A DNA stretch of 64,000 bases from Sulfurospirillum sp. 1612 (lineage in GTDB: Bacteria; Campylobacterota; Campylobacteria; Campylobacterales; Sulfurospirillaceae). The stretch lies in NCBI RefSeq assembly GCF_036556685.1, contig NZ_CP140614.1, forward strand, positions 806,001 to 870,000. Reading direction: 5' to 3'. Positions 1 to 64,000 of the stretch are shown here, piece by piece; within the stretch, counting starts at the first letter, position 1, and every line of letters starts with the position of its first letter. The translations under genes and the position numbers were made by a program. The notes under the pieces are model-generated. The model saw only the letters and a program-made list of their open reading frames with translations. It was not told the origin of the DNA and searched no databases.

Positions 1-444
1 TTTTTCGCAAATACCATAGAGTTGCATGATATGTCCGGTGAGTGCAAAACCGTTGGCTTTTGCGATTTTTTCTTGCTTATGTTCTATGTCCTTATCTTCA
101 AATTCGATAATTAAACCACAATTTTTACAGATGAGATGATCATGATGCGGTTTATTAGCAAGTTCAAATTTTTTACCTGCTTGTCCAAAAGTCAGTGATG
201 TGACGATATTAGAATCTTCAAGAAGGTTTAAGGTTCGGTAAACGGTGGCAATTCCAATATTGAGTTTTGGATGATTTTTTTTGATTAAAATATAAAGTTC
301 TTCTGGCGAGAAATGATTGGGAAAATTATAGAGTGTTTGTATCACAATCTCTCTTTGCCTTGTGAATTTTAATACATTTTTTTTCAATACATCCTTGAAC
401 GCAGCGATTAAGTGGTCGTATTCGATATTTTCCATAGAGTTCAT
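1..444 (-). CDS. fur: Ferric uptake regulator Fur (C-terminus cut by window edge)
   Basis: Cytoplasmic metal-dependent transcription factor that normally represses iron-uptake genes when Fe(II) is bound. I translated it by hand from the ATG at 444; 148 codons are present and the frame runs off the left edge with only a few residues missing. Visible are the winged-helix N-terminal half with [13 protein letters not shown], the metal-site motif HHDHLIC followed by CxxC (CKNC), and the end segment [12 protein letters not shown] second ATG at 435 is also possible. It is the last visible gene of the gatC-pilT-DGC-cvpA-fur run; cvpA ends 7 bases upstream. The gatC/cvpA/fur order matches what I recall from C. 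jejuni. Confidence 0.95.
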
Positions 445-451
445 AGTATGC

Positions 452-991
452 TTACTTTGAAGTATTGTTTTCTGGTGAACCGGAGATTTTCTCTACTATG
501 TCATCGGTATTGATTTTTACGATGTATTTCCCGGTCTCTAGAAAAATAGGATACATGAAACTTTTATCCATATATTTTTGAATTCTTGATCTGACAAATT
601 CTACATTGGTTAATGCGATGGCCAAAATCGAAAAAACTAGAAATATTTTTAAACTACCGACAAGAAAACCGGCGAGTTTATCCAGGCCGCTTAAGCCACT
701 CGCTTTTAAGAGGTGAGATAGAATATATCCGATAATAATGCTCAAAATCCATACTAATAACAGTGTGGCGATAAAGCCAATCAGATAGAGTGATGCTTTG
801 TTGCCAAAAGCGTAAATATTAGTGTCGATAAATTGACCTGTTGTCTCAGCAAAACGTGTAGCAACATAAATACCACCGACGATACCGATTAAACCAAAGA
901 CTTCTTTGATAAATCCATTAATCACACCTTTTATCCCCAATATCAATATGAGTGATAAAGAGACAATGTCAAAAATTGATACTTGATCCAT
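452..991 (-). CDS. cvpA: CvpA family inner-membrane protein
   Basis: A 179-residue protein with four hydrophobic segments (about residues 4-26, 30-50, 63-85 and 103-125) and the Gly-rich stretch [20 protein letters not shown], typical of the colicin V production/CvpA family. Members are inner-membrane proteins linked to envelope homeostasis, purF expression or toxin export; the exact activity is not known. It lies 3 bases after a diguanylate cyclase gene and just before fur, in a conserved Campylobacterota neighbourhood. Confidence 0.88.
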
Positions 992-994
992 CTG

Positions 995-1939
995 CTAATT
1001 TACCTTACAACAGTTTTTGCCATGCAATTTTGCTGCATAGAGTGCTTTGTCTGCGCGTGCTAGTATATTATCTATTGTGTCACCTTTGACGTGGCTAGTA
1101 ATGCCCGCACTGATAGTCAAATGGATGGTGTTGCCCTTGTATAAAAGTTTGCTTTCGCTTGTGTTTTGTATAATACGTTCGGTGATTTTAATGCAGTTTT
1201 CTAAATTTGAACGATTGAGTAATACAATAAACTCTTCACCTCCAAAACGGTAGACTTTGATACCGCTACGGATTGAACTTTGTATGAGACGTGTCAAAAA
1301 GATGAGTGTTTTATCTCCGGCAATATGACCAAAAGTATCATTAATAGTTTTAAAATCATCCGCATCAAAAAGAATGACTTGCAAATCCAAGTCGCGATCG
1401 TTTCCAATTTTTAGGATTTCTTCTAAATCTTTATTAAGAGATCTTCTATTGTATATTTTAGTCAAAGGGTCGATATTGGATTCACGTTCGAGTTTTTCAA
1501 CTTCTAATTTTAACGTCGTAATCATTTGCTCTGCATTGTCCAATTCATTCAGAAGTTGTTTTTGAAAAACATCCAAACTGTTTAGGATTTTTGCAGCATC
1601 TAGACCATTGGGTTCTTTTCGGATTTCATCAATATCTATAATATTTTCATCAGATATTGATTTGATATTGATCTTAGATTGTTCAAATTCTTTGATGCTC
1701 TCTCGAGTAATATCAAGACAAGCTTCTTTTAAGCTTGTGTCAAGGTCATCGATGGAAAATAGGTATTTATATTTTTTTGACAAATCAAAAATATCTTGGT
1801 TGTCATCAGTTAAAAGTAAATCCATAAAAGTTTCATGATAATACTTTGGATATGGAGGTATATCAAGATTTTCTAACTTTTGAAAAGTTTCTTTACCTAT
1901 CTTGCCGATTTTATCTGCAATATTTGCATTTTTATTCAT
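995..1939 (-). CDS. Diguanylate cyclase (cytoplasmic, GGEEF)
   Basis: Makes c-di-GMP from two GTP. The C-terminal half is a GGDEF domain with the metal motif FDADDF, NDTFGHIAGD and an intact active site FGGEEF. The allosteric I-site position reads RSGI instead of RxxD, so product inhibition may be lost. The N-terminal 150 residues are helical, without a membrane segment, and I do not recognise them. I prefer the ATG at 1939 to a TTG at 1957 because GGGGAG lies about 10 bases before it. The gene sits between pilT and cvpA, so it may feed c-di-GMP to a motility or adhesion target, but that is inference. Confidence 0.9.
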   Translation of the reverse strand: MNKNANIADKIGKIGKETFQKLENLDIPPYPKYYHETFMDLLLTDDNQDIFDLSKKYKYLFSIDDLDTSLKEACLDITRESIKEFEQSKINIKSISDENIIDIDEIRKEPNGLDAAKILNSLDVFQKQLLNELDNAEQMITTLKLEVEKLERESNIDPLTKIYNRRSLNKDLEEILKIGNDRDLDLQVILFDADDFKTINDTFGHIAGDKTLIFLTRLIQSSIRSGIKVYRFGGEEFIVLLNRSNLENCIKITERIIQNTSESKLLYKGNTIHLTISAGITSHVKGDTIDNILARADKALYAAKLHGKNCCKVN

Positions 1940-2006
1940 AATGTGTTCACTCCCCAAGGATATTCGAATATTTTATCGATTTTATGCTGTGATATTGTTA
2001 AATCCA

Positions 2007-3065
2007 TCATATTCCTAAGCTGTTCATCAACTCTTGTGTTTGTGTGGAGTAGCGAATCGCATTCTCTTTTGTTATTAATTTAGCATTTAAATGTTTGAGA
2101 AGGGATTGTGTTTGTGTCATCATACCGGTTTTTTGTTGATTTAACTGCATTTGCGAGTATATTTGATGCAATTTATTTTCTCTAATAAGATTCGAAATCG
2201 CTGCATTATTGATGAGTATCTCATGAATCGCAATTCTTCCGCTACCGACTTTAGGAAGTAAGCTTTGTGAAATGACGGCATAAAGAGAAGTTGAGAGCAT
2301 ATTTCTGACTTGAATTTGTTCCGCACCTTCAAAACTATCGACAATTCTATTAATCGTTTGGACAGCTGAGTTTGTATGCAAGGTTGCAAAAACAAGGTGT
2401 CCGGTTTCAGCGGCTGTGATGGCCGTACTGATTGTTTCTTGATCTCGAATTTCACCCACGAGAATGACATCGGGATCTTCACGCAGTGAAAATTTCAATC
2501 CTCTCGCAAAACTTTTAGTATCGGTTCCGACATTTCTATGAGAAAAGAGAGATTTTTTGTTTTGATGCACAAATTCGACAGGATCTTCAATCGTGATAAT
2601 GTGCTTGTTCTCTGTGAGATTAATTTCATTTAGTAATGCCGCAAGCGTGGTTGATTTCCCACTTCCTGTTGGTCCGGTGACTAAGATTAACCCTTTTTCT
2701 CTTTGGACTAAATCCTTGAAAATAGGGGGAGTTCTAAGTTCATCTAAGGAAGGAATTTCAATAGGAATAATCCTAAAAGCAGCGGCTAATTCACCATTCA
2801 TAGTGTAATAGTAGTTGGCACGAAAACGTCCGATATCTGGGAATTCTATCGCAAAATCGAGTTCTTTTTCCTCTTCAAGAGCCTTTTTTTGTTTGTCACT
2901 GAGCAGAGTGTAACACATCTCTTCTATTGCAACTCCTGAGAGTTTTTCAAGATCTAGAGGTACTAATACCCCATCAATCCGAATCTGAGGTTCACTACGA
3001 CTGACAATATGAAGATCAGAAGCCTTATAATTGAGAACGTTTTTGAGTAATGATTTGATGTTCAT
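2007..3065 (-). CDS. pilT: PilT-type twitching-motility retraction ATPase
   Basis: Hexameric ATPase that powers type IV pilus retraction. 352 residues, the usual family length. Visible are the PAS-like N-terminal domain, Walker A GPTGSGKS (131-138), Asp box TIEDPVEF (158-165), Walker B VILVGEIRD (200-208) and His box AAETGHLVFATLHTNSA (218-234). It follows gatC by 10 bases. The extension-type ATPase and pilin genes are not next to it; the MSHA-type pilus genes at the other end of this window are a possible partner, although Vibrio MSHA pili also retract using PilT encoded elsewhere. Confidence 0.93.
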   Translation of the reverse strand: MNIKSLLKNVLNYKASDLHIVSRSEPQIRIDGVLVPLDLEKLSGVAIEEMCYTLLSDKQKKALEEEKELDFAIEFPDIGRFRANYYYTMNGELAAAFRIIPIEIPSLDELRTPPIFKDLVQREKGLILVTGPTGSGKSTTLAALLNEINLTENKHIITIEDPVEFVHQNKKSLFSHRNVGTDTKSFARGLKFSLREDPDVILVGEIRDQETISTAITAAETGHLVFATLHTNSAVQTINRIVDSFEGAEQIQVRNMLSTSLYAVISQSLLPKVGSGRIAIHEILINNAAISNLIRENKLHQIYSQMQLNQQKTGMMTQTQSLLKHLNAKLITKENAIRYSTQTQELMNSLGI

Positions 3066-3075
3066 GATAGTTGGC

Positions 3076-3366
3076 CTATTCTATGATTTTTGGTACTACG
3101 AAACAGCCATCTTGACTTTTTGGCGCATGTTCTAATATAGTCTCGATGATTTCAGGGTTTACTGATGGTGTATCTTCTCTGAAAGGTGTGCCCCCATCTA
3201 AAGTCGTAAAAGTGGCAGTTTCTTGGTCGAGATTTAATTCATTCAAAATCTCAACAAATTGCACGATTTTACTCAGTTCGCTAATGACTTCCTCTCTTTT
3301 ATTTGTATCGATGCTTAATGCAGATAATCCTTCGAGTTTTGTCAATAATTTGTCGTCTATTTGCAT
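3076..3366 (-). CDS. gatC: Asp-tRNA(Asn)/Glu-tRNA(Gln) amidotransferase subunit C
   Basis: Small subunit of the GatCAB complex, which converts mis-charged Glu-tRNA(Gln) and Asp-tRNA(Asn) to the amide forms. 96 residues, with the family pattern of two N-terminal helices (DKLLTKLEGLSALSI, VISELSKIVQFVEILNELN) and the late LREDTPS-like segment FREDTPSVNPEIIETI. AGGAT lies before the ATG. It heads the minus-strand operon to fur. Confidence 0.92.
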   Translation of the reverse strand: MQIDDKLLTKLEGLSALSIDTNKREEVISELSKIVQFVEILNELNLDQETATFTTLDGGTPFREDTPSVNPEIIETILEHAPKSQDGCFVVPKIIE

Positions 3367-3388
3367 TTTATATCCTATTTGATTTATA

Positions 3389-3410
3389 TTTTGATAACAT
3401 TATATCAAAA
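3389..3410. promoter_or_regulatory. Inverted repeat over the gatC-operon -10
   Basis: TTTTGATA at 3389-3396 and TATCAAAA at 3403-3410 form a perfect 8-bp inverted repeat with a 6-base spacer. The minus-strand -10 hexamer TATAAT (plus coordinates 3399-3404) lies inside it, about 33 bases before the gatC start. The geometry suits a dimeric repressor. I cannot name the protein; Fur, encoded at the end of this operon, is one candidate. Confidence 0.45.
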
Positions 3411-3440
3411 ATTATTGGCAAAGAGTTAATTTATATATTA

Positions 3441-3446
3441 TATGAT
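3441..3446 (+). promoter_or_regulatory. -10 element for the YfgM-like/BamB-like operon
   Basis: TATGAT sits 38 bases before the TTG start at 3485 in an AT-rich stretch, as expected for Campylobacterota housekeeping promoters, which often lack a clear -35. AAAGGA lies just before the start codon. Confidence 0.45.
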
Positions 3447-3484
3447 AAAATGCCTCCCTAATAATTAGATTAAAAGGATTTCAT

Positions 3485-4069
3485 TTGAGTTTGAAAGAGA
3501 ATTTAAAAAGTGTCAAAGATGAGATTGGGGCTGAAGAACAATTTCTAGAAAGCATTATAAAAGGTGAACGCTTCTATAAGAGATACAAACGTTATATTAT
3601 TATTGGCGCCATTGCTATTGTTGTTTTTGTTGTGGGATATATGACATCAACTTATATGACAAACCGAAATCTAACCCTTTCAAATCAAGCATATGAAACA
3701 TTAATAAAATCACCAAAAGATGCCGAAGCGCTTAAAACGCTAAAAAGTAAAAATGCGACACTATATGCTGTGTTTCAATTTCAAGAGGCTGTGAAAAACA
3801 AAGATGTTGCGGCATTAAAAACCTTGTCTGAGAATAAAGACAATGCCTTTTTGGCAGATTTATCCTCCTATGAGTTATCTCAAATTAACAATACAGAACC
3901 TCAAAAAAGTCAATTACTGAATGGTTTTGTACTATTAGAAGAAGGATTTGATTTGTTAAAAAAAGGTAAACAAGCAGAGGCATCATTGAAATTTGCACAA
4001 ATTGATCCAAATTCACCACTGGCTCAAATTGTTAAAAATCTAGAACATTATAAAGTGAACACCAAATGA
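3485..4069 (+). CDS. YfgM-like single-pass membrane protein with TPR-like domain
   Basis: 194 residues: a short charged cytoplasmic N-terminus, one membrane segment (about 38-57) and a helical, TPR-like domain outside the membrane. The architecture and the overlap with a BamB-like lipoprotein gene match E. coli yfgM-bamB; YfgM is a partner of the Sec translocon and periplasmic chaperones. Sequence similarity alone is too weak for me to transfer the name. The start is TTG, supported by AAGGA about 6 bases before it. The stop overlaps the next start (ATGA). Confidence 0.65.
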   Translation: MSLKENLKSVKDEIGAEEQFLESIIKGERFYKRYKRYIIIGAIAIVVFVVGYMTSTYMTNRNLTLSNQAYETLIKSPKDAEALKTLKSKNATLYAVFQFQEAVKNKDVAALKTLSENKDNAFLADLSSYELSQINNTEPQKSQLLNGFVLLEEGFDLLKKGKQAEASLKFAQIDPNSPLAQIVKNLEHYKVNTK

Positions 4070-5076
4070 AATATTTACATTTAATCGTTGCAGCATCATT
4101 AGGTCTCTTATTGCTTAGTGGATGTGGCACAAAAAGACAAAATTTTGAACCCAAATCGGTATCTTATGCTATTAGTTATGATGGGACATTGCCCTCAGAG
4201 ATTGTAGATGTGTCACGTCATGGTGCTACATTGCAAAATGGGCAAATAATCACGAGTTCTGGATTACAAAAGGTGACGTTGCCAAAGGGATTTATGTTTC
4301 TTAATGATGATAATGGCCACTATCTCGCCGCATCACAATGTGGTGATTTGATTGTATTGGACAAGAATTCAAAGATTATTTATAAAAAGAAATTTGATAC
4401 CACGGTTGCATCAGCGGTGTTAAAGGATTCTAAAATTGCTTTAGTATTGGCCTCCAATACGATGGTGCTTTTGGATATGAAAAAAAATACGATTTTATTT
4501 CAAAATCAAGAAGATACAACCTATGCCCTTGATTCGAGAATAGCTGCACCGTATTTCCTTGATAGTCTTGTTCTCTTTCCTACCTTAGATGGCCGACTTT
4601 TAGTAGTGGATTCTAAAAGCAATAAAATTTTGCGTAATATTGTCATTAGCGATGAGAAGTTTTTTGGTAATGTTATTTATTTGGGAGTTCTTGGTAATCG
4701 CTTGGTCGCAGCAACGAATAAAAAAGTGGTCTCGATTAGTCCTAAGACGATGACTACGCTAGAGGCTCATGTGAAAGATGTCATTGTGTTAAAAGGGAGA
4801 ATTTTTGTCTTTACCAATGATGGGACTGTTATCTTAGCCAATGAAGACCTCAAGGTTTTGAAAAAGAGAAAATTTACTTTTGCTGTGTTTGCTGGAGTTA
4901 TTTATGGTAAATATATTTATATGATTGAGCGGGGAGGGTATTTGATTGCAACTGATATTGATTTGATTACGGCCAATGTCTATAAGATACCTGAAGATAT
5001 CAATTCGTACTTATATTTTACAAAAGATGAATTTTACTATAAAAATAAATATTTTAAGTTGTCACACAAGAAATAG
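4066..5076 (+). CDS. BamB-like lipoprotein with beta-propeller repeats
   Basis: 336 residues with a lipoprotein signal ending in LLSGC (Cys20). The rest consists of repeating short beta-strand units (for example DLIVLDKNSKIIYKK, TMVLLDMKKNTILFQ, RLLVVDSKSNKILRN), as in PQQ-like/BamB propellers. BamB is the accessory lipoprotein of the BAM complex that inserts outer-membrane proteins; lptD, a typical client, is elsewhere in this window. Inference: this is the Campylobacterota counterpart of BamB. Several similar positions in the family carry only the label putative lipoprotein. Confidence 0.65.
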   Translation: MKYLHLIVAASLGLLLLSGCGTKRQNFEPKSVSYAISYDGTLPSEIVDVSRHGATLQNGQIITSSGLQKVTLPKGFMFLNDDNGHYLAASQCGDLIVLDKNSKIIYKKKFDTTVASAVLKDSKIALVLASNTMVLLDMKKNTILFQNQEDTTYALDSRIAAPYFLDSLVLFPTLDGRLLVVDSKSNKILRNIVISDEKFFGNVIYLGVLGNRLVAATNKKVVSISPKTMTTLEAHVKDVIVLKGRIFVFTNDGTVILANEDLKVLKKRKFTFAVFAGVIYGKYIYMIERGGYLIATDIDLITANVYKIPEDINSYLYFTKDEFYYKNKYFKLSHKK

Positions 5077-5078
5077 TC

Positions 5079-5420
5079 TTGAAAAAGGTAGTAGATTTTT
5101 TAGCAGAAAAGAATTGTGTATTAAAATCACTAGAATCGATTGATTTGTCCCTGGTAAAAACTAGAAAAAAGCTAAGAATTTACAGTGGAGTCAATGAAAA
5201 AAGTTTTTATACTGTGATATTTCAAATTGGGCAAAAAAGTAGATTTGTCAAGAAAAATGCCCAAGAGATTATAGACCTAGAACAAAAATTAGAGCGTGCT
5301 GTGTCCCATGCCTATAAATATAAGTATGTATTGATTGCCTCGCCTTTATGTTCTTTAGCGAAAAAAATGATGAAAAATAATGGATGGAGTGTTTACGAGG
5401 TGAGTCATGATACTTTGTGA
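5079..5420 (+). CDS. Small unknown protein between bamB-like and coaX
   Basis: 113 residues, basic, mixed alpha/beta, no signal or membrane segment. I do not recognise a domain. It starts with TTG two bases after the preceding stop and overlaps coaX by 14 bases, so it is translated as part of this operon. I recall an unnamed gene in the same place in C. jejuni, which supports it being real. Confidence 0.7.
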   Translation: MKKVVDFLAEKNCVLKSLESIDLSLVKTRKKLRIYSGVNEKSFYTVIFQIGQKSRFVKKNAQEIIDLEQKLERAVSHAYKYKYVLIASPLCSLAKKMMKNNGWSVYEVSHDTL

Positions 5421-6027
5421 TATTGGAAATTCCAACGTGGATTTCTTTCATGATGGAAAAATTTGGTCGATGAGCCTTGATGCGTTTGAAAGCTACAAGG
5501 CTAAAGAGAAGATTTATTTTATCAGTGTTAATGATAGAATTACAGCAAAACTACAAGATTCTTCCTACTTTATAAATCTTGAACCCTATTTTAATCTAGA
5601 CACGATTTATCAAGGTTTGGGGATTGATAGAATATCAGCGTGCTGTGTCATCAAAGATGGGATTGTCGTTGATGCTGGCACCGCAATTACGGTAGATATT
5701 GTATCAAATTATCAGCATTTAGGGGGATTTATTTTGCCGGGGCTCGCGTCTTATGAAAAGACATTTGCCGGCATTTCTGATAGACTTAAATTTAGATTAA
5801 ATCCTAATATCGAGCTCGATGCCTTACCACAAAGAACGGCTGATGCACTATCTTATGGAGTTATAAAACCTATCTTAATGATTATAAAAGAGACCAGTAA
5901 AGAGAAAAGAATCTACTTTACCGGAGGAGACGGTCAATTCTTTTCAAAATATTTTGAAAATTCTATTTACGATAGAAGCTTGATTTTTAGAGGAATGAAA
6001 AAAATAATAGAGGAAAATTTATGTTAA
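5407..6027 (+). CDS. coaX: Type III pantothenate kinase
   Basis: Phosphorylates pantothenate in the first step of coenzyme A synthesis. 206 residues, near the short end for CoaX and usual for Campylobacterota. Visible are the N-terminal phosphate loop DIGNSN (5-10), GIDRISA, and DAGTAITVDIV with the catalytic Asp. The C-terminal phosphate-2-like YFTGGDG is also present. Type III enzymes need a monovalent cation and are not inhibited by CoA. It overlaps the preceding gene and hisG by a few bases on each side. Confidence 0.92.
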   Translation: MILCDIGNSNVDFFHDGKIWSMSLDAFESYKAKEKIYFISVNDRITAKLQDSSYFINLEPYFNLDTIYQGLGIDRISACCVIKDGIVVDAGTAITVDIVSNYQHLGGFILPGLASYEKTFAGISDRLKFRLNPNIELDALPQRTADALSYGVIKPILMIIKETSKEKRIYFTGGDGQFFSKYFENSIYDRSLIFRGMKKIIEENLC

Positions 6028-6632
6028 GTGTTGCATTACCAAAAGGCAGAATTGCAGAAGAAACATTGGAGATTTTTGAAAAAATCTTTGGTGAAGCCTT
6101 TCGATTTGATGATAGAAAATTGATATTAGAAACAGAGGGTTTTAAGTTTTTGTTAGTTCGAAATCAAGACGTTCCGGCATATGTCTTGCATCAAGCCGCA
6201 GATATTGGTGTGGTCGGGTTGGACGTACTTGAAGAGAAAGATGAGGATTTAATCAGATTATTGGATCTTAAAATTGGAAAATGTAAAGTCTGTGTGGGGA
6301 TAGCTAATGATAAAAAATTAGATTATTCACTCCCTGAAATCACTATTGCGACAAAAATGTCGAATATATCCCAACGATACTTTTCTAAAAAAGCAATGGG
6401 TGTGAAGATAATCAAGTTATATGGATCGATCGAATTAGCACCATTAGTAGGGCTGAGTGATGCGATTGTTGATATCGTAGATACCGGAAATACTATGAAG
6501 CAAAATGGGCTCAAAGTAGTGGAAACCATCATGGATTCATCAGCTTATCTAATAGCAAATAAAAATAGTTTTATAGAAAAGAAAGAAGAAATAATCTCTT
6601 TATATGAAAAGATAAATAATGTGATCTCCTAA
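6021..6632 (+). CDS. hisG: ATP phosphoribosyltransferase, short form
   Basis: First enzyme of histidine synthesis: ATP + PRPP to phosphoribosyl-ATP. 203 residues with ALPKGR at the start and the PRPP-binding region DAIVDIVDTGNTMKQNGL. It lacks the about 80-residue C-terminal regulatory domain, so it is the HisG-S type that works with a HisZ partner, which must be encoded elsewhere. It is the last gene of the plus-strand operon; its stop codon lies inside a terminator hairpin. Confidence 0.93.
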   Translation: MLSVALPKGRIAEETLEIFEKIFGEAFRFDDRKLILETEGFKFLLVRNQDVPAYVLHQAADIGVVGLDVLEEKDEDLIRLLDLKIGKCKVCVGIANDKKLDYSLPEITIATKMSNISQRYFSKKAMGVKIIKLYGSIELAPLVGLSDAIVDIVDTGNTMKQNGLKVVETIMDSSAYLIANKNSFIEKKEEIISLYEKINNVIS

Positions 6633-6647
6633 AGAGATCCCATTATT
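6615..6647. terminator. Bidirectional hairpin between hisG and the response regulator
   Basis: AATAATG-T-GATCTC, loop CTAAA, GAGATC-C-CATTATT: 13 pairs with one T/C mismatch. The AT-rich outer pairs give a U-rich tail on both strands. It lies between two converging operons. Confidence 0.75.
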
Positions 6648-7027
6648 TATAGAAGGTTTTTAATTTTTAGTATTTTTTCATACAGTTCATGCTCTCGAAT
6701 CGGTTTGACTAAAAAGTCAAACGCACCACTCTCAAAAGATTGATGTTTTTTTGTCTCATCTGTTGTTAGAACAATAATCGGTATGTTGTGCTTCTCTGGC
6801 AATAACGATATATTTTCCATAAACTCAATCCCATCCATGACTGGCATTTTGATATCTAAAAGAATCAGATTGATATTTTCTGTTTCTTTTACAATATTCA
6901 AGGCATCTAATCCGTTCGTTGCTTCTATGACTGATTCAATATCAGTATGTTTTTTCAGCATTGAATGTATCAATTTTAAGTTTATGATATCATCATCAAC
7001 GGCTAGTATTGTTAAGCCTTTATCCAT
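6647..7027 (-). CDS. CheY-like single-domain response regulator
   Basis: 126-residue receiver with no output domain. The acidic pocket (Asp11-13), phospho-acceptor Asp58 (LILLDIKMPVMDG), the conserved Thr (IIVLTTDE) and Lys (FLVKPI) are all present. It follows the hybrid kinase gene by 13 bases, so it is the likely phosphoryl target. With no DNA-binding domain it must act by protein contact. Confidence 0.9.
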   Translation of the reverse strand: MDKGLTILAVDDDIINLKLIHSMLKKHTDIESVIEATNGLDALNIVKETENINLILLDIKMPVMDGIEFMENISLLPEKHNIPIIVLTTDETKKHQSFESGAFDFLVKPIREHELYEKILKIKNLL

Positions 7028-7040
7028 TTTATTTCCTCTT

Positions 7041-10000
7041 TTATAGATTTTCTTGTATCAATTTTTCTAACTCAACTTTATTAATAGAGTTCGCTTCTAT
7101 ACTATCATAGACAGACTTGATTTCTTCTGGTATGATAGTAGCAGAATCTGCAAATAAAATTAATTTAGTGTGACTTGACGCATAGTCAGTATTTGTTTCT
7201 GTTAATAATGCTCTGAGATTTTCAAAATCTAGATCCCCAATTTCTTTATCTAAGATGATAATGTTGTACAGATTGCCCTTGATTTTTTCTTTAAAATCAT
7301 CTGCACTTTTTGCCGTATCGGTATCATAACCCATTTTTGTGATGATTGTGGCAAAAATCTTAGATTCTATGATGCTTTTTTTGAAAATCATGATCTTTGG
7401 ATCGGATGTTGTTGGCTCTTCTACTTCAAGCTTTTCTTCTGTATCATGAGAGGCTTCAACCGTTTCATCAACATCTTCTACTGCAAGTTTCGGACGATCT
7501 GATTCTACCTCTTTTGTCGCCGTTTTACTCTCTTTTGTTGTCTCTTCTGTTGTGTAGTCTATCTTGTCTTTTATAAACATATTTAAGACACTAAGAATAC
7601 TCTCTTTTTTGATTGGTTTGGTAATGTATTCATCCAAGCCTTCATTCATAAATCGCTCACGGTCGCCTTTGAGAGCATTAGCGGTGATAGCAATGATTGG
7701 AATATGTGGTAGGTTTGCTTCTTCTTCATATTTGATAATTTCCTGCGTTGCAATGACCCCATCCATAATCGGCATCGCAATATCCATAAATACCAAATCA
7801 TAATCATGCTCTTTTCTGAGTTCCAACGCTCGAAGTCCATTTTCCGCAATGGTAATTTTAAGACCGAGATCTTCAAGTGTACGTTTGATTAATTTTTGGT
7901 TGATTTCATTGTCTTCTGCCACTAAGACATTAGCGTCAAATTTTGTTCCAAATGTCTGAGTATTTGGATGGGATGGAACTTTTTCTTGAGGTGTCTCTTT
8001 GACTGGAAGCATCTCTTTACTAGATTCGAGTATTTTGACAATTTTTGTCATATTGATTGGTTCGTATACCGGTGTAATGTACTTGCTTTTTAACTTCTCA
8101 AATTTTGATTGTTGTGAAGATTTTAAGACAATGATAATTGGGAGTTTAATTTTTTTGTACTCTTCTATTTCTTCTTCACTTAAGTCACTGTAATCGGCTA
8201 CGATGATATTACTATTTGATTTGTAAATCAAATCTTTTAATTGTGAAAAATTGCTGTAAAAATTGACACGTGAGCCAAAAAATGAAAAATAATTATAGAT
8301 AAATTGGCTGTGTGGTTTTGGTGAATCCGTAGAGGATAAGATGGCACAATGATACTCTCGAAATGCATTTTCATAGTTGGTGTCACTAGAAGTTGATTTG
8401 TCAAATTCAAGAGTGAAATAAAATTTTGTACCTTTGCCGTATTCACTCTCGAGTGCTAAGGTACCACCCATCAATTCAATGTATTTTGAAGAGATTGTCA
8501 ATCCCAATCCTGTACCACCAAATTTTCTTGTAATGGTAGAATCAGCTTGGCTAAAGGCATTAAAGATATCTTTGATTTTATCTTTTTCAATACCAATACC
8601 GGTGTCTTGTACACTAAAGGTTATTTTTACTTTATCCGATGGGGTCGATTCGTCATCGACACGTTTTACCTCAGTGGTGATGTAACCATCTTGTGGTGTA
8701 AATTTCACCGCATTACTCATCAAGTTAATCAAGACCTCTTTAATTTTAGTAGAGTCCCCTTTGATATAAGTAGATAAACTAGGATCAATATAAGAGGAGA
8801 GGTGGATGCCTTTTTCAGATGCTTTTGGTCCATAAACTTCGATTGCATTTTCAAACTCTTGTATTGGTGAAAAGAGAATTTCGTCAATTTCGACTTTGTT
8901 GCTTTCAACTTTTGATAAGTCTAGGATGTTGTTGATAATTTCCAAAAGGTTTTCTGAACTTTTTTCAATAACTTCGACAAATTCTTTGCTTTCATCATCA
9001 AGTTCATTATTTTTAAGAAGTTCCGTAAAGCCAATAATACCATTGAGTGGGGTTCGGATTTCATGAGACATATTGGCCAAGAAAATACTCTTCGCAGCAC
9101 TAGCCTCTTTAGCGTTATCTTTTTCTTTTGCAATATTTTCGACAGCTTGATCGATAATCTTATACGCTGAATTCATACCCTCAGAGGTACTAAAATCAAC
9201 ATCTTGTTTGGTTTCTGCCAACTCTTCAACTTTTTTAAAGATACTTTGAAGTCCTAAAATGTTGTTTTTAAATTGTTTTGAAAGTACTAATCCCATAATC
9301 AAAAAGATGATTGAGATGAACCATGTGGAACCGGCTGATATAAGTTGACCGATATTTTGGTTTTTATAGTTTTTGATGGCAGATACCAATGATGTTTGAA
9401 TGATTTGAGAACTGCGCTCCATTAACTGTATTTTTTTTGTCATGAGACTAAACCAAAGTGTCGGATCGATTAAATATTCCCCGCTTTGAGCCGCTAAAAC
9501 GACATCTTTTTTAGCATCAAGGACATCTTCTAAAATCTTCTTATCTTGTCGTGAGTTATAAAGACTGCCAATACGCATCTTAGAGACAGGGTCTTCGATA
9601 GTTTGATAGTTAAAAGTATGGGTTCGACTTGATATATTAAGCCATATTTTTGTATCTTCATCAGTAAATGGTACATATTGACTGATAATTTTTGCTATAA
9701 ATCCTCTCTCTTGACCATTGTATTCGATATCATTAAATAGGTTTACAAGTGATGTCGCCAGTGAGACAATTTGTGAGTTAGTTACAATATCTCTAATAGA
9801 GCCAATTTCTTTTAAGATATAGGTATTAATTTGCGAGTAGTAGGAAAAAAAGATTCTATTAAAGTTGATATCTTTCAGCGAGTCTACTCTTGCTCTAACT
9901 TCTGTGATTTGGTTCAGTAGTGTGATGATTTGCTTGATATTTGTATTAGTTTTTTGTGTTTTATAATAGTTATAAAAACGCTTAATACTCTTATTGACAT

Positions 10001-10256
10001 TTAAACGTTGCTGCATCAATGCCTCTTTGGCAATGTGTCCATTGCTCGCGATGAACGTTGAACTCAAACCCCGCTCTTTTGCAATATCTTGAGACAGTGT
10101 GCCTAAGACTTTTTCTGAGACGAGTTTATTTTCAAAAAGTACTGCTTTATTGTATTCTACATAAGATATATACAAAAAGTATGAAGAAAATATAAAGAGT
10201 ATAATAATCGGATAAATTCCAATGATTTTTAGCGTATTTTGCATTTTAAATTTCAT
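7041..10256 (-). CDS. Hybrid sensor histidine kinase with NIT sensor domain
   Basis: 1071 residues. Order: membrane segment (12-32); periplasmic NIT-type helical sensor (about 40-300) with the paired signatures KERGLSSTFIAS and GQERGFIAKIIS; second membrane segment (304-326); HisKA with His398 (FLANMSHEIRTPLNG); HATPase with N-box LINLMSNAVKF and G-boxes DTGIGI and FGGTGLGLTI; a degenerate receiver-like module (about 633-740); a complete receiver with Asp824 (LVFMDIAMPIMDG); an acidic linker; and a last degenerate receiver-like module (about 952-1071). NIT domains are thought to sense nitrate/nitrite, so respiratory control is plausible. It is co-transcribed with the Sel1 protein and the CheY-like regulator. 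Confidence 0.9.
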   Translation of the reverse strand: MKFKMQNTLKIIGIYPIIILFIFSSYFLYISYVEYNKAVLFENKLVSEKVLGTLSQDIAKERGLSSTFIASNGHIAKEALMQQRLNVNKSIKRFYNYYKTQKTNTNIKQIITLLNQITEVRARVDSLKDINFNRIFFSYYSQINTYILKEIGSIRDIVTNSQIVSLATSLVNLFNDIEYNGQERGFIAKIISQYVPFTDEDTKIWLNISSRTHTFNYQTIEDPVSKMRIGSLYNSRQDKKILEDVLDAKKDVVLAAQSGEYLIDPTLWFSLMTKKIQLMERSSQIIQTSLVSAIKNYKNQNIGQLISAGSTWFISIIFLIMGLVLSKQFKNNILGLQSIFKKVEELAETKQDVDFSTSEGMNSAYKIIDQAVENIAKEKDNAKEASAAKSIFLANMSHEIRTPLNGIIGFTELLKNNELDDESKEFVEVIEKSSENLLEIINNILDLSKVESNKVEIDEILFSPIQEFENAIEVYGPKASEKGIHLSSYIDPSLSTYIKGDSTKIKEVLINLMSNAVKFTPQDGYITTEVKRVDDESTPSDKVKITFSVQDTGIGIEKDKIKDIFNAFSQADSTITRKFGGTGLGLTISSKYIELMGGTLALESEYGKGTKFYFTLEFDKSTSSDTNYENAFREYHCAILSSTDSPKPHSQFIYNYFSFFGSRVNFYSNFSQLKDLIYKSNSNIIVADYSDLSEEEIEEYKKIKLPIIIVLKSSQQSKFEKLKSKYITPVYEPINMTKIVKILESSKEMLPVKETPQEKVPSHPNTQTFGTKFDANVLVAEDNEINQKLIKRTLEDLGLKITIAENGLRALELRKEHDYDLVFMDIAMPIMDGVIATQEIIKYEEEANLPHIPIIAITANALKGDRERFMNEGLDEYITKPIKKESILSVLNMFIKDKIDYTTEETTKESKTATKEVESDRPKLAVEDVDETVEASHDTEEKLEVEEPTTSDPKIMIFKKSIIESKIFATIITKMGYDTDTAKSADDFKEKIKGNLYNIIILDKEIGDLDFENLRALLTETNTDYASSHTKLILFADSATIIPEEIKSVYDSIEANSINKVELEKLIQENL

Positions 10257-10666
10257 TTTTCTGCCTTTTTGTCAATTGTTATGTTATAAATTCTAGCAAT
10301 TCTTTTGCACTCTGTTAGATTTTTTTTCAGCCCATCTTCTAGCAATGTCACGGCCTCTTCTTTATTAGTATTATTCCTCAAGTACGCTTCAGACAGATAA
10401 CACTTTGCTCGAAGATTTCCTGCATTGACGGATATTTTTAAGTATTTTATTGCCTTGTCTCGCTCCGGTGGCATACCCTCTCCGTATAAATACATTTTGC
10501 CCAACATAAAATTTGCCTGTATTGAGTTATCCTTGTTAATAGCTCTTAAAAATGATTCTTTTGCTTCCTTAAAGTTGCTATCTTTGTAAAATAACATTCC
10601 ATCTCTGAAATTGCTAGCTTGCAATAATATTGCTGCAACAGATAAGAAAAAAATAATTTTTTTCAA
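10253..10666 (-). CDS. Secreted Sel1/TPR-repeat protein
   Basis: 137 residues with a cleavable signal peptide (MKKIIFFLSVAAILLQAS) and about three Sel1-like helical repeats, best seen in ANFMLGKMYLYGEGMPPERD followed by AIKYLKISVNAGN. It overlaps both neighbours by 4 bases. A periplasmic scaffold next to a sensor kinase suggests a co-sensor or sensor-binding role, but this is inference. Confidence 0.8.
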   Translation of the reverse strand: MKKIIFFLSVAAILLQASNFRDGMLFYKDSNFKEAKESFLRAINKDNSIQANFMLGKMYLYGEGMPPERDKAIKYLKISVNAGNLRAKCYLSEAYLRNNTNKEEAVTLLEDGLKKNLTECKRIARIYNITIDKKAEK

Positions 10667-11865
10667 AATAATTTTTCCTCCATATCTTTGATTTGAATTT
10701 TAAATATTTCTATTTTCTCGCTAAAATCATCATCCCCGATACTTGCAATAATCGCATCTAAGGTATGAATGATGCTGTGAACTTTGAGCTGTGATACGAT
10801 TCCTTTGAGTTTTATAATCATCTCTTTTATGGCTGCTGCATCAAGAGTCTCTAGTGAGGAATCGATGAGATGGAGCGTTTTTTTGGATTCTTGGATAAAA
10901 GCATTCATAAACAATGCAATGTCTTCCAAGTCCATGTCAGTCTCTTCTGCAATTTGTACAATATCGATATCAAAATCATATTGTAAGATTGGCTGAGTCT
11001 CTTTTATCCTCTCTTTTTCGATAACCGGCTCTTCTTTAATATCTGCTTCTTCTAATGTTGTTTCTTCTAGTGTTGTGTCTTCTGATGTTGTGTCTTCTGA
11101 TGTTGTTTCGCCTAAAAAATCTTCGAATTTTTCTGTAGGAATTTCGATTTCTGGCTCTTGAGGTGTGACGGGTTCATCAAAATCTGAATCTAAATTGATT
11201 TTGAGTTTTACATTGGGTACATACTCTTCTGTCGCTGGTTTGATTGTCTCATCAAAGCTATTTTCTTTATCATCAAAATCAAGACCGGAGAGATCATGAT
11301 CTTCGTGTTGAGGCTCTATAGAGACATCTGTTTGCGGTTCAATAAAGTCATCATTAAAATCTTCTATTTTAAATGTTTCTGGCACGGTATCCGTATCGGC
11401 GATTGGAATATCCAAAGGTGCGGGTTCTTCTTCTTTGATTGTGAGTGTATCGTCCTCTTCACTTTCAAAAGCGACATGAGGGCGCATATCAAAGTTATCT
11501 TCTTCAAATAAAGTATCATGATTTTGCATGTTTTTATCAGACGAAAAACTAATCTCTACATTATAAATTCCCGAAGACTCGTTTAACTCTTGCATCAAAA
11601 AAATTTCAGAAATCTGTAATGTGGCTTCTAACTCTTGTCCATTGGTATTTTTAATGATAATGTTTTTGTTTGGAACACCACTATGGAGTGCATAATCAAT
11701 CCAAGAAAAATTCTTAAATTTTGAAATATACCCAGGTCGATTGATAAACATATCTGCAGGGTCATTATAGTAGCTTTTAAACTCATCAAAATCTTGGAAG
11801 CCTAAAGAAGACAATTCCTTTTGACCCATGCCTAAAAAATTACCTTTTTTGTCGTACAATATCAA
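10663..11865 (-). CDS. Acidic protein with PAS-like start and HPt-like end lacking the His
   Basis: 400 residues in three parts. Residues 1-110 look like a small PAS-type or ligand fold (MILYDKKGNFLGMGQKELSS). Residues 110-290 are a very acidic, low-complexity linker with five-residue repeats. The last 110 residues form a helical bundle resembling an HPt domain, but where HPt has HxLKG this has IKLKG, so the phospho-histidine is absent. The start is TTG with AAGGA 7 bases upstream. It heads the kinase operon and may be a binding or decoy partner. I do not recognise it as a named family. Confidence 0.7.
   Translation of the reverse strand: MILYDKKGNFLGMGQKELSSLGFQDFDEFKSYYNDPADMFINRPGYISKFKNFSWIDYALHSGVPNKNIIIKNTNGQELEATLQISEIFLMQELNESSGIYNVEISFSSDKNMQNHDTLFEEDNFDMRPHVAFESEEDDTLTIKEEEPAPLDIPIADTDTVPETFKIEDFNDDFIEPQTDVSIEPQHEDHDLSGLDFDDKENSFDETIKPATEEYVPNVKLKINLDSDFDEPVTPQEPEIEIPTEKFEDFLGETTSEDTTSEDTTLEETTLEEADIKEEPVIEKERIKETQPILQYDFDIDIVQIAEETDMDLEDIALFMNAFIQESKKTLHLIDSSLETLDAAAIKEMIIKLKGIVSQLKVHSIIHTLDAIIASIGDDDFSEKIEIFKIQIKDMEEKLF
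11048..11107. repeat. Four 15-bp tandem repeats inside a coding linker
   Basis: Four consecutive units of the form TCTTCTrATGTTGTk with one or two differences between neighbours (11048, 11063, 11078, 11093). On the coding (minus) strand they give (E/D)TT(S/L)E repeats in the acidic linker. The unit length is a multiple of three, so copy-number changes would stay in frame. Confidence 0.85.
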
Positions 11866-11955
11866 GTTTAATCCTTTGGTATAAATGTTGGCGTTAACTC
11901 CAAATCTAACATCGGCTAATAAATTCTAACTAAGTAATACTTAAAGTCATATAAT

Positions 11956-11961
11956 ATTATA
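11956..11961 (-). promoter_or_regulatory. -10 element for the NIT-kinase operon
   Basis: Minus-strand TATAAT about 90 bases before the TTG start at 11865, in an otherwise non-coding stretch between uvrC and the operon. It sits in a palindrome (TATAATATTATA) that reads TATAAT on both strands. Confidence 0.4.
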
Positions 11962-11968
11962 AAAAGTC

Positions 11969-13765
11969 TTAAGAATTACAAAAGGTATGAATTTTTTTCG
12001 CTAAATTTGCGTTAATAAGGCTCTTTAACTCTTCTAACGAGGCTTTATAAATGTGATCATAAGTGCCAAAATAGGATAACAACTTTTTGATGGTAGCCGG
12101 TCCTACTCCTTCGATTGATTGAAGCGGGTCGTTGAGATCAAGACTTCGTTTTTTCTTTTGATGAAAGGAGATGGCAAAGCGGTGCGCCTCATCTCTTAAG
12201 CGTTGTAAAAATTGTAATCTTTGGTCTTGTGTCGGCAAAGAGAGGCTGTATTGAGAACAATGTAAGATATCTTTGGCACGCCCTTTGGAACGGTTAGACT
12301 TGGCATCGTGCTTTTCTTTTGATATCGCTAGGACTTCGAGCATGATATGATGGTCTTCTAAGAGAGACATGGCGAGCTTCAATAATGTCATACCGCCATC
12401 TAAAAGCCAGAGATCGGGCATGGGGTTACTTTTAAAGTCCTGAATACGCCGTGTTAGAAGTTCGCGCATTTGCGCATATTCACTGGTTTCATTTAAGTTA
12501 TATTTGCGATAACTTGATTTGTCAAATTTGCCTTCCCAAACAATCATGCCCCCTACAGTGGCAACACCTCCCATATGGGAGTTGTCAAAAACTTCAATGC
12601 GATAGGGGGTACGCTTTAAATCAAACAATTCTTGTATCTCTTTGGCCGGGTCTTTTTTCTTCTTTTCCAGACCCAAGAGATAGTGTGCATTTTTTTGAGA
12701 GATGGCAATGAGCTTGGTTTTTTCTCCTCTTTTTGGTGTTGTGATTTTGATTTTTTTACCAAAAAGATTCATCAAATACTCTTCAAGCGTCTCTTTTTCT
12801 TTGAAATCATGACCAACCAAAATTTGAGAACACAATAAAGGCGCATCTTGTCCGTAAAACTGTAATATTGCGCGTTTATAAAGCTCATCTTTATCAAAAC
12901 CAGTTGAATTTTTAAGAAGAGTGTGATCGGTTGATATAATTTTCCCCTCACGTATAAACATCTTGATGATGATGGCATGACCGGCCTCTTCATGAACATA
13001 AAAAATATCAAAATCTTCCAATCTTGCGAGATCTACTTGAGTGATTTGGGTTGTGTGTCGTATGGCTTGAATCATATCGCGTATTCTTGCTGCTTCTTCA
13101 AAATGCTCTAAAGAGACGGCTTTTTGCATCTGTTTTTCGAGTAATGCTAACATTTTTTTTCTATTTTTCAGTGCACTGATGGCCTCTTGGACGATTGTTG
13201 CATATTCTTGTGCTGAGATTTTACCCTCACAGGGGGCATGACAGCGTTGCATTTGATAGAAAAGACATGCTTTTTTTGATTTTAGGCACCCCTTTTTTTG
13301 TACCAAATTAAAGAGAAGATAAAGGGATTCCATAATTTCGCGCGATGCGCTAGAAAAAGGACCAAAATATTTAACATTTTTTTTCTTGATAATTTTACGG
13401 GTAATTTCAAATCTTGGAAAAGCTTCATCTAAATCAATAGAAATGTAAGGGTAGGTTTTATCATCTCTGAGCAAAATATTGTATTTGGGTTTGAGTTGCT
13501 TGATTAGAGAATTTTCTAAAATCAGTGCATCGTGTTCATTCTCTACCAAAATATATTTGAGCTCTTTGGCTTCATGAATCATTTTGGTGATTCTCGCACT
13601 GAGATTACGAGCAGGAGCAACATCTGAGAGCGAACGAAAATAACTTTTGACTCGATTTTTGAGATTTTTTGCCTTGCCTACATAGAGAAGATGACCATCC
13701 TCATCAAAATATTGATACACCCCACTACTTTGTGGTAGTGTTTTTAATTGTTCCCTCAAGCTCAT
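11969..13765 (-). CDS. uvrC: Excinuclease ABC subunit C
   Basis: Nuclease subunit of nucleotide excision repair that cuts both sides of a lesion. 598 residues, normal length. Visible are the GIY-YIG domain (GVYQYFD, LLYVGKAKNLKNRVKSYF), a Cys-rich segment (GCLKSKKACLFYQMQRCHAPC), the UVR/UvrB-binding helix (FEEAARIRDMIQAI), the RNase-H-like endonuclease part (EVFDNSHMGG, LWLLDGG) and a helix-hairpin-helix end (IEGVGPATIKKLLSYFG). Its start overlaps the stop of the DUF721 gene (ATGA). Confidence 0.97.
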   Translation of the reverse strand: MSLREQLKTLPQSSGVYQYFDEDGHLLYVGKAKNLKNRVKSYFRSLSDVAPARNLSARITKMIHEAKELKYILVENEHDALILENSLIKQLKPKYNILLRDDKTYPYISIDLDEAFPRFEITRKIIKKKNVKYFGPFSSASREIMESLYLLFNLVQKKGCLKSKKACLFYQMQRCHAPCEGKISAQEYATIVQEAISALKNRKKMLALLEKQMQKAVSLEHFEEAARIRDMIQAIRHTTQITQVDLARLEDFDIFYVHEEAGHAIIIKMFIREGKIISTDHTLLKNSTGFDKDELYKRAILQFYGQDAPLLCSQILVGHDFKEKETLEEYLMNLFGKKIKITTPKRGEKTKLIAISQKNAHYLLGLEKKKKDPAKEIQELFDLKRTPYRIEVFDNSHMGGVATVGGMIVWEGKFDKSSYRKYNLNETSEYAQMRELLTRRIQDFKSNPMPDLWLLDGGMTLLKLAMSLLEDHHIMLEVLAISKEKHDAKSNRSKGRAKDILHCSQYSLSLPTQDQRLQFLQRLRDEAHRFAISFHQKKKRSLDLNDPLQSIEGVGPATIKKLLSYFGTYDHIYKASLEELKSLINANLAKKIHTFCNS

Positions 13766-14214
13766 GATCTATTTTTTTCTTTGATAGTGTTACGAATTTC
13801 TTCAAACAAAGATTGTAGCTCTTTGTTGGAGGAGTGATTAGCAAAAGTGGCATTGGACCGTTCTTTATATCGGAGTACTTTGGTTTGTGACACATTGGGT
13901 TTTGTGAGGGGACCTTTATTGCTAACGAAAGCACGAATCTTGCTTGAATTGATAAATATGCAGTTCGGATTGAGCTCGATGAGCTTTTTTAATATACTCT
14001 TTATCAAATTACTCTTATAATTAAATTCCATTTTTATACCGGGGTGTGTGAGCACAAAAAAAAGCGTATCATTCTTCTGATACATAAATCTTGTGTGACT
14101 ACTGATACTCTTTGGTAATAAAGAGAGCAACATGTTGTAACAATCAGCATGCTGTAATTTTTTTAAATAAGGTCTGTTTTTTAAATGAGAAATTATATAA
14201 TTTGCTTTTTTCAT
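13762..14214 (-). CDS. DUF721 (DciA-like) protein
   Basis: 150 residues, basic, no membrane segment. The first 85 residues (ADCYNMLLSLLPKSIS, then LFFVLTHPGIKMEFNY and SNLIKSILKKL) fit the DUF721 pattern. DciA members of that family load or assist the replicative helicase in bacteria without DnaC. The match is by eye and moderate. The 5' end is overlapped by an opposite-strand lipoprotein gene by 30 bases. Confidence 0.6.
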   Translation of the reverse strand: MKKANYIISHLKNRPYLKKLQHADCYNMLLSLLPKSISSHTRFMYQKNDTLFFVLTHPGIKMEFNYKSNLIKSILKKLIELNPNCIFINSSKIRAFVSNKGPLTKPNVSQTKVLRYKERSNATFANHSSNKELQSLFEEIRNTIKEKNRS

Positions 14215-14316
14215 GCTCTAATTATAGCATCACTTTTCTTTAGTTTTACAGGTTGTGGATATAAAGGTCCACCGAGTTATCAAAGTCAAGACCAAAGCAC
14301 AAAAGTCTCGCAATGA
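14185..14316 (+). CDS. LptM-like 43-residue lipoprotein
   Basis: Hand-translated from the ATG at 14185. A hydrophobic signal ends in a lipobox (FSFTGC), followed by GYKGPPSYQS and a short polar tail. The GCGxKGP signature is that of LptM (YifL), the small outer-membrane lipoprotein that helps LptD acquire its native disulfides; lptD is in this window at 21365. AAGG lies 12 bases before the ATG. The stop overlaps the nadB start (ATGA), so the two are translationally coupled. The 5' end runs antisense over the first codons of the DUF721 gene. Confidence 0.7.
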   Translation: MRNYIICFFHALIIASLFFSFTGCGYKGPPSYQSQDQSTKVSQ

Positions 14317-15776
14317 GTGCCTTAAAACAACATTATGATGTATTGATTATTGGTACGGGAGTTGCGGGATTAAATACAGCCAATCACTTAGATGATGATT
14401 TAGATGTCCTGGTGATATCGAAAGATTATGCGTGGGAATGCAACACCTTTTATGCGCAAGGTGGTGTGGCTGTTGCTGTTGATGAGGATGATATTCCCTC
14501 ACACATAGAAGACACCCTCAATGCCGGAGCGGGACTTTGTGATAAAGAGGCTGTTGAGATTTTGTGTCATGAGGGACGTGATGCTATTGCTGATTTTATG
14601 CGCAGTGGTTTTGAATTTGATCGCGATGCGTCTGGAAATCTTTTATACACAAAAGAAGCCGCACATTCACGCAACCGAATTTTGCATGCCGGTGGCGATG
14701 CCACAGGACGCTATATCCATTTGCATTTGATGAATCAATTAAAATTTCCCATTCTTTATAATACACAAGTGAGTGATTTACTCATCGAAGATGGTGTCTG
14801 TTATGGGGTACGTGTCTTTCATCATAATGAAATTTTTAATATTTATGCCAAACACGTTGTGATTGCTAGTGGCGGGGTGGGATCACTCTATGAGTATCAT
14901 ACTAACGCAAGAACCATCAGTGCCGATATGCAAGGAATTTGCTTGAGCCATGGTATTGCTCTTAGAGATATGGAGATGATGCAATTTCACCCGACCGTTT
15001 TTGTGCAAAGCAATGCCGTACGAAAACAACTATTGAGCGAATCACTTCGAGGAGAGGGAGCAAAAGTTGTCGACAGCAAAGGCAAACGATTCTTGTTCGA
15101 TTATGATGCACGAGGGGAACTCAGTCCTAGAAATATTGTCTCTCAAGCGATTTTTGATTATCAAAAGCGTGTGGATAAAAAAATATTTTTAGATGTGAGT
15201 CATTTTGAAGATGAATTTTTTATGAAACGCTTTCCTAGTATTTACTTCAATATGAAAGGGATGGGCTATAATCTTCCAAAAGATTTGATTCCCATATCTC
15301 CGGCATTTCATTATGCTATGGGGGGAATCAAATGCGACTTGATGGGGCGTGTTGATGGTATGGCGTGTCTGTATGTAGTCGGAGAATCAGCCAATACCCG
15401 AGTTCATGGGGCGAATCGATTGGCCAGTAATTCTCTTTTAGAAGGGTTTGTCTTTTCAAGACGCGTGGCTCATGATATCTGCGAAAAAAGAGATGATGAC
15501 AAACCTGCGGTACTCTTTGATGAATGTGAACCAAGCTTGATCAAACGTGGAGATAAAGAGCTAAAAAATAGATTAAGAAATTTGATGTGGGATAATGTCG
15601 GTATTATTCGTGAGAAAGAAAATTTAGAAAAAGCACGACAAAGCGTAGAAGATATGCTAGAATTACCAACCGGAAAACTTTTGAGACTAAGATTACTAAG
15701 CTCAAGAGAGATTATAAAAAGTGCGCTAAAGAGAGAAAAATCTCTTGGTGCACACTATCTTATAAGGAGAGATTAA
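14313..15776 (+). CDS. nadB: L-aspartate oxidase
   Basis: FAD enzyme oxidising L-aspartate to iminoaspartate, the first step of de novo NAD synthesis (with NadA). 487 residues, somewhat shorter than the E. coli enzyme. Visible are the FAD dinucleotide fold GTGVAGLNTA, AQGGVAVAV, the active-site region SLRGEGAKVVDSKGKRF and the FAD contacts AMGGIKCDLMGRVDG and ANRLASNSLLEG. Fumarate can serve as electron acceptor in anaerobes. Confidence 0.95.
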   Translation: MSALKQHYDVLIIGTGVAGLNTANHLDDDLDVLVISKDYAWECNTFYAQGGVAVAVDEDDIPSHIEDTLNAGAGLCDKEAVEILCHEGRDAIADFMRSGFEFDRDASGNLLYTKEAAHSRNRILHAGGDATGRYIHLHLMNQLKFPILYNTQVSDLLIEDGVCYGVRVFHHNEIFNIYAKHVVIASGGVGSLYEYHTNARTISADMQGICLSHGIALRDMEMMQFHPTVFVQSNAVRKQLLSESLRGEGAKVVDSKGKRFLFDYDARGELSPRNIVSQAIFDYQKRVDKKIFLDVSHFEDEFFMKRFPSIYFNMKGMGYNLPKDLIPISPAFHYAMGGIKCDLMGRVDGMACLYVVGESANTRVHGANRLASNSLLEGFVFSRRVAHDICEKRDDDKPAVLFDECEPSLIKRGDKELKNRLRNLMWDNVGIIREKENLEKARQSVEDMLELPTGKLLRLRLLSSREIIKSALKREKSLGAHYLIRRD

Positions 15777-15778
15777 AT

Positions 15779-17128
15779 ATGAAGGCATGGGGGTTATTAT
15801 TGGCATTTGCATTAAATGCATTTGCTAGTGGCGGAGAAAATCTGACCACTTCTTGGGTGGGGATTTTATCTTTGATTATTTTCGTAGTGGGGTATTATAT
15901 TATTGCTGCCGAAGAGAAATATCATATCAACAAAGCAAAACCGGCACTTTTTATAGGTACATTGATTTTTATGTTGATAGGATTGTATTTTTCTCTCCAT
16001 GGTATGGATGAAGCACCATTGGCTCATGAAGTCGATAAATTAATTTTGGAAATTGCAGAAATCTTTTTCTTCCTAATGGTAGCGATGACGTATATTGAAA
16101 CATTAATCAACAGAAATGTTTTTAATGCATTAAAATATAGTTTGGTTTCAAAAGGGTACTCTTATAAGAAGCTTTTTTGGTTGACGGGTATTTTAGCATT
16201 TTTTATTAGTCCTATTGCTGACAACTTGACGACAGCATTAATCCTCTCAACGGTATTGATTACAATCGAAAAGGAACGACGAGAATTTTTGGTTCCGGGT
16301 GCTATCAATATCGTCGTGGCTGCAAATGCCGGGGGTGCGTGGAGTCCTTTTGGTGATATTACTACTTTGATGGCTTGGACTGCTGAAAAAGCGGGTTTTG
16401 TTGATTTCTTCTATCTTTTTGTTCCTGCATTTTTTGGGTGGCTATTGACCGCTTGGTTACTCTCCCTTTTTGTGCCAAAAGATAAACCACACTTTGATCC
16501 AACGACAGAGCACAAAGAGTTGATTTATGATGGTGGAAAAGTCGTGATGATTCTGGGAATCTTGACGATCACTTCTGCGGTGTTGGCGCATCAGTTTTTC
16601 CATTTGCCGGCTATGTGGGGTATGATATTTGGTCTCTCTCTTTTAAAACTTTATTCTTATAAACTAAAAAAACGCAATCATATTGAGTTGAATATTTTCC
16701 AATCTATTAGTAAAATTGAACACGATACTTTGCTATTTTTTGTTGGTATTTTAGCCGCGGTTGGCGGATTGCACTTTTTGGGCTTTTTGGATTTGGCCGC
16801 CAAATTGTATGGTATCGTAGGACCAGATGCGGTCAACATCGGTGTGGGCTTTTTGTCCGCTGTTGTAGATAATGTACCGGTCATGAGTGCGGTGTTGAAA
16901 TCTAACCCAGATATGGGAATGGATCAATGGTTATTAGTAACGATGACAGCTGGTATTGGTGGTAGTTTGATTAGTTTCGGTTCTGCTGCTGGTGTTGGTG
17001 TTATGGGAAAATTAAGAGGTATTTATACCTTTACGGCACATATGAAATATGCATGGACGATACTCATTGGCTATATTGTATCGATTGTGATATGGTACAT
17101 ACAATTTGAAGTGTTAAAACAATTTTGA
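15779..17128 (+). CDS. nhaD: NhaD-type Na+/H+ antiporter
   Basis: 449 residues, a polytopic inner-membrane protein of the ion-transporter superfamily. It contains SPIADNLTTALILSTVL and, in the second half, VDNVPVMSAVL, the paired half-helix motifs of NhaD, as well as NAGGAWSPFGDITT. An N-terminal signal-like segment precedes the transport core. It exports Na+ in exchange for protons. It begins two bases after nadB and probably shares its transcript. Confidence 0.9.
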   Translation: MKAWGLLLAFALNAFASGGENLTTSWVGILSLIIFVVGYYIIAAEEKYHINKAKPALFIGTLIFMLIGLYFSLHGMDEAPLAHEVDKLILEIAEIFFFLMVAMTYIETLINRNVFNALKYSLVSKGYSYKKLFWLTGILAFFISPIADNLTTALILSTVLITIEKERREFLVPGAINIVVAANAGGAWSPFGDITTLMAWTAEKAGFVDFFYLFVPAFFGWLLTAWLLSLFVPKDKPHFDPTTEHKELIYDGGKVVMILGILTITSAVLAHQFFHLPAMWGMIFGLSLLKLYSYKLKKRNHIELNIFQSISKIEHDTLLFFVGILAAVGGLHFLGFLDLAAKLYGIVGPDAVNIGVGFLSAVVDNVPVMSAVLKSNPDMGMDQWLLVTMTAGIGGSLISFGSAAGVGVMGKLRGIYTFTAHMKYAWTILIGYIVSIVIWYIQFEVLKQF

Positions 17129-17143
17129 TTTTAAAGGAAAATA

Positions 17144-17194
17144 ATGAAAAGAGATAAGCACAAGGTTTTAAAAAGCAAGGAGCGGACACTATGA
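17144..17194 (+). CDS. 16-residue mini-ORF coupled to guaA
   Basis: ATG at 17144 preceded by AAAGGA with 5-base spacing. It encodes a very basic 16-residue peptide and ends in TGA overlapping the guaA ATG (ATGA). guaA also has its own AAGGAG 8 bases before its start. It could be a leader peptide that couples or tunes guaA translation. Whether it is translated is not known. Confidence 0.4.
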
Positions 17195-18741
17195 AGCACG
17201 TCCCTATAATAGTTTTGGATTTTGGATCTCAATATACGCAACTCATCGCACGAAGAATGCGAGAAGAAAAAGTCTATTGTGAAATTCTTCCTTACAATGA
17301 ACCCATTGAAAATATTAAGAAAAAGAATCCACAAGGGTTGATTCTCTCGGGTGGTCCTGCCTCAATCTATGATGAAAATGCGTATAAAGCCGATACTAAA
17401 ATCTTTGATTTAGGGTTGCCGATTTTGAGTATTTGTTATGGAATGCAATTGGTGATTGATCACTTTGGTGGAAAAGTAGTGCCAGCATTGCATCATGAGT
17501 ATGGTAAAGCAGAGATTGCATTTGATACCGTGGATGGCAAAATCAATCCTATTTTTAATGGCACAGATGATAATCAGATTGTATGGATGTCTCATGCTGA
17601 TAAGGCAGAATCATTGCCTGAGGGTTTTGTCAAAATTGCTCACAGCCAAAATTCCCCTTTTGCTGCAGTAGCGAATGAAGAGAAAAAAATCTACGCTTTG
17701 CAATTTCACCCTGAAGTATCACATTCGACTTGTGGTGGTACGATTTTGAGAAATTTTGCCAAATATATTTGTGGATGTGAAACCACATGGAATATGGGCT
17801 CATTTGCAAAAGAGGAGATTCAAAAAATCCAAAATACCGTCAAAGATGGTAAAGTCTTGTGTGCGGTGAGTGGCGGTGTGGATAGCTCTGTTGTCGCCGC
17901 GTTACTAAATGAAGCCATTGGAGATAAATTGGTGGCGATTTTCGTAGATACAGGATTGTTGCGTGCTAATGAGCGTAAAGATGTGGAAGATATGTTTAAA
18001 ACCAAGCTTAATATTCCTTTGATTACAATTGATGCAACCGAAACCTATTTGACAAGACTCAAAGGGGTTGTAGACCCTGAAGAAAAGCGCAAGATAATAG
18101 GACACACCTTTATAGAAATTTTTGCTAATGAAGCGAAAAAACATGATAATATCAAATATCTTGCACAAGGGACACTCTATCCTGATGTTATTGAATCGGT
18201 CTCTGTTAAAGGACCGAGTAAGACAATCAAATCGCATCATAATGTCGGTGGTTTACCTGATTGGATGAAATTTGAATTGATTGAACCATTACGAGAATTA
18301 TTTAAAGATGAGGTACGTGCTCTAGGATTGGAACTTGGCATTCCCAAAGAGATGATTTCAAGACATCCGTTCCCTGGACCAGGATTAGCGATACGCATCA
18401 TGGGCGAAGTCAACCAAGAAGATTTAGAAATCTTAAGAAGTGCGGATGTGATTATGTTAGATGAGCTACGATCTAGTGGCTATTATGACAGAACATGGCA
18501 AGCCTTTACTGTGCTGCTAAATGTGAAGAGTGTCGGTGTTATGGGTGATAATAGAACGTATGATAATACCGTATGTGTGAGAATTGTCGAAAGTGTGGAT
18601 GGGATGACCGCGACTTTTGCCAGACTACCTCATGAGCTACTAGAGCGGATGAGCAGTCGCATCATCAATGAAGTGGATGGAATCAATCGTGTGGTTTATG
18701 ATATCTCATCCAAGCCCCCAGCCACAATAGAATGGGAATAA
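17191..18741 (+). CDS. guaA: GMP synthase (glutamine-hydrolysing)
   Basis: Converts XMP to GMP using glutamine and ATP. 516 residues, usual length. Glutaminase domain with the nucleophile in SICYGMQLV and the His/Glu pair FHPEVSH; ATP-pyrophosphatase P-loop SGGVDSS; C-terminal dimer domain ending PPATIEWE. Cytoplasmic. An AAGGAG ribosome site precedes the ATG. Confidence 0.98.
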
Positions 18742-18744
18742 CGA

Positions 18745-19377
18745 TTGCGGGATATTTATCTTCTCAATCATGAGCCTTTTGAAGGGGTCATAAATTTACC
18801 GATGATCAAGATCAACTTTTTGCAAGAAGAGATTGATCTTGATGATTATGATAGTGTGATTTTTACCTCTAAAAACGCAGTAAAAGCAATCCAGCGCATC
18901 AATCAAAGCTGGATTCACAAAGAGATTTATTCTATAGGAACAGGGACATCACGCGAAATTGAAAAACACCATGCCCATCCGATTCTTACGGCCAAGAGTT
19001 CTTATGGAAACGCGTTTGCAGAAGAGATTAAAGATCAGCTCAAAAATAAAAGAGTCCTATTTTTACGAGCGAAAAAAGTCTTATCTGACTTGAGTACCAT
19101 TTTGAAAACGCATCATGTCGATTTAGATGAAAAAGTTGTCTATGAAACCGTGTGCCAAAGCCACAACAAAGAGCAACAACCTCCTCGCGATTCAATCATC
19201 ATTTTTACCTCTCCTTCAACCTACCAATGTTTTATAAAAAATTTCACATGGGATGCCAGCTATAAAGCAATCGCAATCGGCTCAGTAACCGCATCAGCAT
19301 TGCCTTCTCATATTGATATCCATCTTGCTAAAGAGCAGACGATACAAAGTTGTGTTGATTTAGCAAAAACTATTTGA
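18745..19377 (+). CDS. hemD: Uroporphyrinogen-III synthase
   Basis: Cyclises hydroxymethylbilane to uroporphyrinogen III in haem/sirohaem synthesis. 210 residues with the loose HemD pattern: VIFTSKNAV near the start, the central VLFLRAKKV, and IIIFTSPSTYQCF plus KAIAIGSVTASAL in the second half. This family is poorly conserved, so the call rests on these strand-loop signatures. The start is TTG three bases after the guaA stop. Confidence 0.85.
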   Translation: MRDIYLLNHEPFEGVINLPMIKINFLQEEIDLDDYDSVIFTSKNAVKAIQRINQSWIHKEIYSIGTGTSREIEKHHAHPILTAKSSYGNAFAEEIKDQLKNKRVLFLRAKKVLSDLSTILKTHHVDLDEKVVYETVCQSHNKEQQPPRDSIIIFTSPSTYQCFIKNFTWDASYKAIAIGSVTASALPSHIDIHLAKEQTIQSCVDLAKTI

Positions 19378-19402
19378 TATTTAAGCAAAAATTGCCTATA
19401 AT
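19374..19402 (+). promoter_or_regulatory. Sigma-70 promoter of the 6S-like RNA
   Basis: TTGATA (19374-19379), 17-base spacer, TATAAT (19397-19402). The -35 overlaps the end of hemD. The predicted start is about 19407-19409, at the first base of the closing stem of the RNA. Confidence 0.75.
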
Positions 19403-19406
19403 TTTA

Positions 19407-19606
19407 ACTGCCTGAGTGGTACGACACCGTTTTTTATGAGGGTCCAACATATTGTTATCTGTGGGACGGGTGTTTTATTGGTGTGTCTGCATTTTTGTTT
19501 GAGCTTCTTTGAAGTTAGAATCTGCAGCCTAAAGATAAAATTAGTTCTACATCGTTGGCTTAATAGGGCCAAAGAGTAAACGAACGGCCGCTTGGGTTAA
19601 GCAGTA
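19407..19606 (+). ncRNA. ssrS: 6S RNA
   Basis: About 200 bases with no ORF, a promoter at its 5' end and an intrinsic terminator at its 3' end. The ends pair: ACTGC (19407-19411) with GCAGT (19601-19605) and CTGAG (19412-19416) with CTTGG (19591-19595, using G-U pairs), leaving a long irregular hairpin with a G/U-rich middle, as in 6S RNA. Its place directly before purD is where I recall 6S RNA in Campylobacterota. 6S RNA mimics an open promoter and binds sigma-70 RNA polymerase in stationary phase. The family call should be checked by covariance search. Confidence 0.72.
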
Positions 19607-19635
19607 GTCACTCTTTTGTGCCTACTGCTTTTTTA
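19600..19635 (+). terminator. Intrinsic terminator after the 6S-like RNA
   Basis: AGCAGTAG / CTACTGCT (8 bp), an inner CAC/GTG after one mismatch, loop TCTTTT, then TTTTTTA. The 5' arm is also the strand that closes the 6S stem, so the two folds compete. Read-through would enter purD 20 bases downstream. Confidence 0.88.
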
Positions 19636-19654
19636 TTATTTGGAGATTGATTTT

Positions 19655-20923
19655 ATGGATATATTGATAGTAGGAAGCGGTGGGAGAGAGTATGCGATAG
19701 GACTGTCGCTAAAAAAAGATGATGCTGTTGATAACATTTATTTTGCACCCGGAAATGGTGCTACTTCTAATTTCGCTACCAATATAAATATTACAGATTA
19801 TGAAGCCCTAGCCGATTTTGCACAAGAACACAAGATTGATTTGACGATAGTCGGGCCAGAGGCTCCTTTGGTCGGCGGTATTGTTGATGTATTTAAAGCT
19901 AGAGATTTATTGATATTTGGTTCATCCAAGGCCGCATCTAGATTAGAAGGCTCCAAAGTTTATATGAAAAATTTCCTCTCAAAATATAATATCCCAACAG
20001 CAAAGTATATTGAAACACAAGAGTATCATGAGGCTGAAAAATTCATAGACCAACTGCAAGAGCCCATTGTGGTGAAAGCCGATGGTTTATGTGCTGGCAA
20101 AGGGGTGATTATTGCGCAAAGCAAAGATGAAGCCAAAGCAGCCGCCAAAGCGATGTTACGTGGAGAAAGTTTTGGAGATGCCGGAAAATCTATCGTCGTA
20201 GAAGAATTTTTAGATGGTTATGAATTATCTATATTTGCGATATGTGATGGCGTCAATTATAAAGTGCTCCCAGCAGCACAAGACCATAAAAGATTATTAG
20301 ATGCGGATAAGGGTCCAAATACCGGTGGTATGGGTGCTTATGCGCCAACACCACTTGTGAATGAGACGATTTATCAAAAAGTAGAGGAGCGTGTTATTGT
20401 TCCGACTTTAAAAGGCATGCGAGAAGAGGGTTGTCCTTTTGAAGGTGTTTTGTTTATCGGATTGATGATTGTCAATGGTGAGCCGATAGTCTTAGAATAC
20501 AATGTGCGTTTTGGTGACCCAGAGTGTGAAGTATTAATGCCACTTTTGAAGACCCCTGCAAGTGAGTTGTTTTATAAAGCAGCAAGCGGTAATTTACAAA
20601 ATCTAGACCTAGAATTCAGTGACAAATTTGCCGTGGGTGTGGTGATTGCAAGCCAACACTATCCGTATAAAAGTGCCATTCCGGCTGAGATTATTGTAGA
20701 CCAATCGGTGCATGATGAACTTGAAGATACGTATGTCGCTTATGCGGGTGTTAGCCGTGAAGATGACAAACTCTATGCTACTGGTGGGCGCGTGCTACTT
20801 TGTATTGGCGTCGGTGAGAGTATTAAAGAAGCACGAGATAAAGCATATTTACTCTGTGGACAAGTCCATTTTGCAGGGAAACAATTCCGACAAGATATTG
20901 CATATCAGGCGTTACATTCATGA
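19655..20923 (+). CDS. purD: Phosphoribosylamine-glycine ligase
   Basis: ATP-grasp enzyme of purine synthesis, making GAR from phosphoribosylamine and glycine. 422 residues from the ATG at 19655, which has TTGGAGA before it; an upstream in-frame start at 19616 lies inside the terminator and is rejected. Visible are the dinucleotide-like start ILIVGSGGREYA, the ATP-grasp loop VKADGLCAGKGVI and the signature NVRFGDPECEVLMPLL. Its 3' end overlaps the RDD gene. Confidence 0.96.
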   Translation: MDILIVGSGGREYAIGLSLKKDDAVDNIYFAPGNGATSNFATNINITDYEALADFAQEHKIDLTIVGPEAPLVGGIVDVFKARDLLIFGSSKAASRLEGSKVYMKNFLSKYNIPTAKYIETQEYHEAEKFIDQLQEPIVVKADGLCAGKGVIIAQSKDEAKAAAKAMLRGESFGDAGKSIVVEEFLDGYELSIFAICDGVNYKVLPAAQDHKRLLDADKGPNTGGMGAYAPTPLVNETIYQKVEERVIVPTLKGMREEGCPFEGVLFIGLMIVNGEPIVLEYNVRFGDPECEVLMPLLKTPASELFYKAASGNLQNLDLEFSDKFAVGVVIASQHYPYKSAIPAEIIVDQSVHDELEDTYVAYAGVSREDDKLYATGGRVLLCIGVGESIKEARDKAYLLCGQVHFAGKQFRQDIAYQALHS

Positions 20924-21375
20924 ATGACGATCAGATAATAGAAACATTTGAGCGTGAAAATATTACGCTAGCATCAATTAAAAAGAGATTGTGGGCTTAT
21001 ACGATTGATGAGATTTTGATCTCCGTTATTTTTGTGATTATTTATATGGGGATTATTCCTCCTGATGCCACGTATGAACAAATTATTACTTTGATTAATA
21101 GCATGTTTATTTATGTGGTGTCTCTCAAAATTATTTATCAGACTTTCTTTGTCTGGTATTATGGGGCAACCCCTGGGAAAATTCTCTCAAAAATCAGAGT
21201 CATCTCCACAGTAGATATAGAAAATCCAAATCTTTTAAGTGCACTAAATCGAGCCATTGTGCGAATTATTAGTGAGAGTTTCTTTTATATTGGTTTCTTG
21301 TGGGCATTTGCAAATCCGAAGCGAGAAACGTGGCATGACAAGATAGCAAAGACATTGGTTGTTAATGTTTATTAG
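20920..21375 (+). CDS. RDD family membrane protein
   Basis: 151 residues with an RDD domain: Arg and Asp in the first membrane helix region (KKRLWAYTIDEILISVIF), two or three membrane segments and the family motif YYGATPGKILSKIRVI. Function is unknown in general; some members have been linked to ion exchange. It overlaps purD by ATGA and lptD by 11 bases, so it belongs to this operon. The position between purD and lptD fits an envelope role, but this is only context. Confidence 0.85.
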   Translation: MNDDQIIETFERENITLASIKKRLWAYTIDEILISVIFVIIYMGIIPPDATYEQIITLINSMFIYVVSLKIIYQTFFVWYYGATPGKILSKIRVISTVDIENPNLLSALNRAIVRIISESFFYIGFLWAFANPKRETWHDKIAKTLVVNVY

Positions 21376-23455
21376 GGTTTTATTTCTCTTATCTGTTTTT
21401 TTGACATTTGGTATTGCGCAGACACAAAACGTCGAAGTTTTAGCAAAAAATGTCAAAAAAGTCGGTTATAATATTCATGCAGAGGGCAATGTTGTATTGT
21501 ACTCTCAAAAATATCTCATTACAGCAGACAAAGCCGATTATAATCAACAAACAGGAGATTTGCAGCTCTATGGTGATATTACCGTCCTTGAAGGTCTTGA
21601 ATTTTCTGCCAAAAGCGGTCAAGCATCGCTCAATCTCAATACGGATATGGGGTCATTCCAGCCACTCTTTTTTTTCAATGACGCCTCAAATATTTGGTTG
21701 AGTTGTGAGAGTGCGACGTCGAGTCCTGAATATTTCTTGACCCAAAAATCAATTGTATCGAGTTGTAATGTTCAAAATCCAGATTGGAAAATTGATTTTA
21801 CATCAGGCGAACTCAATCGTAAAAATAGTTTTTTGAGTATCTATAATGCCGTTTTTTATGCGGGAGATGTCCCCTTGCTCTATTTACCATATTTTTCATT
21901 TTCCACTGATAAGACAAGGCGTACGGGACTTTTGAGACCCAAGCTTGGATTTGGTAGTTCTGAGGGATTATTTTATATGCAACCCATCTATTTTGCGCCA
22001 CAGGCCAATTATGATGTGGAAGTCGACCCGCAAATCCGCACATCCAGAGGTAAGGGCGTGCATAGTGTGCTACGATATGTAGATTCCCCATATTCTACCT
22101 TGAAAGTAGGAGCGGGTATTTTTCAAGAAGATGATACTTACAAGACAGAACATGACCTTGTCAATCAAGAACATTACGGGCTAGAGTTATATTATGATCG
22201 AAGCCAGTTATTTAGCAATAAAAAAAGTAATAACAGTGAAGATGGGCTGTATGTTGATTTTCAATATTTAAATGATATCGACTACTTAAATACAAAATCG
22301 TATAATGATGCTTCTTATGACAACCTTGTAACATCAACCTTTAATTATTACTACAAACAAGATTTGAACTATTATGGACTTTATGCAAAATATTATATTG
22401 ATACGAGTAAAACTTCAAATAATGATACCTTGCAAGAGTTGCCCGCTTTGCAATACCACCGGTTTTCAACGCCACTATTTTTTAATAATCTCCTCTATTC
22501 ACTAGATGCTAAAATGAAAAATTATGAGCGTATTTCAGGGGTGAATGCAACGCAATATGAATTAAATGCTCCTCTGACATTTTATTTTTCACTTTTAGAT
22601 GATTATCTAAAATTTTCAATTTCTGAGAATATTTATCTGACACATGTGGATTATACCAATGCCGCAACACCAACACGATACGGAGAGTATTATAGAAATT
22701 ATCACAAATTTTCACTCTATACTGACCTTTCAAAACCGTATGATAACTTCTACCACACGCTCTATTTGGATTTAGATTTCATTGTACCGAGCAAAGAAGA
22801 AAAAAATGGCTATTTTGCTGATTTTATTCCTGTGGACACAGAAGAGAAAAGTTTGACTTTTAATTTGGCAGAGTTTTTTTATAATTCTCAGGGTGAAAAA
22901 AAAGTTAGCCATACTGTAAAACAACAGTACTTTTTCAATGATTATGGCTATAAATATGGAGATTTGGAAAATAATCTAAAATTTTTCTTCTCCAAAAAGA
23001 TTAATTTTACCAATACGATTTATTATTCTCATGAGTTTTCACGTTTCTCAAAAATCCAAAATGCCTTTAACTATGATGGTGAAACATATCAAGCAAGTTT
23101 GACCTATACGTATGAGCACAGCGTGAGCCGTACTTATATCGATCGCGTATATACCAATACAAACTTTGTCTCGCTTTCAGTGAGTACAAATTTTTATCGA
23201 AATTATACTTTTTTTGGCTCTATCGATTATGATTTTAAAGATGAATTTTTCAAAACTTGGAAGATAGGCTTCAAGAAAAAGAAAAAATGTTGGGATTTTT
23301 CTATCATATACAGTCAAAATATCACGCCACAGTTAAGCAGTTCTTCGAGCAGTTCTGTTAACAAACAGGGAATCTATTTCTTGTTTAATCTCTATCCAAT
23401 TGGTAGTGTTGATTATCAAATTGTGAAAGAGGATAGTCTCTCAACGACCAATTAA
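21365..23455 (+). CDS. lptD: LPS-assembly outer-membrane protein LptD
   Basis: 696 residues. A signal peptide ends near GIAQTQ; a jellyroll (OstA/LptA-like) domain follows (AEGNVVLYSQKYLITADKA); then a large beta-barrel with many aromatic-flanked strands. Two Cys-containing N-terminal sites (WLSCESATS, IVSSCNV) and one near the C-terminus (KKKCWDFSIIY) are consistent with the long-range disulfides LptD needs. With LptE it inserts LPS into the outer leaflet. The ATG at 21365 is preferred to a TTG at 21359 because it starts a proper signal peptide. Confidence 0.9.
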   Translation: MFIRVLFLLSVFLTFGIAQTQNVEVLAKNVKKVGYNIHAEGNVVLYSQKYLITADKADYNQQTGDLQLYGDITVLEGLEFSAKSGQASLNLNTDMGSFQPLFFFNDASNIWLSCESATSSPEYFLTQKSIVSSCNVQNPDWKIDFTSGELNRKNSFLSIYNAVFYAGDVPLLYLPYFSFSTDKTRRTGLLRPKLGFGSSEGLFYMQPIYFAPQANYDVEVDPQIRTSRGKGVHSVLRYVDSPYSTLKVGAGIFQEDDTYKTEHDLVNQEHYGLELYYDRSQLFSNKKSNNSEDGLYVDFQYLNDIDYLNTKSYNDASYDNLVTSTFNYYYKQDLNYYGLYAKYYIDTSKTSNNDTLQELPALQYHRFSTPLFFNNLLYSLDAKMKNYERISGVNATQYELNAPLTFYFSLLDDYLKFSISENIYLTHVDYTNAATPTRYGEYYRNYHKFSLYTDLSKPYDNFYHTLYLDLDFIVPSKEEKNGYFADFIPVDTEEKSLTFNLAEFFYNSQGEKKVSHTVKQQYFFNDYGYKYGDLENNLKFFFSKKINFTNTIYYSHEFSRFSKIQNAFNYDGETYQASLTYTYEHSVSRTYIDRVYTNTNFVSLSVSTNFYRNYTFFGSIDYDFKDEFFKTWKIGFKKKKKCWDFSIIYSQNITPQLSSSSSSSVNKQGIYFLFNLYPIGSVDYQIVKEDSLSTTN

Positions 23456-23456
23456 C

Positions 23457-23732
23457 ATGATAGAAACCAAGACATTTGAATTGATTCAAGATGCGTTGGA
23501 TGTGATGGATTTGCCTCCTTTTATTGATATGGGAGAGTTAAAAACACGTTACAAAGAGTTGGCTAGAATCAATCACCCCGATGCTGGAGGTGATGAAGAG
23601 AAAATGATACAAATCAATCAAGCCTATAATATTCTCAAAGAATATATGGAAAATTTCAAATTTTCATTTACACAAGAGGAGATAAACAAACAATTTCCAC
23701 AGGAGCAGTATGCTTCACAATTTAAATTTTAA
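23457..23732 (+). CDS. Small J-domain protein
   Basis: 91 residues, essentially a lone J domain with the HPD motif (ARINHPDAGGDEEKMIQINQAYNIL). J domains stimulate the ATPase of DnaK. No Gly/Phe or zinc-finger region is present, so it is not DnaJ itself. It begins 1 base after lptD, which suggests it may help with a client from this operon. Confidence 0.88.
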   Translation: MIETKTFELIQDALDVMDLPPFIDMGELKTRYKELARINHPDAGGDEEKMIQINQAYNILKEYMENFKFSFTQEEINKQFPQEQYASQFKF

Positions 23733-23782
23733 TTTTTTGCGTTGAAAATCCCAATTTTTAGCCAAATACTAAAACAAAACGA

Positions 23783-23824
23783 TATAATAAAGTCTTAAAA
23801 AATAATTAAAGGCATTGTGCCTTT
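23783..23824 (+). promoter_or_regulatory. pnp promoter and 5'-UTR hairpin
   Basis: TATAAT at 23783-23788 predicts a start near 23795. A perfect hairpin AAAGGCA-TTG-TGCCTTT follows at 23808-23824, ending 10 bases before the AGGAGA ribosome site. In enterobacteria the pnp leader hairpin is cut by RNase III and PNPase then represses its own mRNA; this shorter hairpin could serve a similar purpose. Confidence 0.6.
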
Positions 23825-23844
23825 CTAAAATAACAGGAGAAACG

Positions 23845-26082
23845 ATGGAATATAAGATCGAAGTCAACAACCAAACCGAGATTTATGATATAGGAAAAGT
23901 TGCAAAACAGGCAGCAGGCTCTGTCATGTTAAAGATTAAAAATACAGTCATATTAGCGGCTATCTCAAGAGATGATAAACAAGTGGATGAAAATTTTGTC
24001 CCACTAACGGTACAATACATAGAAAAAACTTATGCATCAGGAAAATTTCCTGGTGGCTTTATGAAAAGAGAAACCAAGCCAAGTGATTTTGAAACCCTAA
24101 CTTCTCGCATTATTGATCGAAGTTTAAGACCACTATTTCCTGATGGATATGCTTACCCAACACAATTAACCGTGTTTGTTTTGAGTTGTGATCCTGAAGT
24201 CGATCTTCAAGTTGCCGCTCTCAATGCCGCAAGTGCTGCGATATATGTCTCTGATATTCCTGTTAACAAGTCTGTCAGTGGCGTTAGAATAGGAAGAATC
24301 GATGGTGAATTAGTCGTCAACCCTACCAATACGGAACTGTCAAACTCGACACTTGATTTATATGTAGCTGGAACCAAGGAAGAGCTCTTAATGATCGAGA
24401 TGAAAGCCAATGCGAGCATGGATAATAATACCCTGCCTATGATGACAATTGATCCGATGATTGACCCCACTTTGAGTGAAAATATGCTACCGGTTCAAAA
24501 GATAAATGAAGCAACCGAAGAGGAGATACTCGAAGCCATAGATAAAGCACAAGAGGCGATTAGTGCTGCTGCTCATGCTTATGAAGAAGCCTTTTCCCCA
24601 ATTAAAAAAGAAGATGCGGTTCTTGAATACAAACAAGACCTTATGGACGATTCTATTGCTATTTATATCGATGAATTTTATAAAGAAGAGGTCAAAGATG
24701 CCATTGCAAAGATGGCAAAAAGTGAACGTGCAAGTGAACTCAAAACGATTATCAAAAAAATCATGACAGATGATACTGCTATCAAAGAAGAGTGGAGTGA
24801 AGAAGTCGTCAAAAATGTGATGAATGACTATAAGAGAAAAATTGTACGTAAGATGATTATCGAAGATGGCGTACGAGCAGATGGTAGAACACTGACTGAA
24901 GTAAGACCGATTTCAATTGAAACCAATATCTTGCCAAGTGTTCATGGCTCTTGCCTTTTTACAAGGGGCCAGACACAAGCTCTCGTCTCCATTACCCTAG
25001 GTGGAGATAAAGATGGACAAATGTACGAATTATTGACTAAAAAGGGAAATCAAGTGGATAACTTTATGGTCAATTACAATTTTCCGGGATTTTCAGTTGG
25101 CGAAGCGACACCACTTCGATCCCCAGGCAGACGCGAACTAGGACATGGAAATTTGGCCAGACGTGCATTGGAGCCGACTTTAGATGTTGATCGTGTTCAA
25201 ACGATTCGATTGGTATCTGAAATCTTAGAATCCAACGGCTCATCATCGCAAGCAACGATTTGTGGCGGTTCTTTGGCGCTTAAAGCTGCGGGAGTGAATG
25301 TTCATAAATTGGTAGCAGGTATTGCGATGGGTGTGGTATTTGAAGATGACAAACATGCTATTTTGACTGATATCATGGGACTTGAAGATCATGATGGCGA
25401 TATGGACTTTAAAGTAGCAGGAACCCGTGATGGTATTACTGCTTTGCAGATGGATATAAAACTAGGTGGCATCTCAAGAGATACACTAAAAGAAGCGTTG
25501 TATCAAGCCAAAGAGGGACGTAATCATATCCTCTCTATTATGGAAAAAGCAGATGAAGAGATTAAAGTCAATAATTCTATTTTACCAAAATTAGAGCTTT
25601 TTAGCATTGATCCTTCAAAAATTGTTGATGTCATTGGGCAAGCAGGTAAAACCATACGAGAAATTATTGAAAAATTCGAAGTTTCTATAGACTTAGACCG
25701 TGATAAGGGTGAGGTAAAAATTGCCGGTGATAATAAAGAAAAAGTAGAAGCGGCAAAAGAACATATTGTTGGTATCGTCAATCAACCTTCACGTGGTAGA
25801 GATTCACGGGGACGTGATAACAGAAGAGGTGGCAGTCACAGAGACAGCAAACCGGTTCCAAAATTTGTACAAGATGAAGTGGTAGATGGTGTCGTGAAAA
25901 GAATCGTAGATTTTGGTGCTTTTGTCGAATTGCCTGGTGGTATTGATGGATTGCTTCATGTCTCTAAAATTGCAGACCACCGCGTAGAGCGAGTGAGTGA
26001 TTATTTGGAAATTGAGCAGGCTGTTAAAGTGAAGATTCTAAAACAAAATGGCAATAAAATAGAATTAGCATTGGTTAAATAA
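23845..26082 (+). CDS. pnp: Polyribonucleotide nucleotidyltransferase (PNPase)
   Basis: Phosphorolytic 3'-5' exoribonuclease and degradosome component. 745 residues. Two RNase PH domains ([48 protein letters not shown]), a KH domain ([15 protein letters not shown]) and an S1 domain ([19 protein letters not shown]). Between KH and S1 lies an Arg/Gly-rich linker (around [10 protein letters not shown]), which is unusual. The ATG at 23845 follows AGGAGA; the upstream start at 23815 lies in the leader hairpin and is rejected. Confidence 0.97.
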
Positions 26083-26085
26083 GCA

Positions 26086-26139
26086 TGGCATACAAGGTAG
26101 AGTGAGCGTCTCTACCTTGTGCCAGTGTGGTGGCTTTTT
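26086..26139 (+). terminator. Tandem hairpins after pnp
   Basis: ACAAGGTAGAG / CTCTACCTTGT (11 bp, 7-base loop), extended by TGGC/GCCA, but without a direct U-tract. The same GCCA can instead pair with TGGC at 26131-26134, which is followed by TTTTT. One strand is thus shared between a long stable hairpin and a short terminator-like one, an attenuator-type layout. Confidence 0.6.
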
Positions 26140-26320
26140 GAAAATAATCCATCGCCAGGGAAACAATCTCAAGTGAGCGTGCGCGTATTGATTATCGAGG
26201 ATATAACATTAGGGCAGGATTAACAACCCGCAAAGCACAAAATTTGTCTCAAAGAAACAGATACCAATGCATAAAGTGCAGCAAAAAATTTATATTAATC
26301 ATATTTTAATTTGTAAAAAG
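26140..26320. other. Unexplained spacer between pnp and atpE
   Basis: No convincing gene. Two weak signals: GTGCGCGTATTGATTATCGA (26179-26198) reads RVLIIED on the plus strand, like the start of a response regulator, then stops after 14 codons; and the minus strand has an open frame of 39 codons (26075-26191) containing SLEIVSLAMDYFQKATTLAQ, which looks protein-like but has no start and crosses the pnp hairpin. Neither is strong enough to call. Confidence 0.3.
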
Positions 26321-26321
26321 G

Positions 26322-26407
26322 TACAATCTCGTCGAAACAAAGTGATAAGTAGGGATACGCAAGCCGAACGGACTTTGTAATTTTAATTAAAGATTTCGTA
26401 TCTTTAA
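26322..26407 (+). promoter_or_regulatory. atpE promoter and folded leader
   Basis: -10 TACAAT (26322-26327) predicts an mRNA leader of about 88 bases. It can fold as ACAAAGT (26337-26343) with ACTTTGT (26372-26378), enclosing 28 bases, and as TTAAAGAT / ATCTTTAA (26387-26407, loop TTCGT), which ends just before the GGAG ribosome site. I do not recognise a riboswitch class. Confidence 0.5.
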
Positions 26408-26421
26408 TAAGGAGAATCGAA

Positions 26422-26724
26422 ATGAAGAAAATCGTATTTTTATTGGTTGCATTTGCTGGTTTTGCATTTGCAGGAGAAGATAGTATGGTTCAAGCTTATT
26501 CAGTAGTTGCTGCTGGTGTTGGTTTGGGTCTTGCAGCTCTTGGTGGTGCTATTGGTATGGGTCATACTGCGGCAGCTACAATCGCGGGAACTGCTAGAAA
26601 TCCTGGTCTTGGCGGAAAGCTTATGACTACGATGTTTATCGCTCTTGCGATGATCGAAGCACAAGTTATTTATGCACTTGTTATTGCATTGATTGCACTT
26701 TACGCAAATCCATTTTTAGGATAA
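26422..26724 (+). CDS. atpE: ATP synthase F0 subunit c
   Basis: Proton-binding rotor ring subunit. 100 residues: an N-terminal signal-like segment (KKIVFLLVAFAGFAFAGE), then two membrane helices joined by the ARNPG loop, with the ion-binding Glu in IALAMIEAQVIYAL. The residue after Glu is Ala rather than the Ser/Thr typical of Na+ rings, so protons are the likely ion. As in other Campylobacterota, it is isolated from the rest of the atp genes. Confidence 0.96.
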   Translation: MKKIVFLLVAFAGFAFAGEDSMVQAYSVVAAGVGLGLAALGGAIGMGHTAAATIAGTARNPGLGGKLMTTMFIALAMIEAQVIYALVIALIALYANPFLG

Positions 26725-26737
26725 TTTCTACAAAAAC

Positions 26738-26761
26738 GGAGAGATGATATCTTGTCTCTCC
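26738..26761 (+). other. Hairpin after atpE
   Basis: GGAGAGA / TCTCTCC (7 bp, 10-base loop) between atpE and the tRNA. There is no U-tract, so it is more likely an mRNA 3'-end stabiliser or a processing boundary than a terminator. Confidence 0.5.
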
Positions 26762-26771
26762 ATCCACACAT

Positions 26772-26855
26772 GCGGGCGTGGTGAAACGGTAGACACGCGG
26801 GCTTGAGGGGCTCGTGCTTAACGGCGTGGGGGTTCAAATCCCCCCGTCCGCACCA
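26772..26855 (+). tRNA. tRNA-Leu (anticodon GAG)
   Basis: 84 bases including an encoded CCA. Acceptor GCGGGCG / CGTCCGC, D-arm with GGTAGACACG, anticodon stem CGGGC / GCTCG with loop TTGAGGG (GAG at 26805-26807), a long class II variable arm and T-arm GGGGGTTCAAATCCCCC. It reads CUC/CUU codons. Confidence 0.96.
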
Positions 26856-26955
26856 TAAAATCTTCAACATTATTTATCAAAATTTTTTATCCTACTTACT
26901 ATAATTTATTTGAGAAATCTTTTATTGATTTTGATGCTTCTGTTTAACTCTTTAG

Positions 26956-26961
26956 TATAAT
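26956..26961 (+). promoter_or_regulatory. -10 element for the nitroreductase gene
   Basis: TATAAT 49 bases before the ATG at 27011, in an AT-rich spacer after the tRNA. AAGGAG lies just before the start codon. Confidence 0.55.
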
Positions 26962-27010
26962 CTTTTATTAATTTGAAAAGAGATACCATTTGCTTTTTAA
27001 GGAGTTATAC

Positions 27011-27769
27011 ATGAATCAAACAATCGAACAATTACGCAATCGAAAATCAATCCGAGAGTTTACGGGAGCACCTGTTAAAGAAGAAGATTTACAACTGATT
27101 CTCCAAACAGCTCAAAGAGCTCCAAGCTCCATAAACGGACAACAAGTCTCACTTGTATATACAAGGGATAAAGCTATCATCAAAAAAATCGCAGAACTCT
27201 CCGGCGGACAAGTTCAAATCGAAACGGCCGATGTCTTTGTGACTTTTGTCATCGATTTTAATCGCACGACGATAGCCGCACAAATGGTGGGTAAAGAGCA
27301 TCTCATCGAACAATCAGCTGAAGGTATTGTCTTAGGAGCAGTAGATGCAGGGATTATGCTCAGTTCCTTGCAAAGTGCCGCTGAGAGTTTAGGATATGGT
27401 ACCACCGCCATTGGAGGACTTAGAAATCAACCTGATGCGATGATAAAACTCTTAAATCTTCCTCCAAAAACATTCCCCGTAGTTGGCAGCACTATTGGTG
27501 TCCCCACTGAGAAAGCCAAAAATGCCCCACTCAAACCTCGTGTTCCATTTGAGAGTTTTGCCATGGCGGATACTTATAATCATGAAGCCGTCAAAAAAGG
27601 CGTCACACAATATGAACAAGATTTGAAAAACTTTAGAGAAGCGCATGGTATGAATTATCTCACCTCTTATGCCGAGCAGATTGCGAATTTTTATGGCAAA
27701 ATCTATTTTCGCTCCATTGCAGAAAATCTCACCCATCAAGGATTTGTATTTCAAGATGAAATAAAATAA
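27011..27769 (+). CDS. NfsA/FRP-type oxygen-insensitive nitroreductase
   Basis: 252 residues. FMN-dependent NAD(P)H oxidoreductase. Motifs: RNRKSIREFTG near the start, QRAPSSINGQQVS for FMN contacts, GAVDAGIMLSSLQSAAESLGYGTTAIGG, and the C-terminal arm with Arg/Lys-rich PLKPRVPFE as in NfsA. Native substrates are usually quinones or flavins. The ATG at 27011 is chosen over an upstream start because of AAGGAG. It stands alone, with a separate promoter from the genes that follow. Confidence 0.88.
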   Translation: MNQTIEQLRNRKSIREFTGAPVKEEDLQLILQTAQRAPSSINGQQVSLVYTRDKAIIKKIAELSGGQVQIETADVFVTFVIDFNRTTIAAQMVGKEHLIEQSAEGIVLGAVDAGIMLSSLQSAAESLGYGTTAIGGLRNQPDAMIKLLNLPPKTFPVVGSTIGVPTEKAKNAPLKPRVPFESFAMADTYNHEAVKKGVTQYEQDLKNFREAHGMNYLTSYAEQIANFYGKIYFRSIAENLTHQGFVFQDEIK

Positions 27770-27777
27770 TCAAACGT

Positions 27778-27873
27778 AATTGTGCATAATTGTAAACAAA
27801 TTGTGGCTTTGAGCGTGATTTGTCCTGAAAAAGGGAGGTCTGATTGTTGCATTTGATGTTTTTTTGCTAAAAT
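27778..27873 (+). promoter_or_regulatory. Repeats and -10 before the HMG-CoA lyase gene
   Basis: AATTGT occurs at 27778, 27788 and 27799, spaced 10 and 11 bases, so all lie on one face of the helix. The extended -10 TTGCTAAAAT (hexamer 27868-27873) lies about 65 bases downstream. This resembles an activator-binding array. I cannot name the regulator; no regulator gene is adjacent. Confidence 0.35.
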
Positions 27874-27893
27874 CACTCCAAAAAGGAAAATTT

Positions 27894-28808
27894 ATGGAGT
27901 TCCCCAAAAGCGTCAATATCACGGAAGTCGGTCCTCGTGATGGATTTCAAAGTATTAGTGAGTGGATTCCCACCGAGCTAAAATTAGAAATCATAGAGGG
28001 CCTCATCCAATCAAATTTCAAAAAAATCGAAGTGACATCATTCGTCAGCCCCAAAGCAATCCCTCAAACCAAAGATGCTAAAGAGATTGTGGGTACATTA
28101 CTTCAAAAATATCAATCCAATGATGTTATCTTCAATGCCCTGGTTCCCAATCTCTTTGGCGCCACAGCGGCTTATGAAGCGGGACTTCGCGATATCACTT
28201 ATGTGATTTCCGCAAGCGTGGCACACAACAAGGCCAATGTCAAAAGAACAAGAGAAGAATCCTTTGCAGAACTCAAAGAAATCAAAAATCAATTTCCTGA
28301 TTTACATATCAATCTCGCAGTCGGTACGACCTTTGGTTGTCCTTATGAGGGGGATATTCCCGTGAAGGAAATCAACATGATGGTGCAAAATGGCTTGGAT
28401 ATTGGTGTGAGTGAAATCTCGCTAGCTGATACGATTGGCATCGCCAATCCGTTACAGATGTACACGCTTTTGACTGAGCTCAAACAAAACTTTTCTGATG
28501 TTGATTTTGTATTGCATCTTCACGACACCAGAGGGATGGGCTTGGCTAATGTTGTGATGGCACTGCAATGTGGCATTCACTCATTTGAATCCGCCCTTGG
28601 TGGACTAGGAGGCTGTCCTTTTGCCCCTGGTGCTGCTGGGAATATCGCCAGTGAAGATTTAGTCAATATGTTAGAGAGTATGCAGATCAATACAGGCATC
28701 GTTCTACCAAAACTTTTAGAGACGGTGAAGATTGTCAAAGAGAAGATTAAACCGACTTTGACGAGCCATATGGCCTATGTTGACACGTGTAGTAAAGGAG
28801 TATCATGA
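27894..28808 (+). CDS. Hydroxymethylglutaryl-CoA lyase
   Basis: Cleaves HMG-CoA to acetyl-CoA and acetoacetate (TIM-barrel, divalent metal). 304 residues from the ATG at 27894, which has AAAGGA upstream. Diagnostic motifs: ITEVGPRDGFQS with the catalytic Arg-Asp; the metal-binding HLHDTRGMGLANVVMAL; and the HMG-CoA lyase signature GLGGCPFAPGAAGN with the catalytic Cys, then ASEDLVNML. This signature separates it from isopropylmalate synthase and 4-hydroxy-2-oxovalerate aldolase relatives. The stop overlaps the CoA-transferase start. Confidence 0.9.
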   Translation: MEFPKSVNITEVGPRDGFQSISEWIPTELKLEIIEGLIQSNFKKIEVTSFVSPKAIPQTKDAKEIVGTLLQKYQSNDVIFNALVPNLFGATAAYEAGLRDITYVISASVAHNKANVKRTREESFAELKEIKNQFPDLHINLAVGTTFGCPYEGDIPVKEINMMVQNGLDIGVSEISLADTIGIANPLQMYTLLTELKQNFSDVDFVLHLHDTRGMGLANVVMALQCGIHSFESALGGLGGCPFAPGAAGNIASEDLVNMLESMQINTGIVLPKLLETVKIVKEKIKPTLTSHMAYVDTCSKGVS

Positions 28809-30007
28809 TGCAAAAAAATGGACCATTAAAAGGGGTCAAGGTATTGGAATTAGGCAGTCTCATAGCCGGACCGTTTGCGGGGAGATTGTTTGGAGATTTT
28901 GGCGCTGAGGTCATCAAAGTAGAGCCCCCTCATATCGGAGATCCTCTGAGAAAATGGCGTCTTTTAAAAGATGGTACTTCACTGTGGTGGTATGTCCAAT
29001 CACGCAATAAAAAGTGTATTACCCTCAATCTAAAAGTACCACAAGGTCAAGAGATTATCAAAAAATTGGCCAAAGAGGTGGATATCATCATCGAAAATTT
29101 TAAACCCGGAACGCTTGAAAAATGGAATATCGGCTATGAAGATTTAAAAAAAATCAATCCTAAAATCATCATGGTGCGTATTTCAGGCTATGGACAAGAT
29201 GGTCCATATAGTGCCAAACCGGGATTTGGAAGCATCGGTGAAGCACTAGGAGGCATTCGCTATCTTAGTGGTTATCCTGATCTTCCACCGGTTCGTACGG
29301 GCATTAGTATTGGAGATTCTGTCGCTGCGATTTATGCGGTGATGAGTGCGGTGATGGCGATTTATCACAGAGATGTCAATGGTACACAAGGACAATATAT
29401 CGATGTGGCACTCTATGAGGCGATTTTTAGTCTGATGGAGAGTCTGGTCCCTGAATACGATCAATTCAAATTTATCCGTGAGCGCAGTGGTAACACCTTG
29501 CCAGGCATCGCCCCATCAAATATCTATCTGTGTAATGATGGCAAATATGTTGCCATTGGCGCCAATGGCGATAGCATTTTTCAAAGACTCACCCAAGCGA
29601 TGGGGCGCGAAGATCTTGCTCAAAATGAAGCCTTCAAATCCAACGATGGCCGCGCCAAAGAGATGGCATATTTGGATGCACAAATTACCCAATGGACCGT
29701 CAGCAAAACGATTGATGAAGTGCTGGAAATACTAGATAAATACCAAATTCCCTCCGGTGCCATTTATAATGTGGCTGATATGTTCAAAGATGCGCACTTT
29801 AAAGCGCGTGAGATGATTCAAGATGTCGAGGTTGAAGGCTTAGGCACTCTAAAAATGCCAGGCATTATGCCAAAATTTAGCAACACTCCAGGAAGTATCC
29901 AGTGGTCAGGATTAAAACTCGGAGAAAGTAACCGTGAAATTTATGGAGAATTACTCGGATTAAGTAGTGCAGAGTTGAGTGAAATGGAAACACAAGGTAT
30001 CATCTGA
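28805..30007 (+). CDS. Family III CoA-transferase (CaiB/BaiF)
   Basis: 400 residues. N-terminal signature VKVLELGSLIAGPFAGRLFGDFGAEVIKVE, then SRNKKCITLNLK, the catalytic-Asp region, VRISGYGQDGPYSAKPGF, and the GVYNVADMF-like IYNVADMFKDAH. The family moves CoA between carboxylic acids via an aspartyl-CoA intermediate. Human SUGCT in this family activates glutarate and hydroxymethylglutarate from succinyl-CoA. Coupled to HMG-CoA lyase by a 4-base overlap, so the most economical substrate is 3-hydroxy-3-methylglutarate or a close branched dicarboxylate. Confidence 0.9.
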   Translation: MMQKNGPLKGVKVLELGSLIAGPFAGRLFGDFGAEVIKVEPPHIGDPLRKWRLLKDGTSLWWYVQSRNKKCITLNLKVPQGQEIIKKLAKEVDIIIENFKPGTLEKWNIGYEDLKKINPKIIMVRISGYGQDGPYSAKPGFGSIGEALGGIRYLSGYPDLPPVRTGISIGDSVAAIYAVMSAVMAIYHRDVNGTQGQYIDVALYEAIFSLMESLVPEYDQFKFIRERSGNTLPGIAPSNIYLCNDGKYVAIGANGDSIFQRLTQAMGREDLAQNEAFKSNDGRAKEMAYLDAQITQWTVSKTIDEVLEILDKYQIPSGAIYNVADMFKDAHFKAREMIQDVEVEGLGTLKMPGIMPKFSNTPGSIQWSGLKLGESNREIYGELLGLSSAELSEMETQGII

Positions 30008-30068
30008 TAGTCGTTTTGTTACAATTTGAAATCAATAGTGATGAAATACCATGATAAGGGGCTTTTGA

Positions 30069-30097
30069 TTGACAAATAGCGACATTTATCATAGAAT
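30069..30097 (+). promoter_or_regulatory. Sigma-70 promoter of the TRAP transporter
   Basis: TTGACA (30069-30074), 17-base spacer, TAGAAT (30092-30097). The -35 is a full consensus match, which is rare in Campylobacterota. It lies 31 bases before dctP, so the transporter can be expressed apart from the two enzymes upstream. Confidence 0.65.
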
Positions 30098-30127
30098 TTA
30101 GGGACAAAATTTTAAAAAGGGTTGCAC

Positions 30128-31123
30128 ATGAAATTCAAAAATATATTACTAGCACTAGGGCTTGTATTGGCCGTAGCTTCAACATCTTATGCTTCTAAAA
30201 CCATAAGAGTAACATTACAATTACCTATAAGTCATCCGTTAGGAGAAAATTGGTTAGAGTTTAAAAAATTGGTTGAAAAAAACTCAAATGGAGATTTGAA
30301 AGTACTCATATTTCCATCAGCCCAACTCTACAAAGACAAACAAGTCCCAGAAGCAGTTGGAAGTGGCGCGATAGAAGCGGGGACGGCCTTCTTGGGGCGA
30401 TTTACCGGGTCTGTTCCTGCTGTGGATGTTGTGGGATTACCATTTTTCTTTAAAGATTCAAAAAGTCTGAGAAAAGCAGTCAAAAGTGGCTCTCACATGA
30501 GAACGATTCTCGATAAGGCGATTTTAAAAGAAACCGGTGCTAAAATCTTGTGGTGGCAAGCATACGGTCACAATGTCTATCTTAATAATGGTAAGCCAAT
30601 CCGTGTTCCTGATGATCTCAAAGGCAAAAAGGTAAGAACGTATGGCAAAATTTTGAGTTGGACCGCAGAAGCAGCTGGTGGTTATCCTACGATTATGTCC
30701 GGTTCCAAACAATTTCTCGCATACCAACAACACGCTGTGGATGTCGGGATGACAGGACTCTCCGCTGTTGGCAGTCGTAAGCTTTATGAAGTCATGAAAA
30801 ATATGACCGTTTCCAATGATAGTATTATCGAATTTGTAGCCATCATGAATGATAAATTTTTTGAGTCTTTGACGCCCAAAGAGAAGAAGATTATCTTAGA
30901 TGCTGCGGCGATTGTGGAAAAACATTTGCGCGATAAAATCTACTCAAGTGAAGATAAAATGGTAGAAGATCTCAAAAGTAAGATGAATGTGATCGAGTTG
31001 ACTCCTGCTGAGCGAAAAGCGTGGCAAAAAATTGCAAAGCCAGTGATGCAACGATTTATCAAAGCCACAGGTTCTATGGGTGAAGAGGTTATCAAAGCAG
31101 CGCGTGAAGACGAAGCACAATAA
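30128..31123 (+). CDS. dctP: TRAP transporter substrate-binding protein DctP
   Basis: 331 residues from the ATG at 30128. Signal peptide MKFKNILLALGLVLAVASTS; periplasmic carboxylate binder with QLPISHPLGENW, the conserved Arg segment LKGKKVRTYG, and VDVGMTGLSAV. TRAP binders of this type take C4-dicarboxylates and related acids. The enzyme genes upstream suggest a branched dicarboxylate ligand. A stem-loop separates it from the membrane subunits. Confidence 0.9.
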   Translation: MKFKNILLALGLVLAVASTSYASKTIRVTLQLPISHPLGENWLEFKKLVEKNSNGDLKVLIFPSAQLYKDKQVPEAVGSGAIEAGTAFLGRFTGSVPAVDVVGLPFFFKDSKSLRKAVKSGSHMRTILDKAILKETGAKILWWQAYGHNVYLNNGKPIRVPDDLKGKKVRTYGKILSWTAEAAGGYPTIMSGSKQFLAYQQHAVDVGMTGLSAVGSRKLYEVMKNMTVSNDSIIEFVAIMNDKFFESLTPKEKKIILDAAAIVEKHLRDKIYSSEDKMVEDLKSKMNVIELTPAERKAWQKIAKPVMQRFIKATGSMGEEVIKAAREDEAQ

Positions 31124-31140
31124 TAAAATAATAAAATCAA

Positions 31141-31159
31141 GCAGGGCAAGACGCCCTGC
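31141..31159 (+). other. Stem-loop between dctP and dctQ
   Basis: GCAGGGC / GCCCTGC, perfect 7 bp, loop AAGAC, with no U-tract following. Such intercistronic hairpins protect the upstream mRNA from 3' decay and keep the binding protein in excess over the permease. Confidence 0.7.
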
Positions 31160-31175
31160 AAACTAGAAGAGAAAT

Positions 31176-31691
31176 ATGATAAAAACCATCGATGCTATAA
31201 CAGAATTTTTTGGAAGATTATCCGCTTGGATATACTTTTTTATTGGATTAATTGTGACCTATGAGGTCGTGATGCGCTATGTCTTTACGAGTCCGACGAT
31301 TTGGGTGGATGATATTTCAACCATTGCGCAAATATGGGCGACATATATTGGTGTGGCGTTTGCATTAAAACACAAAGATATGATTGTCATCGATGTGGCG
31401 TTTAAAAATCATGATTCTGTGATGAGAAAAATCCTTGAGACATTTTCTTTGGTTGTTATCATTGTATTTAGTGGTATTGTTATCTATTATGGTTATCAAA
31501 TTTGGCTCGATTCCACGCTCAAAGGTCATACGACAGGTTCTTATCTCTCGATTCCAAAATGGTTCACTCAAGCCTCCATTTGGGTAGGGTTTGCACTCTT
31601 GCTTATCCAAGCACTTGCCGAGATTGTGAAAGTTTGGACGATTGGAATCGCTCCTGATGAAGAGAGCGAAATGATTAAGGAGAGTGTCTGA
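31176..31691 (+). CDS. dctQ: TRAP transporter small membrane subunit DctQ
   Basis: 171 residues with four membrane segments. The family signature VTYEVVMRYVFTSPTIWVDD lies at residues 28-47, and IGVAFALKHKDMIVIDV follows. It pairs with DctM to form the permease. The stop overlaps the dctM start. Confidence 0.92.
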   Translation: MIKTIDAITEFFGRLSAWIYFFIGLIVTYEVVMRYVFTSPTIWVDDISTIAQIWATYIGVAFALKHKDMIVIDVAFKNHDSVMRKILETFSLVVIIVFSGIVIYYGYQIWLDSTLKGHTTGSYLSIPKWFTQASIWVGFALLLIQALAEIVKVWTIGIAPDEESEMIKESV

Positions 31692-32962
31692 TGAGTGCTT
31701 TTGTCATCCTCTTTTTACTCATCATGCTTTTGGTGCTCAGAGTTCCTGTAGCTTTTGCATTGGGCGGTTTGGGAGCGGCACTTTTGGCCTATTATCCACT
31801 ACCACTCAATGGTATTCCCCAACGTCTTTATGGTGCGATGGACAGTTTTGAGCTGTTGGCGGTTCCGATGTTTTTGTTGATGTCCAATATCTTGCTCAAA
31901 GCAGAAGTGGGCAAAGACCTCTTTCGTGCAGTTCAAAGCTGGATTGGACATTGGCCTGGAGGTTTGGGGATTGCGACGATTGTCTCATGTGGTATTTTCT
32001 CAGCTGTTTCAGGCTCTTCTGTGGCGACTGCAGCTACGATTGGAATCGTGGCGATACCAGAGATGACATCACGGGGTTATCCGAAACATTTTGTTTATGG
32101 ACTGATTGCCGCAGGAGGGACGCTTGGAATCATGATACCGCCTTCCATCCCTTTGATTGTTTATGGCATCATCTCTGAGAGTTCGATTTCTAAGCTTTTT
32201 TTAGCCGGCATTGGGCCGGGGATTTTTTTGATATTTCTCTTTATGGCTTATAGTATTATTTATTCAAAAGTGAGCAAAAAATATACCCCACTTCCCAAAG
32301 CGACAGGACAAGAGCGACTTGCCGCCACCTTGCGGTCGATTCCGACGATGATTATCGCCATCAGTGTCATTGGCTCGATTTATGCAGGGATTGCCACACC
32401 TTCTGAGAGTGCAGGGTTGGGATTTGTGATTTCACTCATCATGACATTTGCGATGAGACGCATGAGTATTGCCAAACTCAAAGAAGCCACTTATGATGCG
32501 GCCAAAACGACGATTATGCTCTTTATTATTATTGCGGGTGCAAAGGTCTTTTCTTATGCGATTACGCTTTATATGATTCCTCAAAATATTTCCAATCTTT
32601 TGGTAGAAAATGTCTCCAATCATACGCTATTTATCTTAGCGGTTGGCATTGTATTATTGATTGTCGGATTTTTCTTAGAATCGCTCTCTATGCTTTTGAT
32701 TATGGTGCCAGTTCTATTTCCTGCGGTGCTTGCAAGAGGGATTGACCCGATTTGGTTTGGACTCTTTTTTGTCGTGTTGATTGAGATGGCACTTATCACA
32801 CCGCCGATTGGAATGAATCTGTTTATCATACAGGGGATCTCGCATGCAAAAATTGAGACTGTTATCAAAGGAGTGTGGCCTTTTGTCTTGATGATGGCTT
32901 CGACTGCTATTTTATTGTGGTATTGGCAAGATTTAGCTTTGTATATCCCGTATCATTTTTGA
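31691..32962 (+). CDS. dctM: TRAP transporter large membrane subunit DctM
   Basis: 423 residues, polytopic. Typical features: RVPVAFALGG at the start, the GSSVATAATIGIVAIPEM segment, GGTLGIMIPPSIPLIVYG and the late ALITPPIGMNLFIIQG. It provides the Na+-driven substrate pathway. Its last 30 bases overlap, tail to tail, the end of the opposite-strand glycosyltransferase gene. Confidence 0.95.
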   Translation: MSAFVILFLLIMLLVLRVPVAFALGGLGAALLAYYPLPLNGIPQRLYGAMDSFELLAVPMFLLMSNILLKAEVGKDLFRAVQSWIGHWPGGLGIATIVSCGIFSAVSGSSVATAATIGIVAIPEMTSRGYPKHFVYGLIAAGGTLGIMIPPSIPLIVYGIISESSISKLFLAGIGPGIFLIFLFMAYSIIYSKVSKKYTPLPKATGQERLAATLRSIPTMIIAISVIGSIYAGIATPSESAGLGFVISLIMTFAMRRMSIAKLKEATYDAAKTTIMLFIIIAGAKVFSYAITLYMIPQNISNLLVENVSNHTLFILAVGIVLLIVGFFLESLSMLLIMVPVLFPAVLARGIDPIWFGLFFVVLIEMALITPPIGMNLFIIQGISHAKIETVIKGVWPFVLMMASTAILLWYWQDLALYIPYHF

Positions 32963-33733
32963 GTACGTCTCATAAATCTCCTGATTATGATGTTTGAGAG
33001 CTCCTTTGATTAATATTTCGCATTTGTTGCATATTTGTTGTTTGATAGCATCATGATACGAAGAATCGAGGAGTTTTAAAAGGGTTTTAATATGATAGCG
33101 ATCAATCGCAAAGATGGTGTTTGAGAGTTGTTCGTGACCGGAATTTTTGATGATGCACGCCTCTTTGATGAGGCCGATTTCATAAAAAAGAGCGACTCTC
33201 AACCAAAGGTCATAATCCTCACACACTCGCATTTCTTCATCAAAATAACCAACATGTTCAAAGATACTTTTGTGCATCATGACAGAAGAGGCTGCGATTT
33301 TGCATCGAGACATATTCTCTAAAAAACACCAACCCTCGGGTTTGGTGAGATTTTTGGAATATTTTACTTTTTTTCCATCTCTCAGCCACTGTTCATTGGT
33401 ATGCGAAAATAAAATATCAGGATGCATTTGGTGAAATGAACATTGCATTTCAATCTTTTTATCAAGCCAAATATCATCACTATCCAAAAAAGTAATCCAC
33501 TCATGTTGCGCCGCTTTGATGCCTATATTTCTAGCATGAGAGACACCGTTGTTTTGGGTTTGTATGATTTTAATCGTTTTGAAATGTTGAAGAACCTCTT
33601 GCGTGGTGTCATTGGAACCATCATCGACGATAATAATCTCATCAACTCCTCGTGTTTGTTTCAGAATTGATGCGATACTTTGAGGTAAAAAATCGGCACG
33701 ATTATAAGTGGGGATGATTGCGGTGATTTTCAT
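32933..33733 (-). CDS. Family 2 glycosyltransferase
   Basis: 266 residues, GT-A fold. ITAIIPTYNRADFLPQSI and EIIIVDDGSNDTT for nucleotide-sugar binding, then the metal motif TFLDSDDIW, and the later YFDEEMRVCEDYDLWLRV. No membrane segment. It probably adds a sugar to a surface polysaccharide, but no polysaccharide cluster is nearby; the acceptor is unknown. Overlaps the exonuclease gene by 4 bases. Confidence 0.88.
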   Translation of the reverse strand: MKITAIIPTYNRADFLPQSIASILKQTRGVDEIIIVDDGSNDTTQEVLQHFKTIKIIQTQNNGVSHARNIGIKAAQHEWITFLDSDDIWLDKKIEMQCSFHQMHPDILFSHTNEQWLRDGKKVKYSKNLTKPEGWCFLENMSRCKIAASSVMMHKSIFEHVGYFDEEMRVCEDYDLWLRVALFYEIGLIKEACIIKNSGHEQLSNTIFAIDRYHIKTLLKLLDSSYHDAIKQQICNKCEILIKGALKHHNQEIYETYSKMIRDIQS

Positions 33734-34341
33734 GAGAAACTGTGGTGTTGGAGTTTGATATACATGAGTGCGGTCATAATCGCATCACTGAGGGCATCGT
33801 GTTTGCCAAAAATCGGCAAATCCAAATCATGCATCATCGAATCAAATCGAAGGTCGATTCTCCCCTCAGGGATGTGTCGGCGTTTTTTATCATGATAGAT
33901 TTTGGAGACTTCGATTTGCTTATTTGGAAGCTTGATACCCAGATAGGGTTTGAGATATTTGTTGATCATTTTGACATCAAATTCAAGATAATATCCTACC
34001 AAGGGACGATTTCCGATAAAATGTAAAAATTTTTCAAGCGCGATGTGGGATTCACTTCCTTGTTCTAAGTCGATATTACGGATAAAATGAATCTTGATAC
34101 TGTTTTGATTGATAGGGCGTGTGGGCTTGATAAAGAGTTCAAATTTTTCGGATGTGAGGATTTTATCGCCTTTGATTTTTACCGCTCCGATGGAGAGGAT
34201 TTCATCTTTTTTGGGATTTAATCCCGTAGTCTCTGTATCAAAAACGACCATTTCATCACAGTTTTTTTCCTCAAACAAAAAGGAAAAATCAGGATTTTTC
34301 AATTTCTTTAAATTTCTTTTTTTTAAAAAACGGTGTACCAT
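33730..34341 (-). CDS. DEDDh 3'-5' exonuclease (DNA pol III epsilon-like)
   Basis: 203 residues. ExoI motif VVFDTETTGLNPKKDEILSI, a YYLEFDVKMINKYL segment and the ExoIII motif HDALSDAIMTALMYI. A 30-residue basic extension precedes the domain. It is not the main replicative epsilon by context: homologues commonly sit beside cNMP/CBS/DUF294 proteins and acetate-type symporters, as here. Its substrate is unknown. Confidence 0.85.
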   Translation of the reverse strand: MVHRFLKKRNLKKLKNPDFSFLFEEKNCDEMVVFDTETTGLNPKKDEILSIGAVKIKGDKILTSEKFELFIKPTRPINQNSIKIHFIRNIDLEQGSESHIALEKFLHFIGNRPLVGYYLEFDVKMINKYLKPYLGIKLPNKQIEVSKIYHDKKRRHIPEGRIDLRFDSMMHDLDLPIFGKHDALSDAIMTALMYIKLQHHSFS

Positions 34342-36165
34342 TTAGCTCACTCTATCGGTTTTGAAATGAAATGCAATGGTTTTTTTAAATTTATTGACGA
34401 TTTTGAAGCTATCTTTTAAGAGGTCTAATTCGAGTTGATTGAGCTCATTGATATTGATAATGTTGCTTTTGTTTTCTTCTTCAAAAGCACTATTTTTGAG
34501 CCGTTGTTTTAATCTCAAATTGATAAGGGTATCAAATGCCTCTATTAAAGAACTGGCATATTTCTCATCGATGACGTCAAGTTTGACCAGTGCTTGTATG
34601 CGCTCAATTGTATTGGTCATGGGGATTTTATACTCCAATGCCAAACTACGAATGCCTTGCACAATCGGGAAAATGCCACCTTTTTTGACATCGACTTGAT
34701 TATTTTCAGTCTTGAGATTAGAAAAAATTCCAATCGGCGTTTCAAAAATGAGGGCCGCTTTGGCAAAGTTGGCCATGATGACATCTTTGTTTTCTAATTT
34801 TTTAAAGATAGTCGCTTTGAGCTTTTCGAGTAATGTGGCATCCCCAGCTACACAAATAGAATCAAAAAATATTGCCATATGCATATAATCATCCCCACTA
34901 GGAGCTTCCAACCAGCGATCAATCTCTGCAACATACGCTTTGGCATGTTTGCGCCAATAGGGGTTTGAAACCATGATATTGCCCTCACATCTTGGAAAAC
35001 CAATTCCCAAAAGTGCTTCATTCAGAGCCATCATGTAAGGTTCAAAATCTTTTTCATTCTCAAAATCATCGATGATAAGAGCATTATCTTGATCGGTTTT
35101 GAGAATCTGCTCTTTTCTACCTTCACTTCCCATGACAATGAGAGCAGCTTTGTCGGCTAAATGTTTTGGCATGATCATATCATAGAGTTTTTTGTGAATT
35201 TTTTCATTAAGTTCAGAAATAAGCTGTGAAATATACTCCACTTTAGTTCCCTTATCATGAAGCTTTTTGATGATATTAATCAAATCCTCACTGGCCATTT
35301 TGAGCTCTTCAAAATTCTTTGCTTTGTCAATTTGCATCGAGACCAAATGGGAGTGATTGGCAAAATAGCTTAAGAGATCGAGTTGTTCTAATACCCCAAT
35401 GACCACATCTCCATCACATACGGCCAATCTTTTGATAGAGTTTTTGGTCAAAAGCAACAGGGCATTGGAGAGGTAATCATCGTACTCAATGGTGATAATA
35501 GGATGAATGGCAATCGGTCCGATGGGCGCGAATTTGTCATAATCATTGAAGATGACATATTTTCTAATCGTACTGTCGGTGACGATACCATAGCGGTAAT
35601 TGGAACCATTTTTGACGATGATACACTTGTTTTTGGTCTTTACCATCTTTTTGAGAGCACTCATGATGGGCATATCTGCATCTACGATACAGGGAGTATG
35701 CGTATAAGTGTCACGTACTTTAGCAAGCATGAAACTTGAAAATTGAGTGGTGTATTCTTTTTGTTTGGCTGATTGGATTTTATTGGCAAAGCCTTGGATA
35801 AAAAAATCTTTGAACTCTTGATTTTGTTCTAAAAGATTTAAAAAGGTTTTTTTATCCAATTCAAAACAAATTAATTCTTCTAAGACCGAAAAAGTCTCCT
35901 CCGTCTTTCCATCAATCAAAGAATCTGCATCAAAGATATTAGAATTTGAATATACTTTGATGAGTTCCCCATCATGATACTCTCCTACCTTGCCTTTGAC
36001 GATGATATAGAGAAAATTTGATGCGGTATTTTTGGATATCAACACAGTATCTTGAGTGTAATATCCGATGTTCATTGAAGAGAGTGTTTGTTCGATTTGA
36101 TCATGACTGAGTATCTCAAAAGGATGGATTGATTTTAAAAAAGATTTTTGATCGAGTAAACTCAT
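34342..36165 (-). CDS. cNMP-binding/CBS/DUF294 nucleotidyltransferase-like protein
   Basis: 607 residues. Cyclic-nucleotide-binding-type domain (about 15-125), paired CBS domains (about 155-275), a DUF294 nucleotidyltransferase domain with VMGSEGRKEQILKTDQDNALI (the Gly-Ser and Asp-x-Asp pattern), and a C-terminal helical DUF294 part. The family resembles GlnD-type signalling enzymes. It lies between a sodium:solute symporter and an exonuclease, so control of carbon uptake is plausible. What nucleotide it binds cannot be told from sequence. Confidence 0.88.
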   Translation of the reverse strand: MSLLDQKSFLKSIHPFEILSHDQIEQTLSSMNIGYYTQDTVLISKNTASNFLYIIVKGKVGEYHDGELIKVYSNSNIFDADSLIDGKTEETFSVLEELICFELDKKTFLNLLEQNQEFKDFFIQGFANKIQSAKQKEYTTQFSSFMLAKVRDTYTHTPCIVDADMPIMSALKKMVKTKNKCIIVKNGSNYRYGIVTDSTIRKYVIFNDYDKFAPIGPIAIHPIITIEYDDYLSNALLLLTKNSIKRLAVCDGDVVIGVLEQLDLLSYFANHSHLVSMQIDKAKNFEELKMASEDLINIIKKLHDKGTKVEYISQLISELNEKIHKKLYDMIMPKHLADKAALIVMGSEGRKEQILKTDQDNALIIDDFENEKDFEPYMMALNEALLGIGFPRCEGNIMVSNPYWRKHAKAYVAEIDRWLEAPSGDDYMHMAIFFDSICVAGDATLLEKLKATIFKKLENKDVIMANFAKAALIFETPIGIFSNLKTENNQVDVKKGGIFPIVQGIRSLALEYKIPMTNTIERIQALVKLDVIDEKYASSLIEAFDTLINLRLKQRLKNSAFEEENKSNIININELNQLELDLLKDSFKIVNKFKKTIAFHFKTDRVS

Positions 36166-36180
36166 GAGGATGCCTTGATA

Positions 36181-36211
36181 TAAAAAGGGTTGGTACTAAT
36201 TGTACCAACCC
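36181..36211 (-). terminator. Intrinsic terminator after the symporter gene
   Basis: GGGTTGGTAC / GTACCAACCC, perfect 10 bp, loop TAATT; on the minus strand it is followed by TTTTTA. It would cut the symporter transcript off from the DUF294 and exonuclease genes unless read through. Confidence 0.9.
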
Positions 36212-36218
36212 AAATATT

Positions 36219-38120
36219 TTAATGAGCTGAAGCGGCGCCTGCACCTCGTGGAATTCTAATTCTCTCGACGAGTTCTTGTATCTCAGTCGGTGGAGGTGGT
36301 GTCATGGCACTTACGACAATCGCCACGATAAAGTGGATAATCATACCAATGGTACCAATTCCTGTTGGTGCGATGCCCCAAAGATAATCGGCTTTGTCTC
36401 CACCCATAAAGACAAAGTAGACGATATAGGAGAAGGTAAAGATGAGTCCGACGAGCATTCCTGCGATGGCTCCTTCTTTGTTCATTCTCTTATAAAAGAT
36501 TCCCAATACGATGGCTGGGAAGAAGGAAGCTGCGGCCAATCCAAAGGCAAAGGCAACAACTTGTGCCACAAATCCTGGAGGATAAATACCCAAATATCCT
36601 GCGATGATAATCGCGACCACGGCGGCAAGTCTTGCTGCAAAGAGCTCTGCCTTTTCACTCAATTTTGATTTGCCCGTTTCTGGATCTTTCATGAGCACTT
36701 GGCCGATGAGATCATGTGAAACTGCTGTGGAGATGGAGAGTAATAATCCCGCAGCTGTGGATAACGCAGCAGCCAAACCACCCGCTGCGATGATGGCGAT
36801 AACCCAGTTTGGAAGTCCGGCAATTTCCGGATTGGCCAAAACGATGATATCGCGATCGAGGTAGACTTCATTGATAATCTTACCATTAGCTTTTTCTTCT
36901 GCTGCTGTCATATTGACAGGAGCGGCTGGATTACTGGTGAGTTTTACTCCATCTTTTCCAGTTTTTCCATTAAAGACTGGCTTGCCTTTTGCTCCGGTAA
37001 ATGCAGCGCCTGAGGCTACTTGAATTTTACCATCACCATTTCTATCATTCCATGCAATCAAACCGGAATCTTCCCATGTTTTGAACCAAGACCCTCTATT
37101 GATGCTGCCATCACTTCGTTTGACTTCATTGTTGACAAATTTTGCATAATCAACATTTTGTAGGTTTTTAATGAGATTCAATCGTGCAAATGCCGCCACT
37201 GCTGGAATCTGTGTATAAAGTATCGCGATGAAGACCAAAGCCCAACCGGCGCTAATTCGTGCACCCTTTACAGTAGGAGTGGTAAAAAATCTAACGATAA
37301 CGTGTGGAAGCCCTGCTGTTCCTAGCATCAAAGCAGTGGTGAGCATAAAGACATTCCATGTCCCGCTATGACTTGCTGTATAGGCTGCAAAACCCAGATC
37401 GGTCATTGAGGTATCCAATGCGTGTAATAAATACGTACCGCTATCAATCATCCGAATACCATCATCAAAAGCAAAAGGAATTTTGCCTCCAAATCCAAGT
37501 TGTGGTAAGAATGTATTAGTCACTTGAAGTGATAAGAATATCGCAGGAACTGTAAATGCGAAAATCATCACACAATATTGTGCCACTTGTGTATAGGTAA
37601 TCCCTTTCATACCGCCTAAAACAGCATAAATAAAGACGATGACCATCCCGATAATAACACCGGTGTTGATATCAACTTGTAAAAATCTTGAAAAAACGAT
37701 ACCAACCCCTCTCATTTGACCTGCAACATAGGTAAAGGAGATAAAGATAACACAAATAACAGCAACCGTTCTTGCGAGATTGGAATAGTATCGATCCCCG
37801 ATGAAATCAGGCACGGTAAATTTACCAAATTTTCTAAGATAAGGTGCTAATAGCATGGCAAGTAGTACATAACCACCGGTCCATCCCATCAAATACGCAC
37901 CCCCATCACTACCTTTGAGTGAGACGATACCTGCCAGTGAGATAAAAGAAGCCGCACTCATCCAATCTGCTCCGGTTGCCATACCATTCATGATAGGGTG
38001 TACTCCACCACCGGCGACATAAAACTCTTTTGTTGAACCTGCTCTTGCCCAAATTGCTATAAGAATATAGAGGCCAAAAGACAAACCGACAAATAAATAT
38101 ATTAATCCTTGTAATTCCAT
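36219..38120 (-). CDS. Sodium:solute symporter, VC_2705 subfamily
   Basis: 633 residues, SSS family, about 13 membrane helices. Family signature region: GGGVHPIMNGMATGADWMSAASFISLAG and the GFAAYTAS-to-GLPHVIVRFFT segment. A 100-residue loop (about 295-430) with an EF-hand-like DRNGDGKI stretch is characteristic of this subfamily. The relatives include the acetate permease ActP, so acetate or another short carboxylate is the likely substrate; the HMG-CoA lyase locus next door would yield acetyl units. It follows the small subunit gene by 12 bases. Confidence 0.9.
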   Translation of the reverse strand: MELQGLIYLFVGLSFGLYILIAIWARAGSTKEFYVAGGGVHPIMNGMATGADWMSAASFISLAGIVSLKGSDGGAYLMGWTGGYVLLAMLLAPYLRKFGKFTVPDFIGDRYYSNLARTVAVICVIFISFTYVAGQMRGVGIVFSRFLQVDINTGVIIGMVIVFIYAVLGGMKGITYTQVAQYCVMIFAFTVPAIFLSLQVTNTFLPQLGFGGKIPFAFDDGIRMIDSGTYLLHALDTSMTDLGFAAYTASHSGTWNVFMLTTALMLGTAGLPHVIVRFFTTPTVKGARISAGWALVFIAILYTQIPAVAAFARLNLIKNLQNVDYAKFVNNEVKRSDGSINRGSWFKTWEDSGLIAWNDRNGDGKIQVASGAAFTGAKGKPVFNGKTGKDGVKLTSNPAAPVNMTAAEEKANGKIINEVYLDRDIIVLANPEIAGLPNWVIAIIAAGGLAAALSTAAGLLLSISTAVSHDLIGQVLMKDPETGKSKLSEKAELFAARLAAVVAIIIAGYLGIYPPGFVAQVVAFAFGLAAASFFPAIVLGIFYKRMNKEGAIAGMLVGLIFTFSYIVYFVFMGGDKADYLWGIAPTGIGTIGMIIHFIVAIVVSAMTPPPPTEIQELVERIRIPRGAGAASAH

Positions 38121-38132
38121 GATATCTCCTAA

Positions 38133-38387
38133 TTATTCGTGAATGTCATATTTTTCTTCAAGTCTTTCCATCATTTTGGCGTAAACAAAAATGAGAATAA
38201 CGAAGATATAGATAGAGCCTTGTTGAGCAAACCAAAATCCAAGCTTAAATCCCCCAAATGAGATAGAATTGAGTTCATCTAAAAAGATGATACCGCATCC
38301 ATACGACGCAACAAACCAAATAACTAGCAGTTTGAGTATGGTAGAAATGTTTTCTTTCCAATACGCTTGTGCAGCACTATTGTCCAT
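38133..38387 (-). CDS. DUF4212 small symporter subunit
   Basis: 84 residues, two membrane segments (about 17-37 and 52-70), with YWKENISTILKLLVIWF and the FGGFKLGFWFAQQGSIYIFV signature of the DUF4212 family. These proteins are always found beside VC_2705-type symporters and probably form a complex with them. First gene of the symporter operon. Confidence 0.92.
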   Translation of the reverse strand: MDNSAAQAYWKENISTILKLLVIWFVASYGCGIIFLDELNSISFGGFKLGFWFAQQGSIYIFVILIFVYAKMMERLEEKYDIHE

Positions 38388-38529
38388 GGTGTCTCCTTGT
38401 AAATTTTTTTAACAATATAAATATAAATTATCAAAGTAGCATTATCGTAGCAAAATTGAAAAGTGAGAAGTTATGTTATAAAAATGTAGCTAGTTGAGTA
38501 AAAAAGAAACAAAAAAGGCTTTTTTAGGT

Positions 38530-39165
38530 TTAAATATTTAAATCAATGTATTGATTCGTAACAATTTCGGCAATTTTTTTACTCAGAAGGGTGTAGCCTT
38601 TGGCATTAGGATGCACATCATCGATTTTCAAAGTATCATCATTGACAATAGTTTGTAATATATCATCTGCTAGAGGAACATGAAATTGCGCTGCTAAATC
38701 TTCATAAAACGAAGCAGTAGTGACACGTAAAATATCCAGTTTTGGAACCCCTACTAAAATGACAAAAATATGTTGTTTTTGTGCGAGTTGTATCATTTGG
38801 GCCAGATTTTCTTTGGTTTTTCTCAAATCTTGTCCTCTTAAAATATCATTACCTCCCTCACAGAGAATCAAAATATTTGGTTTGTATTTTTTCAAAACCG
38901 AAGGCAATCTGAGAAGTCCCCGACTTGTATCTTCTCCTGAAATGCCTGCATTGATAACATTGGTGTGCAAAAGATTGGAGAGTTGTGCGGGATAGGAAGC
39001 ATTGTCATCAACACGATATCCTTTTGTGATACTATCACCAAACGCAACGATTGTCGTTTTTTCTGGCACAAAATAGTTTCCATCATCTTCATCTTCCTGA
39101 TTATTGATGAATGAAAAGAGTGCGATTGTTGCGGCTATTAAAACGACAATTTTGAAAAAACTCAC
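38530..39165 (-). CDS. SGNH/GDSL esterase (TesA-like)
   Basis: 211 residues with an N-terminal signal anchor and the four SGNH blocks: FGDSITKGY (Ser), NAGISGEDTSRG (Gly), CEGGNDILRG (Asn) and DDVHPNAKGY (Asp/His). Likely a periplasmic arylesterase, thioesterase or lysophospholipase; the substrate is not clear. It is monocistronic on the minus strand. Confidence 0.9.
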   Translation of the reverse strand: MSFFKIVVLIAATIALFSFINNQEDEDDGNYFVPEKTTIVAFGDSITKGYRVDDNASYPAQLSNLLHTNVINAGISGEDTSRGLLRLPSVLKKYKPNILILCEGGNDILRGQDLRKTKENLAQMIQLAQKQHIFVILVGVPKLDILRVTTASFYEDLAAQFHVPLADDILQTIVNDDTLKIDDVHPNAKGYTLLSKKIAEIVTNQYIDLNI

Positions 39166-39253
39166 TAGGTTTCCTTTTTCATGACAAATTTATTTTTCAT
39201 TATAGCTCAATTTGTGTTTATTATGATAAAATTGCAACAAAAAAAGAGTAGAA

Positions 39254-40162
39254 GTGGTAAAAAAAGGTATTGATTGGGTTGCCGTGGGAGCGTTGATTCT
39301 CGCGATGATGGTGTGGGCGAGTTCTTTTATAGCATTAAAATCAGCAATTGGTCCGATAGGTCCTATGAATGTGATATTTTTCAGGATGGCACTAGCTAGT
39401 GTTTCCTTTATGTTTTTCATAAAAAAATTCAAAAAAATTAGTTTTACTAAAAGAGATATCAAGTTTATCGCTTTGATGACTTTTTTTGAGCCTTGTTTGT
39501 ATTTTATCTTTGAAGCGCACGCACTCAAAAATACTTCTGCGGCGCAAGCGGGTATGATTACCTCTATGATGCCTATTATCACAGCAATTGGTGCTGGATT
39601 TTTCTTAAAAGAAGCCATTACCCGTAAGTTGATGATTGGTTCGTTTTTGGCGGTGGTAGGAGCGGTGTGGTTGAGTGTGAGCTCCGAATCAACAGATCAA
39701 GCCACCAATCCACTTTTGGGAAATACTTTGGAATTATTAGCGATGATTTGTGGGGCGGGTTATACGATTGCAATCCGTCATTTGAGCGCACGATTTTCAC
39801 CTCTATTTCTCACTGCCATCCAATCGTTTATGGGAACAATATTTTTCTTGCCATTTGCCCTATGGGAATATAATACGACAACGATGCATGTGAGTACTTC
39901 GGCAATATTGTGGGTCGTATATTTGGGGATTTTTGTGACAATGTTTGGTTATGGTATGTTTAATTTTGCTTTGAGTCGCATTGAGGCAAGCAAAGCCGCT
40001 GTTTATACAAATCTCATCCCTGTTTTTACCATCATTCTCGCTTTTATTATTTTGGGAGAAAAATTTGGATTCATGGAAATAGTCGCATCATGTATCATCT
40101 TTAGTGGTGTCATTATCTCCCAGATGCCAGGATGGAAACGAAAAATAAAACAACGTGCTTAA
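39254..40162 (+). CDS. EamA/DMT family transporter
   Basis: 302 residues, ten membrane helices in two EamA repeats (first starts WASSFIALKSAIGPIGPMN; second begins with GNTLELLAMICGAGYTI). DMT exporters move amino acids, nucleosides or other metabolites. The start is GTG. It ends tail to tail with the tolC-like gene with a 4-base overlap. Confidence 0.88.
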   Translation: MVKKGIDWVAVGALILAMMVWASSFIALKSAIGPIGPMNVIFFRMALASVSFMFFIKKFKKISFTKRDIKFIALMTFFEPCLYFIFEAHALKNTSAAQAGMITSMMPIITAIGAGFFLKEAITRKLMIGSFLAVVGAVWLSVSSESTDQATNPLLGNTLELLAMICGAGYTIAIRHLSARFSPLFLTAIQSFMGTIFFLPFALWEYNTTTMHVSTSAILWVVYLGIFVTMFGYGMFNFALSRIEASKAAVYTNLIPVFTIILAFIILGEKFGFMEIVASCIIFSGVIISQMPGWKRKIKQRA

Positions 40163-41451
40163 TGGGTGTATTTGACGAAAATATGAGCCCCACACAGTAA
40201 ATAAATGTTACATTTTTGTAAGAAAATATTGGCTTTTGTACCCTCAAATTTTGCTTTGATATTTGCAAAATCGGCAATAGCACGACTCAATTCATCTGCA
40301 CTGATGAGCCCATTGTCAAATCGCCCTTGTGTGAGTTCATAGTAGCTTTTTGCTGAGCGTAGTTCTTTTTGTGTCGCACTTTGAACTCTCTTTAAAGATT
40401 GCAATTTCAATAAGGCATGATGTATCTCTTTGGTGACACTTCTCTCATAATCTTGCAGATAAAGACGTTGGGCTGTTTTCTTGTATGTTGCGGCTTCTTT
40501 TTCGCTTTTAATAGCACCCCCATCGAAGAGATTCCAACGCAATGTTGCACCGATATAGCTTTGGTCTGCATTAGTATAACCATTGCCGTTTAGGTTCAAA
40601 TCATCTCCCTCTTTTTTGAGTGCTCCCACTAAAAAAATCTGCGGATAGGATTGAGAATTGGCTAATAAAATATCTTTATCATCAATCTTGAGTTCTGTTT
40701 TGAGTGCTTGGATATCTTCGCGGTTTCTAAGTGCCATATCTATCAGCGCTTTCGTGTCCATGTGTAGCGTTAATGGTGGCAATGATGTGATATCTGTCTT
40801 GATATTGGTGATATATTGCAATGTTTCGACGAGTTGTTCTTTTTGATTTTTTAAAGTTGCCAAAGTGGCAATAATCTCATATTGCTTGGCTTCGATTTTA
40901 TAAAGATTGGCTATATTAATCAAGCCATTGTCATACATGCTTTTTGCTTTTTTATAGGAATCTGTGATGGCAGTTTTGGCATCATTTGTGGCTTTTATAG
41001 TCTTATTTATCGTAAAAATATTGGCATAAAGCATTGATATTTTGAGATAGAGTTGTCGTTTTAAATCTGTAGTTTCTAAACGGTTTTTGATGATTTTTAA
41101 TTTGGCTTTTTCGATATTTTCACTGATGGCAAAACCCGTAAATATAGGATAAGTGATACTCAATGCTGCACTAAGATTCGTGCGTGTTCCCATCGGTAAG
41201 GGTTGATTTAATCCCGGTAAGGCGCTGATGTGGAGTTGGGTTGTGGGGATGTCTTTGAGTCGGGTGGCATTGAGGTTCATCTCAAGGTTTGGATAGCGTT
41301 TGGCCTGTGTTTTGTGCAAGAGGCTTTTGAGCGCTTGGTTTTGTTTGTGCTTGGATTGGATGAGTAGATTTTTATCAACACTATGTATCAAATCTTGAAA
41401 TGTTGCGCCATATAGAAAAATTGGTATGATAAAGAAAATGTATTTTTTCAA
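40159..41451 (-). CDS. TolC-family outer-membrane efflux protein
   Basis: 430 residues. A signal peptide, then the two repeated coiled-coil halves of the TolC family (first half with RYPNLEMNLNATRL; second half with SYPQIFLVGALKKEG and GATLRWNLFDGG). It supplies the outer-membrane duct for the EmrA-EmrB pair encoded just upstream. Third gene of the operon, overlapping emrB by 4 bases. Confidence 0.9.
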   Translation of the reverse strand: MKKYIFFIIPIFLYGATFQDLIHSVDKNLLIQSKHKQNQALKSLLHKTQAKRYPNLEMNLNATRLKDIPTTQLHISALPGLNQPLPMGTRTNLSAALSITYPIFTGFAISENIEKAKLKIIKNRLETTDLKRQLYLKISMLYANIFTINKTIKATNDAKTAITDSYKKAKSMYDNGLINIANLYKIEAKQYEIIATLATLKNQKEQLVETLQYITNIKTDITSLPPLTLHMDTKALIDMALRNREDIQALKTELKIDDKDILLANSQSYPQIFLVGALKKEGDDLNLNGNGYTNADQSYIGATLRWNLFDGGAIKSEKEAATYKKTAQRLYLQDYERSVTKEIHHALLKLQSLKRVQSATQKELRSAKSYYELTQGRFDNGLISADELSRAIADFANIKAKFEGTKANIFLQKCNIYLLCGAHIFVKYTH

Positions 41452-42986
41452 ATTTTCTCCTTCTTTCTTTTGAATTTTATAAATAAAAATAGTGTAAATA
41501 TCGAACCGATGAGTCCCCAGTGTGCTGCATCTAAAAAGACAGATGAAAAGCCATAATTGTAGCTCATGAAGATTTCGTAATTTCTAAAAGAAGCGACGGT
41601 TTGGTCCATAGAAATTCCAAGAAAATTTTTAAAATTCTCTAAATAATCAAGAACATATTGACTGTTTTGTAGTTCATTCATGTGTTGGAAGTTGATATTT
41701 TTAAAATAGTCCATATTATTGGTCGCAATGGCTGTACCAAAACTCCCTCCGACAAATCGCACATAATCCATCAAAACGATGGCAAGCTCGCCTTTATCTT
41801 TGGGGACATTTTGCAACAGTAGCACCGTCACCGGAGCAAAAAAGAGCCCCATCCCAATACCAAAAGGAATCGTCAAAAGTTCTGCTTGCACGAGTGGAGT
41901 ATAATAATTGAGCGTCGGCAAAATAAACAAGGAGGTGATGATATAAATAATCGTTGCCATCAAAATGACATTTTTCGCACCGATTTTATCTGATAAAATT
42001 CCCGCGAGTGGAGAAAAAATACCAATAAACACCGCAAAAATAAAGACAGCAATACCCGCATCGAGTGTTGGTAGCATTTTGATATGCTCATAATAAACCG
42101 GCAAAAGGTAGAAATACTGATACATACTAAAGCCCATGATGAAAAAATAGATCAAGATACCATTGGTAAAATCAGAATTGCGAAAAAGTGAAAAATCGAT
42201 TAATGAATGTTTGGTGTTGAGTTCACTGAGTATATAAAGAAGATACCCGATGATGGCCGTAAAAAGCAAAAATCCGATGAGTGAATTATTGAACCAGCCT
42301 TTTTGTTGTCCTAAAGATAACATGACAAGGATAGAAATGGTAGCCATGGAAATCAAAAAAAAGCTGATGAAATTGAGTTTGATACTTTTGAGATTTAAAT
42401 CTTTGGGCAAAAAGACGATACTGGCTAGTGTCAATAAGACGCCGATGGGGACATTCACAAAAAAGACCATTCTCCAATTGTAATACTCTGTCAAATAGCC
42501 TCCAATTGTCGGACCCAAAGCAGGTGCAAAGCTGACGCCCAAGCCAAAGATTCCCATCGCAAAACCTTGTTTTTTTGGCGGGAAATAGGAGAAAATCATG
42601 ATATGACTGGTGACCATGATGAGGGCTTCACCCGTGCCTTGGAAAATCCTCGCAATGATGATATGGGAGAGTTCGCTAGAGATACCACAGACAAATGATG
42701 CACTTGAGAATATCATGATACCGGCAATAAAGATTTTTTTGGCACCAAATCTTTTGATGAGGTACTCTGTAATCAAAAGTGCAATTGCTGCTGCAATCAT
42801 ATAACTGGTGATAATCCACTGCACTCCATACATATCGGTCGCTAGAGGACCGGTGAGTTTGGGGACGATGACATCGACAATCGTCGTATCGAGGATGGCC
42901 ATAAAGGAGCCGACCATCACGATAATACTAAATATAACCCTCTCTTTGGAGGTGATATCCCAACTGTTTTTGACGCCTTGTTGCAT
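41448..42986 (-). CDS. EmrB-type DHA2 drug efflux MFS transporter
   Basis: 512 residues, 14 membrane helices. DHA2 signature near the start (MVGSFMAILDTTIVDVIVPKL) and the motif C-like GLGVSFAPALGPTIGGYLTEYYNWRMVFFVN. A proton-driven multidrug exporter that works with a membrane-fusion protein. Start overlaps the end of the emrA-like gene by one base. Confidence 0.92.
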   Translation of the reverse strand: MQQGVKNSWDITSKERVIFSIIVMVGSFMAILDTTIVDVIVPKLTGPLATDMYGVQWIITSYMIAAAIALLITEYLIKRFGAKKIFIAGIMIFSSASFVCGISSELSHIIIARIFQGTGEALIMVTSHIMIFSYFPPKKQGFAMGIFGLGVSFAPALGPTIGGYLTEYYNWRMVFFVNVPIGVLLTLASIVFLPKDLNLKSIKLNFISFFLISMATISILVMLSLGQQKGWFNNSLIGFLLFTAIIGYLLYILSELNTKHSLIDFSLFRNSDFTNGILIYFFIMGFSMYQYFYLLPVYYEHIKMLPTLDAGIAVFIFAVFIGIFSPLAGILSDKIGAKNVILMATIIYIITSLFILPTLNYYTPLVQAELLTIPFGIGMGLFFAPVTVLLLQNVPKDKGELAIVLMDYVRFVGGSFGTAIATNNMDYFKNINFQHMNELQNSQYVLDYLENFKNFLGISMDQTVASFRNYEIFMSYNYGFSSVFLDAAHWGLIGSIFTLFLFIKFKRKKEKI

Positions 42987-44101
42987 TATTTACTTCGTTT
43001 GATGGCAATATTGGCGCTCATACCGACTTTGAGTCCGGTAATAGAATCCAAAGCAATGCGCACAGTAAAGCGTTGGTCGAGTTTGGTGAATTCACCGCTG
43101 GCAATATCCCTAGGGACGAGTGAAAAGGTTGATGCAGAGGTAGGCAGGATATTTTCAACCACGCCTTTGTACTCTTTCCCATCAAGGGCGTCGGGTTTGA
43201 CTAAGACGCTATTGCCGATTTTGACACCGTGTAGTTTTGTCTCTGATAACAAGACTTCAACATGCAGTTTTTTGGGGTTCACGACATAATAAATCGGATA
43301 TCCTGAGGCGACCACTTGGTCGGTATTGGCAATTTTTTTGGCGACAATACCGTCATAGGGAGCTTTTAATTCACAATAAGATATTTTATTTTCTATCGCT
43401 TTTTTATCATCTTGAAGCGCTTTAATTTTGGATTCAAGTGCAAGAATCTCTTTTTGCAACTCTTTGGTTGCGCTTTTCTTGACAATAGATAAGGTCTTGG
43501 CATCTTGGACATTGTTAAAGTTTAAAATTACCGAACCCAACTCTTGCTTTTGCGAGGCAATTTTATCTGATAATGCACGCCTTGATGTTTGGATATTTTC
43601 ATAATCGTTTTTGGCAATGAGTTTTTTATCCCACATTCTTTTATAGCGTTTTTCATCTAAAGACAACTTAGCCAGTCGCGTTTCATTGGCACTAATAGAG
43701 AGTTGTAGTGCTTCGATTTTTTTCTTGTATGCTGCGATATTGTTAGTGGCAATCTTTTCACCTAAATGCAACTCTTTGCGGGTGCGTGAGAGTTTGTCTT
43801 CTAGTGCTAATTTGTTCATCTTAAGGGCTGTAATAGAGTTTTGAATCTTATGTTTTGTAACATTGAAATCCGTCGCATCGATTGTCGCTAAAATTTCCCC
43901 TTTTTTTACCGAATCTCCCTCGAGCTTGGTCATGGATTGAATTTTTCCATCGACCTTGAAACTGAGTGCTGAGAGTGAATCACTTTTGACAAATGCCGCA
44001 TCACTCACCGCATTGACAGAACGGTATCGCAGATAGAGGTACCCCTCATAGACAAAAACTAAAACTAAAAGAACGATGATAATATTACCGATTTTTTTCA
44101 T
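42986..44101 (-). CDS. EmrA/HlyD-type membrane fusion protein
   Basis: 371 residues: N-terminal membrane anchor (about 4-22), biotinyl-lipoyl halves flanking a long coiled coil (residues 90-235), and the beta-barrel end. Lipoyl-like motifs DGKIQSMTKLEGDSVKKGEIL and APYDGIVAKKIANTDQV. It links EmrB to the TolC duct. First gene of the efflux operon; its promoter must lie in 44102-44230. Confidence 0.92.
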   Translation of the reverse strand: MKKIGNIIIVLLVLVFVYEGYLYLRYRSVNAVSDAAFVKSDSLSALSFKVDGKIQSMTKLEGDSVKKGEILATIDATDFNVTKHKIQNSITALKMNKLALEDKLSRTRKELHLGEKIATNNIAAYKKKIEALQLSISANETRLAKLSLDEKRYKRMWDKKLIAKNDYENIQTSRRALSDKIASQKQELGSVILNFNNVQDAKTLSIVKKSATKELQKEILALESKIKALQDDKKAIENKISYCELKAPYDGIVAKKIANTDQVVASGYPIYYVVNPKKLHVEVLLSETKLHGVKIGNSVLVKPDALDGKEYKGVVENILPTSASTFSLVPRDIASGEFTKLDQRFTVRIALDSITGLKVGMSANIAIKRSK

Positions 44102-44228
44102 TGATATTCCAAATTTAAAAAATTTATTTGATTATACCGCGTTAAGATTGAAGGTTCACTTTTAAGAAAAGAAAAGAAGACGTTTTACACCTTATCATGA
44201 GAGGGACAAGATACCATGGTCTAAAATT

Positions 44229-44608
44229 TTTAGCGACAAAAATTATTGTAAAAAAAATCTTGATTGATGCAGAAATGCGCACATGAGCGTTTTGTGTGCA
44301 AATCTCACCGATAATGCTATCAAATATACCCCAAAGGGCAAAGCTGTTTTTATAGAATTAAAAGATAAAATACTAATGATAAAAGATGAAGGCATCGGTA
44401 TCGGAAAAAAGATTTGGATTATGTTTTTGACCAGTTTTTCAGAGTGCATTTGGCAAGATCTGAGGGCGTTTAAGGCTCTGGACTTGGATTATCGATTGTC
44501 AAAATGATAGCCAATCTTCACAATGCGGAGATTCGCGTGCAGAGCACTCTTGGTGTTGGGACGAAAATCGAAGTATGCTTTCTTCACGATGAAGATGTCT
44601 TAGATTGA
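44229..44608 (+). pseudogene. Remnant of a sensor histidine kinase
   Basis: Only the ATPase end survives, in three frames. KILIDAEMRT ends at a stop about 44284; a shifted frame gives the N-box NLTDNAIKYTPKG and G1 box DEGIGIGKK (44283-44411); a further shift gives DQFFRVHLARSEG, an in-frame TAA, then [11 protein letters not shown] and the end [10 protein letters not shown]. The sensor and His-box parts are absent; 44102-44228 shows nothing else recognisable. At least two frameshifts and one stop make it non-functional. It probably came from a kinase that once controlled the neighbouring efflux genes. Confidence 0.85.
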
Positions 44609-44624
44609 TAATAGAAGGAACGTT

Positions 44625-45785
44625 TTGAAAAAATTTGATAGAGGTGAAGTCCTTACGATATCGTTTAGTCACTTTGCGCATGATATGTATTCTGCTTTTT
44701 TAGCGCCGATGTTGCCATTTTTGATATCCAAATTGGGTATCAGTCTCTCAGAAGCATCGTTTTTTGATATAGCCAGACGGTTGCCGACACTGTTGAATCC
44801 GTTTTTCGGTTTGATGGCTGAGAAGAGCAGCGTCAAATACATTGTGATTTTTACACCCTCCATTACGGCAATTTCGATGAGTCTGCTTGGATTTGCAAAC
44901 TCCTATGTCTTAGCATTGATTTTACTCTTTGTCGCAGGTTTGAGTGCGGCACTGTATCACATCCCATCTCCGGTCATCATCAAAGAGGCATCGGGCAATC
45001 GGGTCGGTACGGGTATGAGTTTTTTCATGGTGGGAGGCGAGGGTGCCCGTACGGTAGGGCCGTTGTTGATTACCGGAGCGATTTCGATGTGGGGATTGGA
45101 AGGTACGTATAAGCTGGTGCCTTTTGGATTGTTCGCGTCCTTATTATTGTTTTACAAACTCCGAAATTTTCATCTAGATACGTCATTGAGAAAACCTAGA
45201 GAAAAAGGTGATGCCAAAATTTTTCTTGTGAGATATTCTCCTTTTTTCACCGCCATGGGTGGATTTTTGCTGTTTCAATCTGCGATGAAAACGGTTTTGG
45301 TTCTGTATTTGCCTGTTTATTTGATGCACCATGGTGCTGATATTTGGCGTTCTGGTATTTCCCTGTCGGTGCTGGAGTTTTTTGGTGTGGCGGGAACTTT
45401 ATTTGCAGGTTCTTATTCGGATAAAATAGGACGATTTAATATGCTCATGATATCGACTATTGTATCGGCAGTTTTTATGGTATTATTTGTCTTGTTTCAT
45501 ACACTATTACTGTTTCCGATATTGGCAGTTCTTGGATTTTTTCTTTTTGCATCAGGCCCGGTTTTGATGGCGAGTGTGCAAGATCTCAATTCCCATATGC
45601 CGACATTTGCAAACAGTATTTATATGAGCGTGAATTTTGGAGTCAGTTCTGTTATCGTGTTTTTGGTGGGACTTTCAGGTGACCATCTAGGCTTGGACTT
45701 AACGTATGAGATAACCGCCGCCATGGCATTTGCATGTATCCCTTTTGTATTGATGTTAAAAAGAACTATGAGTAAGGAAGAATAA
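44625..45785 (+). CDS. MFS transporter, fosmidomycin-resistance (Fsr) type
   Basis: 386 residues, twelve membrane helices. The start FSHFAHDMYSAFLAPMLPFL matches the Fsr-type HxxxDxYxxFLxPLLP pattern, and GGEGARTVGPLLITGAI follows. Substrate unknown; relatives export fosmidomycin. It starts with TTG and GAAGGAA upstream. mogA follows directly with no gap. Confidence 0.85.
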   Translation: MKKFDRGEVLTISFSHFAHDMYSAFLAPMLPFLISKLGISLSEASFFDIARRLPTLLNPFFGLMAEKSSVKYIVIFTPSITAISMSLLGFANSYVLALILLFVAGLSAALYHIPSPVIIKEASGNRVGTGMSFFMVGGEGARTVGPLLITGAISMWGLEGTYKLVPFGLFASLLLFYKLRNFHLDTSLRKPREKGDAKIFLVRYSPFFTAMGGFLLFQSAMKTVLVLYLPVYLMHHGADIWRSGISLSVLEFFGVAGTLFAGSYSDKIGRFNMLMISTIVSAVFMVLFVLFHTLLLFPILAVLGFFLFASGPVLMASVQDLNSHMPTFANSIYMSVNFGVSSVIVFLVGLSGDHLGLDLTYEITAAMAFACIPFVLMLKRTMSKEE

Positions 45786-46319
45786 ATGAATGAGATAAAA
45801 ATAGGTATTTTAACCGTGTCAGATAGAGCCAGTGCGGGAGTTTATGAAGACCTCTCTGGTCAAGCGATTATTAGCACGTTGAAAGAGTATATTAGCAGTG
45901 ATTGGTCTGAAGTTTATGCGGTGATTCCTGATGAAAAAGAGTTGATCGAAGAGACACTCAAAGATATGGTTGATGTTGAAGAGTGTTGTTTGGTAGTAAC
46001 CACCGGAGGTACCGGACCTGCTATTAGAGATGTGACGCCCGAAGCGACAGAGGCAGTGTGTGATAAGATGATGCCAGGCTTTGGTGAATTGATGCGTCAA
46101 GTGAGTTTGCAATATGTCCCCACTGCCATATTATCACGACAAGAAGCCGGCATCAGAGGCAAAGCATTGATTATTAATTTGCCAGGTAAACCAAAATCCA
46201 TCCGTGAGTGTTTGGATGCGGTATTTCCTGCTGTGCCTTATTGTATTGACCTTCTTGAGGGACCTTTTATTGAGTGTGATGAAACCGTCATCAAACCATT
46301 TCGTCCTAAAAGTAAATAA
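45786..46319 (+). CDS. mogA: Molybdopterin adenylyltransferase
   Basis: Activates molybdopterin with AMP before molybdenum insertion. 177 residues with the MoaB/Mog motifs GILTVSDRASAGVYEDLSG and TTGGTGPAIRDVTPEAT, and NLPGKPKSI at the end. Supplies cofactor to molybdoenzymes such as nitrate or formate enzymes. No other moa/moe genes lie nearby. Immediately after the MFS gene. Confidence 0.92.
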   Translation: MNEIKIGILTVSDRASAGVYEDLSGQAIISTLKEYISSDWSEVYAVIPDEKELIEETLKDMVDVEECCLVVTTGGTGPAIRDVTPEATEAVCDKMMPGFGELMRQVSLQYVPTAILSRQEAGIRGKALIINLPGKPKSIRECLDAVFPAVPYCIDLLEGPFIECDETVIKPFRPKSK

Positions 46320-46323
46320 ATGA

Positions 46324-46353
46324 CAAAAAGCGCGTATTAATGCGCGCTTTTTG
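46324..46353. terminator. Bidirectional terminator between mogA and uppP
   Basis: AAAAAGCGCG / CGCGCTTTTT, perfect 10 bp, loop TATTAATG. The A/T ends provide a U-tract for both strands, serving mogA and the converging uppP. Confidence 0.93.
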
Positions 46354-46358
46354 CATGA

Positions 46359-47129
46359 CTATGCTGCTCCGATGTAAAGGAGTATGATGCCAAATATGAT
46401 TCTATAAATCCCAAAACTCACGAAGGTAAAGCGCTCTAAAAATGATAAAAAGAGCTTGATCGTGAGATAGGCGACGATAAAAGAGACGACAAATCCGATG
46501 CTAAGGGTCAGGATATTTTCGTTTGAAAATTCACGATAATGTTTCAAAAATTCATAGCCACTGACTGTTATCATTACCGGAAAAGCCAATAAAAAACTAA
46601 ATTCTGCACTGATTTTTCGATTGAGACCAACCAGCATGCCTCCGATAATCGTAGCACCAGCACGACTGGTGCCGGGGATGAGTGCAAAGATTTGTGCCAG
46701 ACCAATGAGTAGCGATTGTTTATAGGTGAGTGTTTCTACATTTTGAACATGATGCTTTTTTTCTTGGTAAAATTTTTCCACAATCAAAAATACAATTCCC
46801 CCGATGATGAACATAATCGCGACGATATTGGTAGAAAAGAGATCTTTAATCTGGTGTCTGAAAATAAAGCCAATGATGGCAATCGGTAAATATGCGACGA
46901 TGATACGCTTCCACAGTTCAATCTTTTTGGGGCTAAATTTTTCTCTATAAACCAAGACGACCGCTAAAATTGCAGCCAATTGAATGATGATTTCAAAGGC
47001 TTTAGTGTAAGTGTTTTGAGCCAATCCCAAGGCTTGACTCGCCACAATCATATGCGCTGTCGAAGAGATTGGCAAAAATTCTGTGAACCCTTCGATAATA
47101 CCCAAGATGGCAGATTGTAAGATATCCAC
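46359..47129 (-). CDS. uppP: Undecaprenyl-diphosphatase
   Basis: Recycles the lipid carrier by dephosphorylating undecaprenyl diphosphate; also gives bacitracin resistance. 256 residues, eight membrane helices. Catalytic motifs EGFTEFLPISSTAHMIVA and PGTSRAGATIIGGM. Its start overlaps the end of valS by one base. Confidence 0.95.
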   Translation of the reverse strand: MDILQSAILGIIEGFTEFLPISSTAHMIVASQALGLAQNTYTKAFEIIIQLAAILAVVLVYREKFSPKKIELWKRIIVAYLPIAIIGFIFRHQIKDLFSTNIVAIMFIIGGIVFLIVEKFYQEKKHHVQNVETLTYKQSLLIGLAQIFALIPGTSRAGATIIGGMLVGLNRKISAEFSFLLAFPVMITVSGYEFLKHYREFSNENILTLSIGFVVSFIVAYLTIKLFLSFLERFTFVSFGIYRIIFGIILLYIGAA

Positions 47130-49756
47130 TACGCAATCGCCTCTAATTCTTGTTGCACTTTTTCATATTTGTTTTTTGCTTCGCTGAGCGCGGTTTGGTT
47201 TTGTTCTACGACGGCTTTGGGTGCATTGGCGATAAATTTTTCATTGCCTAGCATTTTTTCAAGCTTCATGATCTCCATCTCAAGTTTACTTTTTTGGTTG
47301 TTTAAGCGCTCGATAATCGGTCCTAAATCGATATCTGCAAGTGGGATATAAATCTCTAAATTATCGCTGATATCACTGGCACTATTTGGTATTTTTTCAT
47401 TGACAAGTGTGATATTTTCGACTTTTGCCAAGAGTTTGATATACGGCAAGGCATGGCGTAAAATCTCTGGATTATCAAGTTTGATAGAAGCATTGGCAAT
47501 TTTTTTGTTACCCATCTCAATATTGGCTTTGGCCCTTCGGATACTGATAATAGCTTCGATTACTAATTCAAACGTCTTCTCCGTATCATAATCGCGAGAT
47601 GTCGCTTTTGGATAGGATTTTATCATGATAGATTTTTCATCTTCCAATACGGTACCGGAGAGCTCATGATATAAAAATTCTGAGATGAATGGAGTCAGCG
47701 GATGGATGAGTTTCATCGCCTCTTTAAAGATGCTTCCTAACTCTTTGATACTGGATTTATCCGCTTTGCTCAGCTCGATGCCCCAATCGCAGAATTCACC
47801 CCACAAAAATCGATACAGTACGGTTGCGGCATCGTTGAATCGATACGAGTCAAAATACTCTCGTGTCTCTTTTGTCGCGATAGCCAGGCGACTGTTCATA
47901 TATTTGCCTAGCGGTGTTTTAATCTCAATATTCTCAAGGTCTTCAAATTTACTTTCGTTCATCAAAAGAAATCGTGAGGCATTGTAGAGTTTATTGGTGA
48001 AATTTCGAATCTGTTCTAATTTCTCGCCACTGAGTTTGATGTCTCTGCCTTGTACGGCTAAAATCGCCAAAGTAAATCGAAGCGTATCCGCGCTGTATTC
48101 TTCGATGGTGTCAAGCGGATTGATGACATTGCCTTTGGATTTACTCATCTTTTGGCCGTGTTCATCTTTGACAAGTGCATGCAAATAGATATCTTTAAAT
48201 GGCAATTCTTTAAAGGCATGTTCTCCTTGGAACATCATCCTTGCGACCCAGAAAAAGAGGATATCAAAACCCGTGATGAGTAGGGTATTGGGATAAAATG
48301 TTTCCATGTCCTCTTCAAACCATTTTTCACCTTTAAGGGCTTTTCCATTGCCCCAGCCTAGTGTTGAAAAAGGCCACAAACCAGAACTAAACCAAGTATC
48401 TAAAACATCAGGGTCTTGATAGATATTTTTACTCTCACATACCGGACATACCAATTGGGTATCTTTTTCACTCGCCCATTCATAGCCACAATCTTTACAA
48501 TAAAAAACCGGGATACGATGTCCCCACCATAGCTGGCGTGAAATACACCAATCTCTGAGGTCTTTCATCCAAGCATTAAAAGAGTTAATCCAGTGTGCGG
48601 GATAAAATTCAGCTAAGTGTTCGTTGACTTTTTTGATGGTGCCATCGGCAATCTCTTTTTTGACAAACCATTGTTTGGAGATATAAGGCTCCACGACATT
48701 ATGGCAGCGATAACAGTGTCCGACTTGATTTTCATAATCTTCAATTTTGTCTATAAAACCAGATTCTTCTAATTTTTTGACAATCAAATCACGTGCTTCT
48801 AATCGCTCTAAACCTTCAAATTCACCACAATATTCATTTAAAATTCCTTTATCGTTAAAGATGGTGATAAATTTAAGATCATGACGCTTTCCGACTTCGT
48901 AGTCGTTGAGATCATGAGCGGGAGTGACCTTAACGCAACCGGTTCCAAATTCCATATCGACATGGGTATCAGTAATAATCTCGATTTCTCTGCCAACGAG
49001 TGGTAATATGACTTTTTTGCCAACCAAAGAGCGGTAGCGCTCATCATCAGGATGTACCATCACCGCCGTATCGCCAAAGTAGGTTTCCGGTCGCGTTGTT
49101 GCTACTACGAGGTACTCTTGGGAGTCTTTTAGAAAATATTTGAGGTGGTAGAGTTTGCCTTGGTTTTGTTCGTATTCGACTTCAATGTCGCTGAGGGCGC
49201 CATCGTGGGTACACCAGTTGACCATGTAATTGCCACGGACAATCATCCCCTCATTATAAAGATTAACAAAGGATTTTTTAACCGCATTTTTCAATCCTTC
49301 ATCCATCGTAAATCGCTCACGGCTCCAAGCTGGTGAGATACCGAGTTTTCGCATTTGATGGACGATTTCTCCGCCGCTGAATTCTTTCCATTCCCATACT
49401 TTTTTCAAAAAGGCTTCGCGGCCGATTTCATCTTTGGTAATCCCCTGAGCCAAAAGTTGTTTTTCGACGACATTTTGTGTCGCAATACCCGCATGATCGG
49501 TGCCAGGTTGCCACAGTGTCTTATACCCATCCATTCGTTTGTATCTGGTGATAATGTCTTGCAATGTAAAGGTTAGTGCGTGTCCGATATGTAGGCTTCC
49601 CGTGACATTTGGAGGGGGCATCATGATACAGAATTTTTTATCTTTTTCTTGAATTTCTTCATTGCCATCAATCTCGAAATATCCCCGTTCTTCCCATATT
49701 TTATAATAGGCGTCTTCGATATTTTTTGGATTATAAACCGTGCTTTTTTCACTCAT
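47129..49756 (-). CDS. valS: Valyl-tRNA synthetase
   Basis: Charges tRNA-Val. 875 residues. HIGH motif PPPNVTGSLHIGHALTF, editing domain, KMSKS motif (GQKMSKSKGNVINPLD), anticodon-binding domain and a C-terminal coiled coil (about 810-870). A zinc-ribbon-like insert (FYCKDCGYEW, then LVCPVCESKN) lies before DPDVLDTWFSS. The first gene of the valS-uppP unit. Confidence 0.98.
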   Translation of the reverse strand: MSEKSTVYNPKNIEDAYYKIWEERGYFEIDGNEEIQEKDKKFCIMMPPPNVTGSLHIGHALTFTLQDIITRYKRMDGYKTLWQPGTDHAGIATQNVVEKQLLAQGITKDEIGREAFLKKVWEWKEFSGGEIVHQMRKLGISPAWSRERFTMDEGLKNAVKKSFVNLYNEGMIVRGNYMVNWCTHDGALSDIEVEYEQNQGKLYHLKYFLKDSQEYLVVATTRPETYFGDTAVMVHPDDERYRSLVGKKVILPLVGREIEIITDTHVDMEFGTGCVKVTPAHDLNDYEVGKRHDLKFITIFNDKGILNEYCGEFEGLERLEARDLIVKKLEESGFIDKIEDYENQVGHCYRCHNVVEPYISKQWFVKKEIADGTIKKVNEHLAEFYPAHWINSFNAWMKDLRDWCISRQLWWGHRIPVFYCKDCGYEWASEKDTQLVCPVCESKNIYQDPDVLDTWFSSGLWPFSTLGWGNGKALKGEKWFEEDMETFYPNTLLITGFDILFFWVARMMFQGEHAFKELPFKDIYLHALVKDEHGQKMSKSKGNVINPLDTIEEYSADTLRFTLAILAVQGRDIKLSGEKLEQIRNFTNKLYNASRFLLMNESKFEDLENIEIKTPLGKYMNSRLAIATKETREYFDSYRFNDAATVLYRFLWGEFCDWGIELSKADKSSIKELGSIFKEAMKLIHPLTPFISEFLYHELSGTVLEDEKSIMIKSYPKATSRDYDTEKTFELVIEAIISIRRAKANIEMGNKKIANASIKLDNPEILRHALPYIKLLAKVENITLVNEKIPNSASDISDNLEIYIPLADIDLGPIIERLNNQKSKLEMEIMKLEKMLGNEKFIANAPKAVVEQNQTALSEAKNKYEKVQQELEAIA

Positions 49757-49848
49757 AATAATAGATACCTTATAATTTTTAACGCGATTATACTAAAAGG
49801 GGATTGAAATGTTGTTTAATCAAAGATGTTTAAGGGATTTTAATGTAG

Positions 49849-49854
49849 TATAAT
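49849..49854 (+). promoter_or_regulatory. -10 element for the haem-cyclase/MSHA operon
   Basis: TATAAT 30 bases before the ATG at 49885, with no clear -35. I see no other likely promoter or terminator from here to the window end, so it may serve the whole 14-kb run. Confidence 0.5.
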
Positions 49855-49884
49855 ACGTATCATATAGGTTTTTAAGGATTAGGG

Positions 49885-51696
49885 ATGCGGGGAAACAAAA
49901 AAATATTAGCTATTTTTGCGGGCATTTTGCTCTCTTTTTCTTTATTAATTATTGCTATTGTTGTGGTGAGTTTTAAAAGCTATGTCCAAAAACGAGAATT
50001 TGTGCAAGCCAAGATTGTCGCCTCTATGGTTGAGGGTGGATTAACCGCGCATATGAATGCGGGTGTCATGAGCCAGCGTCAACTTTTCTTGGAAAATGCG
50101 AAAAAATCCGCAGATGCTCTTGATATTTGGATTTTTAGAACGGACAAAGTCGTCCAGGAATTTGGCAAAGGCTTTCCCAATGAAACAGTGAGAGATGCCA
50201 TAGACAAAACAATGATAAAAACCAAAAAAATTCAAGAAGTGATTCATGATGATCTTCTAAATCCAACCCTTCGGATCACCATCCCCTATATTGCAACAGC
50301 GCATTCTCATCCTGATTGTCTCAGTTGTCATACCAATGCAAAAGAGGGCGATGTACTAGGGGGTATTAGTATGGTATTTAGCCTGCAACAAGCCCGATAT
50401 AATAGTATCATGACGATTTTGCGTATTTTTGGTATTTCGATTCTCTTTATCATACTGTTTATTTTTGTGACGAGTAAACTGCTGAAACCTTATGTGGGAA
50501 GTTTAATCTATATCAAAGAATCCTTGGAAAAAGCCAACAAAGGTGATTACTCAACACGTATCAAACTCATGGGAGATAATGAATCCACAGAAGCGTTCAA
50601 ATGGCTCAATACCCTTCTTGAAAAGCTGCAAGAGATGGTCGGCTCGATTGATAAAAATATCGCACTTTTTGTCTCTGATCGTCGGCAAACCTTTCAAGAC
50701 CCCCTAGAAAAATCAAAATTTATCATCGAAGATATCGCGATGTTGTACCGGTTTAAAAAAGTCATCGAACAAGATATTTCCAAGCAAATCATTTACCAAA
50801 GATTGGTGAAATTTTTCAAAGAACACCTCAAGATTGAAAATTTGTCATTTTATGAAGTGGATATCAAAAAAGATACACGCACTTTGATATACGAAGACAT
50901 TACAGAGGATTTTTGTCACGCCTCAATCAATACCAGTGTCAATTGCAGAGCTTTTCGAACCAACTCGATTGTGGCGAGTGATGATTTTGAATCGGTATGT
51001 CAAGCGTGCAAATTGAAGCGAGATTATCTGTGTATTAACTATCCGATTGATGAAAATATCTCATTGGTTATCAATATCAAACCCAAAGATAGCGACGCTC
51101 TGTTTCAAAGCAAAAAAGCCATCGGCTATATCAAAAATTATCTTGAATCGGCCAGACCGGTTTTACAAAGCAAGATATTGACGGAAATCTTACAAAAATC
51201 CAATATGATTGATGGTTTGACAGGATTACACAACCGAAAATATCTGGATATTTTCATGGAAACGCGTGTCTTAGAGTATAAATCTTATGCGATTGCCATG
51301 CTGGATATTGATTATTTTAAAAAGGTCAATGACTCTTATGGTCATGATGCCGGAGATCGTGTGCTTAGAGGACTTTCTGAAATATTTAAAAAGACAATCA
51401 AGAAAGAAGATGTAGCGTTTCGCTTTGGTGGAGAAGAGTTTCTGATTTTTATGCCTACGAGTAAAGATGCTTATGAAACAATCAAAAAGATCAAAGACAT
51501 GTTTGAAAAAACTATTTTTGAGATGGGAGAGACGAGTCTCAATAAAACATTGAGTGCGGGAATATCGTATTACAAAGAAGATGCTCCAAGTGCGTGGCAA
51601 GTGATCAAAAATGCTGATATTGCTTTGTATGATGCCAAACATAGCGGTAGGAATAAAATCGTTTTGTTTAAGGACATCAAGGAAAAGGATCAATAA
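49885..51696 (+). CDS. Diguanylate cyclase with periplasmic c-type haem sensor
   Basis: 603 residues. Membrane segment (9-30); periplasmic domain (31-178) with one CxxCH haem c site, Cys145-His149 (PDCLSCHTNA), as in DUF3365/Tll0287-like sensors; second membrane segment (about 179-201); HAMP; GAF-like domain (about 295-420) with four or five Cys, including VCQAC and YLCINYP; GGDEF with DIDYFK and intact FGGEEF. The I-site position is KKED, so Arg is lost. It can be expected to make c-di-GMP in response to a redox or gas signal at the haem. It directly precedes the adhesin and pilus genes. Confidence 0.88.
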   Translation: MRGNKKILAIFAGILLSFSLLIIAIVVVSFKSYVQKREFVQAKIVASMVEGGLTAHMNAGVMSQRQLFLENAKKSADALDIWIFRTDKVVQEFGKGFPNETVRDAIDKTMIKTKKIQEVIHDDLLNPTLRITIPYIATAHSHPDCLSCHTNAKEGDVLGGISMVFSLQQARYNSIMTILRIFGISILFIILFIFVTSKLLKPYVGSLIYIKESLEKANKGDYSTRIKLMGDNESTEAFKWLNTLLEKLQEMVGSIDKNIALFVSDRRQTFQDPLEKSKFIIEDIAMLYRFKKVIEQDISKQIIYQRLVKFFKEHLKIENLSFYEVDIKKDTRTLIYEDITEDFCHASINTSVNCRAFRTNSIVASDDFESVCQACKLKRDYLCINYPIDENISLVINIKPKDSDALFQSKKAIGYIKNYLESARPVLQSKILTEILQKSNMIDGLTGLHNRKYLDIFMETRVLEYKSYAIAMLDIDYFKKVNDSYGHDAGDRVLRGLSEIFKKTIKKEDVAFRFGGEEFLIFMPTSKDAYETIKKIKDMFEKTIFEMGETSLNKTLSAGISYYKEDAPSAWQVIKNADIALYDAKHSGRNKIVLFKDIKEKDQ

Positions 51697-51731
51697 TCAA
51701 AACAAGTAAATTTGTTCATTTTTTATTTGTA

Positions 51732-54700
51732 TTGCTGTTTCCCATCTATGGAATGTCCGCCACTTTGGTCGTAGACAATACGCTTTCTTTCTTTGGATTT
51801 TTAAATTGTGAAGGGTTGTCGCTTTTTTCTTCATACTCTACCATTCAAGGCGCTTTAGATGATGCCACAGATGGCGATACTATTAAAATATGTAAAGGCG
51901 ATTATAACGAACAAGATAGCGTGCTTGTTGATAACCTAACGATTACCAATGGTGCCGATGTGTATGAGCCAAGTGATGTGAATTGGTACAATAATGGTGA
52001 TGTCTTAGTAGTAGGAGATAGTAGTCATTCTCCTAAAAATTTGGTAGTCCAAAACGTATCACTGTATTCTACGAGCAATTCTTCCAATTCCAAGGCTATT
52101 CGTATTAATTATGCACAATCAAAGATAACACTGAATAATTTGCTTATTAAAACTGATGGCGCAGATGGGGTTTATGGAAGTTACAATGTAAACAATGATT
52201 TACAAGGGGTCTTCAAAAATTTGACGATTGAAAGTGGCGGCAGTGGTATTTATATCAGCCAAGGAGGCCTCCAAGATTTTGAAAATATCGCTTTTACTCT
52301 CTCAGGAAACAGTGCCAATGATACTGCCATCAAGTTGCAACATAGCGTGGCAGATGAAAATCATATTTTTAAACACCTCTCTTTTGATGTGGGAAAACAA
52401 CCGGCTATTGCGTTAAGTAGCGGAAAACAGATGATATTTGAAGATATTAATATTACGGCTAGCAACTATACGAATAATACCAATGCGATAGCTTCTGATT
52501 ATGGCACAACAGTAGATGATTTGACTTTTAATGATATCAATATCAGTCTGAACAAAGGAACGGGTATTGAAATTGAACAAGGAAACAATATTAATGTCGA
52601 TAACTGTACGATTAGCGGCAGTACTCAATATGCATTTCATACCGGTAGTGGAATAGATGGCGCTCTGACATTTAAAAATATTGCATTTGATACTAATGGG
52701 AATTATGGCTTACTCGTACAAGAAGGGACCGATGTCACTATAAATAATGCCACAATCAGTGGCAGTTCGGGCAATGGCTGGGGCATCAAGACAGATTGGA
52801 GTGTGACAGGAAGTCTGGATTTTAGTGATATTAATGTGACGGCTCATGCGGGTGGGATTAAAGCGACACAAGGAGATAATGCTGTTTTTGAGAATGTGAG
52901 AATCAACAGCGATAGTAGTAGCTCCAATGACAATGGTCTTGAGTTTGATTCTAGTACATTTGAAAATATTACGATTTCAAATTGTGATATTAATGCTACT
53001 GGAAATGCCTTGCAAGTCAATAATGCAAGTGGGACTCTTAACGTCAATGCTTCCAAACTGACCACTAATGGCAACTATGCCCTTTATCTTAAAACCGGTG
53101 TGATGATGGCATTGATTGAAAATTCTTGTTTCTACAATACCTCAAGTAGTGGTAATAGTTATGCGATGTATCTCTATAATTGGCATACGATTTCTGTCAA
53201 TAACAATTGTATCTATGCGCTAAATGGCGGAAATTATGCTTATGCTTCAAGTTCATACGATTGGGATGGAAATTACTGGGATGGTGTGAGCGATAGTAGT
53301 GGAGACGGTGCCATTAGCCGAGATGATACAACAAAAATAAGTACCAATATTGTAGATAATAATCCTCTTACCATGTGCCAGAATAGTTGTGGTGGTGGTA
53401 CGGATTTTACGCTAAAAGAGTGTTATTATGATAATTTCAATAGAGCGAGTTTGGGTGAGAGATGGAGCATCATTAGTACCGGAACCTATCCTCCTGATAT
53501 TACCGATAACAAACTCATGTTGACAAAAAATCATAACAATATTGCCTCAGGGGTATCACTTGTGGGCAAGTTTCCTGCTCAAAATAATCTCGTGCAGATA
53601 GAGTTTGAGCACAACGCTTATGGCGGTAGTGGTGCTGATGGGATGACCATAGTCTTTTCAGATGCAAATACTACCCCTGTTGCTGGAGCTTCTGGTGGGT
53701 CATTGGGTTATGCCCAAAAAACGGGAATTAGTGGTTTTGCAGGAGGTTGGCTTGGCTTTGGACTTGATGAATATGGAAACTTTTCAAATCCGACAGAAGG
53801 TCGCGTGGGAGGTACCAGCCTGACCAAAGATGCTTTGGCAATTCGAGGATCTGAAGGAGATAATTATCAATATATCGCAGGAACCGGTACATTAAGTCCC
53901 GGAATCGATGATACCAGCGCATCAACGCCCGCACCAAATTATAAATATAAATTTATCATTGATACCAGAAACTCTCAAACACTGATTACCGTATATCGAG
54001 ATACTCTTGATGGCAATGGCTATGTCTTGTTGTCCAATATGGATGAGGTCAATGCAACGCAAAGTGCCAGTAGTCCTGAAAATTTTAGATTTAGTTTGAC
54101 AGGTTCAACTGGAGGTTCTACTAATTATCACAGTCTTGATGACCTCAATATCAGCGCAGCCAATTGTGGTACATTGGGAAAATTAGCAGAGAATCCAAAC
54201 AGCTATTTTGATGCTTGGGAAGTCGGAGCGAGCTACAATGTGAGCAATCGTGTCATCAAAACAAAAATTGTCAAGCAAAATTTTAATCTCAATATTTTTG
54301 CACTCAATGAAAGCAATACGGATTATCAGGATTTCAATGGTACCGTTTGTGCCAGTGTGGTGGATAGTAACACTCACAAAGTGCTTTCAAATTGGGTAAA
54401 ACTTTTATTTGATGCGACCAATCCTTATGTGAATGTCGCCACATTTAATTCTGAGTATGCGAGTCACGATGCGCAGATTGATTTGGTTTGGAAAGAAAAT
54501 GTTGATACGACTTGTCCGATTAGTGATGAAGACAACAGTACACGCTCCACCGATCATTTTGCAATCCGACCGCTTAAATTTACCATCGATACCAATACGA
54601 CATCTCTATATGCTGGCGTACCTTTTCGTTTGGATATAAATGCTAGCAATAATAGTGGTGGCAATAGTTTGGATTATAATGAGACCAATGGGACCTCTTA

Positions 54701-55946
54701 TACTATCAGTATCAGTGATTCCAATGCCACATGCCCTAGTGGCAGTTTGGGGAATGTACCCGATCCGATTCAATTTTCCAACGGTGGTGTGAGTTTCACT
54801 CCAAAATACAGCGATGTCGGCGATGTCAACATCACAATCAAAGAAAATTTAGGTAGTGAATTTGCCTATATTGACCATAATGATTCTAGTGATACAGAGC
54901 GGTTGATTCCCACAGTGAGCAAAACGATAACGTTCAATCCATACCGGTTTGCTATTATTGATGCTAGTTTTGTGAGAGATCCCAATCAAGATTGGCGCTA
55001 CATGGCAAATGTGGATGATACCAATATCAGCCTCTCGTTCAAAGTCCAAGCTCAAAATGCTGATGGTGATGTCACTAAAAAATTTGACCGATACTGTTAT
55101 AGCCATGATGTTGGAGTTACAATCGATGTCAATGCCACGAGTAGTGATGGCAATATCAGTTATACTCAATTTATCAACAATACCATGACAACCGCTCATG
55201 ATAAAAATCTCAGTAATCCAGATTTTAATGCGACGATTAATGATCAAAATTTTACCGAAGGCAATAGCTCGCTTGTCATGTATGCGCTGAATGTTTACAG
55301 ACAACACAATATCCCAAAAGACCCGCTAACAATGACGATGGAGGATATAAATACCAGTTACCCAACCGATGTCAATGTACTCAATCCTGGACTCGTCTTA
55401 GAGAATAATGACAGTCAGTTTTATTATGGGCGCGTCAAAACTCATGATATTGATACAAACAAGCAAAGCGCACTATTTGATCTGCAAATAGAAGTCTATT
55501 CAACCGCGGGCACCTCCTATGTCAGTGGATTTCATCAAAATAGTACCCATTGGTATCAAATGCAAAAAGATAGTAGCACACAGATGAGTGCCCTTTTACC
55601 AAAAAAAGATTTTACACTGAGCGAAGATGAAAACAACATCAATGCGATTACACCGACGCAAAATACCACTCTTGGAATCGACCGCTTTACTATAAGCAAT
55701 ACGTGGAGCAATTCAAATTCTGCTTATATCCATGTCAAATCGCCTGCATATCTGTGGTTTAATCATTACAAAGATTATAATGACAGCAATACCAGCGATT
55801 GTTCGCAGCATCCGTGTTTTAAATACAATTATTTTCATAAGAGCACTGCGGTGTTGATCCAAAGTGGAGATTTTAATGGGACAGATATTGGCAATGAGTA
55901 CAATCAAACCAATTACATAAAATCTGGTGTGAAAGTATTCAGATGA
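51732..55946 (+). CDS. mshQ: Giant beta-helix/lectin/MshQ-like surface adhesin
   Basis: 1404 residues from the TTG at 51732. Residues about 25-530: right-handed beta-helix repeats rich in Asn, Ser and Gly (for example NNINVDNCTISGS). About 560-790: an L-type lectin-like domain (DGMTIVFSDANTTP, GGWLGFGLDEYGNFS). About 800-1400: DUF6701/MshQ-type region (STDHFAIRPLKFTI). A good signal peptide (KTSKFVHFLFVLLFPIYG) begins before any ATG, GTG or TTG; the open frame reaches 51672. The true start may be ATA 51693 or ATC 51696. Likely the pilus-tip adhesin. Confidence 0.75.
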   Translation: MLFPIYGMSATLVVDNTLSFFGFLNCEGLSLFSSYSTIQGALDDATDGDTIKICKGDYNEQDSVLVDNLTITNGADVYEPSDVNWYNNGDVLVVGDSSHSPKNLVVQNVSLYSTSNSSNSKAIRINYAQSKITLNNLLIKTDGADGVYGSYNVNNDLQGVFKNLTIESGGSGIYISQGGLQDFENIAFTLSGNSANDTAIKLQHSVADENHIFKHLSFDVGKQPAIALSSGKQMIFEDINITASNYTNNTNAIASDYGTTVDDLTFNDINISLNKGTGIEIEQGNNINVDNCTISGSTQYAFHTGSGIDGALTFKNIAFDTNGNYGLLVQEGTDVTINNATISGSSGNGWGIKTDWSVTGSLDFSDINVTAHAGGIKATQGDNAVFENVRINSDSSSSNDNGLEFDSSTFENITISNCDINATGNALQVNNASGTLNVNASKLTTNGNYALYLKTGVMMALIENSCFYNTSSSGNSYAMYLYNWHTISVNNNCIYALNGGNYAYASSSYDWDGNYWDGVSDSSGDGAISRDDTTKISTNIVDNNPLTMCQNSCGGGTDFTLKECYYDNFNRASLGERWSIISTGTYPPDITDNKLMLTKNHNNIASGVSLVGKFPAQNNLVQIEFEHNAYGGSGADGMTIVFSDANTTPVAGASGGSLGYAQKTGISGFAGGWLGFGLDEYGNFSNPTEGRVGGTSLTKDALAIRGSEGDNYQYIAGTGTLSPGIDDTSASTPAPNYKYKFIIDTRNSQTLITVYRDTLDGNGYVLLSNMDEVNATQSASSPENFRFSLTGSTGGSTNYHSLDDLNISAANCGTLGKLAENPNSYFDAWEVGASYNVSNRVIKTKIVKQNFNLNIFALNESNTDYQDFNGTVCASVVDSNTHKVLSNWVKLLFDATNPYVNVATFNSEYASHDAQIDLVWKENVDTTCPISDEDNSTRSTDHFAIRPLKFTIDTNTTSLYAGVPFRLDINASNNSGGNSLDYNETNGTSYTISISDSNATCPSGSLGNVPDPIQFSNGGVSFTPKYSDVGDVNITIKENLGSEFAYIDHNDSSDTERLIPTVSKTITFNPYRFAIIDASFVRDPNQDWRYMANVDDTNISLSFKVQAQNADGDVTKKFDRYCYSHDVGVTIDVNATSSDGNISYTQFINNTMTTAHDKNLSNPDFNATINDQNFTEGNSSLVMYALNVYRQHNIPKDPLTMTMEDINTSYPTDVNVLNPGLVLENNDSQFYYGRVKTHDIDTNKQSALFDLQIEVYSTAGTSYVSGFHQNSTHWYQMQKDSSTQMSALLPKKDFTLSEDENNINAITPTQNTTLGIDRFTISNTWSNSNSAYIHVKSPAYLWFNHYKDYNDSNTSDCSQHPCFKYNYFHKSTAVLIQSGDFNGTDIGNEYNQTNYIKSGVKVFR

Positions 55947-56599
55947 TGAAAAAATCTGGGCGCTCTGGCTTGTCACTGATTGAATTGATTTTCACGATTG
56001 TTATCATCGGGATTGTCTTCACTGTGATTCCCAAAATCATTTTTTCGTTGAACAAAAGCGATCAATTTGCCATCAGGCAAGATGCGCTTTTTAACGGAAT
56101 CTCTATGATGCAGATGATCTCATCTCTAGCCTGGGATGAAAACAATACAGCTTCAAACGATATCCTACATGTGAACGCTGGCAATGCACTTTTTGATTGT
56201 AACAGCACGACACATTATAGAATCGGTGGATTTATAGGCTCAAGAAACTGTGAAAATGATAAAAATGCGAGTGTGATGGGAGATTTTGCAGGAACCAATT
56301 ATTTTTTGGCCAATAATATCGACCGTTTTAATAACCAAGATATCAATGCATCCTACTACAATTTACACATCAGCGTCCAATATATCGACGAAAATATTAC
56401 ATATCCCTCACCACATCAAGCCAAAGTGATGTTAAATACTCATGGTGCAGCGTCCAATGACACCACAAATTTAAAAAGAGTAGAGTTAAACATCACCTAT
56501 AATGGAAAACGAGGCACGGTAGGAAAACAAATCGCACAATTTTCCTATGTTTCAGCTAACATCGGGCAGATGACCTTCAATAGTAGAGTCTGGAAATGA
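55943..56599 (+). CDS. Type IV prepilin-like protein 1
   Basis: 218 residues. Prepilin signal with cleavage at G|LSLIELIFTIVIIGIV: Gly -1, Leu +1 and Glu5 present. The rest is a globular pseudopilin domain with two Cys. Role in the MSHA-type pilus as a minor pilin (position resembles MshD). Overlaps the adhesin stop (ATGA). Confidence 0.82.
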   Translation: MMKKSGRSGLSLIELIFTIVIIGIVFTVIPKIIFSLNKSDQFAIRQDALFNGISMMQMISSLAWDENNTASNDILHVNAGNALFDCNSTTHYRIGGFIGSRNCENDKNASVMGDFAGTNYFLANNIDRFNNQDINASYYNLHISVQYIDENITYPSPHQAKVMLNTHGAASNDTTNLKRVELNITYNGKRGTVGKQIAQFSYVSANIGQMTFNSRVWK

Positions 56600-57528
56600 A
56601 AAAAGCCTTTACGCTCGTAGAAGCGATTATCACCATCGTCATCATCGGGATTTTATCCGCAGGGACTTTTGTGGCACTCAAACACTTATATTTACGTGCC
56701 GCCAAAGCCAAAGCCTTCAGTGAGCTCTCCAGCGATTCTCAAGTCATCGCAGATCAAATTGCCTCCTTGTTATACTATCGGGTTCCCAGCTCTGTCATTG
56801 GTTACAAGGGTGATGGAAGCTTTGGCTCGATTTATAATATGGAAACATCATATCAGATTTTAGAGTGGATTGGCTCGGCGAGTGAGGGGCTAAAAGCTGG
56901 ATATTACAGTGGTTTTGTGGATTTAAATGCCTCCGATAAAACAACGCAAACGATTACTTCTTATGATATCAATACCACCGCTCTTGACACGCTGATGGCC
57001 GACAAATTTGATGGGGGTAGTACAGATGATTTAGCGCTTATCTTTGCAGGGAGTTTTGATGATGGCGCGCTCTCTTTGGCTAGTGATTTTAACAGCTCTT
57101 TTGGGTGGCATGCTCATAATCATAATCTCCTCTATACCCTCCAAAGTTTGCATACTAATAGCATCACCTTAGATGCATCACCCGATATTATTTATGAAAA
57201 ATATTATTTGGTCGATAGCGCTTATGCGATTGCACGGGGTGCGGATATTGACTTAAATGCCACTTGTATTAGAAATTTAAATCAAAGTATTGATAACAAT
57301 ACGCTTTTTTTATTTTATAATTATCGCCCTTGGAAAAATCAAACATTTTGTGCTGACCCCCATGGTGGTAGTACCCAAGATGGCAATGTCACGATACTCT
57401 CCTCTTATGTCACGGGATTTCAAACCGGATTGATTAATGGCAATATCAAATTTGATGTGACACTCACCAAAAAGATTCGAGGCAGTGAGCATAATGTCAC
57501 TATCTCCAAACAAAAGGTAGTATTTTGA
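56596..57528 (+). CDS. Type IV prepilin-like protein 2 (MshO-like)
   Basis: 310 residues, MshO size. Signal KKA|FTLVEAIITIVIIGIL with Ala at -1 and Glu5 present. A large globular part follows. Overlaps both neighbours by 4 bases. Minor pilin or tip subunit by position. Confidence 0.82.
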   Translation: MKKAFTLVEAIITIVIIGILSAGTFVALKHLYLRAAKAKAFSELSSDSQVIADQIASLLYYRVPSSVIGYKGDGSFGSIYNMETSYQILEWIGSASEGLKAGYYSGFVDLNASDKTTQTITSYDINTTALDTLMADKFDGGSTDDLALIFAGSFDDGALSLASDFNSSFGWHAHNHNLLYTLQSLHTNSITLDASPDIIYEKYYLVDSAYAIARGADIDLNATCIRNLNQSIDNNTLFLFYNYRPWKNQTFCADPHGGSTQDGNVTILSSYVTGFQTGLINGNIKFDVTLTKKIRGSEHNVTISKQKVVF

Positions 57529-57980
57529 TGCGCCGTGGATTTGGTTTGATTCAAGCCTTGATTGTCATCATCTTAGTGAGTGGTCTATTGGTCGTAGCGA
57601 TGAAATACGCCACAATCACAATCAAACAGACCTCCGATGCTTATGTCAAGGAGAGCGCCGAACTTTTTATGAAAAGTGCCGTAGAGATGAGTTTATTGGC
57701 TATCAGTGGCTATGAACGCAACAGTACCCAAGGATGCTTGCAAGAGGTTCATATCACCTCTGCTGATGATAGGTTTTTTGCTGATGTCAATATTACAAAA
57801 TATTATCTCTTAAGTGGAAGTCAAGATTGTAGCGATTGTGGTGCGTTATGCCAAAGTGTTCAAACTGAAGACTCACATGGCATGGTGTTGCTCAATGTGC
57901 ATGTCCAAACCAATCCCCATAATACTAGAAACAAAAATAAAACCATCTCACTTTATATGAGGACATTGCAAAGACCATGA
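57525..57980 (+). CDS. Prepilin-like protein 3 without Glu5 (MshP-like)
   Basis: 151 residues. Signal MMRRG|FGLIQALIVIILVSGL: Gly -1, Phe +1, but residue 5 is Gln instead of Glu. MshP, PilX and GspK also lack Glu5; such subunits tend to sit at the tip. A CxxC (CSDCG) and two other Cys are in the globular part. Confidence 0.8.
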   Translation: MMRRGFGLIQALIVIILVSGLLVVAMKYATITIKQTSDAYVKESAELFMKSAVEMSLLAISGYERNSTQGCLQEVHITSADDRFFADVNITKYYLLSGSQDCSDCGALCQSVQTEDSHGMVLLNVHVQTNPHNTRNKNKTISLYMRTLQRP

Positions 57981-58441
57981 AAAAACATCAATACACTCAC
58001 CGCGCATTCACGATATTGGAGTTGATTTTTGTTATTATCTTGATAGGCATCATCAGTAGTATTGGGCTGAGTTCTTTGCCTGATAATAGGTTGCTGAATG
58101 ATACCAACTTTGTCATCATGAAAATCAAAGAGACACAACGCCATGCGCTAGGCAATGATGTGATAGGATTCAATACTCCTTGGAGTGTGCAAAGTGATGC
58201 GACTTGTCTGGATGTAAATAACACAAGTTTCGAAGAAAAAGCGCGTCAGAATTCTACTCCTTTTCAATTTGTTTCTGATGTGAGTAGTGAAAATAAGCGT
58301 CTGTGTTTTGATGAATTTGGCAGACCCTATCATGATGAGAAATTAATACAACAAAAATTAGACATAAATATCACCTATAATCACGAAATGAACACGATTT
58401 CAGTCCAACCAATGAGTGGATATGTTATAATAAAAAATTAA
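57977..58441 (+). CDS. Type IV prepilin-like protein 4
   Basis: 154 residues. Signal HRA|FTILELIFVIILIGII with Ala -1 and Glu5, a form common in Campylobacterota. Size and pattern suit a GspH-type minor pilin or MshC-like protein. Overlaps the preceding gene by 4 bases; 20 bases separate it from the next. Confidence 0.82.
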   Translation: MKKHQYTHRAFTILELIFVIILIGIISSIGLSSLPDNRLLNDTNFVIMKIKETQRHALGNDVIGFNTPWSVQSDATCLDVNNTSFEEKARQNSTPFQFVSDVSSENKRLCFDEFGRPYHDEKLIQQKLDINITYNHEMNTISVQPMSGYVIIKN

Positions 58442-58461
58442 AACTAAAGGTTAAGGTTAGC

Positions 58462-59955
58462 ATGGCAGAAAAACAAGAAATCCAGTATATTAACCCCGTT
58501 GATCTGACATTGATTGCTTATGATGGCGTTCGCTTCAAAGAGACGCAGTATCAATCGCGTCTCAAGAGTGTCTCTCGGGTTTTATATGAGCATGTTATCA
58601 TCTATAGTTTTAAAATTCCCGCTTCACAAAAACAAGATGATTTAAATTCATTAGTTGAAATCAAGATGTACGAAGAAGCCGGTCTTGATGTCAATAAAAA
58701 TTATAAAATTACCTACATTGTCAAAGCACTGGATTTTGATGAAAGTAATCTCATAGAAGCGTTTGCGATTGATCAGGATATCTTAAGGGAATATTTTAAG
58801 GGTGCGGTTAAAAAAGTCAAATACATTGATTTTTTAGCGCTACCGTTTTTTGCTTTTACGACCTTTTATACTAACAAAATATTAACCGGCAAAAATGATA
58901 TTTTTGTCTATTTGAGTGAGCAAGAATCTTTTATGAGTTTCTACAAAGATGGCGCATACATCTCAACAAAATCACAAATCAACATCACAGAAATTATCGA
59001 AAAATTAAAAGCAAATGATATTGATTTGAGTGTGGATGCCTTTTATGAACTCTTGAAAAATAAAGGTTTGGATGCGACACAATATGAGCCACAAGAGCGC
59101 GAACTTTTTAATTTGATAGAGTCGATTTTCTCCCAAATACTCACCAAAATCCAAAACGTTGCGATGCACAATCGGAGTGTTTTTGACTTTGATACCATCG
59201 ATCGCATCTTTTTGAGTACACCCCAAGGACGTATTAGAGGACTGAAAGAGTTTGTTTTGACATTTGGTTTGAGTGATACAAACGTACTGGATTTTAATCT
59301 TTTTAAAGAAAAACAAACCCATCATTTCTTGGACAACGTTGTAGCATCTTATGGGCAAGATAACATCATCGCGCACTCTGATGGACAAAATGCGACGATT
59401 TTCACAAGAAAACCCAGCTTTCTCAAAACACGAACAGGGAAACTCTTTATGAGCGTGATGCTTGTATTTATCATGATGCTTGTTGCTTATGAATATCTTG
59501 CGATGTCGATAGCCTCCTTACGCCAAAAAGAAGAGGTGCTAAGCGCTCAACACCAAACGACAAAAAGAGTACTCAATCAATATAAAACCGCCATTAAAAA
59601 ACAAAATGCATTGATTGTCAAAGAGCAAGAGGCAATCGCCAAGCAGCATAATGTCATGAGTCATATCCAAAATAGTATTGAAACGTTAGAGAATTTAAGA
59701 GGTAAAGACCAAGGGTATGTGAGTTTTTTAACACAGGTTAATGCCCTGCTGAAGCGCTTTGGATTGCATGCAAAAAGTATCCAACAAATCAACAAGCATA
59801 TGAAGATTGAAGTCATCTCTAGTTATACCAATCGTGATGAAATCGCCAAGTTTTTACGTGCATTAATACATGAAGGTTTTGTGAATGTTTCGACCGATGA
59901 AATCAAACTTGATGAGAAAAACTACATCAGTAAAATAGGAATTGAACGTGAATAA
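58462..59955 (+). CDS. Fused PilM-PilN-like assembly protein (MshI position)
   Basis: 497 residues. The N-terminal 330 residues are cytoplasmic and can be a degenerate actin-like (PilM/GspL) domain. A membrane segment at about 333-353 (LFMSVMLVFIMMLVAYEYLA) is followed by a coiled coil (about 360-420) and a small alpha/beta domain, as in PilN/MshI. It would be the cytoplasm-to-periplasm link of the pilus platform. Confidence 0.65.
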   Translation: MAEKQEIQYINPVDLTLIAYDGVRFKETQYQSRLKSVSRVLYEHVIIYSFKIPASQKQDDLNSLVEIKMYEEAGLDVNKNYKITYIVKALDFDESNLIEAFAIDQDILREYFKGAVKKVKYIDFLALPFFAFTTFYTNKILTGKNDIFVYLSEQESFMSFYKDGAYISTKSQINITEIIEKLKANDIDLSVDAFYELLKNKGLDATQYEPQERELFNLIESIFSQILTKIQNVAMHNRSVFDFDTIDRIFLSTPQGRIRGLKEFVLTFGLSDTNVLDFNLFKEKQTHHFLDNVVASYGQDNIIAHSDGQNATIFTRKPSFLKTRTGKLFMSVMLVFIMMLVAYEYLAMSIASLRQKEEVLSAQHQTTKRVLNQYKTAIKKQNALIVKEQEAIAKQHNVMSHIQNSIETLENLRGKDQGYVSFLTQVNALLKRFGLHAKSIQQINKHMKIEVISSYTNRDEIAKFLRALIHEGFVNVSTDEIKLDEKNYISKIGIERE

Positions 59956-60556
59956 TTTCGAAAATTATCTCGAGAATGTGGATAAAAAGCAGCGGTACTT
60001 GATCTATGTGATGATTTTTGGATTGATGATTTATGTGTTTGTTTATATCATGATGCCCCGTTTAGATGAGCAAAAAAACCTTGAAAATAATATCAATCAA
60101 TTGCAAACACAATTGAGACAAAATGCACCCACTAAATTTAAAAATACTTTGGCATTGAAAGAGAAGCAACTCTTGCAATTGCGAACGGAAAAAGAGAGTA
60201 AGCAAGAACAAATCAATCTTTTGGTTTCAGGATTGTATCAACTAAAATTTGCTCTATTTGATGATAAAAAATGGGCGAAAAATATCACAGAAATCTTGCA
60301 AAATTCGCTCAAAAGAAATCTCCAAATCGATTATATTAAAAGCAGCAACGTGAAAAATCAAAATAGCAAAGATATCCTCCAAAAAAAGAAAACACTTGAG
60401 ATACAAGGGAGTGGTAATTACATTGATATCGTAGCATTTATCTCCTATATCGATACGCTTGATACCTTGTTGCAATTTAGTAAAAGTGATATCTTCCTCA
60501 AAGATAATCGCGTCAATTTCAAGCTAGATATTGATTTATATGGGATAGGATTATGA
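59948..60556 (+). CDS. mshJ: PilO/MshJ-like assembly protein
   Basis: 202 residues from the GTG at 59948. A short cytoplasmic start, one membrane segment (about 20-37), a coiled coil (about 45-85) and a ferredoxin-like fold (KTLEIQGSGNYIDIVAFISYIDTL), the PilO/MshJ/GspM layout. TAGGA lies 7 bases before this GTG but only 1 base before an upstream TTG, so the GTG is chosen. Confidence 0.75.
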   Translation: MNNFENYLENVDKKQRYLIYVMIFGLMIYVFVYIMMPRLDEQKNLENNINQLQTQLRQNAPTKFKNTLALKEKQLLQLRTEKESKQEQINLLVSGLYQLKFALFDDKKWAKNITEILQNSLKRNLQIDYIKSSNVKNQNSKDILQKKKTLEIQGSGNYIDIVAFISYIDTLDTLLQFSKSDIFLKDNRVNFKLDIDLYGIGL

Positions 60557-60939
60557 GAATATTTTTGATGGTCATGGTTTCTCTGTCGATTCTTTTTGGT
60601 GCTGATTTGTCCACGCGATTAGATCAATTGATTCACAGCAAGAAAGAGAATAAAATTGTTGTTTTGAATTACAATCCTTTTGTTGTAACCAAAAAAGTAA
60701 AGGGTACGACAACATCGGTCATGAGTACCAGCAACAAGCAAGCATCACCTATTCATTTTGTAATGGTACTCAATCATAGTGCCTTTATCAATGGTCATTG
60801 GTACAAAGTCGGTGAGCGTGTAGCAGGATACAAGATAAAGAAAATTTTTACAGATAAGATTAAGATAGAGAAAAAAGGTGTGACGAGAACGCTTTATTTG
60901 AAAAAGAAACAACAGATATTGAATATAAGGGAAAAATAA
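60553..60939 (+). CDS. mshK: MshK/PilP-like periplasmic protein
   Basis: 128 residues with a signal peptide (MRIFLMVMVSLSILFGAD). The C-terminal part, FINGHWYKVGERVAGYKIKK, matches the MshK/GspC-HR-type pattern that contacts the secretin. Overlaps the previous gene by 4 bases and is followed by the secretin after 2 bases. Confidence 0.72.
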   Translation: MRIFLMVMVSLSILFGADLSTRLDQLIHSKKENKIVVLNYNPFVVTKKVKGTTTSVMSTSNKQASPIHFVMVLNHSAFINGHWYKVGERVAGYKIKKIFTDKIKIEKKGVTRTLYLKKKQQILNIREK

Positions 60940-60941
60940 AC

Positions 60942-62375
60942 ATGAAGATTAGATTTTTATTGTTAACTTCAGTACTTCTTGCGACATTGGCATTTGCAAA
61001 TTGTGAAAATAAACTATTTTCTTTCAGCATTAAAGACAATACCACGCAGCATGTTAAAATCATGGATGTTTTAGAAAACATTACCGACACCTGTCATATG
61101 ACGATGTTGTTTGAAGATGGTTTTGTTAAAAAGGAATTGGACAAGAATCTCAATTACATTAATGTCAAAGATTTTTCTCTCAAAGAGTTGCTCAATTTAT
61201 TATTGCGTGATCGCAATCTGTTTTATACATTGGATGAAAATCAAAAAATATTAAAAATCTCCTATCTTAAAACCAAATCTTATTTCCTAGATTATGTGAG
61301 CTTTACCAAACGAACCAGCAGCACCAACAAAACTATCAAAACGGGCTCTTCTACGGGTAAGGGAGCAGAAGATTCTACGACGATGGATTTTACTTCGGAT
61401 TTTCAATTTTGGAGCAAAATCGAATCTGAGGTCAATAATATCCTTAACCGGGGTCAAAATGAGAGTAAACGCGTATCAAAAGCGTTGATCAATCAAGATG
61501 CTGGGATGATTACAGTCACGGGTACAAAAAAACAATTGGATATGGTGGAACACTATATCAAAGACATCATGAGACGACTTCACAAAGAGATACTCATCGA
61601 AGCAAAACTCATCGAAGTAAAATATACAGATAGTAAGACCAATGGAATTGACTGGAGTAAATTTAAACTCTCCCTTAGCGGCTCAAGTGATGCATTGGCC
61701 TCGCGGACAAGCGGTAGTTCGATCAATGGCTTTGTAAAACCAAATTACCTCATAGGCTATAATTTTTCGATGGAAGGTTTGCTTGATTTTCTAAAAACGC
61801 AAGGGGATGTTAAAATTGTCTCTAATCCAAAAGTTATGACACTCAACAACCAATCGGCTGTCATTAATGTGGGAACCGAAGTCAATTATCGCTATGATAG
61901 CGGTAGCACCACGACCACTTCAAGTGGTGGGTCTGTGACGACACCAAATTACACAGCAGATTCTACCTTTGTTGGTGTGACACTGGATATCACGCCGCAA
62001 GTTACCAATGACAACTTTATCATGCTCAAAATCAATCCAACAGTGAGCGAGATAGAAAAAGAACACATCGATAGTGATGGCGTTCCATTTTTGGCGCCGG
62101 ATATCAAAATCAAACAACTCTCCTCTATTGTGAAGGTAAAAGATGGAAATAAAGTGTTAATCGGCGGATTGATTAATAAAGATGAAACTTCAAGTAAAAC
62201 GAGTGTGCCGTTGTTATCTTCCATCCCATTGTTGGGCAAAGCGTTTCAAAGCGACGGGAAAGTCATCACTAATAGTGAGTTGATTATCGTTTTGATTCCG
62301 CATATTATTGATATTAATAAAAAACCAGATTTAAACGATTTTGATATCAAAATCGATAGAAAATATAAAAAATGA
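60942..62375 (+). CDS. mshL: MSHA-type outer-membrane secretin
   Basis: 477 residues. Signal peptide; STN-like N-domain (about 50-105); an N1-type domain; then the secretin core with the signature GNKVLIGGLINKDE and VPLLSSIPLLGKAF. A Ser/Thr/Gly-rich loop (around TTTSSGGSVTT) lies inside the core, as in GspD/PilQ gates. It forms the pilus exit pore. Confidence 0.92.
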   Translation: MKIRFLLLTSVLLATLAFANCENKLFSFSIKDNTTQHVKIMDVLENITDTCHMTMLFEDGFVKKELDKNLNYINVKDFSLKELLNLLLRDRNLFYTLDENQKILKISYLKTKSYFLDYVSFTKRTSSTNKTIKTGSSTGKGAEDSTTMDFTSDFQFWSKIESEVNNILNRGQNESKRVSKALINQDAGMITVTGTKKQLDMVEHYIKDIMRRLHKEILIEAKLIEVKYTDSKTNGIDWSKFKLSLSGSSDALASRTSGSSINGFVKPNYLIGYNFSMEGLLDFLKTQGDVKIVSNPKVMTLNNQSAVINVGTEVNYRYDSGSTTTTSSGGSVTTPNYTADSTFVGVTLDITPQVTNDNFIMLKINPTVSEIEKEHIDSDGVPFLAPDIKIKQLSSIVKVKDGNKVLIGGLINKDETSSKTSVPLLSSIPLLGKAFQSDGKVITNSELIIVLIPHIIDINKKPDLNDFDIKIDRKYKK

Positions 62376-63172
62376 GAGATTTTTCAGCTGCAAAAGCACT
62401 CTTTAGAGATGTGATTGATGCCAGGAATTATTTTGATAGTGTGAGTGCGGAGATTGCACGTCACAAGGTTGAAAACTCTATCGAAACAAAAGAAGCACCG
62501 CTGATATTTTTGATTGGAGACCCGGGTGTGGGAAAGAGCTATATCCTCAAGCTCATCAACCTGGAACAGTCCAAAAATTCCCTGACGGTTTTTATCGATC
62601 ATCCCTTTTTTGACAAAAGAGATTTGCTGAAGATTTTGTATGAAGCCAAGGGTATTGCTTTTGATAAAGATACTAATTTTAACGAGCTCAAGGAAGTTTT
62701 GCTTGAAAATTACCGAGACAGCAATCACACTATTTTCATCGATGAGGCGCAACTCTTAAATGAAGAACAGTTTGAACTGATACGCATACTTAGCGATACA
62801 AAGGTATTCCAGTTTGTTCTCTCAATGCACAAAGAAGAGGGTATGGCAATCTTGGAGAAAAAACATTTTAAATCGCGTACCAAGGTGGTAGTGGAATACG
62901 GAGTCTTGCATCATGATGAGGTGTTTCGCTATATTAAAAGCAGTTTACAATCAGTAGGACAAGAGGATATTATGGAGATGTTCACAGAAAAAATCGCCAA
63001 AAAAATTACCCATTATTGCAACGGTAATTTTAGAACCATCAAAAAATTTCTCTTTACACTTTTGTCTTTGTTGGAATATGCCAAGCAAAATGGCCTGAGA
63101 AAATATGACAAGATTAATCCTTGCTTATTGCAAATGAGTGCTTTGGAAATTGGAGTCATTCATGACAAATAG
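62372..63172 (+). CDS. mshM: MshM-type AAA ATPase
   Basis: 266 residues, ExeA/GspA-like AAA domain. Walker A GDPGVGKS (49-56), Walker B HTIFIDEAQLL and sensor ILSDTKVFQFVLSMHKEE. No membrane segment or peptidoglycan-binding domain is present, unlike ExeA. Usually needed for MSHA assembly. Overlaps both the secretin gene and mshN. Confidence 0.88.
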   Translation: MRDFSAAKALFRDVIDARNYFDSVSAEIARHKVENSIETKEAPLIFLIGDPGVGKSYILKLINLEQSKNSLTVFIDHPFFDKRDLLKILYEAKGIAFDKDTNFNELKEVLLENYRDSNHTIFIDEAQLLNEEQFELIRILSDTKVFQFVLSMHKEEGMAILEKKHFKSRTKVVVEYGVLHHDEVFRYIKSSLQSVGQEDIMEMFTEKIAKKITHYCNGNFRTIKKFLFTLLSLLEYAKQNGLRKYDKINPCLLQMSALEIGVIHDK

Positions 63173-63878
63173 AGCGTTTGAAGAGTTAGAGAGACGCTGC
63201 CAAGCGCTAAGACGAAAACGATTTTTAAAGTGGGCATTGTTGATAGTATTTCTTTTGGTGGCGGTAGGGACAATCGTTTTGATGTGGTACATGCCAGATA
63301 AAAAAGTTGTTTCTTCCAAGGTTTCACAACCACTACAAGAGACGCGTTTGCATCATGATATAAATCAGAGCAAAAATATCGCAACCCAAGATCAAGCGAT
63401 TGTATTAAATTCTCCAGATATTGTTCCAAAATTGAGTGATACGAAGCCAGAGAAAAAGAGAGCAACGGTGACAAAACCCGCTAAAATAGCTCCGGCAAAA
63501 GTGAAAAAAATTGAGCCGGTGCGCGAACCTAAAAAGGTAACACCCAAAGAAGAAAAACCAACAATCAAAATCTTTGTGAAGAGTGTCGGCAATGAAACGT
63601 CATTGCTAGAATCAAATCGCAAGGGAGAAGATTTTGATTCTTCATTGAAATTATCGCAATTTTATCTAAAAGCACATAAATATGAAAAAGCGATACAATA
63701 TTCCAAAAGAGCCAATCATTTTAATCCCTCATCTGCAAAACCATGGTTGATCTACGCTAAAGCAAAAATCAAACAAAACAAACGCAGTGAAGCAATCAAA
63801 GCATTGGAGACGTATCTTTCATATTTTAGTTCAGATGATGCGAGTAATTTACTGATTTCTATCAAAGGCAAACAATGA
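63162..63878 (+). CDS. mshN: MshN-like TPR membrane protein
   Basis: 238 residues from the ATG at 63162, which has GGAG 6 bases upstream; an earlier start at 63138 lies within mshM. A membrane segment (about 27-49), a Lys/Pro-rich periplasmic stretch (EPVREPKKVTPKEEKP) and C-terminal TPR repeats (YEKAIQYSKRANHFNPSSAK). Confidence 0.8.
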   Translation: MTNRAFEELERRCQALRRKRFLKWALLIVFLLVAVGTIVLMWYMPDKKVVSSKVSQPLQETRLHHDINQSKNIATQDQAIVLNSPDIVPKLSDTKPEKKRATVTKPAKIAPAKVKKIEPVREPKKVTPKEEKPTIKIFVKSVGNETSLLESNRKGEDFDSSLKLSQFYLKAHKYEKAIQYSKRANHFNPSSAKPWLIYAKAKIKQNKRSEAIKALETYLSYFSSDDASNLLISIKGKQ

Positions 63879-63925
63879 TACAGCGATATAGAGACGCAAA
63901 TGCGAGAATTAGGAACGTGATATGA
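63875..63925 (+). CDS. 16-residue mini-ORF between mshN and mshE
   Basis: ATG at 63875 overlaps the mshN stop (ATGA), and its TGA overlaps the mshE ATG in the same way. AAAGG lies 6 bases before it. Encodes a basic 16-residue peptide. It could relay ribosomes from mshN to mshE. Translation is not proven. Confidence 0.4.
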   Translation: MIQRYRDANARIRNVI

Positions 63926-64000
63926 TTCAAAAAAAGATACGAATCGGAGATATCTTAGAGGAAAAAGGGCTCATCACACATGAGCAACTCGAAATGGCTT
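63922..64000 (+). CDS. mshE: MshE pilus extension ATPase (5' end only)
   Basis: 26 codons visible before the window ends. KIRIGDILEEKGLITHEQLE is the start of a GspE/PilB/MshE N-terminal domain and fits the first half of the MshEN c-di-GMP motif, R(L/I)GxxL with the later QL. AGGA lies 7 bases before the ATG. The ATPase core is outside the window. Confidence 0.8.
   Translation, partial: MIQKKIRIGDILEEKGLITHEQLEMA

Follow-up and report, generated by a model that had tools for sequence, protein, structure and literature searches.

The Escherichia coli lipoprotein LptM (YifL; PF13627, NF047847) aids LptD in acquiring its native disulfide bonds, and its residue Lys23 has been modelled with Glu275 of LptD as its partner (PMC10567701). 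In E. coli LptD, Cys173 pairs with Cys725; the first ten mature residues of LptM are located at the gate and hinge of LptD, and the N-terminal region of LptM is enough for co-purification, according to the available text of PMC12644819. A Pfam-based survey found LptM to be virtually absent outside Proteobacteria (available text of PMC10567701). The sequence-only reading of the locus described here had supposed that LptM was unreported in Campylobacterota, and indeed the open-licence literature searched yielded no paper that deals with LptM there. The terms LptM, Helicobacter, and Campylobacter occur once or twice each in the accessible text of PMC10865981, and in the accessible main text of a review on envelope quality control in Campylobacterota (PMC12428200) there is no LptD or LptE and no occurrence of LptM.

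Two descriptions of Campylobacteria genes bear on the same locus. The gene cj1247c/hp0820 is the only one predicted to be leaderless in all Epsilonproteobacteria having it, and it is always found upstream of uvrC; the available text of the paper links it to stress responses and does not mention an overlapping lipoprotein gene (PMC3847290). Its place directly upstream of uvrC in that text is why we take it to be dciA. For DciA combined with leaderless expression, only mycobacterial work was found in the open-licence literature searched, as far as the texts were accessible. The second description is that of CJsORF25, a 69-residue open reading frame (ORF) in the 5'UTR of C. jejuni guaA, which was detected by integrated ribosome profiling and is present in most Campylobacter; neither lipoprotein nor LptM occurs in the available main text of that study (PMC11955535).

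The window, i.e., the whole 64,000-nucleotide stretch of Sulfurospirillum sp. 1612 DNA analyzed here, contains the following features.

11969 to 13765, minus strand: uvrC, downstream of dciA and named by its place beside dciA (cf. the available text of PMC3847290)

13762 to 14214, minus strand: dciA (DUF721), of the replicative-helicase partner family, divergent neighbour of the lipoprotein gene with a 30-base overlap

14185 to 14316, plus strand: LptM-like lipoprotein gene, ATG to TGA, 43 codons for 43 residues; a homologous frame is present at 148 of the 150 loci inspected

14221 to 14229, minus strand: extended -10 box TGCTATAAT, 6 nt upstream of the ATG of dciA (a predicted leaderless gene), at lipoprotein codons I13-I14-A15

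14254 to 14280, plus strand: mature-motif codons C-G-Y-K-G-P-P-S-Y, a segment under purifying selection

14313 to 15776, plus strand: nadB (FAD-binding), with an ATGA overlap with the lipoprotein gene

about 21365 to 23455, plus strand: lptD, the presumed target, with cysteines equivalent to C173 and C725 of E. coli

The 43-residue product, MRNYIICFFHALIIASLFFSFTGC followed by GYKGPPSYQSQDQSTKVSQ, is exactly the lipoprotein with a lipobox and GYKGPP that had been described: the lipobox is FTGC, residues 1 to 23 are predicted to be a signal peptide, and Cys24 is predicted to be lipidated, so that the mature protein would start with CGYKGPPSY. The remaining positional claims of the sequence-only reading were also confirmed in the window. 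The TGA of the ORF shares ATGA with the start codon of nadB, its first 30 bases (14185 to 14214) are antisense to the DUF721 ORF, whose minus-strand start is at 14214, and lptD starts 7.0 kb downstream, in line with the 7 kb that had been given. The Pfam DciA model matches the DUF721 ORF with E = 5e-4 and 20.6 bits, just under the 24-bit cut-off, and the NCBI LptD models match the window lptD, though far under their cut-offs. The minus-strand ORF at 11969 to 13765 we take to be uvrC from its place beside dciA.

The lipoprotein is found in nearly all Campylobacteria. In a class-wide sample of 397 genomes, profile A1, built from 23 proteins of the own family, has a match in 392 (E ≤ 0.1), and profile A2, built from 29 sequences, matches 80 of 80 genomes, mostly weak ones, as well as 61 of 61 genomes drawn at the phylum level, all of which belong to the same order. 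Loci were inspected in 150 genomes, one in each, from 12 of the 13 families encountered, and a frame with C[GA]x[KRQ]xxP is present at 148 of these 150 loci. Four of the five genomes without an A1 match have a frame beside dciA (L116, L148, L149, and L150), and no frame was seen in the fifth (G213, L151). In the own family, nadB is found in 44 of 44 genomes, and a small lipobox ORF precedes it in 29 of 30 loci; in the remaining one (L005), a contig end cuts it. The sequence-only reading had staked its case on conservation of the lipobox and GYKGP in relatives, and conservation held (148 of 150 loci), while the small lipobox ORFs it proposed to look for upstream of nadB are present in 29 of the 30 own-family loci. 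Relative to the lipidated Cys (C), Gly at C+1 is present in 145 and Lys at C+3 in 144 of the 148 loci. Pro at C+6 is present in all 148, which is partly by construction because the Cys was located with a pattern that includes P+6, but it is equally invariant in the unselected alignments behind profiles A1 and A2. The residue at C+8 is Tyr in 109, Trp in 20, and Asn in 15 loci. An ATG start is available in 124 loci and only GTG or TTG in 23. That an overlooked, nearly class-wide, and real lipoprotein gene is present at this position is near certain.

The genomic neighbours are of unequal constancy. The divergent dciA adjoins the lipoprotein gene in 143 of 148 loci, whereas the downstream gene is nadB in 89, guaA in 17, nhaD in 14, and another gene in 28. 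Since nadB lies downstream in only 89 loci, dciA is the constant partner and nadB is incidental. The proposed fusion to nadB is therefore correct as to the ATGA overlap in the window but not general; it is a detail of the lineage. A leader peptide coupling or regulating the translation of nadB could account for the ATGA junction and for the 89 loci in which nadB follows. In the other 59, however, guaA, nhaD, or another gene is downstream with the motif kept, and selection acts on the lipobox and the mature motif. We rejected this reading, which we regard as very improbable, on the downstream gene counts. The antisense overlap with the DUF721 gene, on the other hand, was real and had been understated by a passing mention, since it is the striking conserved feature of the locus. 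In the five loci without an adjacent dciA (L069, L117, L118, L126, and L146), the mature motif is kept in all five, and a Phe-His pair of the signal peptide is missing in L117, L118, and L146 and kept in L069 and L126.

The mature motif CGYKxxPxY is under purifying selection, and protein-level selection is strongest outside the dciA overlap. From C to C+8, the 24 distinct sequences of the family give an uncorrected pN/pS of 0.20 and the 113 of the class one of 0.28, compared with 0.81 and 0.93, respectively, for the six codons after C+8; the class-wide values are near saturation and usable as a contrast only. The codons at the mature-motif residues vary synonymously. This pattern bears on whether the frame could be an artefact, open only because the 5' end and promoter of dciA are conserved on the other strand. 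Although dciA does dictate the Phe-His and Ile-Ile pairs of the signal peptide, selection at the protein level is strongest beyond the overlap, the motif is kept in the five loci without an adjacent dciA, and the ribosome profiling in the available text of PMC11955535 detected CJsORF25. A C. coli locus (L209) has a family member of 69 residues, with CGYKGNPQY after the lipobox, that ends 4 nt before guaA; it has the same length as CJsORF25 and the same place before guaA, and on these grounds we take the two to be the same gene, which the available main text of PMC11955535 calls neither a lipoprotein nor LptM. A spurious antisense frame, which scarcely any probability can be given, was rejected for the class from the selection pattern and the published CJsORF25 profiling.

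The signal-peptide codons carry a second signal on the opposite strand. The antisense of the dciA ATG is an in-frame CAT (His) codon of the lipoprotein in 134 of the 143 loci; in three in-frame loci the residue before His differs from Phe, and in 8 more loci dciA is in another frame relation without Phe-His. The -10 hexamer of dciA ends exactly 6 nt before the ATG at 132 of 143 starts, and TATAAT is matched at no fewer than 5 of 6 positions at 118 of the 143, compared with 8.3% of 5845 control ATGs. A -10 box ending 5 to 9 nt before the ATG, which together with the lack of a Shine-Dalgarno sequence marks a leaderless gene, is thus found at dciA. In the 130 distinct in-frame loci in which the codon pattern was scored, CAT and two free codons are followed by ATT or ATC in 120, then by ATA (73), TTA (41), or GTA (6), and then by GCA (70), ACA (30), or TCA (9); the opposite strand of these codons reads TGn-TAn-AAT, an extended -10. 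Where the fourth codon encodes Ile, it is ATA in 73 of 74 cases, whereas Ile elsewhere in the same ORFs is ATA in 105 of 240. The constraint is on the DNA because the amino acids vary (Ile, Leu, or Val; Ala, Thr, or Ser) while the promoter bases stay. Conservation of F-H-x-x-I-I for protein function was accordingly rejected, since the codon bases track TGnTAnAAT and ATG and not the amino acids.

These observations suggest that the 5' end of the lipoprotein gene is a double-coding segment whose other strand would supply dciA with its extended -10 promoter and its ATG, a lock that is well supported at the sequence level. The overlap is kept through most of the class, and the lock probably dates to the ancestor of the class. 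Because its promoter and start would be fixed inside the codons of another gene, leaving no room for a leader, dciA would be forced to be leaderless, and because dciA shares those bases, the signal peptide would be forced to the form F-H-x-x-I-[IL]-[ATS]. The universal leaderless status of cj1247c/hp0820 may thus follow from the overlap with the lipoprotein codons, which would give a published puzzle an explanation at the DNA level. If so, this is an antisense pair in which neither gene can move its start without harming the other, and antisense double coding of long standing would have a clear example here, testable codon by codon.

The mature protein resembles LptM more closely than any other family compared, i.e., LptM is the best match among the NCBIfam models and the PDB chains. 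NF047847 matches 26 of 29 relatives (E ≤ 1) with a best E of 3.4e-7, whereas the next family matches 9 with a best E of 0.011, and PF13627 matches 19 of the 29. When profile A2 was compared with 177635 distinct PDB sequences, two full-length LptM chains ranked first with weak E values of 0.058 and 0.068 (next, 1.4), and when a class-wide profile was run against 208 kb of E. coli DNA (3953 frames), LptM came out on top (E = 9e-4; next, 1.8). A profile limited to 14 residues around the Cys failed to single out E. coli LptM, which ranked third (E = 2.3), and was rejected as a test for lack of discrimination. In its own whole genome, the window ORF is the sole PF13627 match at E ≤ 0.1. At that threshold, PF13627 matches 231 of 397 genomes, none of them over the cut-off, and single matches are weak because control genomes also match (6 of 14).

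The curated cut-offs are largely missed. The window protein scores 19.1 bits with PF13627, under the gathering cut-off of 27.3, and 23.0 bits with the NF047847 equivalog model, under its cut-off of 27.7; E. coli LptM, as a control, scores 44.5 bits with the latter, above the cut-off. Among six relatives scanned singly with NF047847, one (L067) is above the cut-off with 30.2 bits, one (L052) is at it with 27.7 bits, and four are under it, so that most Campylobacteria members scanned score under the curated values. Like E. coli LptM, the lipoprotein is small, has Cys-Gly at its lipobox and a Lys at C+3 that Pro and Tyr soon follow, ends in a short and poorly conserved tail, and occurs where LptD has interdomain cysteines. 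Pro and Tyr, however, are at C+6 and C+8, one residue later than C+5 and C+7 of E. coli LptM, the residue at C+2 is Tyr instead of Leu, and the gene is next to dciA, whereas the E. coli order, the only one compared, is cyaY-lptM-dapF with no shared neighbour. We do not grant membership in LptM proper, because the Pfam cut-off is not reached and the NCBI cut-off is reached by some relatives only. The LptM identity proposed from the window alone is thus right in its LptM-type start and in the nearest family, and it falls short at both curated cut-offs and in the one-residue shift of Pro and Tyr; the comparison with LptM profiles that had been suggested gave the same divided answer, with the window protein under both cut-offs, L067 above the NCBI one, and L052 at it.

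LptD, the presumed target, was detected in each of 71 genomes, and all 50 proteins inspected (L172 to L201 and L219 to L238) have the cysteines that align with E. coli C173 and C725. The equivalent of C31 is present in 1 of the 50 and that of C724 in none. As C173 and C725 are disulfide partners in E. coli, the LptD of the class appears to have kept one interdomain disulfide. Glu is present at the E275 position in 9 of the 50 LptD proteins, whereas Lys at C+3 of the lipoprotein is present in 144 of 148 loci; a salt bridge with E275 was therefore rejected as a test of an LptM role. In 25 of the 66 genomes where both genes were placed, lptD lies up to 15 kb downstream of the lipoprotein gene and is encoded on the same strand.

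A conserved ORF under selection, its lipobox, a mature motif closest to that of LptM, and a matching cysteine pair in LptD are thus found together. We consider it likely, judging from these sequence features, that the gene encodes a small lipoprotein of the outer membrane, present in nearly all Campylobacteria, which acts on LptD in the manner of LptM. The protein would be exported, lipidated at Cys24, and placed in the outer membrane, where the lipid and the first approximately nine mature residues (CGYKxxPxY) may dock to LptD, at its hinge and lateral gate, during LptD/LptE assembly; docking would help the single disulfide between β-taco and barrel, equivalent to C173-C725, to form, a presumed part in oxidation. 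The full picture has about an even chance of being correct: a divergent LptM, found almost throughout the class, would mature an LptD with one disulfide, and its signal-peptide codons would be locked to the promoter and start of a leaderless dciA. With an LptM candidate in nearly all sampled Campylobacteria, to which Helicobacter and Campylobacter belong, this maturation of LptD would become more ancient and more general, and the class, with a single interdomain cysteine pair, would offer a simpler setting for it.

The motif is partly shared by other lipoproteins of the class. LptE (PF04390), the lipoprotein of the LptD translocon, starts with CGY in 26 of 28 N-termini (loci L239 to L268), the other two looking misparsed; the start is usually CGYKP (CGY[KRQ]P in most), with Tyr at C+8 in 18 of 28. 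This CGYKP...Y echoes the CGYKxxPxY of the small lipoprotein, but LptE has a folded domain of approximately 150 residues and is encoded by a separate gene elsewhere in the genome. A 336-residue lipoprotein with a weak likeness to BamB is encoded in the window at 4066 to 5076 on the plus strand; it starts with CGTK and reaches 17.6 bits against the NCBI LptM model. Because LptE starts with CGYKP and the BamB-like protein with CGTK, the motif may in part be generic for the phylum. A conserved outer-membrane lipoprotein of different function, such as a factor for envelope assembly on the BAM side or elsewhere, whose likeness to LptM is convergent on a common CGYK, is thus a possible, though less probable, explanation, and the register shift from E. 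coli LptM and the poor discrimination of the short profile agree with it. The pattern of Pro at C+6 and an aromatic residue at C+8, and the selection on it, exceed CGYK, however, and no NCBIfam model or PDB chain matches better than LptM, to whose Pfam model this lipoprotein ORF alone responds in its own genome. Pro at C+6 and its selection set the small lipoprotein apart from the other CGYK starts. CGYK itself may be a docking signal common to the partners of LptD or a generic outer-membrane lipoprotein start in the phylum; if LptM-like action is correct, LptE and LptM may share a lipidated CGYK start as their common LptD-docking signal.

Several further features were observed. The search for RNA elements around the lipoprotein locus gave a sole match, 5 kb off: a purD RNA motif (RF01069; 76.8 bits, cut-off 41) at 19470 to 19597 on the plus strand, directly before the ORF at 19616. 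One locus (L145, genome G210) has no usable start ahead of the lipobox, and the gene is probably broken by truncation or a frameshift. In most loci of a genus that we take to be Helicobacter (g19), a TTG or GTG start lies behind AAGGAG or GGGAG (L124, L127, L128, L130 to L133, L138, L139, and L141), and because of these starts the gene may have been missed in annotation there. Three loci of family f6 (L108, L135, and L143) are divergent, with CAHKGDPFW, CAKRGAPFW, or CAKQGAPFW replacing CGYKxxPxY. In one genome (L107), the lipoprotein frame is present twice, side by side (G107:C2:50332-50442 and 50515-50622).

Follow-up and report, generated by a model that had tools for sequence, protein, structure and literature searches.

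In Vibrio, the msh gene cluster is headed by MshH/CsrD, which derives from GGDEF-EAL proteins, and haem control of cyclases is found in DosC and other globin-coupled enzymes, which bind haem b in the cytosol. CsrD/MshH has been described as a degenerate protein (PMC10333796). In V. cholerae, binding of c-di-GMP by MshE drives MSHA extension (PMC7096442, PMC5013675). The sCache_heme sensors comprise the DUF3365/Tll0287 (PF11845) and GSU0582/GSU0935 (PF21563) groups, have already been described as redox or NO sensors and, in the case of GSU0935, show His/Met axial ligation (PMC12889525, PMC8396549). Both GGDEF outputs and Campylobacterota are named for these sensors in PMC12889525, and c-type haem goes unmentioned in a census of c-di-GMP sensors from 2022 (PMC8846402).

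The window studied here, a stretch of 64,000 nucleotides from Sulfurospirillum sp. 1612, contains a tight run of genes headed by a diguanylate cyclase and continuing with an adhesin, four prepilins and mshI-J-K-L-M-N-E (Table 1); beyond the window, mshE is followed by mshG and then by two convergent prepilins. An earlier reading from the sequence alone (the sequence-only reading) had proposed this succession up to mshE, and every gene that it named was found in the order it gave. With an MshL secretin plus mshI-N, E, and G in order, this is an MSHA-type locus, predicted to assemble a retractile pilus, and two PilT-type retraction ATPases are encoded in the genome. Pfam/NCBIfam prepilin matches were obtained for prepilin-like genes 1 and 2 only, genes 3 and 4 being assigned from their N-terminus and position, and the profile search gave no family match for mshI, mshJ, or mshK.

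Table 1. Features of the cyclase and msh region, in window coordinates.
Feature	Position	Strand	Remarks
valS/cyclase intergenic region, divergent	49757..49884	+	Promoter-like block TTTTTAAGGTTTTTTgaTGTAnnATAA kept in six species of the genus (alignment)
Diguanylate cyclase, 603 aa	49885..51696	+	TM - periplasmic haem-c Cache - TM - HAMP-like - Cys-rich GAF-like - GGEEF
sCache_heme-like sensor, residues 30-175	49972..50409	+	CxxCH 50317-50331; Met57 as candidate second axial ligand
Cytosolic cysteine site C344, C354, C372, C375, C383	50914..51033	+	66/70 homologues have four or more of the five
GGDEF domain	51205..51657	+	GGEEF at residues 515-519; PF00990, 131.6 bits
Large beta-helix surface protein in mshQ position	51693..55946	+	Probable start ATA 51693 (overlaps cyclase stop); TTG 51732 is the first standard start codon
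Four prepilin-like genes	55943-56599, 56596-57528, 57525-57980, 57977-58441	+	Successive 4-nt overlaps
mshI-like, PilM-PilN fusion	58462..59955	+	Named from order and orthology
mshJ-like	59942..60556	+	Named from order
mshK-like	60553..60939	+	Named from order
mshL secretin	60942..62375	+	TIGR02519, 251.3 bits vs cut-off 250.2 (NCBIfam equivalog); PF00263
mshM AAA ATPase	62372..63172	+	PF13401
mshN, TPR protein	63138..63878	+	PF14559/PF12895
mshE, 5' end	63922..64000, gene continues to about 65589	+	NF053729, 55.1 bits

The intergenic distances from the cyclase to mshG are -4, -4, -4, -4, -4, +20, -14, -4, +2, -4, -35, +43, and +6, where the first value presupposes that mshQ starts at the ATA (it becomes +35 if the TTG is used). 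Gaps had been put at about 35 bases at most in the sequence-only reading, and the largest is in fact 43; its remark that no terminator is visible held, with none between the genes on the + strand, and an Rfam search of positions 44000-64000 gave no matches. Consensus promoters within the operon were too many to be informative (72 vs 52 in shuffles). Upstream of the cyclase, the conserved promoter-like block reads TGTAGTATAAT here, at about 49847, and this block together with the -4 overlaps speaks against an internal promoter. We infer that the cyclase and the msh genes form a single transcript.

The first gene does encode a cyclase with one periplasmic CxxCH, as had been proposed: there is a GGEEF active site, and the CxxCH (residues 145-149) lies between two predicted membrane helices. 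GGEE is invariant and GGEEF is found in all aligned rows except one; with the GG[DE]EF and substrate residues intact the enzyme is probably active, and it has no EAL domain. The I-site RxxD, an allosteric site not required for cyclase activity, reads KKED in this protein. RxxD is missing from 14 of 14 members of its clade and kept in 54 of the 56 other sequences, and this clade, judging from the alignment, is one that has lost the product-inhibition site.

In the periplasmic domain, C145, C148, and H149 are invariant together with Met57 in 35 of 35 aligned sequences (alignment A1), and C145 and C148 are found in 63 of 70 homologues of a wider set. PDB searches by sequence (single and profile) returned merely cytochrome fragments and coiled-coil noise, and a fold search was therefore needed. 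With the full-length cyclase model this search retrieved mostly GGDEF proteins; the model of the sensor domain (pLDDT 90) has GSU0935 (3b42) as its best fold match, with E=1e-6, followed by CitA/DcuS. The full-length model places the CxxCH helix (145-148) between Cache strands 3 and 4 (128-136 and 157-166). PF21563 reaches 20.1 bits on this protein, below its gathering score of 27, and the top two families at E<=1 are PF21563 (12 of 35 family members) and PF11845 (10 of 35). On the predicted structure, the domain is a divergent sCache_heme domain. It would be loaded with haem c, and the genome encodes a cytochrome c assembly protein. The search for a periplasmic NO source covered cd1 nitrite reductase alone, which was not found in the genome.

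At the far end of the operon, the c-di-GMP half-motif noticed earlier at the start of MshE is present (R7...Q30), and the sequence past position 64000, checked for the second half-motif, contains it (K38...Q61). Both are 24 residues long, and the NF053729 match covers residues 7-61 (Table 1; cut-off 38 bits), although half-motif 2 opens with Lys instead of Arg and has a spacer of 7 instead of 5 (compare PMC5013675). MshE, with both MshEN half-motifs complete, is thus a candidate c-di-GMP receptor. Both half-motifs, with NF053729 above cut-off, recur in the four MshE1 orthologues tested (4/4), whereas the paralogue MshE2, from a second msh-like locus of the genome (one lacking the cyclase), is without the motif and gave no NF053729 match. 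The motif is also kept in MshE orthologues with no such cyclase linked, and the receptor therefore did not evolve for this cyclase.

Other species of the genus show the same operon order, and the cyclase lies next to mshQ in all four readable cases. Such conservation within the genus means that the arrangement is not the one-genome accident that had been considered possible; its extension to other Campylobacterota holds across the genus and in no other genus sampled, the cyclase being missing from the msh1 loci of seven genomes outside the genus. A linkage apparent from coordinates in the Nautiliaceae was rejected, as about 12 kb with era, hslUV, rplI, and other genes intervenes; the locus is, furthermore, of the msh2 type. 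The cyclase family is widespread and sits usually after glmS (26 loci), and in two species a nucleotidyltransferase/HEPN pair lies between cyclase and adhesin. This distribution of the family, the cytosolic cysteine site, and the loss of RxxD were overlooked in the sequence-only reading.

These observations suggest a scheme in which a haem-c transmembrane cyclase of an old, widespread family would, in this genus, have come to stand next to valS and ahead of the first gene of an MSHA-type operon, with which it would now be co-transcribed. Its periplasmic haem-c Cache domain would sense redox state or nitric oxide, the signal would travel by way of membrane helices, HAMP-like segment, and Cys-rich GAF-like domain to the GGEEF domain, and the product would act on this MshE and not on other c-di-GMP targets. 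We lean slightly towards this scheme as a whole. In its favor weigh the 4-nt overlaps, the conservation in the genus, the motif contrast between MshE1 and MshE2, the GSU0935 fold match, the invariant CxxCH and Met57, the cytochrome c assembly gene, the known action of c-di-GMP on V. cholerae MshE, and the PilT ATPases; against it weigh the other GGDEF domains, the glmS linkage, the msh1 loci without cyclase, the motif without cyclase, the HEPN insertions, and the Lys and spacer deviations. There are 29 GGDEF domains in the genome, i.e., 28 besides this one, and dedicated signaling to MshE is therefore plausible but unproven. From the chain drawn in the sequence-only reading (haem signal, c-di-GMP, MshE), the linkage in the genus and the MshE motif stand, but a dedicated link and haem as the sole candidate sensor are not supported in the form proposed.

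One alternative, possible though on balance unlikely, is that the linkage reflects co-expression only: piliation and c-di-GMP would increase in parallel, and the product would join a common pool with its main targets elsewhere (e.g., exopolysaccharide or flagella), MshE not being privileged. The many GGDEF domains, the amino-sugar enzyme gene glmS as usual neighbor of the family, and the persistence of the motif in MshE without the cyclase all fit this view, but not the tight translational spacing, the genus-wide retention beside the operon, or the absence of the cyclase from the other msh-like locus, that of the motif-less MshE2.

A different kind of alternative concerns the sensor itself. 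Three of the cytosolic cysteines are invariant in 68-69 of 70 homologues. C375 is present in each of the 14 homologues whose alignment is gapped at C344, and C344 in 37 of 37 that lack C375 and retain the other three. With this site conserved, haem is merely one of two candidate sensors, and the four cysteines (binding zinc or iron-sulphur) could be the primary one, reading cytosolic redox, metal, or NO status, with the periplasmic haem as accessory. Nautiliaceae homologues that have lost the CxxCH still keep these cysteines; nevertheless, the CxxCH persists in 63/70 homologues, the 14 gapped sequences form one clade, so that one exchange of C344 for C375 may account for them all, and no homologue of the Cys-rich GAF-like domain was found in Pfam. 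We regard a primary cysteine sensor as improbable. It would be compatible with the operon reading and would alter which signal matters. Equally doubtful is a dual-cofactor cyclase, with haem c outside and the four-Cys metal or iron-sulphur site inside, that might compare redox or NO across the membrane and hand c-di-GMP directly to the pilus motor of the same transcript.

The weakest proposal, that in the genus ancestor the cyclase landed by chance beside valS, ahead of mshQ, and stayed there with no functional link, agrees with its restriction to one genus and with valS-msh1 neighborhoods of other genera that lack it (immediately adjacent in G010; separated by unrelated genes in G012 and G019), but is very improbable given that two species have the mshQ start codon 6-7 nt past the stop of the cyclase and that a 4-nt overlap is probable here, that the cyclase is kept in species diverged to about 61-66% identity, and that valS and cyclase are adjacent in 7/7 assembled cases.

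If the operon-linked haem-c cyclase does act through MshE, periplasmic respiration chemistry would feed directly into pilus extension, tying attachment in Campylobacterota to electron acceptor or NO status in an unusually direct way, and the recently defined sCache_heme family would gain a concrete physiological output. The two msh-like systems of this genome, with and without the c-di-GMP motif, offer a built-in control, and the four-cysteine site, in a widespread and often glmS-linked cyclase family, is a lead reaching wider than the operon itself.

The sequence-only reading knew of no described pairing of this kind, and searches on haem-c cyclases with MSHA, Sulfurimonas MSHA pili, and iron-sulphur cyclases found none in open-licence papers, although the kind of sensor is known already and MshH/CsrD is a partial precedent. 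The arrangement is real and, at the level of the genus, a new combination of known parts, with apparently undescribed wiring. It shares with sCache_heme sensors the periplasmic Cache fold, the CxxCH helix between strands 3 and 4, and the position upstream of a signaling output, and differs in scoring under the Pfam cut-offs, in the added four-cysteine cytosolic domain, and in a cyclase that heads a pilus operon. Like DosC and other globin-coupled cyclases it has a GGDEF domain under a haem sensor, but its haem would be haem c, attached on the periplasmic side. As with MshH/CsrD, a protein of the c-di-GMP family heads an msh operon; that one has a degenerate GGDEF plus EAL and acts in CsrB/C RNA decay, whereas here the GGEEF is intact, there is no EAL, and the sensor would be haem. 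Finally, the locus has the mshI-J-K-L-M-N-E-G set of V. cholerae MSHA, an adhesin in the MshQ position, and an MshE with both MshEN half-motifs, but differs in its haem-c cyclase as head gene, in the prepilins and adhesin coming first, and in the Lys and the spacer of 7 in the second MshE motif.

The window comes from a complete Campylobacterota genome of 2.38 Mb (bases 806001-870000), and the haem-c cyclase is the first gene of a run encoding an MSHA-type pilus, referred to here as the msh1 locus. No intergenic terminator was found on the + strand along the run from 49885, in agreement with the sequence-only reading, and at most junctions neighbouring genes overlap by exactly 4 nt; the limit of about 35 nt proposed there for the gaps is exceeded between mshN and mshE, the widest of the run (43 nt). 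In relatives (L038, L159, L161) this spacing reaches several hundred nt, against the 43 nt of the window, and may accommodate an extra small gene. The names mshI, mshJ and mshK follow gene order and orthology, because these three genes matched no family model.

Coordinates of the pilus run and of related loci (window positions unless a locus or the genome is named)
Feature	Position	Strand	Remark
Cyclase, 603 aa	49885-51696	+	first gene of run
Beta-helix protein (adhesin) in MshQ position, 1400 aa	51693-55946, with the putative ATA start	+	after cyclase
Four prepilin-like genes		+	after MshQ-position gene
mshI (PilM-N fusion), J, K, L, M, N, E		+	after prepilin-like genes
mshN-mshE gap	63879-63921		
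Remainder of mshE, then mshG	beyond window		
Two prepilins after mshG	beyond window	opposite	major pilin candidates
PilT-type ATPase gene, then directly small GGDEF protein gene	995-3065	-	
Second msh-like locus (L005)	genome 1062000-1076000		after era
MNT/HEPN-like insertions, G003 and G008	L038:4875-5644; L039:978-2054		
Unrelated GGDEF gene between valS and adhesin gene, G012	L174:1528-2796		
Pilin-linked cyclases, G066 and G095	L049:12218-16209; L062:1-4817		

Nine further genomes of the genus were sampled besides that of the window (G000), and in all seven readable assemblies (G000, G002, G003, G004, G006, G007, and G008) the cyclase lies next to the 5' side of valS, the sole exception to direct adjacency being a 267-aa frame between the two in G004. 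The divergent valS-cyclase region carries a promoter-like block on the cyclase side that is conserved across six species, and in a tree the window cyclase groups with those of other genus members with good support (SH-aLRT 99). The junction between the cyclase and adhesin genes could be read in four assemblies; the two adjoin directly in G000 and G002, whereas in G003 and G008 pairs of nucleotidyltransferase (MNT)/HEPN-like genes have been inserted where the adhesin gene begins. The remaining order up to mshG is intact in G003, where a remnant adhesin N-terminus is also seen ahead of the insert.

In the window (51693-51734), translation of the adhesin may begin at an ATA codon at 51693 that runs into the cyclase stop (ATAA), since the earliest standard start codon (TTG, 51732) would remove the signal peptide and the frame is open upstream of it, reading IIKTSKFVHFLFVLLFPIYGMSA, with preceding AGGA motifs. 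Such a start would give the same 4-nt overlap seen at most later junctions; in G002 and G003 the adhesin has an ATG 6-7 nt past the cyclase stop. An assembly error at the ATA codon is a conceivable alternative.

Most of 120 relatives have a full-length homologue of the cyclase, as do Marinospirillum, Aquificaceae, and other bins. The usual context of these homologues is glmS-cyclase (26 of the loci read, e.g., L060, L067, and L079), often with glnD in front, a pairing that possibly links this family to amino-sugar supply. The msh1-type locus is likewise widespread in its own right. The cyclase-msh order thought worth seeking in other Campylobacterota recurs in further species of the genus but is missing, within the stretches fetched, from all seven msh1 loci of other genera (G010, G012, G019, G033, G078, G083, and G116). 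In G010 valS directly adjoins the adhesin gene, with no cyclase, and in G012 and G019 other genes separate the two; the valS neighbourhood of the locus thus predates the cyclase. In G012 one of the intervening genes encodes an unrelated GGDEF protein. The simplest history is that the cyclase was inserted once, in the ancestor of the genus, with valS on one side and mshQ on the other. Two isolated, independent cases place the family beside pilin genes, namely glmS-cyclase-three prepilins in G066 and a cyclase adjoining the mshE-mshG-prepilins end in G095.

Pfam matches to the periplasmic domain all fall below cut-off, the two best families being PF21563 (GSU0582 type) and PF11845 (Tll0287), which together constitute the recently defined sCache_heme family (PMC12889525). 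A sensor model built from 35 sequences (pLDDT 90) found GSU0935 (3b42) as its best PDB match (E=1e-6), and Met57 and CxxCH are invariant in all 35 aligned sequences. The axial ligands of GSU0935 are His144 and Met60, with Met release upon oxidation as the proposed signal (PMC8396549), and sCache_heme domains fused to signalling outputs are described as NO rather than O2 sensors (PMC12889525), so our best guess, by analogy, is that the cyclase would read redox or NO; oxygen binding is not favoured. The genome encodes one cytochrome c assembly gene, and a search of it for cd1 nitrite reductase found none.

The GAF-like region between HAMP and GGDEF contains cysteines 344, 354, 372, 375, and 383. 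Among 70 homologues, C354 is present in 68 and C372 and C383 in 69 each; C375 is found in all 14 homologues gapped at 344, and C344 in all 37 that lack C375 but have the other three, so that through this alternation at least four cysteines are kept in 66 of the 70. The 14 gapped homologues form one clade, and the swap may therefore be a single event. Such obligate retention fits a metal site, a candidate second sensor; seven Nautiliaceae-type homologues (L196-L200, L086, and L087) have lost CxxCH and retained the cysteines. The GGEEF motif is intact, and the RxxD inhibitory site is absent from all 14 members of the window cyclase's clade and present in 54 of 56 others, a loss that predates the msh linkage.

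The MshE of this locus (MshE1) has both MshEN half-motifs, including the second, looked for past the window end, in which Lys replaces Arg; the spacer is 7 rather than 5, and NF053729 scores 55-63 bits (cut-off 38) in the window genome, G003, G019, and G021. The second msh-like locus lacks cyclase, adhesin, and prepilins within the stretch read, and its paralogue MshE2 has no NF053729 match and lacks the c-di-GMP motif. The MshE of V. cholerae promotes extension of the MSHA pilus when it binds c-di-GMP (PMC7096442). The genome holds 29 GGDEF domains in total and two PilT-type ATPases; a gene for a PilT-type ATPase is directly followed by one for a small GGDEF protein elsewhere in the window.

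Of the proposed cyclase-headed operon acting via MshE, both the layout and the receptor are genuine features, conserved within the genus, but the wiring from cyclase through c-di-GMP to the pilus is what we infer from them, and a dedicated or privileged action of the cyclase product on MshE seems to us an evenly balanced proposition. Each part is already known, be it sCache_heme, a c-di-GMP-binding MshE, or a c-di-GMP-type protein heading an msh cluster; it is their combination that is new.
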